Below, in pieces: positions 1 to 43,672 of a stretch of 43,672 nucleotides of DNA. The stretch is from a virus: positions 1 through 43,672 of the IMG/VR virus record IMGVR_UViG_3300017730_000020; one strand, given 5' to 3'. The notes beneath the pieces are model-generated. The model had not been told where the DNA came from, made no database searches, and saw only the letters and a list, made by a program, of their open reading frames with translations. Position numbers and translations under genes: made by a program. The first letter of the stretch is position 1. Every line of letters begins with the position of its first letter.

Positions 1-55
1 ATGTTAAGAGGGATGCACCACCCCTAATTAGCGATGAGCCTAATCCTAAAGCCAT
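1..55 (-). CDS. Virion protein, N-terminal fragment (runs off the window)
   Basis: An ATG at 53-55, two bases beyond the stop of the preceding gene, opens a frame that runs to the window edge and gives 18 residues beginning MALGLGSSLIRGG. This short Gly/Leu/Ser-rich opening is one I associate with marine phage structural proteins that often carry a LamG-like domain, but nothing beyond it is visible. It continues the late minus-strand gene string. Function is not determined; the start is supported by the tight spacing. Confidence 0.55.
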   Translation of the reverse strand, partial: MALGLGSSLIRGGASLLT

Positions 56-56
56 G

Positions 57-356
57 CTAACCTAAGTAAGCTACTACTTTACCGCTTGATAACTGAAACC
101 CAGACCAACGACCAAATACAGTAATTCCTTGAGGAAATGTAACGCTAGCTACGCTATCACCACCATTATTAGTGCTTCCTATATATTGATTAGTTCCTGA
201 TTCTGGGGTAAGAGATGTAAATACAGTATCTTCTAAAAATTGTATAGCAAGTATTTTTTTACCTGTTACAGCACCGCTACTTGTTTCTAACAAAGAGCCT
301 ACTTGACCCAATGATACATTACCGCTTTCTACTACATTATATTTATTTATTGCCAT
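57..356 (-). CDS. Small putative virion decoration or tail-associated protein (99 aa)
   Basis: I chose the ATG at 354-356 (MAINKYNV) over an upstream in-frame codon because a GGAG ribosome site lies just before it. The C-terminal third reads ITVFGRWSGFQLSSGKVVAYLG-like; the pattern of aromatic-Gly-Arg-Trp, then Ser-Gly, then a hydrophobic strand ending in Tyr recurs in small phage virion proteins. It is probably an all-beta accessory structural protein. No catalytic residues, signal peptide or membrane segment are seen. It lies downstream of the neck genes in the late operon. A head-decoration or tail-fibre accessory role is inference only. Confidence 0.6.
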   Translation of the reverse strand: MAINKYNVVESGNVSLGQVGSLLETSSGAVTGKKILAIQFLEDTVFTSLTPESGTNQYIGSTNNGGDSVASVTFPQGITVFGRWSGFQLSSGKVVAYLG

Positions 357-435
357 CTTGTTAACTCCTGTTCTATGCCTTACCGAGCTTGACAATTCTC
401 ATGGGCATATCTTGGTTTAATTTACTAAAATTATA

Positions 436-834
436 TTAAAAGTCAATACTATTTATAGACCTAAATGTACCTAATCTACCACGATAAGCATGCTTTCTTC
501 CATTTTTAACATCATCTTCAAACTTACCATTAAAATATTGAGCAAGTTGTAAGGTTTCTATATTCCTTTCATAACCAAGTGCAATAGCTTTATTTACTAA
601 TGCATCTTGGTATTGTTGAGGTATATCAGATTCTTGCTTATCCCAATTTCTATCCATAGAAGGTATATTAAAATGCTTCGCTTTTTTATTGTAAAATAAA
701 GTAAGTAATTGACCAGCTATTGAAGAATCGGGTGAAGATATTTTTTCCTTATCTACTTTTGATTCATCATAATAACCAAGTAAAATATTATTATCTTCAA
801 CCCACCATACCCATTGTTTAATCATTGTGCTCAT
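436..834 (-). CDS. Hypothetical late protein (132 aa)
   Basis: A soluble, Trp-rich protein; the N-terminus has a WVWWVEDN cluster, the middle is helical and the C-terminus is basic. I do not recognise a family. The start codon overlaps the stop of the upstream gene (TAATG at 834), and a second Met four codons in is an alternative start. Its place between the neck-type genes and the small decoration-like protein suggests a head completion or tail-junction part. There are no Cys pairs or enzyme motifs. Note the roughly 80-base gap to the next gene, which is longer than is usual in this operon. Confidence 0.6.
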   Translation of the reverse strand: MSTMIKQWVWWVEDNNILLGYYDESKVDKEKISSPDSSIAGQLLTLFYNKKAKHFNIPSMDRNWDKQESDIPQQYQDALVNKAIALGYERNIETLQLAQYFNGKFEDDVKNGRKHAYRGRLGTFRSINSIDF

Positions 835-1112
835 TAAGTCATATCCCTTTTAACAGCTCTACCTGTAAACCTACTTATAGTTTCTCCATTTAAATCAACA
901 TCTTTAATTTCCATTATTTCATCTTTGTCACCATCTACACTTAAAGAATATCTTCTTTGGTCTGCAACTACAGTTATTTCTTTTGATGATTCTAGTATTC
1001 TTGTTCTAGTAGTGTACTCATCCTGAGCTCTATTAATCATTTTTATAATCTCTTGAGCATTCATTTGAGGATGATGTTGCTGTACTAATTCAACCATCTC
1101 TTTTAATATCAT
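834..1112 (-). CDS. Putative head-tail connector / neck protein (92 aa)
   Basis: The protein opens with a helix containing a MINRAQDEYTTRT segment, followed by an ITVVADQRRYSL strand and an acidic turn. That order (a short helix with Asn-x-Ala-x-Asp-Glu, then a TV..GQ..Y.L strand) is typical of phage head-completion or adaptor proteins. It overlaps both neighbours by one base, so it is probably translationally coupled to the LamG-containing neck protein upstream. The family call rests on a pattern and not on a specific motif, and it could be another small structural protein. Confidence 0.5.
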   Translation of the reverse strand: MILKEMVELVQQHHPQMNAQEIIKMINRAQDEYTTRTRILESSKEITVVADQRRYSLSVDGDKDEIMEIKDVDLNGETISRFTGRAVKRDMT

Positions 1113-2680
1113 TATTTAGCTCCTATTCTAGATATATTTTTATCAGTATTGGGGTTAAATATACTAGCCCAACCTTCATCTACTAATTGTTTTATAATAG
1201 CTAATTGATTTTGCATCATTTGTAAATCAGAACTAAATTTATTTGCTACAGCAGAAGCTCTTTGTATTTCTTGTCCAGCTGTATTAAGAGTCCCACTAAG
1301 CATTTCAGGGTCTTCTTCTCCTAACCAATATTCAGCATCTTTAGCACTACCGGTAAGTGTAGCATCATTGTCTATTAAATCTTTTGCTTTGTTTATAGCA
1401 TCATTATACTCACTAACCATTGTAGTTTTTAAATCTCCAATCTTTTTTAATAAAACATAATAAGATGCAATTTTTATTATTTGAGTATGAAATAATCTTG
1501 GCATATTAGTTATAGTTTCAGCAGAGTCATCAATCGTACCCGGGACTACTTTTGTTATATAAGCTAATTCTGTAGCACTTGGAGCGGGGTAAATTTGAAC
1601 TTTTCCATTTTCAATAGAATATACTGGCGATTTAGAATCTGCGTAGTAAACACTATTTAAATCTTGAACTTGAGTTATAAATTTTTTATCCACTAAAGAA
1701 GCGTCAAACTTATTGCTCTCAACGGTAGTATTTGTTAAAGCAAGGTTGCTTTGATTTCCTTTTAAATCAGCTAATGTATTTTTTGTAAAATCATAGTAAA
1801 GAACTAAATCATTAGAAGAAGTATAGTCTTTATAATTATTAAGTAAATCTATATAATTGGCATTGTTGTATATAGCGTAAATATTAGAATTGTCTAATAA
1901 GGTATTGTAAATACCAAAGTTTTTTAAATGAAAATTACCTGAGTATTCAGTCGGAGAAGAACCAGCCCCACTAACTAAATCTATATGGTATCCAATATGA
2001 GCCCTAGAATTTGAATCGTGATAGTAAAAATTTGATACACTAAAAGTACCTGTTGTTATTAAATTTGTTTTAACTCCATTAATAAATATATCTGTAGTAG
2101 AACCATTAGATTTTACAATAATATTATACCAAACATTTGGCTCTATTGTATAATCAGAAATTATTCTTTTATAAGTGCTCTCATGATGGCTGTATGATGA
2201 ACCTTCCGCTACTTTTCCATATTCAAAATAAATATTGTTTTTTGCATTTTTTCTAATTCTATAACCATTAGTACCAGCCCCGCCAACAGTTAGATTATTA
2301 GATGTAAATATTGGACAATCAGTATCCCTATCTAAGAATTTTATTATCATAGATACTGTAACTGATTGAGCATTATACGCATCAGTACTTGTAGAACTTC
2401 CATCTACTAAAGCAACAGCTCCTGTTTTGCTTACTAAATATCCTGTTGTACTGTCTACTCTGGTTACATTTAATACTATATTATTTACTAAGTTATTATC
2501 ACTGTCTGTATTAGAATTACTCTCAACCTCAGAAGACATTAAGTGAAGCATCTCAGGTTGTAATTGAGATACTTTTTGTATAGTATCTATTTGAGCATTT
2601 TCTAATGCTTGAGCTATAGTAGTAGCATCATTAGTACTAGCATCACCTGTTAACTGTCCTATTTGTGTAGTAAAACTCAT
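1112..2680 (-). CDS. Neck/connector-like protein with an inserted LamG (concanavalin-like) domain (522 aa)
   Basis: Residues about 1-55 and 340-522 look like one phage neck protein: helix-rich ends with QIDTIQKVSQLQPEML at the front, and SPVYSIENGKVQIYP plus MPRLFHTQIIKIASYYVLLKK at the back. Between them (about 70-310) lies a beta-rich block with LamG/laminin-G hallmarks: VTVSMIIKFLD, YRIRKNAKNNIYFEYG, NVWYNIIVKSNG with DIFINGVKT, then FHLKNFGIYNTLLDNSNI and LVLYYDFTKNTLADLKG. Such domains bind carbohydrate or protein surfaces. The insertion therefore displays a likely glycan-binding lobe on a virion neck or head protein. It is one base-pair overlap upstream of the small connector gene. Confidence 0.65.
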   Translation of the reverse strand: MSFTTQIGQLTGDASTNDATTIAQALENAQIDTIQKVSQLQPEMLHLMSSEVESNSNTDSDNNLVNNIVLNVTRVDSTTGYLVSKTGAVALVDGSSTSTDAYNAQSVTVSMIIKFLDRDTDCPIFTSNNLTVGGAGTNGYRIRKNAKNNIYFEYGKVAEGSSYSHHESTYKRIISDYTIEPNVWYNIIVKSNGSTTDIFINGVKTNLITTGTFSVSNFYYHDSNSRAHIGYHIDLVSGAGSSPTEYSGNFHLKNFGIYNTLLDNSNIYAIYNNANYIDLLNNYKDYTSSNDLVLYYDFTKNTLADLKGNQSNLALTNTTVESNKFDASLVDKKFITQVQDLNSVYYADSKSPVYSIENGKVQIYPAPSATELAYITKVVPGTIDDSAETITNMPRLFHTQIIKIASYYVLLKKIGDLKTTMVSEYNDAINKAKDLIDNDATLTGSAKDAEYWLGEEDPEMLSGTLNTAGQEIQRASAVANKFSSDLQMMQNQLAIIKQLVDEGWASIFNPNTDKNISRIGAK

Positions 2681-3388
2681 TTAACCTTGAACACCATATG
2701 ATGATACCCTAGAAGATGGAGTTGTAAAAACAGAATCCTCGTTTTGATATTCATCTAAAAGACCCCTATCTTTCATTAAACTATTAAAAGCATTTGATGT
2801 TTTTGGGCCTAATATTGAGTCTACCTCACCTTCATAATAACCTTCGTCTTTCATAAGTTGTTGTAAAGAACCTAAGTTTTCTTGAGACACATCTTGTATA
2901 TTCATACCCTTTTTTAACATACTCATTGCTTCTTGAGGATTATAGGTATTACTACTTTCCTCTGTAGGCATTTCAGTATTATAAGTGCCACCACCCGCTT
3001 CTGTAAAAGCGTCAGATTCTGGCTTGCCACCAAACATACTCCTTAATCTACTTCCTAGCCCACCTATAAAATCTTTAGTAGATTGGTCAACTCCTCGTTC
3101 TTTTCCAAATCTTATTTTACCAAGTGCTTGCATAGTTGATGGGTCAATACCTTTTTGCTCTCCTAAATAGGGTTTATCTATTCCTGCTTTTTCTCCCATT
3201 ATAAAACCTCCGGGGCCTTCAGGGTTAGCTTTTATAAGACCTTCATCATCATAAAGCCTATCTTTTATACCCTTACCAATAGCTGTTGCTCCTCTGCCTA
3301 ACATACCACCCAAAGCTTCACCAAGAGTGCTGTCTACTAATGGTTCACCATAAGCATTCATTCTATTACCACCACCAAATATTGCCAT
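2681..3388 (-). CDS. Virion protein with C-terminal peptidoglycan-binding-like domain (235 aa)
   Basis: The first 120 residues are Gly-rich and low in complexity, with repeated GxDxST-type phrases (KGIDPSTMQALG, RGVDQSTKDFIG). Residues about 170-212 fit the peptidoglycan-binding (PG_binding_1) pattern: LGSLQQLMKDEGYYEGEVDS, then GPKTSNAFNSLMKDRGLL, i.e. L-Q-x2-L-x3-G-Y-x-G-x-V-D-x3-G-x-x-T. A structural protein that touches cell-wall peptidoglycan during genome entry is a reasonable role. Its start overlaps the stop of the short Lys-rich gene upstream, and its stop abuts the next gene without a gap. No lytic catalytic residues were identified. Confidence 0.6.
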   Translation of the reverse strand: MAIFGGGNRMNAYGEPLVDSTLGEALGGMLGRGATAIGKGIKDRLYDDEGLIKANPEGPGGFIMGEKAGIDKPYLGEQKGIDPSTMQALGKIRFGKERGVDQSTKDFIGGLGSRLRSMFGGKPESDAFTEAGGGTYNTEMPTEESSNTYNPQEAMSMLKKGMNIQDVSQENLGSLQQLMKDEGYYEGEVDSILGPKTSNAFNSLMKDRGLLDEYQNEDSVFTTPSSRVSSYGVQG

Positions 3389-3501
3389 TACTTACCCCTT
3401 TGAGTATAAACACCCCTAGTTACAACAGGTTTTTCAACCTTAGGTACTTCTTTAATTTCAACTATTTTTTTTACTTTTTTCTTTATTTCTTTTTTAGCCA
3501 T
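3388..3501 (-). CDS. Small Lys-rich protein (37 aa)
   Basis: A 37-residue basic protein beginning MAKKEIKKKVKKIVE, with alternating Lys and Val/Ile/Glu, then a Pro-Val rich tail. It lies between the capsid gene's hairpin and the next gene, with its stop codon overlapping that gene's start (TAATG). Coupling and codon fit argue that it is translated, although the ribosome site (GGA) is weak. Role unknown; small basic proteins near capsid genes may bind nucleic acid or the capsid interior. Confidence 0.5.
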   Translation of the reverse strand: MAKKEIKKKVKKIVEIKEVPKVEKPVVTRGVYTQRGK

Positions 3502-3522
3502 TTTAAATCCTTAGTTATCCAA

Positions 3523-3540
3523 GGCCCCTGTTAAGGGGCC
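3523..3540 (-). terminator. Hairpin downstream of the major capsid gene
   Basis: Perfect 7-bp GGCCCCT/AGGGGCC stem with a 4-base loop, just after the capsid stop codon. In the minus-strand reading it lacks a run of T, so it may be a partial terminator or an mRNA-stabilising hairpin that raises capsid output relative to downstream genes. Confidence 0.6.
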
Positions 3541-3558
3541 CTGAATTGGTTGTTATTA

Positions 3559-4977
3559 TTAAGAGAACTTAAGAATAGTATGTGTCTCAGGCAAAGAGAT
3601 TTCTAGACCAGCTTCGGTCATAACGATATCTTTTCTTCCGTCTACATTATTATTCTGTACATTCGTAATAATATGAGTATCACGATTAACACCATTACCT
3701 GCTAATGGGCGATAAGCCACATTTGCAAGGTCAATCATAATAGCATAATCTTCGTGCATTCCTCTAAGTAAAGGCTCTGCAACTAAGTTTAAGTTACCAT
3801 AGATTGTATTAACCACAGATACATTGTGCCCAAAGGCACCTTTTATATTCTGTACATCCAGACCATAGCCATTAGAACCACCAGAAGTAGATGCTGTATG
3901 ACCAAGTGCTACTGTGTTACCCAAGAATGAATCACCACCTAGTTTATTAAACCAAGAGATTACTTTTCTAGAAGCAAGTACAAGCTTATTTCCGCTGTTT
4001 CCTGTTTCAGGAGCGAAAATATCTTCCATTGAAGTTAGAAAGTCATCATAACTTGAGCTAGCATATGTAAAGGGTTTAATCTTTCCATATCTTTCAGTGT
4101 AAGGTAAAATACCCCAAGAGCGTCTTACAGGCCCACTAGCTGTTGAATCATCAGAACCAACACCAAAAAGCATTGCATGCTCGATGTCCATCTTATGTTC
4201 CATTAGCTTAGATTGCCATACTCTCTTGTATTCATCTGCCTTACCTCTGTAACGAGTAGCCATTGCTGTACCAGAGAACATAGGAATTGCAGTTTTAAAA
4301 ATCTGCGCATACCCTTCTCTATCGTACATTTCGTCTTTCCAACCCTCTGGGTCAGTTCCACCTTCTGCAAAAGCACTACCAACTACTTGAGCTTTAGCTC
4401 CAACTTCCATTTTTATCTTACTACTAGAAGCTGGAGTTTGTGCTCCAGTTCCGGGTAAAGATAAGTCAATGAAAGTAAGCGCTAGTTGAGCTTTAGAAGC
4501 ACTAACTACAGGCGCTCCTGCAATTTTAAAAGTAGCGTGATATTTAGCAGTCGCATAACTTGAACCATTAGATGCGTACTTTACTTCTACTTTTATTAAC
4601 TGGTCTTGTAATAAGAAGTTTGGTGCAACTGCTGTTGACACCTCACGCCCATACTTATCATATAGACATTCAACTTCTAATACCTCACTACCTCCAGCCG
4701 CTAAATCCCAATCTGCATTAGAACTATATCCGGTTGGAGAGATTTCTTCCGTCTTTACTTGAAAGTTCCTGCGTTGCCACTGATGACGCTGTTCTAAGAA
4801 TTTGAACACTGGGTCATCGGTAGGCTTCTTTGCAACTTTCGAGAGGTATGTAAAGAATGGACTTTGCTCTGGAGCGAGTTCTGCAACTCTTTCTCCAAAG
4901 TTAAACATCCGTCTGCTATCATTAATAGTAGACGACTGCATACTGCCACCAGTAGATATACTGTATTTGTCAGCCAT
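3559..4977 (-). CDS. Major capsid protein (472 aa)
   Basis: The N-terminus (GGSMQSSTINDSRRMFNFGE, then ELAPEQSPFFTYLSKV) is characteristic of a large family of HK97-fold phage capsid proteins in which the region just after the start contacts neighbours. The length suits an undecorated or lightly decorated T=7 head. It lies directly after the scaffold and portal genes, in normal phage order, and is followed by a strong hairpin, as expected for the most abundant virion protein. No separate protease gene was recognised nearby, so maturation cleavage is uncertain. The start has a purine-rich site 5-10 bases upstream. Confidence 0.85.
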   Translation of the reverse strand: MADKYSISTGGSMQSSTINDSRRMFNFGERVAELAPEQSPFFTYLSKVAKKPTDDPVFKFLEQRHQWQRRNFQVKTEEISPTGYSSNADWDLAAGGSEVLEVECLYDKYGREVSTAVAPNFLLQDQLIKVEVKYASNGSSYATAKYHATFKIAGAPVVSASKAQLALTFIDLSLPGTGAQTPASSSKIKMEVGAKAQVVGSAFAEGGTDPEGWKDEMYDREGYAQIFKTAIPMFSGTAMATRYRGKADEYKRVWQSKLMEHKMDIEHAMLFGVGSDDSTASGPVRRSWGILPYTERYGKIKPFTYASSSYDDFLTSMEDIFAPETGNSGNKLVLASRKVISWFNKLGGDSFLGNTVALGHTASTSGGSNGYGLDVQNIKGAFGHNVSVVNTIYGNLNLVAEPLLRGMHEDYAIMIDLANVAYRPLAGNGVNRDTHIITNVQNNNVDGRKDIVMTEAGLEISLPETHTILKFS

Positions 4978-5002
4978 TTTTAACTCCGTTTTATGTTATA
5001 TC

Positions 5003-5932
5003 CTATTTCCAAGGATTTTTTGATTCATAATCACTAATCAGGTCATCCATAATTAAATCGCTGGCACTCTTTCCAGTTTGTTGCATGTTAGCGCTACTCT
5101 GGACTCCCATAGGTGCCGGAACTGATTGTGCTCTCTGAACTTGGTTGAACTGGGGAGAAGGCTGTGCAACGGGTTGCTCAGGTACTTTACCTTTGTCCAT
5201 TTGGTATAAACGCCATAGGTTTTCAATATTTAATGATTCAGGGTCGCTCATTTTTTTTATAAAGTCATTGACCTCTTCATCATTAGCATTGTATTGACTC
5301 TTTATCTGTTGTGAAATAGTATTCACTTGTTCTTGATTACGCTTTTCAGCATCAAAAGCTTCTGTTTGCCTTTTTTGTTCTTCGGCTAACGCATCTCTTT
5401 CTATCTGTAATAAATTAGCCTCATAATCTAATTTATCAGCGTTATAAGAATCCATCTCATCCCTGTAGTTGTCCATAGTATCTAAATACTGCGCACTAGC
5501 ACTATTAGGGTCATCAATAGCTTCTGCTCTATTAAAGCCTGCTGGTTTTACTGGTTTCTGCGGTGCATCACGAAACGGTTCGATTTCAGGTTCTGAAGAT
5601 ACTTCTTCAGGCTGATTAGTCGTAGGATTTTGAATAGTCTGCTGTAGAATTTCTACAGTTTTCTTTAACTGTTCATTCTCATTCTTGGCTTTATCTGCTT
5701 CAGACTGCCAATACTGATATCGAACTTCTCCGTTATCTGATGTAGTTTCATAACCTACTTCTGGAGTTTGTTCAGAACTAGTTTCTACAGATTGCTCAAC
5801 TGGAGCTACTGTTTCTTCTGGTTCACTTCCAAAACCCGGAGTAAATACACTATCTACACTATTTTCTATGCCAACAACAGAATCCACCAAATTCTCTTCT
5901 GTTACTTGACCTTGTTGATTTTCTTGAGCCAT
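5003..5932 (-). CDS. Scaffolding protein (309 aa)
   Basis: Highly acidic at the N-terminus, then a long Gln/Glu/Lys/Asn coiled-coil-like centre (about residues 75-215) with repeated helices such as DKAKNENEQLKKTVEILQQT and LLQIERDALAEEQKRQTEAF, and a short Met/Gln-rich tail ending in SDLIMDDLISDYESKNPWK. This composition, and the place between portal and capsid genes, is that of an internal capsid-assembly scaffold. The C-terminal helix is the likely capsid-binding part. No protease motif is visible, so it is probably not fused to a prohead protease. Confidence 0.75.
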   Translation of the reverse strand: MAQENQQGQVTEENLVDSVVGIENSVDSVFTPGFGSEPEETVAPVEQSVETSSEQTPEVGYETTSDNGEVRYQYWQSEADKAKNENEQLKKTVEILQQTIQNPTTNQPEEVSSEPEIEPFRDAPQKPVKPAGFNRAEAIDDPNSASAQYLDTMDNYRDEMDSYNADKLDYEANLLQIERDALAEEQKRQTEAFDAEKRNQEQVNTISQQIKSQYNANDEEVNDFIKKMSDPESLNIENLWRLYQMDKGKVPEQPVAQPSPQFNQVQRAQSVPAPMGVQSSANMQQTGKSASDLIMDDLISDYESKNPWK

Positions 5933-5955
5933 GTCATTTTCCTCAATTAAGAGCC

Positions 5956-8127
5956 CTAACTAGGAATAGGGGTATCTTGGTTTTTGCCAACTTCTTTTTT
6001 AGTCCTCCTGACTTCAGAAGCCATTTCACTAGTAGCGTCATCAAGGCGTTTCTCATACAAAGTACCTGCGGACTGAGCCCGGTTAGATATCTTATCAAGA
6101 CCTGCCTTAAATTTTTCAACTTCAACTCTTTGTTTTAGATTAACATTTTCTCTATCTCTACTCTGCATATCTCCGGATAATCCTTTAATCTGTTCTTGAG
6201 CTTGTTGTAATTGTCTCGTGAGTTGTTCGATTGTATCTGTTCTTTCTAGAACTCCTTCGACATCAAATATTTCTGTTTTCTTCAATACTTCCTCTTTATC
6301 TATTAATCCATTACGATACGCATCCATATATAATTCTAGTTGCGCATATCTATTTGTTGGAAGCGTTGTTCCTGTTACAACTACAACATCATAGTTACCA
6401 ATTCCTATGTCATTGTATTTTTGTATTGTTTGTGTAAAATCATCGTAGAATCTTTTATTAATCAAATATTCGCTGGTCATATTGTTAGGTTGCACCAGAC
6501 GGATAACTTTTTCTTCTTGGTACAGTTGTTGCATAAGTGGGATTGCAACTTGACATACCCTACTCAGACCAGCTTCTATGTCCATTAACTTTGATTTTAT
6601 CTTTCTTTGACCGAAGTCATCAATAGATACAGTGGCTTTATAAGTATGAGGAGCGGCTTGAGAATTACCCATCATTAACTCATAAAGACCAAGTTGATGG
6701 TCAATATCTGATTTAGCAGTTTGTTCGTTTTGATATAATTCATTTGGTAATGGAAGTGGTTGCACTGGTTGAGGCGCTCCTTGGTCAAAGTCTACTTCTA
6801 TAGCAACACCGGGTTGTGACCACTTTTGTTCAAACTCTCTCATATCAACAGAGCCTGCTGGGACTAAAATTTTTACATTTGTACTAGTAGTAGCATGAGC
6901 TATAATAAGTGACCTAGTTTTATTAATATACTCCTGCATATCCTTACACATTCTAACATCAGAAAGAGGATAAGGTGTTCTTGTGTGTATATTCATAAAA
7001 GGCACTATGGGGTACTTATCAGTCGGCAGTACTCTTTTGTAAAGAAGTTGGTCACCTATTACAACAACTTGACAAACTCTGCATGCTTGAATTTCTACTA
7101 CTTTTATTAAACCCTCATCAATAAACTGAGCCATTGTTGTTACTTCTAATGAAGGTGGTTCTGGTAGTTGACTAGGGTCTAGGCCTTGTTGCTCAGCTTG
7201 TTCAACCATCATTTGATAAGACTGCTGAAGTCTTTCCATTGTCATCCTAGCAACATCTTCTCTTACAATGGGTCTACCTTCTATAATATAAGCTTGTCTA
7301 TTTTGATATTCTTTATATTCTTCATCATCAAAAACATGCTCAACGCCAGTAAATGTTTCATGTACACGAAATCTACTAACCATTTCTTTATAGTATCTTT
7401 CATATCCTCTTACATATTCATCCGACTCTCCTAATGCAGAATCAGTAAGAGTTTCTACATCTTCTGGAAATATAGCTTTACCATCATGCTCTCTACCAGT
7501 TTCAGGCCTATCTGAAAGCCTATCTGAATTAGCATTTTTAATTTTTGTTTCATACTGAGGATACATTTTTCTAGCTTGGTCTCGAGTAAACATTCTAGAC
7601 ACAATCATATTTTCTGCATCATCTCCAAATCTATCTCTTGAATTAGGGTCTATATATAAATCTAATGGGTCTATGTCTTTAATGACTACATCTCCCTTTG
7701 CATTATCACGCATTGGGTCTTGATATACCATCATTACGCCCATTCCACAGGTATAGTAATCATCTACTACATTACGAAGTACACTAATCCCGTCTGATAT
7801 ATCCCACATATAAGCTATTAAAGCATTAAATAATTGAGCTATTTTATTATCACTATCTTCTCGTGGTGATACTCTAAATTGAGGTCTGTTAGCAGTTAAT
7901 AGGGCTTTTGCCATTTCTACTGCGGGATGTATTCTATTTACAACAATAGGAGCTTGTCCACGCTCTCTAAGTACTCGAGCTTGTTCTTTAGTCCATTGTT
8001 GACCTAAACGAAACTCTCGGTCTTCTTGAGCTTGAATAGCCCACTTTTCTCTATTGTTAGAATAGTCGGTAAAAAGTTTTTGGGTAGCGTCAACAACGCT
8101 ATTTTTCTTATTATAGTTCTCAGCCAT
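5956..8127 (-). CDS. Portal protein (723 aa)
   Basis: A long portal of the P22-like class. The start region reads KLFTDYSNNREKWAIQAQED, then FRLGQQWT and APIVVNRIHPAVEMAKALLT, a block typical of podovirus portals. The middle has YYTCGMGVMMVYQDP and IDPLDLYIDPNSRDRFGD, the conserved wing and clip regions. The end is a charged coiled coil of roughly 100 residues (QLQQAQEQIKGLSGDM), which may form the barrel. It forms the twelve-fold ring through which DNA is packaged by the terminase encoded just upstream. The 25-base gap to the terminase gene carries a ribosome site. Confidence 0.88.
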   Translation of the reverse strand: MAENYNKKNSVVDATQKLFTDYSNNREKWAIQAQEDREFRLGQQWTKEQARVLRERGQAPIVVNRIHPAVEMAKALLTANRPQFRVSPREDSDNKIAQLFNALIAYMWDISDGISVLRNVVDDYYTCGMGVMMVYQDPMRDNAKGDVVIKDIDPLDLYIDPNSRDRFGDDAENMIVSRMFTRDQARKMYPQYETKIKNANSDRLSDRPETGREHDGKAIFPEDVETLTDSALGESDEYVRGYERYYKEMVSRFRVHETFTGVEHVFDDEEYKEYQNRQAYIIEGRPIVREDVARMTMERLQQSYQMMVEQAEQQGLDPSQLPEPPSLEVTTMAQFIDEGLIKVVEIQACRVCQVVVIGDQLLYKRVLPTDKYPIVPFMNIHTRTPYPLSDVRMCKDMQEYINKTRSLIIAHATTSTNVKILVPAGSVDMREFEQKWSQPGVAIEVDFDQGAPQPVQPLPLPNELYQNEQTAKSDIDHQLGLYELMMGNSQAAPHTYKATVSIDDFGQRKIKSKLMDIEAGLSRVCQVAIPLMQQLYQEEKVIRLVQPNNMTSEYLINKRFYDDFTQTIQKYNDIGIGNYDVVVVTGTTLPTNRYAQLELYMDAYRNGLIDKEEVLKKTEIFDVEGVLERTDTIEQLTRQLQQAQEQIKGLSGDMQSRDRENVNLKQRVEVEKFKAGLDKISNRAQSAGTLYEKRLDDATSEMASEVRRTKKEVGKNQDTPIPS

Positions 8128-8153
8128 AAGTTATCCTATATAAAATATACTAG

Positions 8154-9653
8154 TTAGAGAGTTAGCCAGTCAAGTACTTTTTTTCCTAACCTATCAGAGG
8201 TGTCAACCTCTTGGTATTCTTTTCTTTTACTAGCTCTTGAGCCATCTAATGCTGTCCACACAGCATCCATAACATCATCATGCTTACCACGGGGATAAGA
8301 TAAAAATTCTGCTTGTGCTTCTATATCTTGAGGCCTAAAAAATAATTGACCTTTTGCAAGTATCGGGACTAGTGAAAGTAATCGCTCTGATTTTCTATTT
8401 CTGGGTTTAACGCCTTTCTCCAGTCCCGGTATATATAAATTCTGTTCTTGCATTTGTTTTCTTACTGCAGACCTTAAAGCCTCTTGATAAGCAACTGTTT
8501 CTATTTTCATCCTTTTGGGTCTATATTTTTTATATTGCTTAATAATAGCATCAGGCTGTTCTGCTGGGTCTAATTTAGTTCGTACTATGTTTATTATGTA
8601 AATATTATTTTCATGGTCTATACCAAGCGTTACTATAACAAAAAAATCAGCTTTAGCTGATAATGAAGATGCAGGGTCTACTCCTGAATATACAGCTACT
8701 GGTATTATTTTTTCTTTATCATCGGGTAATTTTTTAACAAGTATATTCTGTCCATCTCGTATTTCATAATCGTAGTGATGAATTTTAATATAATCTGGTT
8801 TAAACGGAGCATCATCAGGTGATTGAGCTATATTCATATACTCCTGATAGAATCCATTAAGATTACCTACGCTAGCAAATTCATCTTTTATTTGCAATAT
8901 ACGAGATTTAGGGAATCTTTCTGGCCATATACTTACCTCATCATCATTCCAGATACTATACCAAAGAACATCCCAACTAGGAGATTCTTTAGCCCAACAT
9001 AGGAAACAGTCTTCAGAAATAACTGTTCCAATCATAGCTATTCTACCATCATCAGATAATGATGGTATAACAGCTTCTGTTATCCACTTTCTATTTTTAG
9101 CTCTAGCTTCTGGAGTATATGCATTCAGTTCTGACTCAAAGTCGTCAATAATAATGAGGTTAGGTCTAGTATCACCCTCGATAAATCCCCTAACCCTTTG
9201 CCCAGTTCCAACAGCAATAATACGAGCACCATTTGAAAGAATAATATCATTATTAGTCCAACGCCTAGCAGTGTTAGGGCCCATGTCTCCAAAATTTTCT
9301 TTATATGTTTTACTATATGTAAGATGATATTTTATCCTTGATAAGAAGTTAATACTTTGACTTTGACTTTCTGAAATAATAACAATAAATAAGTCTTCAC
9401 TATCTAATTTAAAAGCACACTTCCAAAGAGGGTATATAAGAGATACCGTTGTAGACTTAGCTGTTCCTCGAGGAGCCGCAATTAATAATCTATTTCGAGA
9501 CTCATCCCTAAGGTGTTGGTATAGTTCATTATGAAAAGGGGGTATATCTTTATTTAATGCAGTTGGGAAACAAACTTTTCCAAAAAGCCCTATACTATTC
9601 CTGAATTTCTTTAGTACTTGAAGTTTCTCGTATTGAGCCTCGTAGTTCTCCAT
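8154..9653 (-). CDS. Terminase large subunit (499 aa)
   Basis: Packaging motor and headful/site nuclease. The Walker A motif APRGTAKST lies at residues about 60-68, and a Walker B LIIIDDFESE at about 165-175, followed by a coupling segment (IAMIGTVISED). The RNase H-like nuclease half has YSGVDPASS, IKIETVAYQ and the closing Asp pair in HDDVMDAVWTALDG. Length and order match known large terminases. The start overlaps the upstream gene by 59 bases but has an AAAGGA ribosome site at good spacing, so I keep it. It works with the portal encoded downstream. Confidence 0.92.
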   Translation of the reverse strand: MENYEAQYEKLQVLKKFRNSIGLFGKVCFPTALNKDIPPFHNELYQHLRDESRNRLLIAAPRGTAKSTTVSLIYPLWKCAFKLDSEDLFIVIISESQSQSINFLSRIKYHLTYSKTYKENFGDMGPNTARRWTNNDIILSNGARIIAVGTGQRVRGFIEGDTRPNLIIIDDFESELNAYTPEARAKNRKWITEAVIPSLSDDGRIAMIGTVISEDCFLCWAKESPSWDVLWYSIWNDDEVSIWPERFPKSRILQIKDEFASVGNLNGFYQEYMNIAQSPDDAPFKPDYIKIHHYDYEIRDGQNILVKKLPDDKEKIIPVAVYSGVDPASSLSAKADFFVIVTLGIDHENNIYIINIVRTKLDPAEQPDAIIKQYKKYRPKRMKIETVAYQEALRSAVRKQMQEQNLYIPGLEKGVKPRNRKSERLLSLVPILAKGQLFFRPQDIEAQAEFLSYPRGKHDDVMDAVWTALDGSRASKRKEYQEVDTSDRLGKKVLDWLTL

Positions 9654-10404
9654 TGTCCTTTTCTGTTGTTTCTGTTAACTTTATCTTTTGCTCCTCTTGA
9701 AGTACATCTGCAATAAGTTTTTTTGTACTAACACCTTCTATTTGGCGAGTAGTCTTTATTGTATCTTTATCATCCATTCCGTGTAAAGACATAAGCTTTT
9801 CAGTAGCCCTCATAAGATTGCTAACATCTTCTTTTTTCTTAGCCATTGTAATTGCTTCTTCTAAAAGCTCCATTACATATTCTTTATCTTTGCCACTTTC
9901 TTTTAAAAGTATATCTAGCTCTTCTCTTACCACGCTTTTAAATTCCTCTGTCCTGATGTTTCTTTTCCATCTTCTCCTTTGCTGAGGAGTTGTTTGGCCC
10001 ATAACGAGGTCAATAGCCAAATCTGCATCAAAGTTTGTAGAAACATATGCGAGGGCGAGGTTTTTCCATTTATGTGATTTAGACTTAACTTCGAGTGCGG
10101 GCTTACCAGAGAGAGTCCATGGAGTACTTCTGCCCTCAGCATAAAATTTTTGTGTTTTATAATTGGGATTGTGCATAATATAGCCATATGGTGTTCTAAC
10201 ATAAAGAGTGGCTTCATTTCTATCGGATTCATAATTTTTTCTTTTTAGTACCTTTGCTATATACCCGTCATCTGATATGCAATAAGTTCCTTCTTTTGCT
10301 TCTTTCCAATGTTTAAAATCTATCCCTTTTTCTATAGCTTCTGTCTCTGAGTATATAGGGTATGATTTTGCGCCCGATTTATGATTTATTGTTATTTCGA
10401 ACAT
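9595..10404 (-). CDS. Candidate terminase small subunit / DNA-binding protein (269 aa)
   Basis: It lies directly upstream of, and overlapping, the large terminase gene, where phages usually encode the small subunit. The sequence is basic and helical: a Lys-rich N-terminal half that includes YVRTPYGYIMHNP, a central QQRRRWKRNIRTEEF stretch suited to DNA contact, and a C-terminal helical segment (EYVMELLEEAITMAKKKEDV) that could oligomerise. I did not recognise a classical small-terminase helix-turn-helix, so position is the main argument. The 59-base overlap with the large subunit may couple their translation. Confidence 0.55.
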   Translation of the reverse strand: MFEITINHKSGAKSYPIYSETEAIEKGIDFKHWKEAKEGTYCISDDGYIAKVLKRKNYESDRNEATLYVRTPYGYIMHNPNYKTQKFYAEGRSTPWTLSGKPALEVKSKSHKWKNLALAYVSTNFDADLAIDLVMGQTTPQQRRRWKRNIRTEEFKSVVREELDILLKESGKDKEYVMELLEEAITMAKKKEDVSNLMRATEKLMSLHGMDDKDTIKTTRQIEGVSTKKLIADVLQEEQKIKLTETTEKDNGELRGSIRETSSTKEIQE

Positions 10405-10480
10405 CGTCTAAATGTTGCTTCCATAACTTAGAATTTATCCAAACTAATACTAATACAAATGTTAAACTAAGTTCAATCAT
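10379..10480 (-). CDS. Short single-span membrane protein, possible lysis accessory (33 aa)
   Basis: A 33-residue frame with ATG at 10478-10480 overlapping the stop of the upstream gene (TAATG) and a stop inside the start of the terminase-side gene. Residues 3-15 are hydrophobic (ELSLTFVLVLVWI), followed by a charged tail. The overlap pattern matches every other gene pair here, so I think it is real. It lies two genes from the endolysin, which suggests a small holin-like or regulator role, unproven. Confidence 0.5.
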   Translation of the reverse strand: MIELSLTFVLVLVWINSKLWKQHLDDVRNNNKS

Positions 10481-10695
10481 TAATAATCCCTCCCGAATAG
10501 GTTTTCTTTTTTTTCTCGTTGCAATTCAATAAGTCTTGCTGTTAGGTAAACCATTCCATCTAAAAGTTCTTCTAGTGTTTCTTCTTCGTAATCTCTTTTA
10601 TCATAAAGAGGTACTTCTTGCCCATATTTCTTTCTACCTAAGTCAAGTCTTTCTTTGACTTTTTTTATAATAAGTTTATTTATACCCTTAGACAT
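10480..10695 (-). CDS. MazG-like / all-alpha NTP pyrophosphohydrolase-like protein (71 aa)
   Basis: A short all-helical protein with KERLDLGRKKYG, then DKRDYEEETLEELLDGMVYL. The EExxEExxD-type acidic helix, followed by a hydrophobic Tyr-Leu helix, is the metal-binding core of all-alpha NTP pyrophosphatases such as MazG and phage dUTPase relatives. In phages these may hydrolyse unwanted nucleotides or alarmones. It is shorter than full enzymes (usually about 90-110 aa) and may need to dimerise. The gene overlaps the endolysin gene by eight bases at one end and the small membrane gene at the other. Confidence 0.5.
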   Translation of the reverse strand: MSKGINKLIIKKVKERLDLGRKKYGQEVPLYDKRDYEEETLEELLDGMVYLTARLIELQREKKENLFGRDY

Positions 10696-11170
10696 TTAAA
10701 GCTCTCTTAAACCATCCGTACCAATATTTTTCTTGATTGTGCTTAGACACTACAATAGTAGCGAACTTTAAGACCCTATACGCTCTGAGTCTATCTGGCT
10801 CCAAGTTTTTAAGGGCTTTGAGCGTCTTAGGGCCGACTCTTCCATCAAGCTCCAATCCTGCTTTGTATTTCCCATTAATAGCTCTTTGAAGAACCTTACC
10901 AGCACCAATAATGCCAAAATTAACGCACATATCAAAATATATATGTTGTAGGTCATGATGTATAAGATAAGCCTTTGAAGGTTTCCAATACTTATTATAA
11001 TAGATATCTTTTGCCTTATCTATAGTAAGGTTTTTAATATCTTCCTTTGGGAATGCTCTCTTAGATATACCATACTTTGTTTCCCCTCCCGGGTCTACAG
11101 GGTCATCTACATACCCTCCTTCTTTTTCAATGACATCTTCGATGATTTCATTAAAGTCCTCTGAATACAT
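10688..11170 (-). CDS. Endolysin, GH108-type N-acetylmuramidase (160 aa)
   Basis: Cleaves peptidoglycan at the end of infection. Residues 15-36 read EKEGGYVDDPVDPGGETKYG, the signature of glycoside hydrolase family 108, with Glu17 of EGGY as the expected catalytic acid. The rest (YWKPSKAYLIHH, YFDMCVNFGIIGAGKVLQ, then LDGRVGPKTLKAL) matches the family through to a peptidoglycan-binding-like end. No signal peptide is seen, so a holin or other pore is needed for export; candidate membrane proteins are at 10379-10480 and 11623-11856. AGGAG at good spacing supports this start. Confidence 0.88.
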   Translation of the reverse strand: MYSEDFNEIIEDVIEKEGGYVDDPVDPGGETKYGISKRAFPKEDIKNLTIDKAKDIYYNKYWKPSKAYLIHHDLQHIYFDMCVNFGIIGAGKVLQRAINGKYKAGLELDGRVGPKTLKALKNLEPDRLRAYRVLKFATIVVSKHNQEKYWYGWFKRALNV

Positions 11171-11232
11171 AGTCCACTCCTTGTTGTATTTTTAAATTAA
11201 GCCTTATTAATTCAGCTTGTGTACGAATATAG

Positions 11233-11490
11233 TTAACTTTTATCTTTAGAGTCAACAGGTTTGCCACTGCTGTCAACAATCTTAGGGGTTTGCTGTTTCT
11301 GAGCTTTTTTCTTAGCAAGCTCAGTGAGGTAATTAGTGAGTTCATCTGTATCTCCTTTATATTCTATATAAGATGCTATAAGCTGATACAATTCACTAAC
11401 CTGTGCTTGTAATGAAGAGATAGCATTGCTATGTAATGACAGTGCATAGTCTCTATCTTTATTGGATGGTTTAGTTTTGCCCGCTTTCAT
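11233..11490 (-). CDS. Small coiled-coil protein (85 aa)
   Basis: Residues about 15-60 form an amphipathic helix (YALSLHSNAISSLQAQVSELYQLIASYIEY) followed by a Lys/Gln-rich tail ending in SGKPVDSKDKS. An AGGAGG ribosome site precedes the start. No family recognised. It sits between the endolysin and the repeat-rich spacer in the minus-strand late region. A frame on the same strand through its 3' half is a weaker alternative. A structural or regulatory partner role is possible but not shown. Confidence 0.6.
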   Translation of the reverse strand: MKAGKTKPSNKDRDYALSLHSNAISSLQAQVSELYQLIASYIEYKGDTDELTNYLTELAKKKAQKQQTPKIVDSSGKPVDSKDKS

Positions 11491-11507
11491 AGTTCCTCCT
11501 GTTATTG

Positions 11508-11598
11508 TTAGGTACCTTACTTAGTTACCTAAGCTAAGTTACTTTTAAAAACCTTTATTAATTCAAACTTTATAAAGTTACTGTACTTAGGTACCTTA
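11508..11598. repeat. TTAGGTACCTTA repeats (operator-like cluster)
   Basis: The 12-mer TTAGGTACCTTA occurs at 11508-11519 and again at 11587-11598, with a variant TTAGTTACCTAA at 11521-11532 and further TAAG/CTAA half-sites between them. Each copy centres on the palindrome AGGTACCT. The spacer between two minus-strand genes is otherwise empty (11491-11622). This looks like a protein-binding cluster controlling the late promoter, or an iteron-type origin element. Confidence 0.55.
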
Positions 11599-11622
11599 GG
11601 TAGTTAGAATTTAAAGTAAGAA

Positions 11623-11856
11623 CTATTTCTTGTCAACCCTTTTTTCCAGTTTTTCTGTTATTTGATGCTCATAACACCATTTAGAACCTAAACCCAAGTC
11701 CTTATAGAGGTGTCTTTGCCCGTCAATAGTCTTTACTTCAATAAGTCTATTATAAGCATAGTGGTTAACCTCAGTAATATAGGGGCTTTTAGTAGTACTT
11801 TCATTTGATTTAGTACCTAATAGTGTTAAAAGTAACAATATTGCTAGTTTTTCCAT
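11623..11856 (-). CDS. Small exported or membrane-anchored protein (77 aa)
   Basis: From the ATG at 11854-11856 the protein begins MEKLAILLLLTLLGTKSNES, a typical short signal peptide or membrane anchor, followed by a polar domain with HYAYNRLIEVKTIDGQRHLY and a single Cys. An upstream TTG at 11881-11883 would add nine residues but has no ribosome site. Being first in the late operon, close to the endolysin, it could be a spanin-like or lysis-timing protein, or a superinfection factor. No lipobox Cys is found after the hydrophobic stretch. Confidence 0.5.
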   Translation of the reverse strand: MEKLAILLLLTLLGTKSNESTTKSPYITEVNHYAYNRLIEVKTIDGQRHLYKDLGLGSKWCYEHQITEKLEKRVDKK

Positions 11857-11904
11857 AGGTGAAATTACAAAAAGTATTTGCAACTACAAGGAGGTTTTCT
11901 AAAA

Positions 11905-11935
11905 TTTACAGTAGAATGTGAGTGTGCAATATACA
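11905..11935 (+). promoter_or_regulatory. Possible sigma70-type promoter for the structured region and early operon
   Basis: TTTACA at 11905-11910, then 17 bases, then AATATA at 11928-11933 with a TG two bases before it (extended -10). Transcription would begin near 11940, exactly where the large paired structure starts. The -10 match is poor, so this is tentative. Confidence 0.3.
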
Positions 11936-11938
11936 CTC

Positions 11939-12245
11939 GCAGGTACCCCCTCGAAATTCACCCCATGGGGGGTGATTCTCGTTGAAACTTGACCTATATA
12001 ATAGTTCAGTCCAGTGAAGTAGCTCACTACTCGCACTCACCTAGCAAGTAGCACAACTAATAGCTCTGCTATTAGACGCTTTACGCTTTGCGCTATTGCT
12101 GGCTCTGTGCTGTTCACTGTCCAGTCCTATCATGTAGGCGTGTGTAGTCTACTTTCGTAGACATACCACTTCACAAGTTTCTCCTCACCTCCCTCCCCCA
12201 GCTCTGCTACCGCAGACCCAAGTGGGGTTCATTCGAGGTACCTGC
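11939..12245 (+). ncRNA. Candidate large structured RNA (about 307 nt) or structured regulatory region
   Basis: A gene-free stretch, visibly richer in G and C than its surroundings. The ends pair over 300 bases: GCAGGTACC (11939-11947) with GGTACCTGC (12237-12245), then TCGAA (11951-11955) with TTCGA (12232-12236), then ACCCCA (11960-11965) with TGGGGT (12223-12228). Inside are CAGTGAA/TTCACTG (12012-12018 with 12113-12119), AGCACA/TGTGCT (12050-12055 with 12106-12111), the hairpin CTAATAGC/GCTATTAG (12057-12064, 12068-12075) and GTCTAC/GTAGAC (12147-12152, 12157-12162). A local hairpin TCACCCC/GGGGTGA (11958-11975) competes with the third outer helix. No frame longer than a few dozen codons fits. 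The strand is inferred from the downstream gene; a DNA-level origin or packaging role is the alternative. Confidence 0.45.
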
Positions 12246-12313
12246 TTAATCCCGTACTTGCTATCAGCAACGGATTTTCCTTGCTATAACCATTAATGAT
12301 ATAGGAGTATATT

Positions 12314-12619
12314 ATGAGTTTAACTGGAACTATTACCAATACATTTGCTGGTTCTCGCAAGGGAAGTAAATGGGTTTATAAGCTTGATGAGAATGAGCAG
12401 AGAATTGCTACAAATGCTCTAAAGCTTACGGTCAGTGACGACCAAGAGTTACCAGCTGTTTTAACTGCAGAAAGAATTACTAACGCTAGTAAGCAGTTAA
12501 CTAACCTTAAGTTTATCGCTGGTTCTGATTACCGTAAAGCCAGTGAAGAAACTCACTTCGAGGAGAGTCAGCAGATATCTGCAACCTATAAGCCTCTCCC
12601 AAAGAAGATTAGTTTCTAG
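12314..12619 (+). CDS. First early protein, unknown function (101 aa)
   Basis: A soluble protein, probably beta-rich in the first half (SLTGTITNTFAGSRKGSKWVYKL) and helical and polar later, ending YKPLPKKISF. I do not recognise it. It is the first plus-strand gene after the structured region, has a TAGGAG ribosome site, and is followed by its own strong terminator, so it is transcribed as a single unit. Codon use looks slightly different from the AT-rich genes nearby (more GCT, GGT and AAG). This layout suggests a highly expressed early protein, perhaps a host-takeover or DNA-binding factor, but that is inference. Confidence 0.7.
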   Translation: MSLTGTITNTFAGSRKGSKWVYKLDENEQRIATNALKLTVSDDQELPAVLTAERITNASKQLTNLKFIAGSDYRKASEETHFEESQQISATYKPLPKKISF

Positions 12620-12628
12620 AGGTTTTAG

Positions 12629-12658
12629 CCCCCTTAGTCCTTACGAGGATTGAGGGGG
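12629..12658 (+). terminator. Rho-independent terminator
   Basis: A 12-bp stem, CCCCCTTAGTCC (12629-12640) with GGATTGAGGGGG (12647-12658), containing two G-U pairs and a six-base loop, followed by TTTTAGGGTTTT. It ends the transcript of the first early gene. Confidence 0.8.
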
Positions 12659-12682
12659 TTTTAGGGTTTTATCCCCTGAAAT

Positions 12683-12785
12683 AAATAAAAGTAAGGCAGT
12701 CAGGAGGTTGCACAGTAATGGAGATAACATCAGTGCATACCATCTCCTACCTACCTACCTAAGAGACCTTGCTTTTATTTTTTTT
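12683..12785 (+). ncRNA. Structured element A: 98-nt arm-closed RNA with T-run
   Basis: AAATAAAAGTAAGG (12683-12696) pairs with CCTTGCTTTTATTT (12767-12780), 14 bp with one G-U, and a run of T follows. Inside are GGAGAT/ATCTCC and an alternative TGCAC/GTGCA pairing, and a CTAC tandem repeat. It lies between two genes and contains no plausible frame. It may be a small RNA with its own terminator; the outer stem plus T-run could also simply be an extended terminator. Confidence 0.4.
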
Positions 12786-12827
12786 ACTAGGGTTACATAG
12801 TAATTAACAACACAAAGGGAGTAAATA

Positions 12828-13043
12828 ATGATTGATACATTAATGCCAATAGCAATGTTAGTATCAGTAATACTAATCTTTTGTCTTTTATGGACACTTA
12901 ATATGTTAAGACAAGAGCTTGAACATAGTGAAACTAAGATTAAATTATTGTACAGACGAATTGAAGATGTAAATAATGAAATGTTTCTGATTAAAGAAGA
13001 AAGAAACGAGTATCTTGATAAATTAAGCAGTATGAGTAGATAA
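12828..13043 (+). CDS. Small membrane-anchored coiled-coil protein (71 aa)
   Basis: Residues about 5-26 are a hydrophobic span (MPIAMLVSVILIFCLLWTL), followed by a charged helix (QELEHSETKIKLLYRRIEDV and on) that should form a coiled coil in the cytoplasm or periplasm. Ribosome site AAGGGAG. No family recognised. It heads a pair of small genes placed between structured elements A and B. A role at the membrane early in infection, for instance exclusion of other phages, is possible but unsupported. Confidence 0.65.
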   Translation: MIDTLMPIAMLVSVILIFCLLWTLNMLRQELEHSETKIKLLYRRIEDVNNEMFLIKEERNEYLDKLSSMSR

Positions 13044-13181
13044 ATGAATAGTATACCGCCTTGGGGTAAAAAAGAGCTAATAATATGGTTAGTTAAAAAT
13101 AATCCAAATACACCCAAGAGCAAGTTTATAGCAATGAAAAAGAATCGTCTTTGGGCTATATTCTTTAGTCAAAGTAATTAA
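13044..13181 (+). CDS. Small hypothetical protein (45 aa)
   Basis: The ATG at 13044 follows the upstream stop codon directly, giving a 45-residue, basic, Trp-rich peptide (MNSIPPWGKKELIIWLVKNN and on). Tight spacing suggests coupled translation. Its last bases form the first strand of structured element B (from 13179), so translation would unfold that element. No recognisable domain. Confidence 0.5.
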   Translation: MNSIPPWGKKELIIWLVKNNPNTPKSKFIAMKKNRLWAIFFSQSN

Positions 13182-13278
13182 GAGATAGAAGTGGTTTGTT
13201 AGTCTTTATGTGCAATTTTAATAAAAAGATGACTATGAGATTGGCGTTTCATTATTAAAACAACTAACCTATCTCTTA
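13179..13278 (+). ncRNA. Structured element B: about 100-nt arm-closed RNA
   Basis: A perfect 10-bp outer helix, TAAGAGATAG (13179-13188) with CTATCTCTTA (13269-13278). Inside, AGTC-TTTAT pairs with ATAAA-..-GACT around 13201-13234, ATGA/TCAT forms a short hairpin near 13235-13252, and GTTAG can pair with CTAAC beside the outer helix. A T-rich run follows. The region 13182-13515 has no gene. The architecture (outer helix plus branches) resembles elements A and C, although the sequences differ. Confidence 0.4.
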
Positions 13279-13291
13279 TATTTTTTATATA

Positions 13292-13303
13292 GGTCTCGAG
13301 ACC
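13292..13303. repeat. Perfect 12-bp palindrome between structured elements
   Basis: GGTCTCGAGACC reads the same on both strands and sits in the short linker between elements B and C. It is more GC-rich than its surroundings. It could be an operator for a dimeric protein or a processing hairpin in RNA. Confidence 0.5.
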
Positions 13304-13306
13304 AAT

Positions 13307-13391
13307 AGAGTGGATACTGAAATAAAATCAGGGCGTGATGAACATGCGTGTGAAGCGTAAAACATTGAAACCTTAGGTTTATATCCACTCT
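13307..13391 (+). ncRNA. Structured element C: about 85-nt arm-closed RNA
   Basis: A perfect 10-bp outer helix, AGAGTGGATA (13307-13316) with TATCCACTCT (13382-13391). Stacked directly on it is CTGA/TCAG (13317-13320, 13328-13331), and on the other side AAACC/GGTTT (13368-13372, 13376-13380). The 36-base middle contains repeated GCG/CGTG units and no frame. It is followed within 8 bases by a terminator, so it looks like the 3' part of an independent small transcript. Confidence 0.45.
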
Positions 13392-13398
13392 TTTATAA

Positions 13399-13447
13399 AG
13401 GGAGTATAGTTTTGATTATTCTATGCTCCCTAAGATTTAATTTTTTA
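13399..13447 (+). terminator. Rho-independent terminator after structured element C
   Basis: AGGGAGTATAG (13399-13409) pairs with CTATGCTCCCT (13421-13431), 11 bp with one G-U pair, followed by AAGATTTAATTTTTT. It separates elements B and C from the operon that contains the ubiquitin-like gene. Confidence 0.7.
13412..13441 (+). promoter_or_regulatory. Possible promoter of the ubiquitin-like operon
   Basis: TTGATT (13412-13417), 18 bases, then TTTAAT (13436-13441), inside the terminator above. Because transcription from upstream should stop here, a promoter near 13412-13475 is needed for the next genes; this is the best candidate I see. Confidence 0.25.
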
Positions 13448-13457
13448 TTTATTCTAA

Positions 13458-13475
13458 GTAATGCAAGAGCATTAC
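13458..13475 (+). promoter_or_regulatory. Leader hairpin / operator-like inverted repeat
   Basis: GTAATGC (13458-13464) and GCATTAC (13469-13475) form a perfect 7-bp inverted repeat with a 4-base loop, 40 bases before the start of the next gene. It could be an operator or a 5' mRNA hairpin. Confidence 0.35.
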
Positions 13476-13515
13476 CTCTATAAGAGTAAATAACACCCGT
13501 AAAAAAGGAGGTAAC

Positions 13516-13689
13516 ATGAGCAGAGTAGAGGAAGCTATTGATACATTAATACAGCAACTTGAAAACGCAGGTTACGAAACAAAAGACGCTATCAAAAAGG
13601 TAAACGAAGACCTTGATGGTGCTAAAGCAGAAATACAGGCTTATAATGACTGGATTCAAGATAGAATCGAGTTATACTTAGAAGCATGA
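13516..13689 (+). CDS. Small helical acidic protein (57 aa)
   Basis: The ATG at 13516 has a strong AAGGAGG ribosome site. The 57 residues are almost wholly helical and acidic (MSRVEEAIDTLIQQLENAGY, then KVNEDLDGAKAEIQAYNDWI), suggesting a dimeric coiled coil. The stop overlaps the next start (ATGA). It is the first gene of the transcript that carries the ubiquitin-like protein, so it may be a partner or substrate of that system, but nothing in its sequence shows a function. Confidence 0.6.
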   Translation: MSRVEEAIDTLIQQLENAGYETKDAIKKVNEDLDGAKAEIQAYNDWIQDRIELYLEA

Positions 13690-13958
13690 ATTACGCTTTA
13701 ATTGAATGTATTACCTTTCATCGTAAAATACTAAAAGGGGAATACAAAGGAGACAATACATATAAGAATAATCTTATCGGCATCTACAACAGTCACGAAG
13801 AAGCTGAGTTTATCCTGTCTAAATCTAAAAAGCATTTAGTCGCAAAGGATGCAGTTAAGAGTATTAAATATGATATTGTGAAGACAGATAAACAAGTAAC
13901 AACAAGCAAGGTTGGTAATTATATCAATCGTAATAAACAGGAGGTTAGTAATGGCTAA
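13686..13958 (+). CDS. Small hypothetical protein upstream of the ubiquitin-like gene (90 aa)
   Basis: Starts inside an ATGA overlap with the previous gene and ends eight bases into the ubiquitin-like gene. It is a mixed alpha/beta, basic protein: LIECITFHRKI, GIYNSHEEAEFILSKSKKHL and SIKYDIVKT give a strand-helix-strand pattern suggestive of a small ferredoxin-like or DUF fold. No family was recognised. Double translational coupling ties its production to that of the ubiquitin-like protein. Confidence 0.6.
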   Translation: MNYALIECITFHRKILKGEYKGDNTYKNNLIGIYNSHEEAEFILSKSKKHLVAKDAVKSIKYDIVKTDKQVTTSKVGNYINRNKQEVSNG

Positions 13959-14184
13959 CAACAATCCAGTAGTAATAAGATACATGGCGTATCACACAGG
14001 TGGAGTACCAAAGACTGTAGAGGCATCTACTCCAGCAGAGATTGCTGAAAAAGAAGGATTTGGCATTGATGACAATCAAGTAGCGATTTTCGTTGGTGGT
14101 AAATCTGCAACCCCAAACACTCGATTAAAAGAGGGTCAGGTTGTATCTTTTCAGAAAGCTCGCCAAGAGTCTGGTAATAAATAA
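13951..14184 (+). CDS. Ubiquitin-like (beta-grasp, ThiS/MoaD-type) modifier protein (77 aa)
   Basis: The ATG at 13951 has an AGGAGG site; an earlier in-frame start lacks one. Predicted order fits a beta-grasp fold: strand NPVVIRYMAYH (5-15), strand KTVEAS (21-26), helix PAEIAEKEGF (28-37), then NQVAIFVGGKS (42-52), NTRLKEGQVVSFQKA (56-70). The L-K-E-G-Q-V-V-S-F turn and strand is the ThiS/MoaD/prokaryotic-ubiquitin pattern, in which L-x-D/E-G-D-x-V precedes the C-terminal tail. The tail ends QESGNK, not Gly-Gly: a single Gly75 lies two residues before the end, so trimming might be needed. The E1-like, JAB and E2-like genes follow, which supports the call. A sulfur carrier is the main alternative. 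Confidence 0.7.
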   Translation: MANNNPVVIRYMAYHTGGVPKTVEASTPAEIAEKEGFGIDDNQVAIFVGGKSATPNTRLKEGQVVSFQKARQESGNK

Positions 14185-14192
14185 CCTGTTAC

Positions 14193-14227
14193 ACCCCCCT
14201 AAGCAATTAGGGGGGTTTAATTTTTTT
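14193..14227 (+). terminator. Strong terminator between the modifier and its enzymes
   Basis: Perfect 9-bp stem ACCCCCCTA (14193-14201) with TAGGGGGGT (14208-14216), six-base loop, followed by TTAATTTTTTT. It should stop most transcripts after the ubiquitin-like gene, so the three enzymes downstream would be made at a lower level, by read-through or from a hidden promoter. Confidence 0.85.
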
Positions 14228-14248
14228 CTAATTTAAAAGGAGTTAAAC

Positions 14249-16240
14249 ATGAAAATAACATACGAAAGATTAAATATTGATTCAACAATATTATGTCCAA
14301 TATCTGTTACCAAAGAAAGTACAACAACAATGCTTAACAGGTTCTTTAATTTAAATGAAAACAAAGCTTTTTGGGAAACATTTTTAAACGATTATGAATT
14401 GTTTTATGATTATGACCATAAAAGTTTCTTTTATATTGTAAGAAATGCAAGACTAAGGTTGCGTAAATATTTTTATATGCCACCTATATATGTAAAACTT
14501 AATTTATTACAAAAAGAGCAATTTGGAGACTTAGAACCTCAGCATATTAGATATCTTCAAAAGTTTGATTATTATAGCAATACAATAAACGAAGATGATT
14601 CAAAATCTTATGAATTTGATAGTGAATTTTCATTTATGTCAGCTTATCATCCTCATGTAGATAGTAACGCTTGTGCGTGTTATGGTAGATGGGCTACTCA
14701 AATAACAGAAGCATATAGTAACGGCTTGGTTTACCCATTTATGGAAACTATCAGAGCTTATCTAAATGATTATAATGGTAGAAGTACATTTTATAGTATA
14801 GACCCTTATGCTTTTGATGATAAACATAGTTTAAAAATAAATAATTTTGGCACTTATAAAGAAGATTGGTTAGCTATAAGTTCTAAAATGGAATTTGTTT
14901 ATGGCGAACAATGGTTAATGGATTTTTGTGAATATAAAAACCTTAATTATGATATGTATTATAAAATATTTCTTTATTATCAAAATAATGATGTAAGAAT
15001 GTTTGATAATGCTGACCAATTACATAGCGTAATGTTTAATGATGTACTGAAACAATATGTGAGTGACTATGATGAATATGTTCATTATAAATATGACATG
15101 ACAGAAGAAGAATGGTCTGTTTACACAGAGTTTAAAGAATGGCTTAAACCTTATACTCAAGAAACAATAAATTTATGGTTAACAGAATTTATTCATCATT
15201 CTTACAGTTCTCCTATTAAAAATGGAGATATTAATGCAATGCAGTATGCAATGGGAACTAGTATATACAGACTAAATAATATGGAACACCTCAGTGATAA
15301 ATTAAGACCTGTATTAGAAAGATATTCTGCTATAGGTGTTATTAATTACTTAGAAAATGTTTTGCTTAATGAGGATGCTAGAAGAGTTGGAAGCTATAGA
15401 CAAGGAAACATGTTTTTATTATTATCTACTAATATTAAACCCAGTCAAATGTATGAATCTTACATTAAATGGGCTGAATATAAAATTGATAATGATAATA
15501 CATCTTTGTTAATGGAAAATTACAGTGCGATATCTAAATCAGCTAGAATGCAAAATCAAGGTTCTTTTGTAGATACTAATATGGAGTTAAAAAGTATTCA
15601 TTACGATATTGATTGGGAAGGTATACAGATGGATGGTTTTAGGCATACATGGATTAATAACTATAAAGACCATTGGAAAGAAATACTAGGGTTAAAATTA
15701 GTTAGAGAGTTAAATCGTTATTGTAATAATATGGTTGAAGACAATGATTTAAATATTAGTAATAGTGATAAAAAACATCTTTTAAACATAATGCTTAACA
15801 GAGAAGAAATAAGAGAAACAACAAATCTTAAAGCACCTAAAATGAAAGATACAATTAGACTTGCTCTTGTCTCAATGCTTAAATATCATAATTTAGGTTT
15901 AACAGGTGATGTCTATAATGAACTAGTTAGTTTCTTAACAGAACAAAACACTGAATATAGTATGAATGAATTAGTAACAATGATGTCTGGAATTGTAAGT
16001 AATGATGAAAACAACTTAGAAGAAAAAAGAGAAAAAATGGTAGATATGATATATGTAGCAATACCAGATTTTCCAAAAGACCTAGATGATTTTCATGACT
16101 ATACAATGAAATCTTGGACAATAATACTAAAAAATGCATTTACACACTATAAAATAAACATAACAAACAAAATAAAGGAGTTAAACAATGTACTTAACAA
16201 TACCTCTAGAAATATATCTCAAACTGAACTATTTTCTTAA
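14249..16240 (+). CDS. Large protein with E2 (UBC)-like N-terminal region (663 aa)
   Basis: Residues about 90-200 show the layout of a ubiquitin-conjugating fold: MPPIYVKLNL (near 92-101), then FSFMSAYHPHVD leading to His134-Pro135, Cys142 and Cys144 (ACACYG), Trp148, and a helix with YPFMETIRAYLNDYN. E2 enzymes have HPN-x(n)-G-x-x-C with a following Trp and helices. The remaining 450 residues are helical, Tyr/Asn/Asp-rich and of unknown family. The gene sits between the ubiquitin-like and JAB genes, the E2 slot in bacterial Bil-type and PRTRC-type operons. The E2 call is a by-eye inference from one motif; either Cys could be catalytic. AAGGAG ribosome site; ends overlapping the JAB gene by 53 bases. 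Confidence 0.5.
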   Translation: MKITYERLNIDSTILCPISVTKESTTTMLNRFFNLNENKAFWETFLNDYELFYDYDHKSFFYIVRNARLRLRKYFYMPPIYVKLNLLQKEQFGDLEPQHIRYLQKFDYYSNTINEDDSKSYEFDSEFSFMSAYHPHVDSNACACYGRWATQITEAYSNGLVYPFMETIRAYLNDYNGRSTFYSIDPYAFDDKHSLKINNFGTYKEDWLAISSKMEFVYGEQWLMDFCEYKNLNYDMYYKIFLYYQNNDVRMFDNADQLHSVMFNDVLKQYVSDYDEYVHYKYDMTEEEWSVYTEFKEWLKPYTQETINLWLTEFIHHSYSSPIKNGDINAMQYAMGTSIYRLNNMEHLSDKLRPVLERYSAIGVINYLENVLLNEDARRVGSYRQGNMFLLLSTNIKPSQMYESYIKWAEYKIDNDNTSLLMENYSAISKSARMQNQGSFVDTNMELKSIHYDIDWEGIQMDGFRHTWINNYKDHWKEILGLKLVRELNRYCNNMVEDNDLNISNSDKKHLLNIMLNREEIRETTNLKAPKMKDTIRLALVSMLKYHNLGLTGDVYNELVSFLTEQNTEYSMNELVTMMSGIVSNDENNLEEKREKMVDMIYVAIPDFPKDLDDFHDYTMKSWTIILKNAFTHYKINITNKIKELNNVLNNTSRNISQTELFS

Positions 16241-17090
16241 ACAATTTCCAACAACAGAATGGTCAGGGCCAGCATGGTATAAGCCTCATTATAGAAAAGG
16301 AGAGAAATTTCCTAAAGGCTTTACACTTGTTCATTTTCATCCCGTTGATTTAGGACATGGTACAGCAACAACAATAGAAGCTGAAGATACTGCAAAAATA
16401 CTTCAGAAAACTTGGAAAGATTATCCAGAAACAGAAAAATGTATGATGGGAATTATACATTCTCACCATAATATGGGTGCGTTCTTTAGTGGAACGGATA
16501 AAAACTGTTTAAAAGATAATGCTCCAATAGAAAACTTTTATTGTTCAACAGTTGTAGCAAGTAAAAAAGAAAAGTTTGCATTTGCTATTAGTTATCAAGA
16601 CCAATATGGCAAAACGCATTTAGTAGAAGCTAATTCTGAGAATATTAATATGCAAATGCCTAATAAAAGCAAAGAACAAGATAAATGGGCTAGAATAGCT
16701 AAGAAAATCAAAGATGATAAAAAGACAACTACTGTTACTAGTTGGTATGATAAAGGAGGCAGTCTTAATCAAGGCAACCTCTTTCCTATGCAGAGTAGAC
16801 CTAGTCAATTTGGTAGTTATTATACTAACAATTTTAGTATTAACGCTTATGATGAATACGATAGCGTTATAACTGGGCAAGAAAAAATCATAGATAAACA
16901 CAGAAAAGATTCTATGACAGCCGATGACCCTGATTCTGCTTATATATCAAGTTTATATAAAAGTATGAATGCAGGAGAAATTGACCAGTTGTTAGTAGAA
17001 GAAGAACTTGAACTAATGAATCTAAATCCAGCAATAGTAATAGATGAAATAGGCAAGGAGGACAAAGATGAATCAAAAGCATCTGCGTAA
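16188..17090 (+). CDS. JAB/JAMM-domain metalloprotease (deubiquitinase-like, 300 aa)
   Basis: Cleaves isopeptide or C-terminal bonds of ubiquitin-like proteins using zinc. All JAMM elements are present: Glu24 in TEWSGP, His91 and His93 in HSH, then exactly seven residues to Ser101 and two more to Asp104 (HSHHNMGAFFSGTD). GFTLVHFHPVD and CSTVVASKKEKFAFAISY give the surrounding strands. Residues about 165-300 are polar, Gln/Lys/Ser-rich and probably disordered or a separate partner-binding tail ending in acidic helices. AAGGAG precedes the ATG. The end overlaps the E1-like gene by 23 bases. In related systems JAB enzymes release or mature the modifier. Confidence 0.85.
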   Translation: MYLTIPLEIYLKLNYFLKQFPTTEWSGPAWYKPHYRKGEKFPKGFTLVHFHPVDLGHGTATTIEAEDTAKILQKTWKDYPETEKCMMGIIHSHHNMGAFFSGTDKNCLKDNAPIENFYCSTVVASKKEKFAFAISYQDQYGKTHLVEANSENINMQMPNKSKEQDKWARIAKKIKDDKKTTTVTSWYDKGGSLNQGNLFPMQSRPSQFGSYYTNNFSINAYDEYDSVITGQEKIIDKHRKDSMTADDPDSAYISSLYKSMNAGEIDQLLVEEELELMNLNPAIVIDEIGKEDKDESKASA

Positions 17091-17811
17091 CAAAGACCTT
17101 ATACCACAAGAAAAACTCAACGATGTAACAGTCGTTGGGTTAGGTGGTATAGGTAGTAGTGTTATTATGTTATTAGCTACTATGGGCTTTAAGTTTATAA
17201 GAGGCTATGATAATGATAACATGGAAGAGCATAATTTTGGCACCACATTATATCCAGAAATATGGTATAATGAGGTTGATAATTCTAAAGCATCAATGGC
17301 TGAAAAAATTATTAAAAGCTACGGAGGTAGTAATGTTGAAATAGATATGCAACAAACTTTGTTTACAGGAGAGGGTCAGGTACTTTCTCCTAAAACAATA
17401 GTTTGTACAGATAGTATGAGCAGTAGAAAGATAGTATATAACAAGTGGCTTGAAAGAGAAGATAGAGAAGTGTTTATAGACCTCAGGATGGATGCACTTT
17501 CTATGAGCTGTATAACAGCAACACAAGGACTTGATAAATATCAAGATTACTGGTTTCCTAATGGAGAGAGTGGACAAGAAGCTCCCTGCACTATGAAACA
17601 TACAATATTCTGTGCAAACCTAATTAGTGGTATTGGTGTAAATCAACTGTTTAATTACTTGACAGGGAGACCTTTTTATGGCTATATTTGGCAAGGTCTT
17701 TCGCCTTTAGTAATAAAGACAGAAGACTTCAATAGTGGAGAAGTAAATAACACAAACAATATAACTGAGGAGAATGCGTATGCAAATACAAACTCGTACA
17801 GTTACAACTAA
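17068..17811 (+). CDS. E1-like / ThiF-type adenylating enzyme (247 aa)
   Basis: Activates the C-terminus of a beta-grasp modifier by adenylation. The nucleotide-binding GLGGIGS is at 24-30; GYDNDNMEEHNF (46-57) is the acidic strand followed by the conserved Asn56; Lys74 and Lys80 follow; TDSMSSR (114-120) is the Asp-x-x-x-x-x-Arg motif of the family; Cys174 in EAPC is the candidate thioester Cys before the helix that resembles MoeB/ThiF (ISGIGVNQLFNYLTG). The usual Arg finger just after the Asn (N-x-x-R-Q) is replaced by GTT, so catalysis may differ or need a partner. Shorter than MoeB-type enzymes plus rhodanese; no zinc Cys pairs. GGAGG precedes the ATG. Confidence 0.85.
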   Translation: MNQKHLRNKDLIPQEKLNDVTVVGLGGIGSSVIMLLATMGFKFIRGYDNDNMEEHNFGTTLYPEIWYNEVDNSKASMAEKIIKSYGGSNVEIDMQQTLFTGEGQVLSPKTIVCTDSMSSRKIVYNKWLEREDREVFIDLRMDALSMSCITATQGLDKYQDYWFPNGESGQEAPCTMKHTIFCANLISGIGVNQLFNYLTGRPFYGYIWQGLSPLVIKTEDFNSGEVNNTNNITEENAYANTNSYSYN

Positions 17812-18619
17812 TTGGAACGAACAACCTGCGGGGCTGACTTGGTATTTTATAGGTCAGCCCAAAACAGGTAAAACCACAGCGGCCGCTAACTGGTCTGCAA
17901 AAGGTGCTAAAGGTGTCTTAATGATAGATACTGACCTTGGTGCAGACTTTGTTGACGGTGCTAATGTTGTAACAGTTACATCACTTAACCCACCTTTTAC
18001 AGGAGAAGGGGATGATAGAAAAATGATACCCCCTCTTGAAAGAGGATTTTACCATAGAGTTGGCCCTAAAAGAGGCGAACCAATGGAGGTTTATTCTTTA
18101 TTTGAGGTATATACTTGGATAAAAGATAATTGGAAATCTCTAGGCTATGAAAGCTTGGTAATAGACACAATAGATACTATTAACGAATGGATACAGGAAG
18201 CTGTATGCGAAGAGTTAGGTATAAGTGCAATGGGTCAAGGAGAATGGGGAGCTGATTGGGGTAAAGCAAGAAAGAAAAATGTGGATATAGTTAAGAGATT
18301 ACAAACTCTAATGAAAGCACATGGTTCTAACTTAATACTCACTTCCCATAGTAAACAATCCCAAATGAATGATGGCAAAGTGCAATTAAGTCCTGAATTA
18401 CCAAGAGGTCTTGGATATGCGCTATGTGCTAAAGCCGATGTAATAGGATACTCAACCGTAGTTAAAGATGAATTGATACCAAAAGTATCTTTTCAAGCTT
18501 ATGACGAAAGAACAGTTGGCTCTAGACTTAAGCCATTAAATGGGCTTGTTCTGCCTTTTACATATACTGATGTAAATAAGGCAATAACCGAATACAAAGA
18601 AGATGAAGGAGAAAGCTAA
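17780..18619 (+). CDS. Sak4-like RecA-fold ATPase for phage recombination (279 aa)
   Basis: A P-loop ATPase of the AAA_24/Sak4 type: Walker A GQPKTGKTT at 25-33, Walker B-like GVLMIDTDLGAD, sensor-type SLVIDTIDTINEW, and ILTSHSKQSQ. These proteins stimulate single-strand annealing or act as RecA-like partners of phage single-strand binding proteins. I chose the ATG at 17780 because it sits at good spacing from GAGGAG; the ATG at 17774 is too close. It overlaps the E1-like gene by 32 bases, so the conjugation cassette and the recombination genes share one transcript. The next gene encodes its likely binding partner. Confidence 0.75.
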   Translation: MQIQTRTVTTNWNEQPAGLTWYFIGQPKTGKTTAAANWSAKGAKGVLMIDTDLGADFVDGANVVTVTSLNPPFTGEGDDRKMIPPLERGFYHRVGPKRGEPMEVYSLFEVYTWIKDNWKSLGYESLVIDTIDTINEWIQEAVCEELGISAMGQGEWGADWGKARKKNVDIVKRLQTLMKAHGSNLILTSHSKQSQMNDGKVQLSPELPRGLGYALCAKADVIGYSTVVKDELIPKVSFQAYDERTVGSRLKPLNGLVLPFTYTDVNKAITEYKEDEGES

Positions 18620-19230
18620 TGGCGTTATTACAATCAAGTAGTAATACAAAAATGAATAGTGATTTTACTGGTTATTTTGAAGCTGGTATAGAAAAAGTCG
18701 AGGATAAGAGCGGTCAATATGACTGGGCTGATTGTTGGCTTGATGTACACTTTAAAATAAAAAACAGTAAATACCCACAAGTTCATTCTATCAAAGGTTC
18801 TTATGAAAAGAATCCTGACGGAACAGTAAGCATCAATAGAGTAGTTAGGCAGTTTAACTATTTAAAAGATGCTATTGGTTTCGAAGGTGGAATCAATACT
18901 GAAGGAGACTGGGAAATGGCTAATGGTGAAAAGATAGACAGTATAGAGTCTACTTTAAACAGCTATATTTCAGAAATGAACGGTAGTGATAATCCTTTGC
19001 TAGAACCGCCTCATAACTACCTAATATATGTTTATAGAGAAGCACCAAAGAAACAAGGTGATAAAACATATAAAAGGGTGTTGGGTAAAATAGTCGATAA
19101 TGATAATGCAGGTAGAAGTGACTTAGAAAGTTATGTAACCTACATGAAGCAAAAAGGCTATCTAAAGGAAGCGTCTGAAAATGACACCCCTTCCGCACCA
19201 ACTCAACCTCAAAGCGACATGCCATTTTAA
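18619..19230 (+). CDS. Single-stranded DNA-binding protein (DUF669-like, 203 aa)
   Basis: Predicted beta-rich (OB-like) front half with FTGYFEAGIEKVEDKSG and WLDVHFKIKNSKYPQ, then a polar middle and a C-terminal tail ending QPQSDMPF. An acidic-hydrophobic tip of the type DMPF is typical of single-strand binding proteins, which use it to recruit partners. It follows a Sak4-like ATPase and precedes a primase-helicase; pairs of Sak4-like and DUF669-like genes are common in phages. Overlaps both neighbours by one base. The OB assignment comes from pattern and context. Confidence 0.7.
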   Translation: MALLQSSSNTKMNSDFTGYFEAGIEKVEDKSGQYDWADCWLDVHFKIKNSKYPQVHSIKGSYEKNPDGTVSINRVVRQFNYLKDAIGFEGGINTEGDWEMANGEKIDSIESTLNSYISEMNGSDNPLLEPPHNYLIYVYREAPKKQGDKTYKRVLGKIVDNDNAGRSDLESYVTYMKQKGYLKEASENDTPSAPTQPQSDMPF

Positions 19231-21029
19231 TGGAGCTTTATGTTGAAGTAGCTATAGGGAGCCCCCACCAAAGGGGGCTTCTTATGCCTTTAGGTAAATA
19301 CGAAAAAAACATGTCCGAGTTTTTAGAGCGGGGACAATACATACCCATATACAGGTCTCATTATCTATATGATAAAGATGCTTATCTATTTGTACAAGAT
19401 AACAAATCACTAAAAGACTACACGGGTAAAAGGTATGTTGATAATATACTTATTGATATTGACCGTAAAGATGATAGTGACGATAGAGTATTAGAAAAAG
19501 CTAAACTTGCAGTAAACGAACTTAATTCAATGGGACTAAAAGATGGTAATTATAGTATCTTTTATAGTGGTACAGGTTACCATATATTAGTTTCTGCTGA
19601 TTGTTTTGACTTTACACCAAGTGAACAGTTACCTTATATAGTAAAACAAACAATGACACAGCTATTTACTACAGTTAATATAGACCCTGCTGTGTATATG
19701 AGGACTTCTATATATAGAGAACAAGCTACTAAAAATGCTAAATCAAACTTGTTTAAAACAAAACTATCGACACAAGGTTTTATGCAATTAACCTTTGATA
19801 AAATAAGAAAACTCGCATCAAAACCTTCAGATATAGACTGGGAAGAAACTCTTTGGGGTGATGGCAGTTTAGAAGGTAAAGTAAAGACTAGTGTAGAAAC
19901 TGTTCGTTCTTTTAAAGCTGTACAAGAGCCTACAAAAGTTGCACCTTGTGTGCAACAAATGTTTGCTGAAGGCCCTAATGAAGGTAATAGAAACAATGTT
20001 ATATTGCGTATGGCTTCGCATTTTAGACGAAATGGTATACCCTCTGATGCTACAAAAGCATCCCTATTACACTGGAACAATAATCAACTTCGTGAAGAAA
20101 TTGTATTAGAAAAAGTAGAAAGTGTATACAATAACGGGTATCAATATGGCTGTCAAGATGTTGAAATGAAAGCTAGATGTAAAACGCATTGTATACATTA
20201 CAAAAAGAAAGACTATGACATAGAAGTTAAAGACTTTCAACAACTACAAAAGAGACTAGAAGAAAGAATGTCAACTGACTTTAGTGGAAAAACAATAGAT
20301 TTATCAAAAATATTTGGTCTACCAGATGTTGATTGTACAATCTATCCCGGTGAGTTAGTTACTATATTTGGGCCTACTGGCGCAGGTAAAACTACTGTTG
20401 CTCAAAACATTATCTTAGGGTATAATTCTGCTCAAGACAGAATAGACCAAGATTCACAACTAAATACTTTGTATTTAAGTTTAGAATTGAGTGATTGGTA
20501 TATGCATAAAAGACATATTCAAATAGTTGCTGATGTAGATAAACAACAAGTCGAAGGAGATGTTTCTAAAATAGCAGAAGACCATAAAGACTTACTAGAC
20601 CATGTTGTTATACAAACTGTTCAACCAACCTTAGATAGTATTCAAACAAAAATAAGAGAACTAGACCCTCAGGTTGTTGTAGTAGACTATATAGACTTAA
20701 TAGACCCGGGCCCTACAAAGCGTGGAGAGTACGAAGCTATTAGGTATATTAGTCACTCACTTAGTAATATGGCAGTTAATAACGACATTATTATTATACA
20801 GCTATCACAAGTAGCTAGAGAATATAGTAAAAATGATGTCTTAGACCTTTACGCAGGTAAGGGTAGTGGTGCTATAGAAAATGCATCTCGTAAGGTACTA
20901 GGTATTAATGGTCAAGCAAAAGACCCTATTAAGTACCTATCCTTATTTAAAAACAGTGATGGTGAACTTTTTAGTGATATTCCACTAAGATGGAGACCTT
21001 CATTTAGACTAAGGAGAGATTATGAATGA
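19230..21029 (+). CDS. Bifunctional primase-helicase (AEP primase plus DnaB-type helicase, 599 aa)
   Basis: The N-terminal 330 residues are an archaeo-eukaryotic-type primase: catalytic Asp76 and Asp78 in LIDIDRKDD, then SGTGYH at 113-118 with His118. Near 290-330 a short Cys/His cluster (CKTHCIHY) may bind zinc. The C-terminal part is a hexameric DnaB-like helicase: Walker A GPTGAGKTT at 381-389, Walker B QVVVVDYIDLIDPG (near 480-495) and IIIQLSQVAREYSK. It would prime and unwind at the phage fork and needs a host polymerase, as none is seen here. Met19, after a strong hairpin, is an alternative start. Confidence 0.8.
   Translation: MELYVEVAIGSPHQRGLLMPLGKYEKNMSEFLERGQYIPIYRSHYLYDKDAYLFVQDNKSLKDYTGKRYVDNILIDIDRKDDSDDRVLEKAKLAVNELNSMGLKDGNYSIFYSGTGYHILVSADCFDFTPSEQLPYIVKQTMTQLFTTVNIDPAVYMRTSIYREQATKNAKSNLFKTKLSTQGFMQLTFDKIRKLASKPSDIDWEETLWGDGSLEGKVKTSVETVRSFKAVQEPTKVAPCVQQMFAEGPNEGNRNNVILRMASHFRRNGIPSDATKASLLHWNNNQLREEIVLEKVESVYNNGYQYGCQDVEMKARCKTHCIHYKKKDYDIEVKDFQQLQKRLEERMSTDFSGKTIDLSKIFGLPDVDCTIYPGELVTIFGPTGAGKTTVAQNIILGYNSAQDRIDQDSQLNTLYLSLELSDWYMHKRHIQIVADVDKQQVEGDVSKIAEDHKDLLDHVVIQTVQPTLDSIQTKIRELDPQVVVVDYIDLIDPGPTKRGEYEAIRYISHSLSNMAVNNDIIIIQLSQVAREYSKNDVLDLYAGKGSGAIENASRKVLGINGQAKDPIKYLSLFKNSDGELFSDIPLRWRPSFRLRRDYE
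19259..19280 (+). promoter_or_regulatory. GC-rich hairpin at the start of the primase-helicase gene
   Basis: GAGCCCCC (19259-19266) pairs with GGGGGCTT (19273-19280) around a six-base loop, 30 bases into the coding sequence and four bases before the in-frame ATG at 19284. It looks like a terminator without a proper T-run and may regulate which start is used. Confidence 0.5.
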
Positions 21030-21594
21030 TGTAATCTACAAAAAAAAAGAAACAGCTAAAGAAATAGTTGGAGAGTATATGGATGTTATCATGGAGCTAT
21101 CAATAGTTGATGCTGATGATAAAGAACAATGTACAAAACTAGAACTAAAGCGTGATTCTTTACAAACAAAAATGAAAGATAAAGTCAAAGGTATTGACTA
21201 TTTTTCACAAAACATAACGCAAAGAGATTATTTATTAAGTGCGGAAATAGAAGCTCATAAAGATGAAATAGAAAGATTAAGGACTAGACAAAAAGCCTTA
21301 ACAGCTACTAATGACTACTTAAATAAAATACTCTTACCTATGTTAATTGAAGAACTTGGTGACAATAATGGAGTACTAGAAACTGATACAGCTAGGTATA
21401 AACTATACGAAACATACGGAAGTGTGATAGTTACAGACCAAGATAAAGTTCCTAATGACTTTATAAAAACCAAGATAACTCAAACAATAGACAAAGCTAA
21501 AGCAAGAAAGGTATGTATGCAACTTCATAGAGAAAATACAGAATTACCTGACGGCTTAAGTATAACCAAAGTCAAAAGAGTAAAACGGTCTTGA
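21022..21594 (+). CDS. Gp157-like (siphovirus Gp157 family) protein (190 aa)
   Basis: An N-terminal coiled coil with KKKETAKEIVGEYMDVIMEL, EIEAHKDEIERLRTRQKALT and LLPMLIEEL, then a beta-hairpin region (ARYKLYETYGSVIVTDQDKVPNDFIKTK) and a Lys-rich C-terminus with TIDKAKARKVCMQL. This order is that of the phage Gp157 family, a frequent neighbour of Sak/SSB recombination genes and of uncertain biochemical role. The start overlaps the primase-helicase gene by eight bases. Confidence 0.75.
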   Translation: MNDVIYKKKETAKEIVGEYMDVIMELSIVDADDKEQCTKLELKRDSLQTKMKDKVKGIDYFSQNITQRDYLLSAEIEAHKDEIERLRTRQKALTATNDYLNKILLPMLIEELGDNNGVLETDTARYKLYETYGSVIVTDQDKVPNDFIKTKITQTIDKAKARKVCMQLHRENTELPDGLSITKVKRVKRS

Positions 21595-21788
21595 TACGAA
21601 AGTATTTAATAGACCTTAACTGGACAGAGGCAGGGTTTCTTATAGATTTCTTATACTTTTTTAGTATAGGAGCTATATTATACAATGCCCCTGCCAGTTA
21701 TGACTCAAACAAAGAAACAAACTATATATTAGTTCAGTTTAGATTTTGGATAATAACAACAAACCTAGAACTGGGAGTTCAAATATGA
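21591..21788 (+). CDS. Small membrane-associated protein (65 aa)
   Basis: TTG start in a TTGA overlap with the previous gene's stop; the protein has a hydrophobic segment (WTEAGFLIDFLYFFSIGAIL) flanked by polar ends, and a Trp/Leu-rich C-terminus. It overlaps the next gene by ATGA. Translational coupling on both sides argues it is real; function unknown. Confidence 0.5.
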   Translation: MIRKYLIDLNWTEAGFLIDFLYFFSIGAILYNAPASYDSNKETNYILVQFRFWIITTNLELGVQI

Positions 21789-21982
21789 GATTACTATATA
21801 ACCCATTTAAGAAAAAAAATACCAAAAGTTCTATATGGAATAGACTTAGGCAATTAAGTTCTTTTACATGGGAAAATAAAGTAAAAATAGATAAATTATC
21901 GCATATAATTAATGAAATGCAGTTAATTATAGAAAGTCTTAGTAAACCTAAAAAAAGAGGTAGACCTAAAAAAAATGCATAG
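21785..21982 (+). CDS. Small basic protein with AT-hook-like tail (65 aa)
   Basis: The ATG at 21785 overlaps the upstream stop (ATGA); an earlier in-frame ATG at 21746 lies inside the previous gene and is less likely. The protein starts MRLLYNPFKKKNTKSSIW and ends KPKKRGRPKKNA; the Lys-Arg-Gly-Arg-Pro-Lys core matches an AT-hook, a minor-groove DNA-binding motif. A DNA-binding role near replication genes is plausible. The final bases overlap the next gene. Confidence 0.55.
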   Translation: MRLLYNPFKKKNTKSSIWNRLRQLSSFTWENKVKIDKLSHIINEMQLIIESLSKPKKRGRPKKNA

Positions 21983-22139
21983 TTTACCTATAGGTGGAGA
22001 CCAAGTTGATTACAAATGCACAGAGTGCTGGAGTGATTCTTTAATTTGGGAAGAATATGGGAATAGTAAGTCTGATGAATCAGAGCTTGGTACTTTTTGT
22101 GAAAAGTGCGAAGATGTTAAATTACCAGATGAACTATAA
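21975..22139 (+). CDS. Small zinc-ribbon protein (54 aa)
   Basis: The frame begins within the last codons of the AT-hook gene and gives 54 residues with two CxxC knuckles, CTEC near residue 15 and CEKC near residue 43, a typical zinc-ribbon arrangement of about 28 residues. The N-terminus is MHSLPIGGDQVDYKC. No known family; zinc binding is inferred from the paired Cys. Confidence 0.55.
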   Translation: MHSLPIGGDQVDYKCTECWSDSLIWEEYGNSKSDESELGTFCEKCEDVKLPDEL

Positions 22140-22151
22140 ATAACTAAACTC

Positions 22152-22201
22152 GGGGGCTCCGACTTCTCCACATACCAATGCCTACACGCATAGGAGTCCC
22201 C
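22152..22201 (+). promoter_or_regulatory. Structured leader or attenuator upstream of the nuclease genes
   Basis: GGGGGCTCC (22152-22160) pairs with GGAGTCCCC (22193-22201), 9 bp with one G-U pair; an inner ATGC/GCAT stem (22178-22191) lies in the loop. It is GC-rich and sits in an 80-base gap between genes. A weak T-rich stretch follows, so a partial terminator is possible; a translational or protein-binding element is the alternative. Confidence 0.5.
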
Positions 22202-22218
22202 ATTCTTTTGGAGGAAGA

Positions 22219-22758
22219 ATGTCAAACCTTAAAGATTTAAAAGACCTTGATAAAAGTGCAAGGTTATTAATAAAACAATTTGATGGAACTATAGATAGTG
22301 ATGGTGACTTCGAATTAAGAAATACAAACAGAATAGATATAGCCCAAATAAAAGCAGAAAAATATCTAGATAAAAAAGAAATACCTTATAAAAATATAGG
22401 ATTTGATAGTAAAGAGGATAGAATACCTTCTACTATATGGTTTAAAATGCCAGATTTTCTTAGGTGTATGCCTGATATGTTTGTATATGTTAAAGATACC
22501 TTTCATTTTTTAGAAATAAAAGGATGTAGAGATTCAGTTAAGTTTAAAATAGATGATTTACATCAATATAATTTATGGAACGGTATAGCTCCTGTATTAA
22601 TATTTATATACTCCACTAAATATGATAAGAATTACTTATTGAATTTAGAGTTAATATGGGATAATTTACATAATGGTGAGTGGGGAAGATATAATGATAA
22701 CAATAAGTTATATATAGATATACCCTGTGACAAATTAAGTAATTACGAAAGAGAGTAA
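22219..22758 (+). CDS. PD-(D/E)XK-like nuclease (179 aa)
   Basis: The central region reads DFLRCMPDMFVYVKDTFHFLEIKGC: Pro-Asp followed 13 residues later by Glu-Ile-Lys is the PD-(D/E)XK metal-binding core. A helix with KIDDLHQYNLWNG and two later strands complete the expected fold. Such phage enzymes act as resolvases, recombination exonucleases or VRR-type nucleases, and this one follows a Sak4/SSB/Gp157 block. GGAGG precedes the start; the stop overlaps the next gene by one base. The exact substrate is unknown. Confidence 0.7.
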   Translation: MSNLKDLKDLDKSARLLIKQFDGTIDSDGDFELRNTNRIDIAQIKAEKYLDKKEIPYKNIGFDSKEDRIPSTIWFKMPDFLRCMPDMFVYVKDTFHFLEIKGCRDSVKFKIDDLHQYNLWNGIAPVLIFIYSTKYDKNYLLNLELIWDNLHNGEWGRYNDNNKLYIDIPCDKLSNYERE

Positions 22759-23192
22759 TGAATAAACAAGACTTTAAAAAAGTACTAGTACCTGTACATG
22801 GTACCCATTGGCAAAAGGCTTATAAAAAGCTATTGCGTAAGATAAGTGCATTAAAGTCTAGTTTAAAAAGAAGAGCAATAGAATCAGGCACTAAGTTTGA
22901 TATAGAGCTAATTGATATAAAAAAAATGTTTCTAGGTATTTATGGCAATAGTTGTAAATACTGCCCTAAAAAGCTTAATTATAGAAACATAGCTTGTGAC
23001 CATATAATACCATTAGTTAAAGGAGGAGATAGTTTAATTGAAAACCTGCAACTAATATGTAAAACATGCAACACAAGAAAAGGGCCACTTAATGAAGATG
23101 ATTTCAGCTTACTAGTTCATTTAGTAATGGAATTACCTGAAGAATTAAGTAGCTATGTAATGCGTAAACTAGCCAAAGGAGGCAGATATTAA
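22758..23192 (+). CDS. HNH endonuclease (144 aa)
   Basis: Zinc-binding HNH-type core in the second half: CKYCPKK, then IACDHIIPLVKGGDSLIEN and LQLICKTCNTRKG. The four Cys form two CxxC knuckles, with the Asp-His catalytic pair and Asn between them. The N-terminal half is basic and helical and may bind DNA. Unlike homing HNH genes it is translationally coupled within the operon, so it could be a packaging or recombination nuclease, or a homing enzyme long since domesticated. Confidence 0.85.
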   Translation: MNKQDFKKVLVPVHGTHWQKAYKKLLRKISALKSSLKRRAIESGTKFDIELIDIKKMFLGIYGNSCKYCPKKLNYRNIACDHIIPLVKGGDSLIENLQLICKTCNTRKGPLNEDDFSLLVHLVMELPEELSSYVMRKLAKGGRY

Positions 23193-23527
23193 TGAAAGTA
23201 AAAACACAAAACCCAATTAATCTTCAAACAAAACAAAGAGGATGGAATTATGATACAAGATACACAATGAAAAAAGTAAGCAATACAGAACTATTAAAGT
23301 TCTATTTAATTATGATATCTAACGGCCAATTAGAACTTGGTTCAGCTGGTTATAAAAGAATGTGTGAGATATTGCAAAAAGTAATTGTAGACGAAATAAA
23401 AGCCAAAAGAGTTAGTTATCTAAGAAACTCTCCTTCGAGAAAAGAAGCATCAAGGATTATTGCAACTGCAAATGCTTACATTAAAGAGTACGAATCATTT
23501 ATAAAAAAGATTGGTGCTCAAGCATGA
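23192..23527 (+). CDS. Hypothetical basic protein (111 aa)
   Basis: A helix-rich, Lys/Arg-rich protein with no recognised domain; the central helices (SNTELLKFYLIMISNGQLEL and VIVDEIKAKRVSYLRN) and an IIATANAYIKEYESF C-terminus suggest a small DNA-binding or structural factor. It overlaps the HNH gene by one base and the next gene by four, so its synthesis is coupled to both. Confidence 0.55.
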   Translation: MKVKTQNPINLQTKQRGWNYDTRYTMKKVSNTELLKFYLIMISNGQLELGSAGYKRMCEILQKVIVDEIKAKRVSYLRNSPSRKEASRIIATANAYIKEYESFIKKIGAQA

Positions 23528-23736
23528 GCCAACCAAATGCTACAATTAAACTTAATCTTAGTGAGCTTAATGTACTTCTTAAATCTTTAAAAAACACAGG
23601 AATGGATAAAAGTGATTTATTCTTGTTTATTGATAATACTATAAATAAGTTAGAAGATATGAAGCAAGAGCAATTAGATAAAGATATACACGAAGTAACT
23701 AACGGTTTTTGTCAACCGGGAGTTAATTGTGAGTAA
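23524..23736 (+). CDS. Small acidic helical protein (70 aa)
   Basis: Starts in an ATGA overlap with the previous gene. Helical, with LNLSELNVLLKSLKNTGMDK and a Lys/Glu/Asp helix, and a short Cys-containing tail (GFCQPGVNCE). No family recognised. It overlaps the next gene's GTG start by eight bases. Confidence 0.5.
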   Translation: MSQPNATIKLNLSELNVLLKSLKNTGMDKSDLFLFIDNTINKLEDMKQEQLDKDIHEVTNGFCQPGVNCE

Positions 23737-23923
23737 AAAAAACTTAGCCTTACTGCATTGTGCCAATTATAATAGAGGTAAATGCAGTGGGGTTTTGTTT
23801 GTTAAAAGTGAAAGTGGCAATCAAATAGGTCAAATGATTAACTCTGACTATGAAAACAAAGAATGTTTCGTAGATAAGGGTTGTGAATATTACGATAAAT
23901 GCGTAAGACCTATTATCGTTTAA
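23729..23923 (+). CDS. Small Cys-rich protein, last early gene (64 aa)
   Basis: GTG start inside the previous gene's end. Six Cys are spread along the chain (HCANYNRGKCSG, ECFVDKGCEYYDKCV), suggesting one or two zinc sites. It is the last gene before the double terminator. Function unknown. Confidence 0.55.
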   Translation: MSKKNLALLHCANYNRGKCSGVLFVKSESGNQIGQMINSDYENKECFVDKGCEYYDKCVRPIIV

Positions 23924-23937
23924 CTCCGTAGTCACTT

Positions 23938-23967
23938 AAGGGGGGATTATAGCTCTCTATCCCCCTT
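23938..23967 (+). terminator. Terminator of the early operon (also readable in reverse)
   Basis: AAGGGGGGAT at 23938-23947 pairs with ATCCCCCTT (23959-23967) around a short loop, with TTTCACTTTT after it on the plus strand. Two convergent operons end here, so it can act on both strands. Confidence 0.75.
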
Positions 23968-23977
23968 TCACTTTTAA

Positions 23978-24008
23978 AAAAATCTCATAGTACAGCCATC
24001 AGATTTTT
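23978..24008 (-). terminator. Terminator of the late operon
   Basis: AAAAATCT (23978-23985) pairs with AGATTTTT (24001-24008). In the minus-strand reading it follows the stop codon of the last late gene and is followed by T residues. Confidence 0.6.
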
Positions 24009-24023
24009 AAAAAAAGTTTTTAT

Positions 24024-25457
24024 TTATTCATTGTCGTTTAAATAACTATAACTAAGTAAACCTGAACCTGCTAATCCTGCCATACCTGCTCCTGCTTGTA
24101 CTCTGTTTCTCATAAAGTAATTATTATATTGTGCAAAACCTTTTTGATTTTTAGCATTATTAACTAAATTGTTATGTTCTTTATATAACTTGTTAATATT
24201 TACTCTATCTGTTTTAGCTAAAGGACTATAATTAGATAGTATTTTTACTTGCTCTGCTTTTGTAGGGTCTAATTGCTTAGGTGTTGGTACAGCAAAACCA
24301 CTATCTTTAATAGCTTTTCTTTGTGCTTTTCTAGCCATGATTTCTGCATATGCATCTGTATTATCAGAACCTTGCAAAGATTCTTTTAATAAATCATCTG
24401 CTTCATCGTATAGCTCTTGTATATTTTTTTTAGCTTTAGGTATACTTATTTCTCTAGCTTTAGTTATATTAAGTGTACTTCTACCTTTTGTTTCTGCAGA
24501 CAAACCAAATAAATCAGGCCTGTCACTTGCTAACATTTTTATTTTAGTTGGGTCTTTTTTAGGATTAAACTTAATTAACCCTTTATAACCGCCCCAATCA
24601 TAATTAGGCTTACCCTTAGGAGACATAGATATATAAATATCATCACCAATTTTTGATGTATTAAAATCACTAAATATAGCTTTTACAGCTTTATAATCCC
24701 TATCTTGAGGTATTTTTATATTATCTAATCTTTGCAATCCATTATATACTCTTCTATCAAATTGTATCATTCTTAATACATCACTATGTGGTACATTTTT
24801 ATATACTGCAAATTGATTATATAAAGTAGGAGTTTTTTGAAATCCTATACCAAGCATTTTTAAATCTTGTCCATCAAAATCATCAAGTACATTATACTTA
24901 TTCTTCATATCTACTAATACGCCTTTAGCAGTTCCACCTTCTCTATTAATAAATCTATTTATTCCTCTGTATGGTGTTTTACCTGTATACATATATGTAT
25001 TTCTATAATCATTAGTAAGTTTAGCAAATACTTTTTTATCAGCATTTTTTATTAAACTTCTGGCTTTATTATAACTTATTTCATCTCTTTTAAACATATC
25101 TATAGCTTCTTTTTTTACGACTTTAGACTGGTCGTATATATCCTTACTAACTTTAGATATTCCTGTTTTTCTATATGCAAATGATTGCGATGGACTTAAT
25201 GATTGTTGAGCCATTCTTGCAGTGCCTTTAATGCCCTCTTTACTTGCTAAAAATGCCTTACCAACACCACCTACTCCTTTACCATAAAAACCCTGAAGAA
25301 AGTTATTCATACTTGATACAAACAAATTTCTAGCTCTTCCCCCACCAAATAAAACAGCTCTACTAGCTAATCTTACACTGGGTACAGCTATGCTTGCAAC
25401 TGTTGCTAATTGTAAAAGATTATTAGCAAATTCATTATTATCTTTTTGTTCAGCCAT
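24024..25457 (-). CDS. Internal virion or ejection protein (477 aa)
   Basis: A basic protein with hydrophobic or Gly/Ala-rich stretches at both ends (NNLLQLATVASIAVPSVRLA near 14, GAGMAGLAGSGLLSYSYL at the end) and a helical, Lys/Asn-rich centre. It lies directly after the giant virion protein, whose stop overlaps its start. Ends rich in small hydrophobic residues suggest membrane contact during genome delivery, as in phage ejection proteins, but no known family was recognised. Confidence 0.55.
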   Translation of the reverse strand: MAEQKDNNEFANNLLQLATVASIAVPSVRLASRAVLFGGGRARNLFVSSMNNFLQGFYGKGVGGVGKAFLASKEGIKGTARMAQQSLSPSQSFAYRKTGISKVSKDIYDQSKVVKKEAIDMFKRDEISYNKARSLIKNADKKVFAKLTNDYRNTYMYTGKTPYRGINRFINREGGTAKGVLVDMKNKYNVLDDFDGQDLKMLGIGFQKTPTLYNQFAVYKNVPHSDVLRMIQFDRRVYNGLQRLDNIKIPQDRDYKAVKAIFSDFNTSKIGDDIYISMSPKGKPNYDWGGYKGLIKFNPKKDPTKIKMLASDRPDLFGLSAETKGRSTLNITKAREISIPKAKKNIQELYDEADDLLKESLQGSDNTDAYAEIMARKAQRKAIKDSGFAVPTPKQLDPTKAEQVKILSNYSPLAKTDRVNINKLYKEHNNLVNNAKNQKGFAQYNNYFMRNRVQAGAGMAGLAGSGLLSYSYLNDNE

Positions 25458-28400
25458 TACATTATTCCAGCAAATAAATCAGATGCTTTAGTTCCGGGAG
25501 GAGACCAAGATTCTTCACCTTTTTCTTCTTTCTCCTTTTCTTTTACACTTAATCTTTTTGCACTTACTACTGGTATACCTGTTAATTTATCTATACCATA
25601 GTAAGGATTATCTGTTAAACCACCCGGGCCAACAAGGTCTCTTGCTAATCTTCCAAATGGAAACATTGTCCAAGCGTAATAATTACCCATCTTTTCCCAA
25701 TCATCGTTAATAAAACCATTAAGTATAGGCCCTGATAACCTAAATGATGGAGGCGTAATAAGTTGTAAAGGAGCAAGGGCAGTTGGATAAGAACCAAAAA
25801 AAGCTCTGTCTCTTTCTTTTTCATTTCCAAATACCCAGTCAGATAAATCTTGAAACCAAGCATAGGGTTGTGGCATTTGTGAACCAAATAATGAATACAT
25901 AAACATTGAACCAAGTGCTAAAGACACCATGTCAGCCATCATAAGCCTTTTAAAACGCTCATATTGTTGACTATTTGGGTCTACACCATATATACTAGCT
26001 TCCTTTAAAATCTTATTTCTAAACCTTACACTATTCCAAGCCCATAATTGAAACCTAGTCATTACCTTACCCATAGCAGTACCTGCAAATAAAGGTCTAA
26101 ATGGAACGCTATATAAAAATTGAGTAGCTTTAACCCCTCTTTTACCAAGTTCTATTAAAAAAGGATGGTCTCTTTCTAGTATTCTACCGCCAAGTTTATT
26201 TTTTGCTTGTATATAGTGAGCTATAAATGAATCTCTACGCAATGCTCTTTCTGGCATTGACATAAATTTGCCAGCTACATCCATCATTCCTTGACTTATT
26301 CCATGTTTTTTGCCCAAGTCTCTAAACTTTACATCGGGTAAATCAGGGTCTTTTTTAACAGCTTGTTTAAAATCTTTTAAGAAGGAATTAAATTTAGCCC
26401 CAGTTAACCTTGGGTTGGCACCTACTTCACGAATTATAAATTCTTCAATGATGCCTAGCTCTCTAACCCAAGTATTAACATCGTTCCAAGTTTTAAATTT
26501 GCTATCAATATTCCTTCTTAAAAAATCTAAATCTTTAGCTTTCCTAAAGTTATTCCACCCTGCATTAACAACAGTCATTTGCGTACCACCTAAATAGTTA
26601 CCAACACTTGACTTAGGGTGAGCAAGTAATGTAGCTAATGAATACTTAGCTTCTGCATTACCTATATTTATTACAGTTTGTGCATCTATACGACCTAAGT
26701 CTTTTAACTCAGGTGGTAAATCTTTACCTACTAAATTTAACTTTTTAGCTATTTTATCAAACCTTTGTGCTACCATGTTATCAGCAAAAGCACTATAAAG
26801 TGTGCCTTTAATATTCATATTTTTGTTTTCATAAAGCTGTGTAGGTATAATACTAGGAAATCCTAAAGCTTGTTGACTATAAAGTTTAAAGAAATTCATC
26901 CAATTACTTTTTAATTCTGCAGGCATATCTCTATGTTTATCAGCAAACTTAACGATAGTTTCTCTAGCCATAAGCTGACCTACTTGTCTATATAACATCC
27001 TGTTAATACTATTGCTATATTCAAGATAAGCTTCTGGACTTAAATTCCAACCATCAATATGATTTTCTCTTGAAAATTGACTACCTATTTTACCTGTATT
27101 TTCAAACCAAGTTATCTGTTCTTTTAAATCTTTTTTACCTTGATATTTAACAATAGCATCTGTTACAGTTTCCCAAGCTTCATTTTGTACATCCATTTCT
27201 ACAAAATCACCACTAAGCTGTTTAGTTTGCATATAAACTTTAGCAATTTTTTCTTTCTTTTCAGCTTCGGGTAAGTTGCTTTCCCAAATCATTTTAATCT
27301 TTTTTCGTAAATCACCCGTAACAATGCCTCTTTCAAACATTTTAGACACATGTGGAAAATAACCAAATAATGCTTTTTTATCTTTTACATACCCTTCAAA
27401 GCCTAGTTTGCCTGTTTTTTGTAGTGGCATTCTTGTTAATGCAGAACTGGCTCCATTTCTTAAAGTTTTCCTTATTGGATTCCTGTCTCCAGCTTGTCTT
27501 TCTGCATTTCTTAACTGTTGTATCTGAAAACTTAATATAATTTTACGCATACCATCTATGCCAATTTTATCTTCAGGCATAGCTTTACCATGTTTCATAT
27601 GGTCTAAAAAGAAATCAATTACTTTTTTTCTGTTAAAAAGAGGTATCTCTGTTTTATATCTATTCCCACTAGCATCAACGCCTTCTATATATTCTACATT
27701 ACCTCTACCATCTTTATTAGCAAAACTATTTACAAAGTCTACATCTCCTGTTAGTTTAACCCAGTTTTCTTGATTTTTAACTGCTACTAAATCTTGTATT
27801 TCTCTAACAACTTCAAATGCAGGTTTTCTTTCACCCCCTACCATAGTTAGTAATTTTTCTCTATTTTTATCCCATTCTACTTTTTCAGTCCATTCTTTTA
27901 ATCTGTTTTCATATGTTTGTGCATAACTTTCTGATATAGCATCTCCATCTTTAGCTTTTTGCCTTAATCTTGGGATTTCAAACTTTGCTTCTGCATCAGC
28001 CATAGCATACCACCACAAGTTTTCACCTAACTCAGTATTCATATATTTTTCAGTAGCTTCACCCCATTTGCGCTCTTCTCTTTGGCCTTGCATAGTACCA
28101 AGTTCTTGAGATAGGTATATATGATTTTGTATTTCACCCATCCACCCTTGAGCTGATTTAGATTTACCCGTAACCCAGTTACCATACTTATCTTTAAATA
28201 TAGTTTCTGAATCGTTCCATTCTATTTCATGCCTCATTATGTCTCTTTCAATAGCTTCAGGAAACATATGATAAAATCTTTTAGCTAATTTAGGAAATTT
28301 TCCTTCTACTTTTGCAAAAGTTCTTTGAAACCAAGTACCATCTCTATGGCTTTTAAATATATTATTTACAATTTTCCAATCAGTAGCGTTCATTGTATTA

Positions 28401-31400
28401 ATATCTTTATTAATCATATCTCTTACAATGTAATTTAAATTTTCTGCAGTTTTAGGGCCGTAATAATCTATATGGTCTCTTAAATCATTATAGACCTTTA
28501 CCATTGTTTTATTTAATTTACCTTCTTTAAGGCCTTTAAATGGAGCGTATTCATCTAAATATTTATTAGTTTTTGGACTGTAATCCCTAGAATTAATAGC
28601 TAAACCCTGTGTTCTTTTACCGTTTTTATCAAACAAAGGTTGTTTTTGAGATTCTGCTTCAAAATTATCTACTATTTTATCAGCTGATTCTATAGGTAAC
28701 TTATCAGGTTTCATTTTATTAAATGCTTCGTCCATGATATCGAGCTGTCTGCGTATTATGTAATCACTTACTTCTTTAGATGCAAACCCAACCTTACTAA
28801 ACTTAGTATTGTTTAGCATCTTTTTTCTAGCTTCTAAATATCTTAATGCTTGATTCTTTGACCTACCCGCAGGCATTTTATTTATACCTGTTTCTAATTT
28901 TTTAACAAAAGCAGGGTCTCCTTTTTGCCAGCTACTAATAAGTAAAGCATCATAAAGGTCTTGCCAAGCTTGTGGCTTTCCTTGTTTATCTATAGCAATC
29001 ATGCTATCTACCTGTCTTTGGTCAAGCTCTGCAGATGTTTTTTCACCAGCACTGGTTCTTTCTATCTCTAAAAGCCTGTTTTTTTCTGCATCAGATAAAT
29101 CCATTCTTTCAAGTTCATCTACGGCTTGCCTTTCTTTATCTAATCTACTTTTTATATTAGCTTTTTCTTCAGCAAGTCTAGCTATATTACTAAATTCCTC
29201 TTTACTTATTGCATCTTTACGCCATACTTCATTTATAAGTTTTATACTACTAGCGTCACCCATATCTTCAGATACATACTCAGATGCTTGACGAACTAAG
29301 TTATCAATAACACTAGCTTTGTCACTTCTGCTTCTTAACATCTCAGGTAGCATTTTATTAATATCAGATTGAGTAAGATTTTGATTTAAATCAAGTCTTT
29401 TATTATAGTCTTTTTGTAATGATAAAAAATCATTTACATAGTCTCTTCTTTTATCTCTAGTAGTAGGAAAAAACAAATCATTATGAGGATTGCTATTATA
29501 CAAACTTCTAATTTTTGATAAAAATAAGTCAGGATTACTCGTTATTAATCTATTGTACTCAGCATCATTATCTATAATTCTAGACCTAGCTTCATAATCC
29601 CATAGCTTATTACCTCTTACTATTTGTATAGGTCTTTGCATACCAACTACTAAACTTTGCCTTCCAAGTACATCTTTAATCTCTGTATACTCAGGTGTTT
29701 TTAAAGTTTCGTTTAAATCTCTATACCAAGTATCTAGCTTACCCTGTTCTACTCTATGTAAAAATGAGTCAGTCCAATCAATAGGTGTAACTAACTTGGC
29801 AACTTTACCATAAAAAGTAACATCTGTTCTTTTATTTTTACCAACAGGTGGAAGATTTTCACTTTGAACCATCCTATCTTTAAATTCAGGATATGTATAC
29901 ATTCTATGTGTTCTTAAATTCCTACCAAACCCTGCGCTATTTATACCACTCATAATACTTAGTACCATTTTACGCTTTTGATTTGCCTGTACATCTTCGT
30001 TTTTAAATTTCCAATAACCCTTACCTTCTTTTTTAGGGTAAAACATAGTTACATCAAATAAACTCTCATAAACCCTATCAAAGAAAACTTCCATATTCTT
30101 TAAACCTGCTTCATCCATAGGGTCAGATGCTAAAGCAACACTAGCTCTAGCTCTTTTTCTAAACTCTGCTAAATCTTTTTGACTTGTTTTAGGAGTTATA
30201 ATTCCAAAATTACCCCTGCCTAAATCTATTTTAAGTTCTTTTAAATTATTAGCTTCTAAGTGACTACGAATATGGTTATAAGTAGCAAGTACTGTTGCTC
30301 TATTTACAACAGCAGGGCCTAACATCGCTCTTCCTTCATAAGCGCCTTTACTAGCCTGCATTCTCATAAGAGGACTATATCTTAAAGTAGGGCTTTTAAT
30401 TCTTTTTAATGTTTCCGGATTACTCTCAGCAAACATTTTTCTCATATCATCGGGTTTATTAAAACTTACTATAGGATTCCCATCTTTATCTTTAGTGTAA
30501 AATTCTTCTTTTTGTTTACCGTAAGCATCTCTCCAGTCTTTTCTAAAACCACTTTTTTCTCCACCAAAAAATATAGTAGCTTTATCACCGTCTAAATCAG
30601 CCCCTCCCAAAGCTTCCATTGTTCTTGGATGTAGTATACTACCATAGCCTTTTCTACTTGTAAAACCAGCAAATGCAAGCTTATGAGCACCGCTTAAAGA
30701 ATCCATAGGAACTCGTACACCTACTCCTTCAAATATATTCTCATACATTTCTTTAGTGTTTTTATCCATTGTAGACTTTCTATCTACATACTCATTCCAT
30801 AATTCGCCAAGTTTTCTTTGTTGACCATTATCCATATAGATTTTAGTCTCTCTATGTCCTTCATCTAAGAAAAATATACTATCATTCTTTTCAAGTAATG
30901 TTAAATCACCATACTTGTTTTTAAGAGTCCTTACATAGGGGTCATACCCAGTCATCCTAGTAGCTACGCTATTCTTAATTCTTGGTTTAACTATTTGCGC
31001 CATAATATAATTACGCATAGCTGATTGCCTATATTGATTTCCAACCTTATGTAATAAAGGAATAAGTGAATTAGGTTTTAACTGAGTCATTCTTTCAAAT
31101 GTACTAGTCCATTCCATAGCATCAAGCTTCATTAAATTAGCATCACGACTACTTATTTCACCCTCTTCCATTAATTCAGATGTTACTTCTTCATTAATTT
31201 TAAGTATCTTTTTATAGGCTTTTATAGCAAATGATTCATTTTTAGTATTAGACATTAAACTTAATAGTTTCTGCACACCAACATCTTCTATATTAGCTAT
31301 TATTCTGTCTTCTAACTTTTCATTCATTGGTTCAGCAAGTAATTTATCCGCTTCTTTATTCCAAAGTTCTTCACCTTTAAAAGAGCGTTCAGATACTTCA

Positions 31401-34400
31401 TTAAAGATATTATCAATTACTTTTTGTTCTATCTTTTTAAATCCAAATGGAGTAAGATTACTCTGCATTTGCTTTGGTAGTCTTTGTGGCTTAGTATACT
31501 TTTCACTTGTTATTTCTGACGGAACAGTTCTAATGTCTTGTATGGGTAAATCGTGCAATACAGGTTTTGTTATAAAACTACCATCAGTTTCTTTAAATCT
31601 TACCCTACCATTATTCCAATCCCATTCTTGATAGTCTTTTCTTCCCCCGTATTGTTTAGCGGCCGATTCAGGTACAATCATATGAATACCTTCCTTGCGC
31701 ATAGCATCTGCTAATTCTGCGTGAGCACCTTTGAACTGATACTTACCCAACATAGCTCCATACTCAGGGTTTTTTGACACAATAAAAGACTTGTTAACAT
31801 TACCACTAGTTGGTAGTCCCATTTCTATGTTATGAGCCTCTACTATTTCAGGAAGTACTACTATCTCACCGTCTACTGTATGGACATAATCACTAGCTTT
31901 ACTATTAAGATTGGTTTCTTTTGATGGGTCTTTTATTATTACTGCTTTGTATCCAGTATCTTCAATATCAAGCCCATGTCTAAACTTTAATTCTTTTTTA
32001 ATATAATTAGGGTCAGATGGTAACCCATTAGTAAACCATATTTGACTTCTTTTATTAAAAGCTTTAGCGTCTTTTATCATATTAGGCGCATTAAGTTTAT
32101 TAAAACTATTAACGCTTAAATCAAGTCCATTCATTCCAAGGTCATATAAAAGATTGTTTAAGTATGTAGTTTCAAAAATTTCTTTAGCTTCAGCTTCTTT
32201 CATTATGCCTTTTGTAAATTTTACATACCTATCTTTTTCTAATCTGTATTCTTTACTAGACTCTGGGTCTAATTTTTTTAAACTAGATAAAAATTCTTTA
32301 ACAATATCTTTTCTACCATAAATAACTTCTTTACCGTCTTTAAGTTTTAATTTCATGCTAGATTTTAACTTAGGGCTAGCTTTTACAAAATATAACCTTT
32401 CTGCGTCACCTCTACCACCAAGATAGTAATAACTTCTTTCATTCATTTGTTTAATACTACGAGTTATCATATCATTGTATCGTTTTTCTGTAGTATTTTG
32501 AATAAATCTTTTTTTAGTAGCTTCTATATCCTTTTTCTTACCTGTCCCAAATATTCCCTCACCTTCCATAATTACTGCATCATATTCAACTTCTTGCTTA
32601 AGGTCTCGTTTCATTTGAGAAAAGCTTCTTTCTGAAAAATACTTACCATTATTTGGAACATTAGTTACAAAATGGTCAACTGCTACATAAACAGGTTCTT
32701 TTCTTACATCTGGTTCAATGCCTTTATTTTCTTCAGCAAATGCTCTAATGTATTCATCTTCTATTATTTTAGTAGGCTCTCTTAATTCTTTACTATTACC
32801 TGCTAAATTTATAGCTCGAGCTTCTAACTCGGGGTTTATTAATTGAACTTGAGAACTAGGTCTTTGACCTTCTTGTTTTACTGTGTTAATATCTACAGCA
32901 ATAGAACCAACTGCTACTGGTTTAGTGTGTTTTCTAGCTTGACCCCATTTAACCCAAAATTGATATTCTGGAGTATCAGGAACAATACCTCTTTTATATA
33001 CAGTATTTAACCAATTTATCATTTCGCCTGCAGGATTAGGTCTTTCTGGGAGTGCTAATTGCTCCTGCACTGTATCGTTCCATTTTCTATTAACAGTTCT
33101 CCATATATTTTCCATTTCAGCTTTAGGGTCTGATAAACCTTTATACTGCTCTTCTAAATAGTTTTTAACATAATACTTAGTCTTTGTGAACAAAGCTTCA
33201 TATGGAGTGCTTATATCTGCTAATTCAGGGCTAGTTTCTCCGTCATTGCCTCTATCTCTACTAACTGTAAGTTCTTCTTCAGGTTTTTTAATTCTTTCTA
33301 CAGGTTCTCCTTCATATATCTCTTTAGCCATTCCCTCAGCTTCTTTAATTGCTTTTGACTTATTCATCAAGTCTCTAGCTACTATATATGATAAACCGCC
33401 TCCTTGAGATATTTCAGTCTCTACCATGTCTTTTACAACTTTACGACTTGCTCTATCTAAATCTTGCCAACCATCTACTATTTCAGGGACTTCAGTACCA
33501 ATAGTGCCAGTTTCAGCATCTTTGTACTCAGTTTTCATTTTCTTTATATGGTCAAGTGCTCTTCTATTCTTAACACTCATTTCATTGCTACCAAAAAAAG
33601 CACCTAATAAATAGTCGTATATTTGCTCTTCTGTAGTAGCTCCACGCTGTGTAGCAGGTAATCCTTGCATTAACGCACCAGCTATGCCACGCAGTGCTTT
33701 CTCATTTACTTGTTCTTTAGTTAATTCTTTTAAAGGAGTTCCGGGGATAACAGGCTTAGCTCCGGGTACTTTTACTAAATTACCAATAGCTCTAAATCCT
33801 GCACCAAATATTGCACCACCAAACATAGAGTCAGCTACTGCACCTATTCCTTCTTGCCAAGAGCTTACACCGCTAGCAATACCTAAATTAACTGCACCTT
33901 CTACAGCGTCTCCAGTTGGTGTGGATAAAAACTTTGTAACGGAATTAACCGCATCAGCCTTAGCATCTGTGCCACGCTTACCAAACTGCTTTGCTATATT
34001 TGTTATACCCTTAGTACTAGCACCTGCAACAAGCAAAGGAACAGATTTGCCTTTAGCTTGCATCATTAAGTTACCAATAGTTTTAGCCCCTGCTAACTTA
34101 ACTATACTGCCACCGGGTATATATCCCACAAAACCTGCAAGGTGACCTAAGCTTCTAGCTATTCTTTCCCATGATGTATTTGGTTGTCCTTCAGTTTTAC
34201 CGTGGTCAATATCAAGTGTAGTAAAACCATGTATAAATCCTTTACCAGCTTGCGATAACAAACTACCAAAAGAAGTCTCTGCTAATTGTATATCAGGAGA
34301 TTGTATTTTATAGTGATTTGCGTGGTCTCTGAGTAAGTTTGACTGGTCGTAGTCAAATTTATCAGGTTGTTGTTTATACTGCTCTAGAAGTTGATTAGTA

Positions 34401-34441
34401 GTATTTTGGTCTAGAGTAGGTTGAAATCCTAGTCTTGCCAT
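25457..34441 (-). CDS. Giant virion protein with RNA-polymerase-like double-psi barrel motifs (2994 aa)
   Basis: By far the largest gene. Residues 1-220 are Gly/Ala/hydrophobic-rich and may insert in membranes. A motif block resembles a multi-subunit-type RNA polymerase core: DGEIVVLPE (Asp857), LGKYQFKG with Lys900 and Lys904, then Arg1243-x-Pro1245, followed 37 residues later by GGADLDGDKATIFF, with Asp1282, Asp1284 and Asp1286 in a DxDxD arrangement, and an MLGPAVVNRA helix near 1373-1382. In cellular beta-prime the Arg-x-Pro to DFDGD spacing is similar. The remainder is helical; the C-terminal 500 residues include hydrophobic helices (MADMVSLALGSMFMYSLFG). A packaged polymerase, or polyvalent ejection protein, is inferred. 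Confidence 0.6.
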   Translation of the reverse strand: MARLGFQPTLDQNTTNQLLEQYKQQPDKFDYDQSNLLRDHANHYKIQSPDIQLAETSFGSLLSQAGKGFIHGFTTLDIDHGKTEGQPNTSWERIARSLGHLAGFVGYIPGGSIVKLAGAKTIGNLMMQAKGKSVPLLVAGASTKGITNIAKQFGKRGTDAKADAVNSVTKFLSTPTGDAVEGAVNLGIASGVSSWQEGIGAVADSMFGGAIFGAGFRAIGNLVKVPGAKPVIPGTPLKELTKEQVNEKALRGIAGALMQGLPATQRGATTEEQIYDYLLGAFFGSNEMSVKNRRALDHIKKMKTEYKDAETGTIGTEVPEIVDGWQDLDRASRKVVKDMVETEISQGGGLSYIVARDLMNKSKAIKEAEGMAKEIYEGEPVERIKKPEEELTVSRDRGNDGETSPELADISTPYEALFTKTKYYVKNYLEEQYKGLSDPKAEMENIWRTVNRKWNDTVQEQLALPERPNPAGEMINWLNTVYKRGIVPDTPEYQFWVKWGQARKHTKPVAVGSIAVDINTVKQEGQRPSSQVQLINPELEARAINLAGNSKELREPTKIIEDEYIRAFAEENKGIEPDVRKEPVYVAVDHFVTNVPNNGKYFSERSFSQMKRDLKQEVEYDAVIMEGEGIFGTGKKKDIEATKKRFIQNTTEKRYNDMITRSIKQMNERSYYYLGGRGDAERLYFVKASPKLKSSMKLKLKDGKEVIYGRKDIVKEFLSSLKKLDPESSKEYRLEKDRYVKFTKGIMKEAEAKEIFETTYLNNLLYDLGMNGLDLSVNSFNKLNAPNMIKDAKAFNKRSQIWFTNGLPSDPNYIKKELKFRHGLDIEDTGYKAVIIKDPSKETNLNSKASDYVHTVDGEIVVLPEIVEAHNIEMGLPTSGNVNKSFIVSKNPEYGAMLGKYQFKGAHAELADAMRKEGIHMIVPESAAKQYGGRKDYQEWDWNNGRVRFKETDGSFITKPVLHDLPIQDIRTVPSEITSEKYTKPQRLPKQMQSNLTPFGFKKIEQKVIDNIFNEVSERSFKGEELWNKEADKLLAEPMNEKLEDRIIANIEDVGVQKLLSLMSNTKNESFAIKAYKKILKINEEVTSELMEEGEISSRDANLMKLDAMEWTSTFERMTQLKPNSLIPLLHKVGNQYRQSAMRNYIMAQIVKPRIKNSVATRMTGYDPYVRTLKNKYGDLTLLEKNDSIFFLDEGHRETKIYMDNGQQRKLGELWNEYVDRKSTMDKNTKEMYENIFEGVGVRVPMDSLSGAHKLAFAGFTSRKGYGSILHPRTMEALGGADLDGDKATIFFGGEKSGFRKDWRDAYGKQKEEFYTKDKDGNPIVSFNKPDDMRKMFAESNPETLKRIKSPTLRYSPLMRMQASKGAYEGRAMLGPAVVNRATVLATYNHIRSHLEANNLKELKIDLGRGNFGIITPKTSQKDLAEFRKRARASVALASDPMDEAGLKNMEVFFDRVYESLFDVTMFYPKKEGKGYWKFKNEDVQANQKRKMVLSIMSGINSAGFGRNLRTHRMYTYPEFKDRMVQSENLPPVGKNKRTDVTFYGKVAKLVTPIDWTDSFLHRVEQGKLDTWYRDLNETLKTPEYTEIKDVLGRQSLVVGMQRPIQIVRGNKLWDYEARSRIIDNDAEYNRLITSNPDLFLSKIRSLYNSNPHNDLFFPTTRDKRRDYVNDFLSLQKDYNKRLDLNQNLTQSDINKMLPEMLRSRSDKASVIDNLVRQASEYVSEDMGDASSIKLINEVWRKDAISKEEFSNIARLAEEKANIKSRLDKERQAVDELERMDLSDAEKNRLLEIERTSAGEKTSAELDQRQVDSMIAIDKQGKPQAWQDLYDALLISSWQKGDPAFVKKLETGINKMPAGRSKNQALRYLEARKKMLNNTKFSKVGFASKEVSDYIIRRQLDIMDEAFNKMKPDKLPIESADKIVDNFEAESQKQPLFDKNGKRTQGLAINSRDYSPKTNKYLDEYAPFKGLKEGKLNKTMVKVYNDLRDHIDYYGPKTAENLNYIVRDMINKDINTMNATDWKIVNNIFKSHRDGTWFQRTFAKVEGKFPKLAKRFYHMFPEAIERDIMRHEIEWNDSETIFKDKYGNWVTGKSKSAQGWMGEIQNHIYLSQELGTMQGQREERKWGEATEKYMNTELGENLWWYAMADAEAKFEIPRLRQKAKDGDAISESYAQTYENRLKEWTEKVEWDKNREKLLTMVGGERKPAFEVVREIQDLVAVKNQENWVKLTGDVDFVNSFANKDGRGNVEYIEGVDASGNRYKTEIPLFNRKKVIDFFLDHMKHGKAMPEDKIGIDGMRKIILSFQIQQLRNAERQAGDRNPIRKTLRNGASSALTRMPLQKTGKLGFEGYVKDKKALFGYFPHVSKMFERGIVTGDLRKKIKMIWESNLPEAEKKEKIAKVYMQTKQLSGDFVEMDVQNEAWETVTDAIVKYQGKKDLKEQITWFENTGKIGSQFSRENHIDGWNLSPEAYLEYSNSINRMLYRQVGQLMARETIVKFADKHRDMPAELKSNWMNFFKLYSQQALGFPSIIPTQLYENKNMNIKGTLYSAFADNMVAQRFDKIAKKLNLVGKDLPPELKDLGRIDAQTVINIGNAEAKYSLATLLAHPKSSVGNYLGGTQMTVVNAGWNNFRKAKDLDFLRRNIDSKFKTWNDVNTWVRELGIIEEFIIREVGANPRLTGAKFNSFLKDFKQAVKKDPDLPDVKFRDLGKKHGISQGMMDVAGKFMSMPERALRRDSFIAHYIQAKNKLGGRILERDHPFLIELGKRGVKATQFLYSVPFRPLFAGTAMGKVMTRFQLWAWNSVRFRNKILKEASIYGVDPNSQQYERFKRLMMADMVSLALGSMFMYSLFGSQMPQPYAWFQDLSDWVFGNEKERDRAFFGSYPTALAPLQLITPPSFRLSGPILNGFINDDWEKMGNYYAWTMFPFGRLARDLVGPGGLTDNPYYGIDKLTGIPVVSAKRLSVKEKEKEEKGEESWSPPGTKASDLFAGIM

Positions 34442-35490
34442 TATTTTTCATTATCTAACACGGAGTCAGCTAAATCATATAAGGTGTAAGCAGTCAATCC
34501 TGCACTTAATAACCCTGCATAAGGTATTGCAGAACCAGCTATACCAGTGCCTATTCGTGTTGCAATCTTAGAACCGGCTTTCTTTTTTATTAAACTAAGC
34601 ATAGAGCTTCTAGATTTTTTATCTGCTAACTTACTAATCATATATCTTGTTTTTTGTAATTTAGACATTTTAGATACGGGAGTTTTAGATAATTTTTTAG
34701 CTTCTGCTCCAGATATTTTTCCAGACTCTAAATCTCTATTTATTTTAGCAAGGTCTATATTTGCTCTACCTTCAGTAAGTTGTAATGGGCCAAACCCTGT
34801 TTTTGCTTTTATACCTCTAGTTATTTCACCAGCTTTTGTTTTAACACCTTCAGGTATAAATCTACTTCCTAAAGCAGATGCGCCTATTAAACCAGCACCT
34901 TGAGCTACTTCTCCAAGGCCTATTGGAAATTTACCCTGAGCTCTCCTTCTTTCCATTGCTAAGGTACCAAAGCCTTCTTTTAATTTAGGATTATATCCAG
35001 CTTCTAATAGCTTTAATTTAGTTTCTTGGTCTGTTGAATTATACCAGTCTTCAAAAGATGCGTCACCTTTTTCTATTACTTTATATATATTTTCAGTACC
35101 AAGTTCTTTCATTCTTAAATCAAGAGCGTTTAATACTTTTAAATCTCTTTTTTTACTTTCACCTTTAATAAATTCTTTTACATCATCAGCAGTAGCAGTT
35201 CTGCCAAATACTTTTTTTAATCCTTTTTCACCTAGTTGAGTGCTCAATGCTTTGTAATGTTCAGAAACTGACATTGCATCACCAGAACTTAAATCTAATT
35301 TACCAGTGTTAGGGTTAAATAAATCTTGAGACTGAATGCCTAATAAACCTTGTCCCCTAAGGGTCTTTAATGCATCTTGCTGTCTTTGTACTTGTCTTAC
35401 TTCTTGTTCTCTTCTAATTCTTTCATTTAATGCTTGAAATAAAGCATTTGGTTGAGTCTGTCCTTGTCTTGATGGGTCAAATATAGCCAT
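34441..35490 (-). CDS. Internal virion protein (349 aa)
   Basis: Gln/Arg-rich N-terminus (NALFQALNERIRREQEVRQV), then helical Lys-rich regions and a C-terminal hydrophobic end (GIAGSAIPYAGLLSAGLTAY, then TLYDLADSVL). The one-base overlap with the giant protein gene, and similar composition to the 477-residue protein, suggest a set of ejected internal proteins. No enzyme motifs. Confidence 0.55.
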   Translation of the reverse strand: MAIFDPSRQGQTQPNALFQALNERIRREQEVRQVQRQQDALKTLRGQGLLGIQSQDLFNPNTGKLDLSSGDAMSVSEHYKALSTQLGEKGLKKVFGRTATADDVKEFIKGESKKRDLKVLNALDLRMKELGTENIYKVIEKGDASFEDWYNSTDQETKLKLLEAGYNPKLKEGFGTLAMERRRAQGKFPIGLGEVAQGAGLIGASALGSRFIPEGVKTKAGEITRGIKAKTGFGPLQLTEGRANIDLAKINRDLESGKISGAEAKKLSKTPVSKMSKLQKTRYMISKLADKKSRSSMLSLIKKKAGSKIATRIGTGIAGSAIPYAGLLSAGLTAYTLYDLADSVLDNEK

Positions 35491-35492
35491 TA

Positions 35493-36020
35493 CTATTGCC
35501 CTCCTGATGAAATAGCACTACCTAATAATGATTGCATAAACTGACCTCTATCTCTAGCTTGTTGCTGTAATATATTAGCGTTACTTACATTTAATTGACT
35601 TTGCATTTCACCTGCTTGACCAAGTATATTACTAGCTTGACCAAGATAGCCTGCGCCTAATCTTTGTTGGTCTAAGAATCCTTTTAATCCTGCGGTTCCA
35701 GCGCCCATCATGTTTTGATAAGCTTGGTTTGCTTGAGCTTGTTGCAATAAACCAGAGCCACCCATGCCTTGTTGAGCCGCCATTCTTTGTGCTTGCATAC
35801 CACCCATTGCACTAGCTCTACTAGCTTGGTCTTGTAGCATTTGTCTCTGTGCTTGATTTTGACCACTTTGAAAATTCATAGCTTGATTTGCATAATCACC
35901 AAGTTGTGTACCCATTCCCTGAATACCACCTATGTATTGTTCCATGCCTTTACCAACTGTGCTTTGTAGTTTACTAGCACTAGGATTGCCCATTAAAAAA
36001 TCTATCATTCCACCTAACAT
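35493..36020 (-). CDS. Gln/Gly/Met-rich internal virion protein (175 aa)
   Basis: Strikingly rich in Gln, Gly, Ala and Met (QRQMLQDQASRASAMGGMQAQ, GGSGLLQQAQANQAYQNMMG); predicted long helices without Cys, Trp or catalytic motifs. This is the composition of small ejection proteins such as T7 gp14-type or P22 gp7-type, although I cannot show homology. It is the third member of the gene set between the tail protein and the giant protein. Confidence 0.6.
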   Translation of the reverse strand: MLGGMIDFLMGNPSASKLQSTVGKGMEQYIGGIQGMGTQLGDYANQAMNFQSGQNQAQRQMLQDQASRASAMGGMQAQRMAAQQGMGGSGLLQQAQANQAYQNMMGAGTAGLKGFLDQQRLGAGYLGQASNILGQAGEMQSQLNVSNANILQQQARDRGQFMQSLLGSAISSGGQ

Positions 36021-36021
36021 A

Positions 36022-36255
36022 TTAACCTCTTAATGTAAAATTAGATGCATTAGACCTAACCCAACCATCTTTGTGTTTAAATTCAATATAATATTTGCTC
36101 TCTTCTTTAAGTACTCTATATGTACCTAATTGTAAAGTTTCATTTTTATCTGAAGAGTTACTTCTATTGTTTACAATGCTTTGTTCTAAAATATCTAGTC
36201 TTTTTTCTAGTTCTTCAAATTCCATTTTTATTAAAGGGTCGCTTACTCTACTCAT
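36022..36255 (-). CDS. Small protein between tail and ejection genes (77 aa)
   Basis: An N-terminal coiled helix (SDPLIKMEFEELEKRLDILEQ) then a short beta hairpin (GTYRVLKEESKYYIEFKHKDG). The start overlaps the end of the 1449-residue gene (ATGA). No known family; an adaptor between the tail and internal proteins is possible. Confidence 0.5.
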   Translation of the reverse strand: MSRVSDPLIKMEFEELEKRLDILEQSIVNNRSNSSDKNETLQLGTYRVLKEESKYYIEFKHKDGWVRSNASNFTLRG

Positions 36256-39200
36256 ACTTTAGTACTCTTAGCTCTAAGGGGTCTAAAATGCACACCAAGG
36301 CTTTCTAATTGTTTTGCGCCACTAGTATCGGCTACTTTAATTTGTAACCATTTAGACTTACTATGAGCTGAATTTAGCCTATTAGAACTTAATGCATTCC
36401 AACTACTATCTGCAAGAGAAGTTTTATATGTAGTACTAAGTGAATTAGTACCTTCATAATGCACTTCTTTAAACTGTTTTTCATAAGTATCAAACCCTGC
36501 TGTTATTTTTTTGGACTGGAACTCCCAAGCCTTACGAGTAGTTCCAGTCCCTACTTGGAATAGTTTGCCGTCTGATGCAAGAATTTCTCCAAACTTACCT
36601 CGTATAACAGCCTTGACTTCGTTGTCAAAACTCCACAAGTCCCATCTTTTTTGAAGAATACTATATACCCAAGCGTATGAATTATTATTGTATACAAAAA
36701 ATATTAATAAAGATTTTCTTTGAGAATCAAATGCTAATTTAGGCGGATTTAATTCCCAATTAACATTATTCCAAACATAATTAGTTAAATCAGTGTTGTC
36801 TGTATCTTCTATTGCTCTACTAATTAATTGAGCGCTTTTTCCATTATGCACATAAGCCCCATACTTATCTGCAAAAAACATACCATAATCGGTAGAAACT
36901 ACTCCATCGTCAGATAAAACACCTTGGCCCTCCATTTTATCTACTATACTTAAATTGTTAGGATTAACAGTATAAACAGAAGATGTACTAAAAACATAAA
37001 GAAAATTATTATAACTTTGTAAACAAGTAATGCTCTCTGGAATTGCGCAATATTCATTTGCCCAATTAAATATATTATACTTTCCAGCTTTGCTTCTAAA
37101 TACATAATTATCAGTATTAGATATTTCTGCATTATTTGCTTTAGCTACAAATAAGTATCCAGCACATTGCTCAGATAAAGAATAATTTAACCAATTACTA
37201 TTCATTTCTGCTGAAATACCTGTTAACCCTTCATAAGAACCAAAATTATCTCCTTTATTGTCTTCAATGTCAAGAGATAAGTAACTATCTGATGTTTCAA
37301 TCCAACCGTCTCCATTAAAAGGAATAGATTTAACAAGATTATATGAACTATCTGCTTGAACAGCAGTACCTGATAATGCAGTACCTCTGTATATATTTAT
37401 ATGACTTATTCTTGGATTTAGTTTATTTGGCAATACTTTAACTTCTATATTTTGCCCTTCCGCATGAGGATTAGTTGGTGAAGAATAAATAGTTTTACTC
37501 AATCTACTTTCTTGGTACCCATCATACATTAAAGATATTCTATAAAACTTACTTTTATAGTGACTATCGCCTCCTTCATTTTTATCTGGAAGTAATTGAG
37601 AATTATCTTTAATAGATAAAGTACTATCTATGACTGCTATTTTTATAGTAGATAAAGTGGTTAAATAATCCCATACAACATTAGAGGCTTCTGTAAATAA
37701 TTTATGTTTATAATATAAATTAAATTCATCATTAGGATATATTACTGCTGTTACATGAGCTACTCCTTCAATACTATTATCTGTAGAATAAGTTTGTTCG
37801 TCAAATGGAATTGATTGAGAAGCAAGCATAGCTGGAGGAACTGTTTCAATTTCTTGATTCCCTAATGCATTACTTGGCGTAAAGGTTTTATGAGGTATTG
37901 TGACATTTGATAAATTAAAAGGAATTGTTTTTTCAAATGTACTTGCATAAAAATGACCTTCTTGTATAATTTTATTTGATTGGTCTTTTCTTGGTGAATT
38001 AATTATATAATATACACTTGTATTATCATAAGCTTGTCCAACACTTGCGGTAAAATAAGCTTTTTTAGTTCCACCAACATAGTCGGTTATTTTAGCTTGG
38101 CTACCGGCTCCTTTTCCGCTAGTAATAATAATGTATTTATTATTATATACATCATCTGTACCGCTAGCACCGCTTGCAAGTGTAAGAGCCCATTGGTTAG
38201 AACCAAGACTTTGTGAGCCAGTAGCTGTTCCATTGGTAACAGAGTTACCACTGCCAAAATCACTACCTTGAGATATATGCCAAGTATGTACTCTAGAGCC
38301 TTCTGTTACAGCTAGTCCTAAGGGATAATCATTTCCAGAGATTATAGTTGATGCAGAGTTAAACTCAGTAAATTGAGCGCCATCTCCATAGATATTTAGA
38401 GAGCCATCACTAGAAACATCGTCTAATGTATTTAACAAAGCTGTATCATCAGTACTAGTACTAAGACTCATTCTTTTTACAGGAGTTGGATTTGATTCTC
38501 TACCGCTTATTGCATTTGGTGCATTGTTAATAATTTGAATATGACTACCTAATAAAACATCTAAATTTCTTAAAGTTTGATGATTATTACTATCGTTAGC
38601 ATTTGGTATAGATATACTTTGAGTAACAAGTGGGCCTATTTTATAACCTTGAACACTTACAACAGACCTATCTCCTCCATCTATTTCTTCATATTCTTGT
38701 AACTCGCCTGATTCTTTTATAATGCTATTAGTAGTTACTGAATTTTCAGTATAGGGTATAATGACACCTACTGCTTGATGACCTAAAGAATAATCAATTA
38801 AACCTCTTTTTGCAGGAGTTTGTAATAAAGGAAATTCTTCGCCTGTAAGTAATTTTTCAATAGTAGAAAATCCATCTTTTTGAATAATGCTTCTAGTCTG
38901 GTCTTGGTCTCCCGGTCTTTCTCCATCAGTTGTTTGAGTCCCGCTTTCATAATAATACCAGTAAGGAGTTCTTTCTTCATTTTCTACAGGACTAGTTAAA
39001 ACTGTTTTAACAGAAGGTGACATACTAGGAGTAATATTAGTAAACTCTAAATCTGTCCAACCTATAGTTGGAACAGAAGTTGGTGCTGTATCTATATCTG
39101 CACTTCTCCATATATATGCTTGTTTATTGAGTATATCATTTCCAAATACAGATTCAGATAATTCTTTACTATCTATATCTTTATCTGATGCTTGTATATA

Positions 39201-40601
39201 TAATCTTTTATCACCCGGTGTTCCAGCTAGATACTGATATAAAACATCTGTTAACAAGACTTCATTAGAGCTAGCTGAAGGTATATATTGCTCCCCTGTT
39301 GCGCTAATAATTCTGTATATTCTGTTACTATGAATACTCATTGTATATGTATTTACTAACATTAATAAATAATGAGTTTGTGCATTAGCTAAAACCCATA
39401 CAGTATTAGCATCTCTATTGTTATGCCTAATAGCTGTTATATTACCTTTAGCAAAAAAAGCATTTTGAACACCACTTCCTTTTGATGCTTTTAGTAGATA
39501 GGGACTATTCCTTTCATATCCTATTATTGTTTGAGTTTCATTAGTAATATTCCAAGCACCTTGAGAAATATCATTTAAGTACCAATCATCAGCATTAGCA
39601 CTTGACGGAGGAGGGATTATAAATTGTTCAAATTTTGGTATAACGCTTTTGTTTATTAATGTTGGCCCGTCTGTTAAAACTGCAGTAGCGCTACTTCTTT
39701 TACCAAATTGAGTAACATTTGGATATCCATAATATATAGGGTTTGAATTTTTACCCGTACCAATATATAAATCATCTCCTCTATTGTCAAAAGTTAAATT
39801 ACCTGAAATATTAAAATCACCTAAACTTACATTTTGCTCAACTATTTGAGTACTTGAGTTATTTTCATTGTAAACATCTTTAAGTATTTTTATAGTATTA
39901 GATACTTTATTCCAACCAATAATATTATAAATACCATTTTTAATTAATTTACCAAGCTTGTTTGCTATAAAACTTTTTTGAGGATATGCAGTAAAACTAA
40001 AAACTTCATAATAAGTAGAACTAGCCACTGTGCTTAAATGACTTGGCCAATTTTGCACTGTTGCTCCATCTTCATAATAAAAAGATAATCCAAATAATTT
40101 TGTTGAAGTATGAGCATTACTTGATGTCGCTATTGTAGATAAATCAATAGCTGATGAATATTGAGCCTTATAATTAACAAGAGAATCTATAGTTCCAGAA
40201 CCTTGATTTAAAGTAACATAAGTAACTAAATTAAATGTTTTTACATTAACGCCTTCTGTTCCGCTAGTTATACTTGCTATTTTACCTATTTCTGAACTTT
40301 GATTTGTAATATCAGATATTTCAAATATTTTATCTCCAACAAATAAAGGATATCCACTAGTACTATCTTCATAAGTACCGTCTGCTTTTTGACTTCTTAC
40401 TGTAACTATTGCAGAATTATGAGTAAGTTTTAATACTATTTTTCTATCAATATTACTTATTTTATATTCTACAGTATTTTTAAATGTTGAACCACTAGTA
40501 ACCCCTCTTGGAGCAGTATTCATTTTTGCTTGATATACAAATTTATTTACATTATTATATGTACCAGTTATTTTAAATTTTGTTTCATTAAATTTAGACA
40601 T
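36252..40601 (-). CDS. Large tail hub or stabilisation protein (1449 aa)
   Basis: A beta-rich tail protein. The C-terminal part shows the repeats and phrasing of phage tail-tubular/stabilisation proteins: RISLMYDGYQESRLSK, NPRISHINIYRGT, the VFRSKAGKYNIFNWANEYCA loop, SYNNFLYVFSTSSVYTVNP and FADKYGAYVHNGK, probably a beta-propeller. The N-terminal 1000 residues are Ser/Thr/Asn-rich strands. It is unusually long. Its natural opening segment seems to be encoded by the next small gene (40601-40843), with a TAATG overlap. It should sit between head and tail tip in a podovirus-type tail. Confidence 0.65.
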   Translation of the reverse strand: MSKFNETKFKITGTYNNVNKFVYQAKMNTAPRGVTSGSTFKNTVEYKISNIDRKIVLKLTHNSAIVTVRSQKADGTYEDSTSGYPLFVGDKIFEISDITNQSSEIGKIASITSGTEGVNVKTFNLVTYVTLNQGSGTIDSLVNYKAQYSSAIDLSTIATSSNAHTSTKLFGLSFYYEDGATVQNWPSHLSTVASSTYYEVFSFTAYPQKSFIANKLGKLIKNGIYNIIGWNKVSNTIKILKDVYNENNSSTQIVEQNVSLGDFNISGNLTFDNRGDDLYIGTGKNSNPIYYGYPNVTQFGKRSSATAVLTDGPTLINKSVIPKFEQFIIPPPSSANADDWYLNDISQGAWNITNETQTIIGYERNSPYLLKASKGSGVQNAFFAKGNITAIRHNNRDANTVWVLANAQTHYLLMLVNTYTMSIHSNRIYRIISATGEQYIPSASSNEVLLTDVLYQYLAGTPGDKRLYIQASDKDIDSKELSESVFGNDILNKQAYIWRSADIDTAPTSVPTIGWTDLEFTNITPSMSPSVKTVLTSPVENEERTPYWYYYESGTQTTDGERPGDQDQTRSIIQKDGFSTIEKLLTGEEFPLLQTPAKRGLIDYSLGHQAVGVIIPYTENSVTTNSIIKESGELQEYEEIDGGDRSVVSVQGYKIGPLVTQSISIPNANDSNNHQTLRNLDVLLGSHIQIINNAPNAISGRESNPTPVKRMSLSTSTDDTALLNTLDDVSSDGSLNIYGDGAQFTEFNSASTIISGNDYPLGLAVTEGSRVHTWHISQGSDFGSGNSVTNGTATGSQSLGSNQWALTLASGASGTDDVYNNKYIIITSGKGAGSQAKITDYVGGTKKAYFTASVGQAYDNTSVYYIINSPRKDQSNKIIQEGHFYASTFEKTIPFNLSNVTIPHKTFTPSNALGNQEIETVPPAMLASQSIPFDEQTYSTDNSIEGVAHVTAVIYPNDEFNLYYKHKLFTEASNVVWDYLTTLSTIKIAVIDSTLSIKDNSQLLPDKNEGGDSHYKSKFYRISLMYDGYQESRLSKTIYSSPTNPHAEGQNIEVKVLPNKLNPRISHINIYRGTALSGTAVQADSSYNLVKSIPFNGDGWIETSDSYLSLDIEDNKGDNFGSYEGLTGISAEMNSNWLNYSLSEQCAGYLFVAKANNAEISNTDNYVFRSKAGKYNIFNWANEYCAIPESITCLQSYNNFLYVFSTSSVYTVNPNNLSIVDKMEGQGVLSDDGVVSTDYGMFFADKYGAYVHNGKSAQLISRAIEDTDNTDLTNYVWNNVNWELNPPKLAFDSQRKSLLIFFVYNNNSYAWVYSILQKRWDLWSFDNEVKAVIRGKFGEILASDGKLFQVGTGTTRKAWEFQSKKITAGFDTYEKQFKEVHYEGTNSLSTTYKTSLADSSWNALSSNRLNSAHSKSKWLQIKVADTSGAKQLESLGVHFRPLRAKSTKV

Positions 40602-40843
40602 TAGTTAGTTGGGAGCCTTTGAATTATTGTTTTTGAAACAGAAGAAACACCTGTTGATGTACCATCAAAACCACCAAGAGACTTTGCGTAATTATCTGTT
40701 TTTCTTCCCTTTATCATTCCATTGCTAGACACAGGTTCTACATTTAATGAATAATCAGAAGCATCTGTGGGTATATCTTTACTATCAGGTGTAGCTACTA
40801 TACCCACTCCAAAGTTTTTTATTTCTGCAACCATTCTAGGCAT
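40601..40843 (-). CDS. Separated N-terminal segment of the tail protein (80 aa)
   Basis: The sequence MVAEIKNFGVGIVATPDSKD, then IPTDASDYSLNVEPVSSNGM and IKGRKTDNYAK, has the form of the opening of many podovirus tail proteins (a short strand, DIPxDAxxxxLNV and a glycine turn), usually joined to the main protein. Here it is a separate gene with a one-base overlap and ends after about 80 residues. It may be a natural split or a frameshifted ancestor. No other function is suggested. Confidence 0.5.
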   Translation of the reverse strand: MPRMVAEIKNFGVGIVATPDSKDIPTDASDYSLNVEPVSSNGMIKGRKTDNYAKSLGGFDGTSTGVSSVSKTIIQRLPTN

Positions 40844-41633
40844 TGCCGTCTAATAACTCCCCATCTACAACTGTTTTTCCATTTATAATTGTACAGACCT
40901 CTACATTAAAATTACCCTTATCGTAAAAGTTTACAATAGCAAATCCAAGTTGCCAATTATGTTGTCTGTTATTTAACCAAGCATTGGCTTCAGATGTCAT
41001 ATCTTTTAAACACCCTATAGACCAAGCTGACTTAGGCCCATCCATATGAGTCACACTTGATTGTTGCATATCATGATGATGTCCATACATAACATTACAA
41101 CCCATTCTAAGTAAATGATTTCTAGTGTGAGTCATGCCAGCAAAATGGTGCCCATGATAAAAGTAAAGATTACCAATATTAAATAACTTACCACAGGGAT
41201 GATACTTATATCCTCTTTCTTTTAATCTTACAGCATCTTTAAACTTATACTTAGTAAGATAAGGGTTTTCTTCAACAAATCTATTTAACCAATCATCGTG
41301 GTTGCCTTCACAAAAATGTCTTTCTTTTACTTTTGCTTTATCAAGTGATTTGTCTATTATATCCATTCCTTTATTTACTTTTGCAATTTCTTCATCTACA
41401 AAAGGTAATTGATATTCTAATGGCGGTCTTTTCTTTTTTCGCCACTGCCAATGACTTACGCTTTCAAATTCACCTACATCACCTAAATCTACATAAATGT
41501 CTGGCTTAACTTTTTCAATAGCCTGACAAAGTACATTTATTGCAGGTACATCATGCAATGGAAAATGTTTATCAGGTGTTACTATTGCTCTTTTGGTTTT
41601 TAGTTTGGTTTTCCTTGCCATGCTAATTCCCAT
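40836..41633 (-). CDS. Calcineurin-like metallophosphoesterase (265 aa)
   Basis: A two-metal phosphoesterase. Motifs in order: Asp21-x-His23 (PDKHF), Asp52 in VDLGDVGE, GNHD at 110-113, His160 in YHGHH (160-163) and YGHHHD with His185-His187. The fold is complete. In phages such proteins may act on nucleic acids, nucleotides or phosphorylated sugars or proteins; the target here is not indicated. It lies in the late region between the small zinc-ribbon gene and the tail genes, overlapping both. Two starts four codons apart are possible. Confidence 0.85.
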   Translation of the reverse strand: MGISMARKTKLKTKRAIVTPDKHFPLHDVPAINVLCQAIEKVKPDIYVDLGDVGEFESVSHWQWRKKKRPPLEYQLPFVDEEIAKVNKGMDIIDKSLDKAKVKERHFCEGNHDDWLNRFVEENPYLTKYKFKDAVRLKERGYKYHPCGKLFNIGNLYFYHGHHFAGMTHTRNHLLRMGCNVMYGHHHDMQQSSVTHMDGPKSAWSIGCLKDMTSEANAWLNNRQHNWQLGFAIVNFYDKGNFNVEVCTIINGKTVVDGELLDGNA

Positions 41634-41872
41634 TCCTCCTTTGTTATATCAAGCTCTGGAGCTTTATCTAACAGTTTTTTTGTTTTTTCTCTATCATATT
41701 TAAGCATATGCTCGCCACAATGCCCACACTCCCATATTAAAGGCTCATTAAGAGCACCAAGTATTTCTACGCCTACAATATCATCACTACCGCAATAGTA
41801 ACAATTATCTGGCGTTTCAAGACTTGATTTAGTCCCTTTAATACTAAATCCTTTAATTCTCTGTTTGCTCAT
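41600..41872 (-). CDS. Zinc-ribbon protein upstream of the phosphoesterase (90 aa)
   Basis: Four Cys in two pairs, CYYCGSDD and WECGHCG, 20-odd residues apart, indicate one zinc ribbon; the C-terminal half is a charged helix (KYDREKTKKLLDKAPEL) and a closing WELAWQG. The ATG at 41872 was chosen; a TTG farther upstream has no ribosome site. It overlaps the phosphoesterase gene by 34 bases, so the two may be partners. Confidence 0.55.
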   Translation of the reverse strand: MSKQRIKGFSIKGTKSSLETPDNCYYCGSDDIVGVEILGALNEPLIWECGHCGEHMLKYDREKTKKLLDKAPELDITKEEWELAWQGKPN

Positions 41873-41881
41873 AACTAGCAG

Positions 41882-41940
41882 GGCTTGCAATAAAAGCCAA
41901 GGAGGAGAAAGCAGATTACTGCTCGCCCCACTAAGCTATT
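41882..41940 (-). other. tRNA-like (degenerate) sequence in a gene gap
   Basis: Read on the minus strand, a D-arm-like TAGCTTAGTGGGG-CGAGCA with GCTT/GAGC pairing follows a stop codon, and GGCTT/AAGCC forms a 5-bp stem with a 7-base loop where a T-arm would be (41882-41898). The anticodon arm and acceptor do not pair; instead AGCAG/CTGCT makes a small hairpin (41910-41923). Possibly a decayed tRNA or an attachment-site remnant, possibly chance. Confidence 0.25.
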
Positions 41941-42160
41941 TCTTAAATAAACCTTCAAGTATGTCAGTAACTACATCAACAAGCTTTTCAAAGAAAATCT
42001 GTTCTTTATCTTCACTAACAAAAGGTATATCTATTCTTTTATTAATAGCTGTTGCTATCTTATCTGTCATCTCATCACTTGCTAAAGACTGAATAGCTTC
42101 TTTTTGAATTTTTTCAGCTTGTTCTTCAGCTAACTTTATTAATACTCCTTTAATATCCAT
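41936..42160 (-). CDS. Small acidic protein (74 aa)
   Basis: Helical, acidic protein (DIKGVLIKLAEEQAEKIQKEA and TDILEGLFKK) without recognised motif. A GGAG ribosome site precedes the ATG and the 48-residue membrane gene's stop codon abuts it. Function unknown. Confidence 0.5.
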   Translation of the reverse strand: MDIKGVLIKLAEEQAEKIQKEAIQSLASDEMTDKIATAINKRIDIPFVSEDKEQIFFEKLVDVVTDILEGLFKK

Positions 42161-42307
42161 TTAGGACTCCTTTATCTTTTTTATTTTCCAATACAAATAT
42201 ACTATATTCATTACAAACATAATAGACATAAGTACTGCTGGAATTATATCAAGCCAATAGACCATACTAGAACTAACGCTTAATGTACTAACTTTTAAAC
42301 TATCCAT
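42161..42307 (-). CDS. Small membrane protein (48 aa)
   Basis: A hydrophobic span at about residues 17-39 (YWLDIIPAVLMSIMFVMNIV) and a charged C-terminus (KIKKIKES). Start overlaps the upstream gene's stop (TAATG); stop adjoins the next start. Too small for a search by eye, but the gene pattern argues it is expressed. A holin or inner-membrane role is one option. Confidence 0.5.
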   Translation of the reverse strand: MDSLKVSTLSVSSSMVYWLDIIPAVLMSIMFVMNIVYLYWKIKKIKES

Positions 42308-42474
42308 TATTTTTTCTTTGCTGTCTTAGCTGAACGCTTAAATGCTTTATTTGTGGGAGCACCTTTACTACCAGCTTTTCGCATTTTTTCACCGCTTCCA
42401 GCTTTTATTCTTTTACGCTTTGCATGTATGTTTGCATACAAGCCTTTCTTTTTTTTTGCTCCTTTAGTAGCCAC
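42307..42474 (-). CDS. Small basic protein of the GLYANIHAKRKRI type (55 aa)
   Basis: GTG start; about 35% Lys/Arg (MATKGAKKKKGLYANIHAKR, then EKMRKAGSKGAPTNKAFKR). Small proteins of this wording are common in marine phage genomes and are probably virion or DNA-associated, though no function is assigned to my knowledge. It overlaps the next basic gene by 11 bases. Confidence 0.55.
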   Translation of the reverse strand: MATKGAKKKKGLYANIHAKRKRIKAGSGEKMRKAGSKGAPTNKAFKRSAKTAKKK

Positions 42475-42571
42475 TTTTTTTCATCCTTTTACCAGTTTTT
42501 TTAGCATACTTTTTAGCATCAGTTTTCCCTTTTTTAGTATAAGAGAATTTCTTTTTTCCTACTTTAGGCAT
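42464..42571 (-). CDS. Small basic protein (35 aa)
   Basis: A Lys-rich 35-residue protein, MPKVGKKKFSYTKKGKTDAK and KYAKKTGKRMKKSGY, of a kind recurrent in marine phages and usually paired with the neighbouring basic protein. ATG at 42569-42571; a run of purines precedes it. Probably virion- or DNA-associated; function not known. Confidence 0.55.
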   Translation of the reverse strand: MPKVGKKKFSYTKKGKTDAKKYAKKTGKRMKKSGY

Positions 42572-42583
42572 AATAACTCCTTG

Positions 42584-42859
42584 TTAACTGCATTTACATC
42601 TCCATTTACGGAGAGCTTTATTTATTCTACTATTAGGGTCTCTAGCTGTTTTAGTACTAGTTAACCTTTTTTTCATACCGCACATGCGTGCACAAAAACT
42701 TTTTCTTCTTGATTTAGCTTTTCCAGTAGGATTTTTTTTAGTAACAGGTGCTTTTAGTTTGCCTCCAGTAGACTTATTATAACTTGCTCTTCCTTTAGCG
42801 TTTAAGCCACCGCTTTTAGATTTCCCTTCTTTTCTTTGCCATGCTGGTGATTTAGCCAT
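42584..42859 (-). CDS. Basic Cys-containing virion-type protein (91 aa)
   Basis: Starts MAKSPAWQRKEGKSKSGGLN and contains SFCARMCGMKKRLTSTKTAR, then RINKALRKWRCKC. It closely resembles a conserved family of small basic phage proteins whose members end in RKWKC-like tails; I believe it matches the DUF6321-type pattern. The CxxxC and CxC may bind metal or form disulfides. Likely a minor virion protein or DNA-binding factor. The stop adjoins the next gene. Confidence 0.6.
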   Translation of the reverse strand: MAKSPAWQRKEGKSKSGGLNAKGRASYNKSTGGKLKAPVTKKNPTGKAKSRRKSFCARMCGMKKRLTSTKTARDPNSRINKALRKWRCKCS

Positions 42860-43176
42860 TAATGTTTCCCATTTACTCTAGATAAACTGCCTTTTATTTC
42901 AGAGACTTGGTTATCTAAATCGTTTATTTCTTTATTAAGTGCATCAAATTTCCTATCAAGTTTGTCATCTGATTGATTCCATCTCCCAATAAGCTTAATA
43001 ACCATGCCTTCCATATTTTCTAAAGTTTCACTTTGTCCTTTATTTTCTACTTCTAACTCTTTTAACGCTTTTGCTTGCTCATTTCCTCTCTTGTTCATTG
43101 AATAAACCATAAATACAAACATTGCTCCAACAACACCTATCATTCCTGCTTCTGAATATATTGCTAAAAAATCCAT
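42859..43176 (-). CDS. Membrane-anchored coiled-coil protein (105 aa), possible lysis protein
   Basis: A hydrophobic N-terminal span (IYSEAGMIGVVGAMFVFMVY) followed by a long coiled coil (NEQAKALKELEVENKGQSET and EINDLDNQVSEIKGSLSR). This topology is seen in inner-membrane spanins and in holin-like proteins. It is coupled to the neighbouring genes by overlap. No signal-peptidase motif. Lysis role is inference. Confidence 0.5.
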   Translation of the reverse strand: MDFLAIYSEAGMIGVVGAMFVFMVYSMNKRGNEQAKALKELEVENKGQSETLENMEGMVIKLIGRWNQSDDKLDRKFDALNKEINDLDNQVSEIKGSLSRVNGKH

Positions 43177-43295
43177 TATTCTTCTTCTTCCTTATAAGCT
43201 GTTATTTCTTCTCTTTGACATTTTTCACATAGCCCATTAAATGGTTTACTACAATATTTATCACATATCATACAATGAAATGGTAATGGACTCAT
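43176..43295 (-). CDS. Small zinc-finger protein (39 aa)
   Basis: Two CxxC pairs (CMIC at residue 8, CEKC at 23) separated by 11 residues, with a Glu-rich C-terminus. Both ends overlap neighbours by TAATG. A tiny zinc finger of unknown target. Confidence 0.5.
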   Translation of the reverse strand: MSPLPFHCMICDKYCSKPFNGLCEKCQREEITAYKEEEE

Positions 43296-43615
43296 TATTT
43301 TTTCCTTTTTTTACCCCAACTTAATGGGTTTAAATTAAGTTCTTTTTTGTACCAATCCAACTGTTGTTCCATTGCTGACATTTTTTTTTCTTCTTCTATT
43401 ATATGTTTACTTACAAGGTCTTCAATGTTAGTATTAGCAAGTTCCATTCTACGCTCAAGTTCTCCAATGCGATTTGCAACCTCCATGTATCCATAAACAA
43501 CAGCAGAGACAGCCACGCACAGTTGAATAAGCCACTTAATATTAAGATGAATGGAAAAATTATCATCAATAATTCCCGCTTTGTAACTCCTTGCTGTTTG
43601 ATTTTTTTCATCCAT
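43295..43615 (-). CDS. Membrane-anchored coiled-coil protein (106 aa), second possible lysis protein
   Basis: Topology: charged N-terminus (about 1-25), hydrophobic span near 28-45 (WLIQLCVAVSAVVYGYMEVA), then a coiled coil with RIGELERRMELANTNIEDLV and a basic end (WGKKRKK). It repeats the design of the protein two genes downstream, suggesting a pair such as inner and outer lysis factors, or two virion membrane proteins. ATG at 43613-43615, with a stop of the preceding gene just upstream. Confidence 0.5.
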   Translation of the reverse strand: MDEKNQTARSYKAGIIDDNFSIHLNIKWLIQLCVAVSAVVYGYMEVANRIGELERRMELANTNIEDLVSKHIIEEEKKMSAMEQQLDWYKKELNLNPLSWGKKRKK

Positions 43616-43618
43616 AAA

Positions 43619-43672
43619 CTATGGTTTGTAGTATTTATAAAAGTCCTCTGGGTTCTCTTCGTCTATTACAAC
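43619..43672 (-). CDS. C-terminal fragment of a gene cut by the window edge
   Basis: The last 17 residues of a frame, VVIDEENPEDFYKYYKP, end at TAG 43619-43621. The remainder lies outside the window. Acidic, with no recognisable motif. The frame does not continue into position 1. Confidence 0.4.
   Translation of the reverse strand, partial: VVIDEENPEDFYKYYKP

Follow-up and report, generated by a model that had tools for sequence, protein, structure and literature searches.

Gene content and organization of the cassette

The window, i.e., the whole stretch of DNA analysed here, is an IMG/VR virus record of 43,672 bases. Four consecutive genes on its plus strand have the content of a ubiquitin-like conjugation pathway: a modifier (Ubl), an E2-like protein (E2), a JAB/JAMM metalloprotease (JAB) and an E1/ThiF-like activating enzyme (E1). 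Such a cassette had been proposed in an earlier note on this DNA; an ORF check located all four reading frames at the positions and in the order proposed there, and the cassette proved to be real and more widespread than that note had reported. The cassette, its internal features and the adjoining genes are as follows:

13951..14184, plus strand: Ubl, a 77-residue beta-grasp modifier; a GGAGG ribosome-binding site lies 5' of the gene
14170..14181, plus strand: codons for Ser74-Gly75 and the Asn-Lys tail, the predicted maturation point of the modifier
14193..14216, plus strand: strong, terminator-like hairpin followed by a T-run, between Ubl and E2
14249..16240, plus strand: E2-like protein, 663 aa; N-terminal UBC-like domain followed by a long, fast-evolving helical part
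14648..14680, plus strand: active-site-like motif HPH-x7-C of E2 (H134 to C144), with the H-to-C spacing of HPN...C in UBE2D2
16188..17090, plus strand: JAB/JAMM metalloprotease, 300 aa (Pfam Prok-JAB, 2.7e-6)
16220..16234, plus strand: QTELF, beta-clamp-binding-type motif at the E2 C-terminus (which ends QTELFS); its codons also encode the beginning of JAB in a different reading frame
16770..16784, plus strand: QGNLF, beta-clamp-binding-type motif in the flexible post-catalytic linker of JAB
17068..17811, plus strand: E1/ThiF-like activating enzyme, 247 aa (Pfam ThiF, 1e-10), with GLGGIGS nucleotide loop and Cys174
17774..18619, plus strand (context): Sak4-like AAA ATPase (phrog_124, 4.1e-23), overlapping the E1 gene
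18619..19230, plus strand (context): 203-aa protein with the SSB-like C-terminal tip SDMPF, recognized from its sequence
19230..21029, plus strand (context): primase-helicase (DnaB_C, 6.4e-17; PriCT_1; phrog_19, phrog_16345)

The 203-aa protein had no family match in the Pfam and PHROGs scans. A Mu Gam-like protein is likewise encoded 3' of the cassette, after the Sak4-like ATPase, the SDMPF protein and the primase-helicase, and two small ORFs are located directly 5' of it. The opposite strand carries the genes for head formation and packaging (terminase, portal, major head protein). The cassette sits in a replication/recombination operon. The proposal that the phage itself carries it there, next to a Sak4-like gene, agrees with the phrog_124 match in the window, and of 75 testable marine loci, 66 have a Sak4-like gene next to the cassette.

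All 31 non-identical marine loci spanning Ubl to E1 display the gene order Ubl-E2-JAB-E1 with overlapping E2 and JAB genes. In comparison with a close relative (L018), dN/dS ranges from 0.04 to 0.25 over the four genes, which are all under purifying selection: E2 evolves fastest (0.25 overall, 0.13 in the first 190 residues), and the other three genes have values of 0.04-0.07. The helical part of E2 reaches 0.26-0.29 against 0.04-0.07 for its neighbours and evolves 4-5 times faster. Conservation of the order across these loci and the low dN/dS together indicate that the four-gene set represents more than a chance assembly. The hairpin in the gap between Ubl and E2 is found in nearly every marine locus, divergent in sequence but stable (z < -3 in 17 of 24 marine loci versus 1 of 20 controls), so that more of the modifier could be made than of its enzymes.

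The modifier

An AlphaFold model of Ubl, built with 26 homologues (pLDDT 80), has the beta-grasp order b-b-a-b-b-b, and Foldseek related it to SUMO1, FAT10, ubiquitin, NEDD8, ISG15, archaeal ubiquitin and ThiS, each at a probability of 1.00 and with moderate TM-scores of 0.5-0.6. The earlier note's reading of the 77-residue protein as a beta-grasp modifier, for which structure prediction had been named as the check, is thereby upheld. Among solved structures, the family profile matched ThiS (E 0.005) and, weakly, MoaD and SAMP2. Single-sequence scans of Pfam, PHROGs and NCBIfam did not recognize Ubl. The profile search additionally matched a designed repeat protein, which is unrelated.

All 26 aligned marine Ubls end with Ser-Gly followed by 0-17 variable residues, and in two further loci Ubl stops exactly at SG. 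Ubls of crAss-like and Flavobacterium phages possess a Lys-rich SG site (KKIKSG, KQVKSG) followed by a tail of ~110-230 residues. Across 17 divergent Ubls of crAss-like, Flavobacterium and marine origin, Ser-Gly is the only invariant pair apart from the start Met; in a few distant loci Ser is replaced by Ala (KAG, SAG). A beta-grasp modifier with C-terminal Gly, as it is typical of prokaryotic ubiquitin-like conjugation systems, is present here, and Ser/Ala-Gly plus variable tail in nearly all modifiers is the pattern that would be expected of a JAB-matured Ubl. In crAss phage cr106_1, Ubl (92 residues, ending SGKF-stop) and its tail are encoded by separate ORFs with an HNH endonuclease gene between them, an arrangement which amounts to a natural separation of Ubl from tail near the predicted cut. 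A group I intron was considered as the origin of this split and dismissed, since no Rfam match was obtained.

The E2-like protein

The earlier note had described an HP..C..W motif in the 663-residue protein. Its H-x-H...C-x-G core is conserved (H134, H136, C144 and G146 are invariant in 30 marine homologues, in which little else is kept), whereas the Trp is not. A profile of the marine E2s aligned to a UBC profile with an hhalign p of 0.0012, and the best shuffle scored lower. When the family profile was widened, hhalign aligned it to the HPN..C active site of UBC enzymes with E 4.5e-5 (probability 69%). The score was 34.8, and none of 200 column shuffles did as well, the highest reaching 26.8; the alignment runs on into the next helix. 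In later-added members the motif reads HPHISENGEPCLG, the counterpart in UBE2D2 being HPNINSNGSICLD. The UBC side of this comparison consisted of what we take to be the sequences of four eukaryotic E2s. With HPN and CL masked on this side, most of the signal disappeared and the match was lost. The profile of the crAss-type E2s by itself had no match to UBC.

In the AlphaFold model of E2 (pLDDT 75), a helix and strands precede the motif and two helices follow it, an order plausible for UBC. Foldseek with the full-length 663-residue model retrieved no UBC structure and no significant PDB match; among viral models, one 474-residue protein was found (probability 0.98). E2 was not recognized in single-sequence scans of Pfam, PHROGs and NCBIfam, and its profile detected nothing informative among sequences of solved structures. 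The claim of an E2-like protein thus holds for a UBC-like active-site region at the profile level, but not for a structural match of the full-length model; a UBC fold is likely on the basis of the profile alignments.

The JAB and E1 enzymes

JAB carries a complete JAMM motif, as do the proteases of prokaryotic ubiquitin-like conjugation systems: Glu24, His91, His93, Ser101 and Asp104 are invariant in 20 homologues, which together with the Prok-JAB match substantiates the earlier assignment. A search with the JAB profile against sequences of solved structures yielded nothing informative. Conserved columns of E1 comprise a GxGGIGS loop, a set of Asp, Arg and Lys residues and a Cys within C-T-M-K-H-T or C-S-Y-K-Q-T; in the window, the catalytic-type residue is Cys174 (CTMKHT). 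Both the nucleotide loop and the conserved Cys are present in the family, a few distant E1s falling outside the simple Cys pattern. Consistent with the earlier classification as E1/ThiF-like and its Pfam match, the E1 profile related best to subunit 2 of the SUMO E1 (Uba2) among solved structures, followed by MccB, the NEDD8 E1 and ThiF.

Motifs of the beta-clamp-binding type

Proteins that bind the bacterial beta sliding clamp share the consensus QL(S/D)LF (PMC9690074, PMC4549789). QGNLF of JAB and QTELF of E2 are of this type and are located, as in beta-clamp-binding proteins, in a flexible region and at a C-terminus, respectively. In the tails of 36 dereplicated marine JABs, Q-x-x-[LM]-F occurs in 12 (0.37 expected from shuffles) and a wider motif in 27 (5.6 expected). 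Among all dereplicated JABs, the strict form QxxLF/QxxLPF was found in 20 of 89 versus 2.1 expected (p 2e-14, enrichment p-values being optimistic because related proteins were counted as independent) and the wide form in 47 of 89 versus 17.9 expected. In the other proteins of the loci, used as control, the strict and wide motifs occur in 1.7% and 11.6% of 120-residue windows, respectively. Examples from JAB are QLNLF, QLTLF, QTSLPF, QGELPF and QLSLW. A clear clamp motif is missing from roughly half of the JABs and from the majority of crAss-type E2s, and sequences this short give only weak evidence that a protein binds.

Q-x-x-L is present within the last 25 residues of 29 of 30 marine E2s, and several distant E2s have QLSLE.F at the end, or QNNLF. 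Since the E2 end overlaps the JAB start, the JAB codons were resampled synonymously, which gave a probability of 0.03-0.39 per locus for the E2 Gln; much of the alternative being a stop codon, what this result demonstrates is maintenance of the E2 end, and it is no proof of clamp binding. Conservation of E2 Q658/L661 solely through the JAB frame was considered and judged insufficient, as the Gln is retained with any of L, S, T, N, H or D at the overlapping JAB residue 11, the codon of which always ends with C. Taken together, the motifs suggest that JAB and E2 may sit on the beta clamp of the DNA-copying machinery.

Distribution among phages

A single E1 query retrieved 141 relatives in viral contigs, and a broader scan at least 400. 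Among the matches listed in the latter, a motif scan of the 84 new loci identified 55 in which all of E2, JAB and E1 are present, some of them on contigs as long as 125-175 kb. Among named phages, tblastn detected E1 and JAB in Flavobacterium psychrophilum phages, crAss001, DAC15/DAC17, cr106_1, cr111_1, a bajarodcaudo virus and others. The order Ubl-E2-JAB-E1 was observed in every complete locus examined, comprising dozens of marine contigs as well as Flavobacterium, large and crAss-like phages. In crAss001, the cassette consists of gp79 (Ubl plus tail), gp78 (E2), gp77 (JAB) and gp76 (E1), of which gp79 and gp78 are annotated as hypothetical, gp77 as metalloprotease and gp76 as ThiF/thiamine biosynthesis protein; it is flanked by the primase gp80 and the uracil-DNA glycosylase gp74, with Sak4 (gp84) nearby.

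A scan of GTDB representatives, insensitive to distant relatives, detected no bacterial relative, the single match being a crAss-like contig in a Spirochaetia MAG; a scan of plasmids, of the same insensitivity, detected no relative of the cassette. A search for Prok-E2_D in Spirochaetota returned zero matches anywhere and is uninformative. The occurrence among phages including crAss001, the (S/A)G site with its variable tail and the clamp-type motifs are observations that go beyond the earlier note.

Relation to known systems

Bacterial operons of comparable content, and a Ubl/JAB pair in tail modules of lambda-like phages, were described by Iyer, Burroughs and Aravind in 2006 (PMC1779556). 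Type 6d/Bil (BilA-D) and PRTRC operons likewise combine Ubl, E2-like, E1-like and JAB proteins (PMC1779556); in contrast to these, the present cassette is encoded by phages within replication operons, carries clamp-type motifs and has tails after SG. The HxH preceding the Cys is kept in the present E2, whereas this His is absent from 6d E2s (PMC1779556). The similarity to PRTRC and Bil pointed out earlier did not extend to the profile level: PRTRC_A scored 14.8 bits (cut-off 101.8) and PRTRC_ThiF 20.4 (cut-off 144.75), with Ubl and E2 unmatched, and against Bil and CBASS as modelled in PADLOC, E1 gave only partial E1-E2 matches (best 2.7e-5 over 50 residues). No PADLOC defence model matched Ubl, E2 or JAB. 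By these profile comparisons, the cassette is not assigned to PRTRC or to the Bil and CBASS systems as modelled in PADLOC.

CBASS Cap2/Cap3 shares the chemistry of E1, E2-like and JAB proteins (PMC10097602); the present cassette differs in that no nucleotidyltransferase was found in it, E1 and E2 are not fused, Ubl is separate and the system is on the side of the phage. TAPI (Ubl) and TAPK (JAB) of lambda/T1-like phages are also phage-encoded, and their Ubl likewise has a Gly region at its C-terminus and an additional C-terminal domain (PMC1779556), but they are unaccompanied by E1 or E2 and belong to the tail-assembly rather than the replication module. The eukaryotic PCNA pathway (Rad6-Rad18, Ubc9-Siz1; PMC9690074) ties E2-mediated tagging to the sliding clamp by a short Q-motif, and can be compared by analogy only, the present motif being of the bacterial beta-clamp type. 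CysO-Mec+-MoeZ and ThiS/MoaD have Ubl and E1 in common with the cassette (CysO also JAB), which has in addition an E2-like protein and alongside which a sulfur-acceptor enzyme was not found. A search of open-licence PMC full texts revealed no paper that links crAss-like phages with ubiquitin or describes the cassette. The E1-E2-JAB-Ubl set in phage replication modules extends beyond the account of Iyer et al. 2006. It would operate in the manner of the known Ubl systems, as a variant on the side of the phage and not as a novel chemistry.

Proposed function

The cassette is best explained as a phage Ubl conjugation and deconjugation system which probably acts at clamp-loaded replication forks. 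JAB would trim the modifier to its (Ser/Ala)-Gly end, and E1 would adenylate Ubl and subsequently load it onto the E1 Cys, from where it would pass to the Cys of HPH...C-x-G in the E2-like protein and finally to substrate proteins; JAB may also strip Ubl from these. The QxxLF-type motifs of the JAB linker and, in marine phages, of the E2 C-terminus may dock on the bacterial beta sliding clamp, by which tagging and untagging would be directed to clamp-loaded replication or recombination sites. Candidate substrates are the clamp itself, host polymerase subunits, SSB, and the phage Sak4/helicase or other replication and repair proteins. Conjugation, clamp binding, the substrates and a benefit to the phage are in this scheme predicted from sequence features; the putative location at the beta clamp is its most specific element and fits the replication operon as well as the motifs in two enzymes. 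Tentatively, it is possible that many dsDNA phages, including the gut crAss-like ones, run a SUMO/ubiquitin-like pathway of their own with the host beta clamp, or proteins bound to it, as targets; tagging would then redirect the replisome to phage DNA, as a viral, prokaryotic analogue of PCNA modification.

Host defences, rival phages, the virion and DNA-repair proteins had been listed earlier as possible targets, and among these the clamp-type motifs on JAB and E2 favour a role at the replisome. Genuine conjugation could instead be aimed at host defence or metabolic proteins, the replication operon providing early expression only. Bil exemplifies host-side ubiquitin-like conjugation in anti-phage defence. 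A similar case is known from anti-phage CBASS (PMC10097602), the cassette is located in an early operon, and the fast-evolving helical part of E2 might suit changing targets; dN/dS of E2 is still far below 1, however, and the clamp-type motifs indicate the replisome, rendering this alternative rather unlikely. Decoration of the phage's own virion proteins, or their shielding from Bil-type tagging by the host, appears very improbable. Bil targets phage tail proteins. The tail module of lambda-like phages does include a Ubl and a JAB gene (PMC1779556), but unlike this tail-linked pair the cassette is part of a replication module on the strand opposite to the head genes of the window.

Two alternatives dispense with tagging. 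In a sulfur-carrier pathway, a Ubl thiocarboxylate made by E1 would thiolate a metabolite, tRNA or DNA, and JAB would release the product (cf. CysO/Mec+). JAB proteins can serve sulfur carriers, the best relevant solved-structure matches of the Ubl profile are ThiS, MoaD and SAMP2, and E1 resembles ThiF and also MoeB. Nevertheless, this pathway, raised earlier as the alternative, is improbable: the two enzymes did not match a known sulfur-carrier pathway, E1 comprises a ThiF domain only and possesses a conserved Cys, all complete loci have a conserved E2-like gene separating Ubl from JAB, and no gene for ThiG, MoaE, CysM, rhodanese or another sulfurtransferase was found among the annotated neighbours of Ubl and E1. 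Least probable of all is mere precursor maturation, in which JAB would release an active peptide, either Ubl or the tail, and E1 and E2 would be accessory; it would be in line with the long and conserved tails following SG in crAss-like phages, yet marine tails comprise 0-17 residues, some Ubls having none, and E1, E2 and JAB are kept nonetheless.

Ubiquitin-like conjugation in bacteria has so far been mainly a matter of host defence or of operons on plasmids and other mobile elements. A complete cassette owned by phages, from marine to cultured crAss-like ones, would turn this picture round, and clamp docking, if true, would provide an independent case of ubiquitin-like control at the sliding clamp. 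In the laboratory, crAss001 and DAC15 grow on Bacteroides and the Fpv phages on Flavobacterium, so that a function for these core genes, which have long lacked an explanation in the most common gut phages, can be tested directly.

Ribosome-binding sites and possible hosts

Strong AGGAG ribosome-binding sites are located upstream of the starts of the genes for the beta-grasp modifier (Ubl) and the E2-like protein in the window as well as in the marine loci. Since these sites are unlike those of typical Bacteroidota genes, they hint at a host phylum of the marine phages different from that of the crAss-like and Flavobacterium phages. A crAss-like phage contig (L100; GTDB contig SABI01000248.1), the E1 of which shares 87 % identity with that of crAss001, was binned in a Spirochaetia MAG.

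Gene organization of the cassette

The gap separating Ubl from E2 harbours a strong, terminator-like hairpin in the window (14193–14216), and strong hairpins of divergent sequence also occur in this gap of most marine loci; possibly, the modifier is thereby made in excess of the enzyme. In a subgroup of the viral loci (L173, L176, L177, L181 and L183), an additional conserved protein of ~145 residues (MMTVPQKKYFCKRIDEI...) is encoded between JAB, the JAMM protease, and E1. The large phage L184 possesses two genes with E2-like motifs (4925–5830 and 7594–8766), one on either side of JAB and E1.

Ubl tails in crAss-like phages

In phage cr106_1 (L083, 1596–2799; L087, 3770–5000), an HNH endonuclease gene splits Ubl, ending with SGKF upstream of it, from its tail, a separate ORF with its own start codon beyond this gene; no intron match to this region was obtained with Rfam. 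At their C-termini, tails of the crAss type (alignment A7) share a conserved motif resembling E-I-x-x-M-F-x-F. These tails also carry a domain-like segment that occurs repeatedly and has KNFT at its core.

Other proteins of the window and FpV4

Neither of two giant ORFs of the window (25457–34441, 2994 residues; 36252–40601, 1449 residues) matched Pfam or PHROGs. The otherwise unrecognised 203-residue protein encoded downstream of the cassette (18619–19230) has an SSB-like C-terminal tip (SDMPF), and a protein with the C-terminus VEDLPF is encoded directly after E1 in Flavobacterium phage FpV4.
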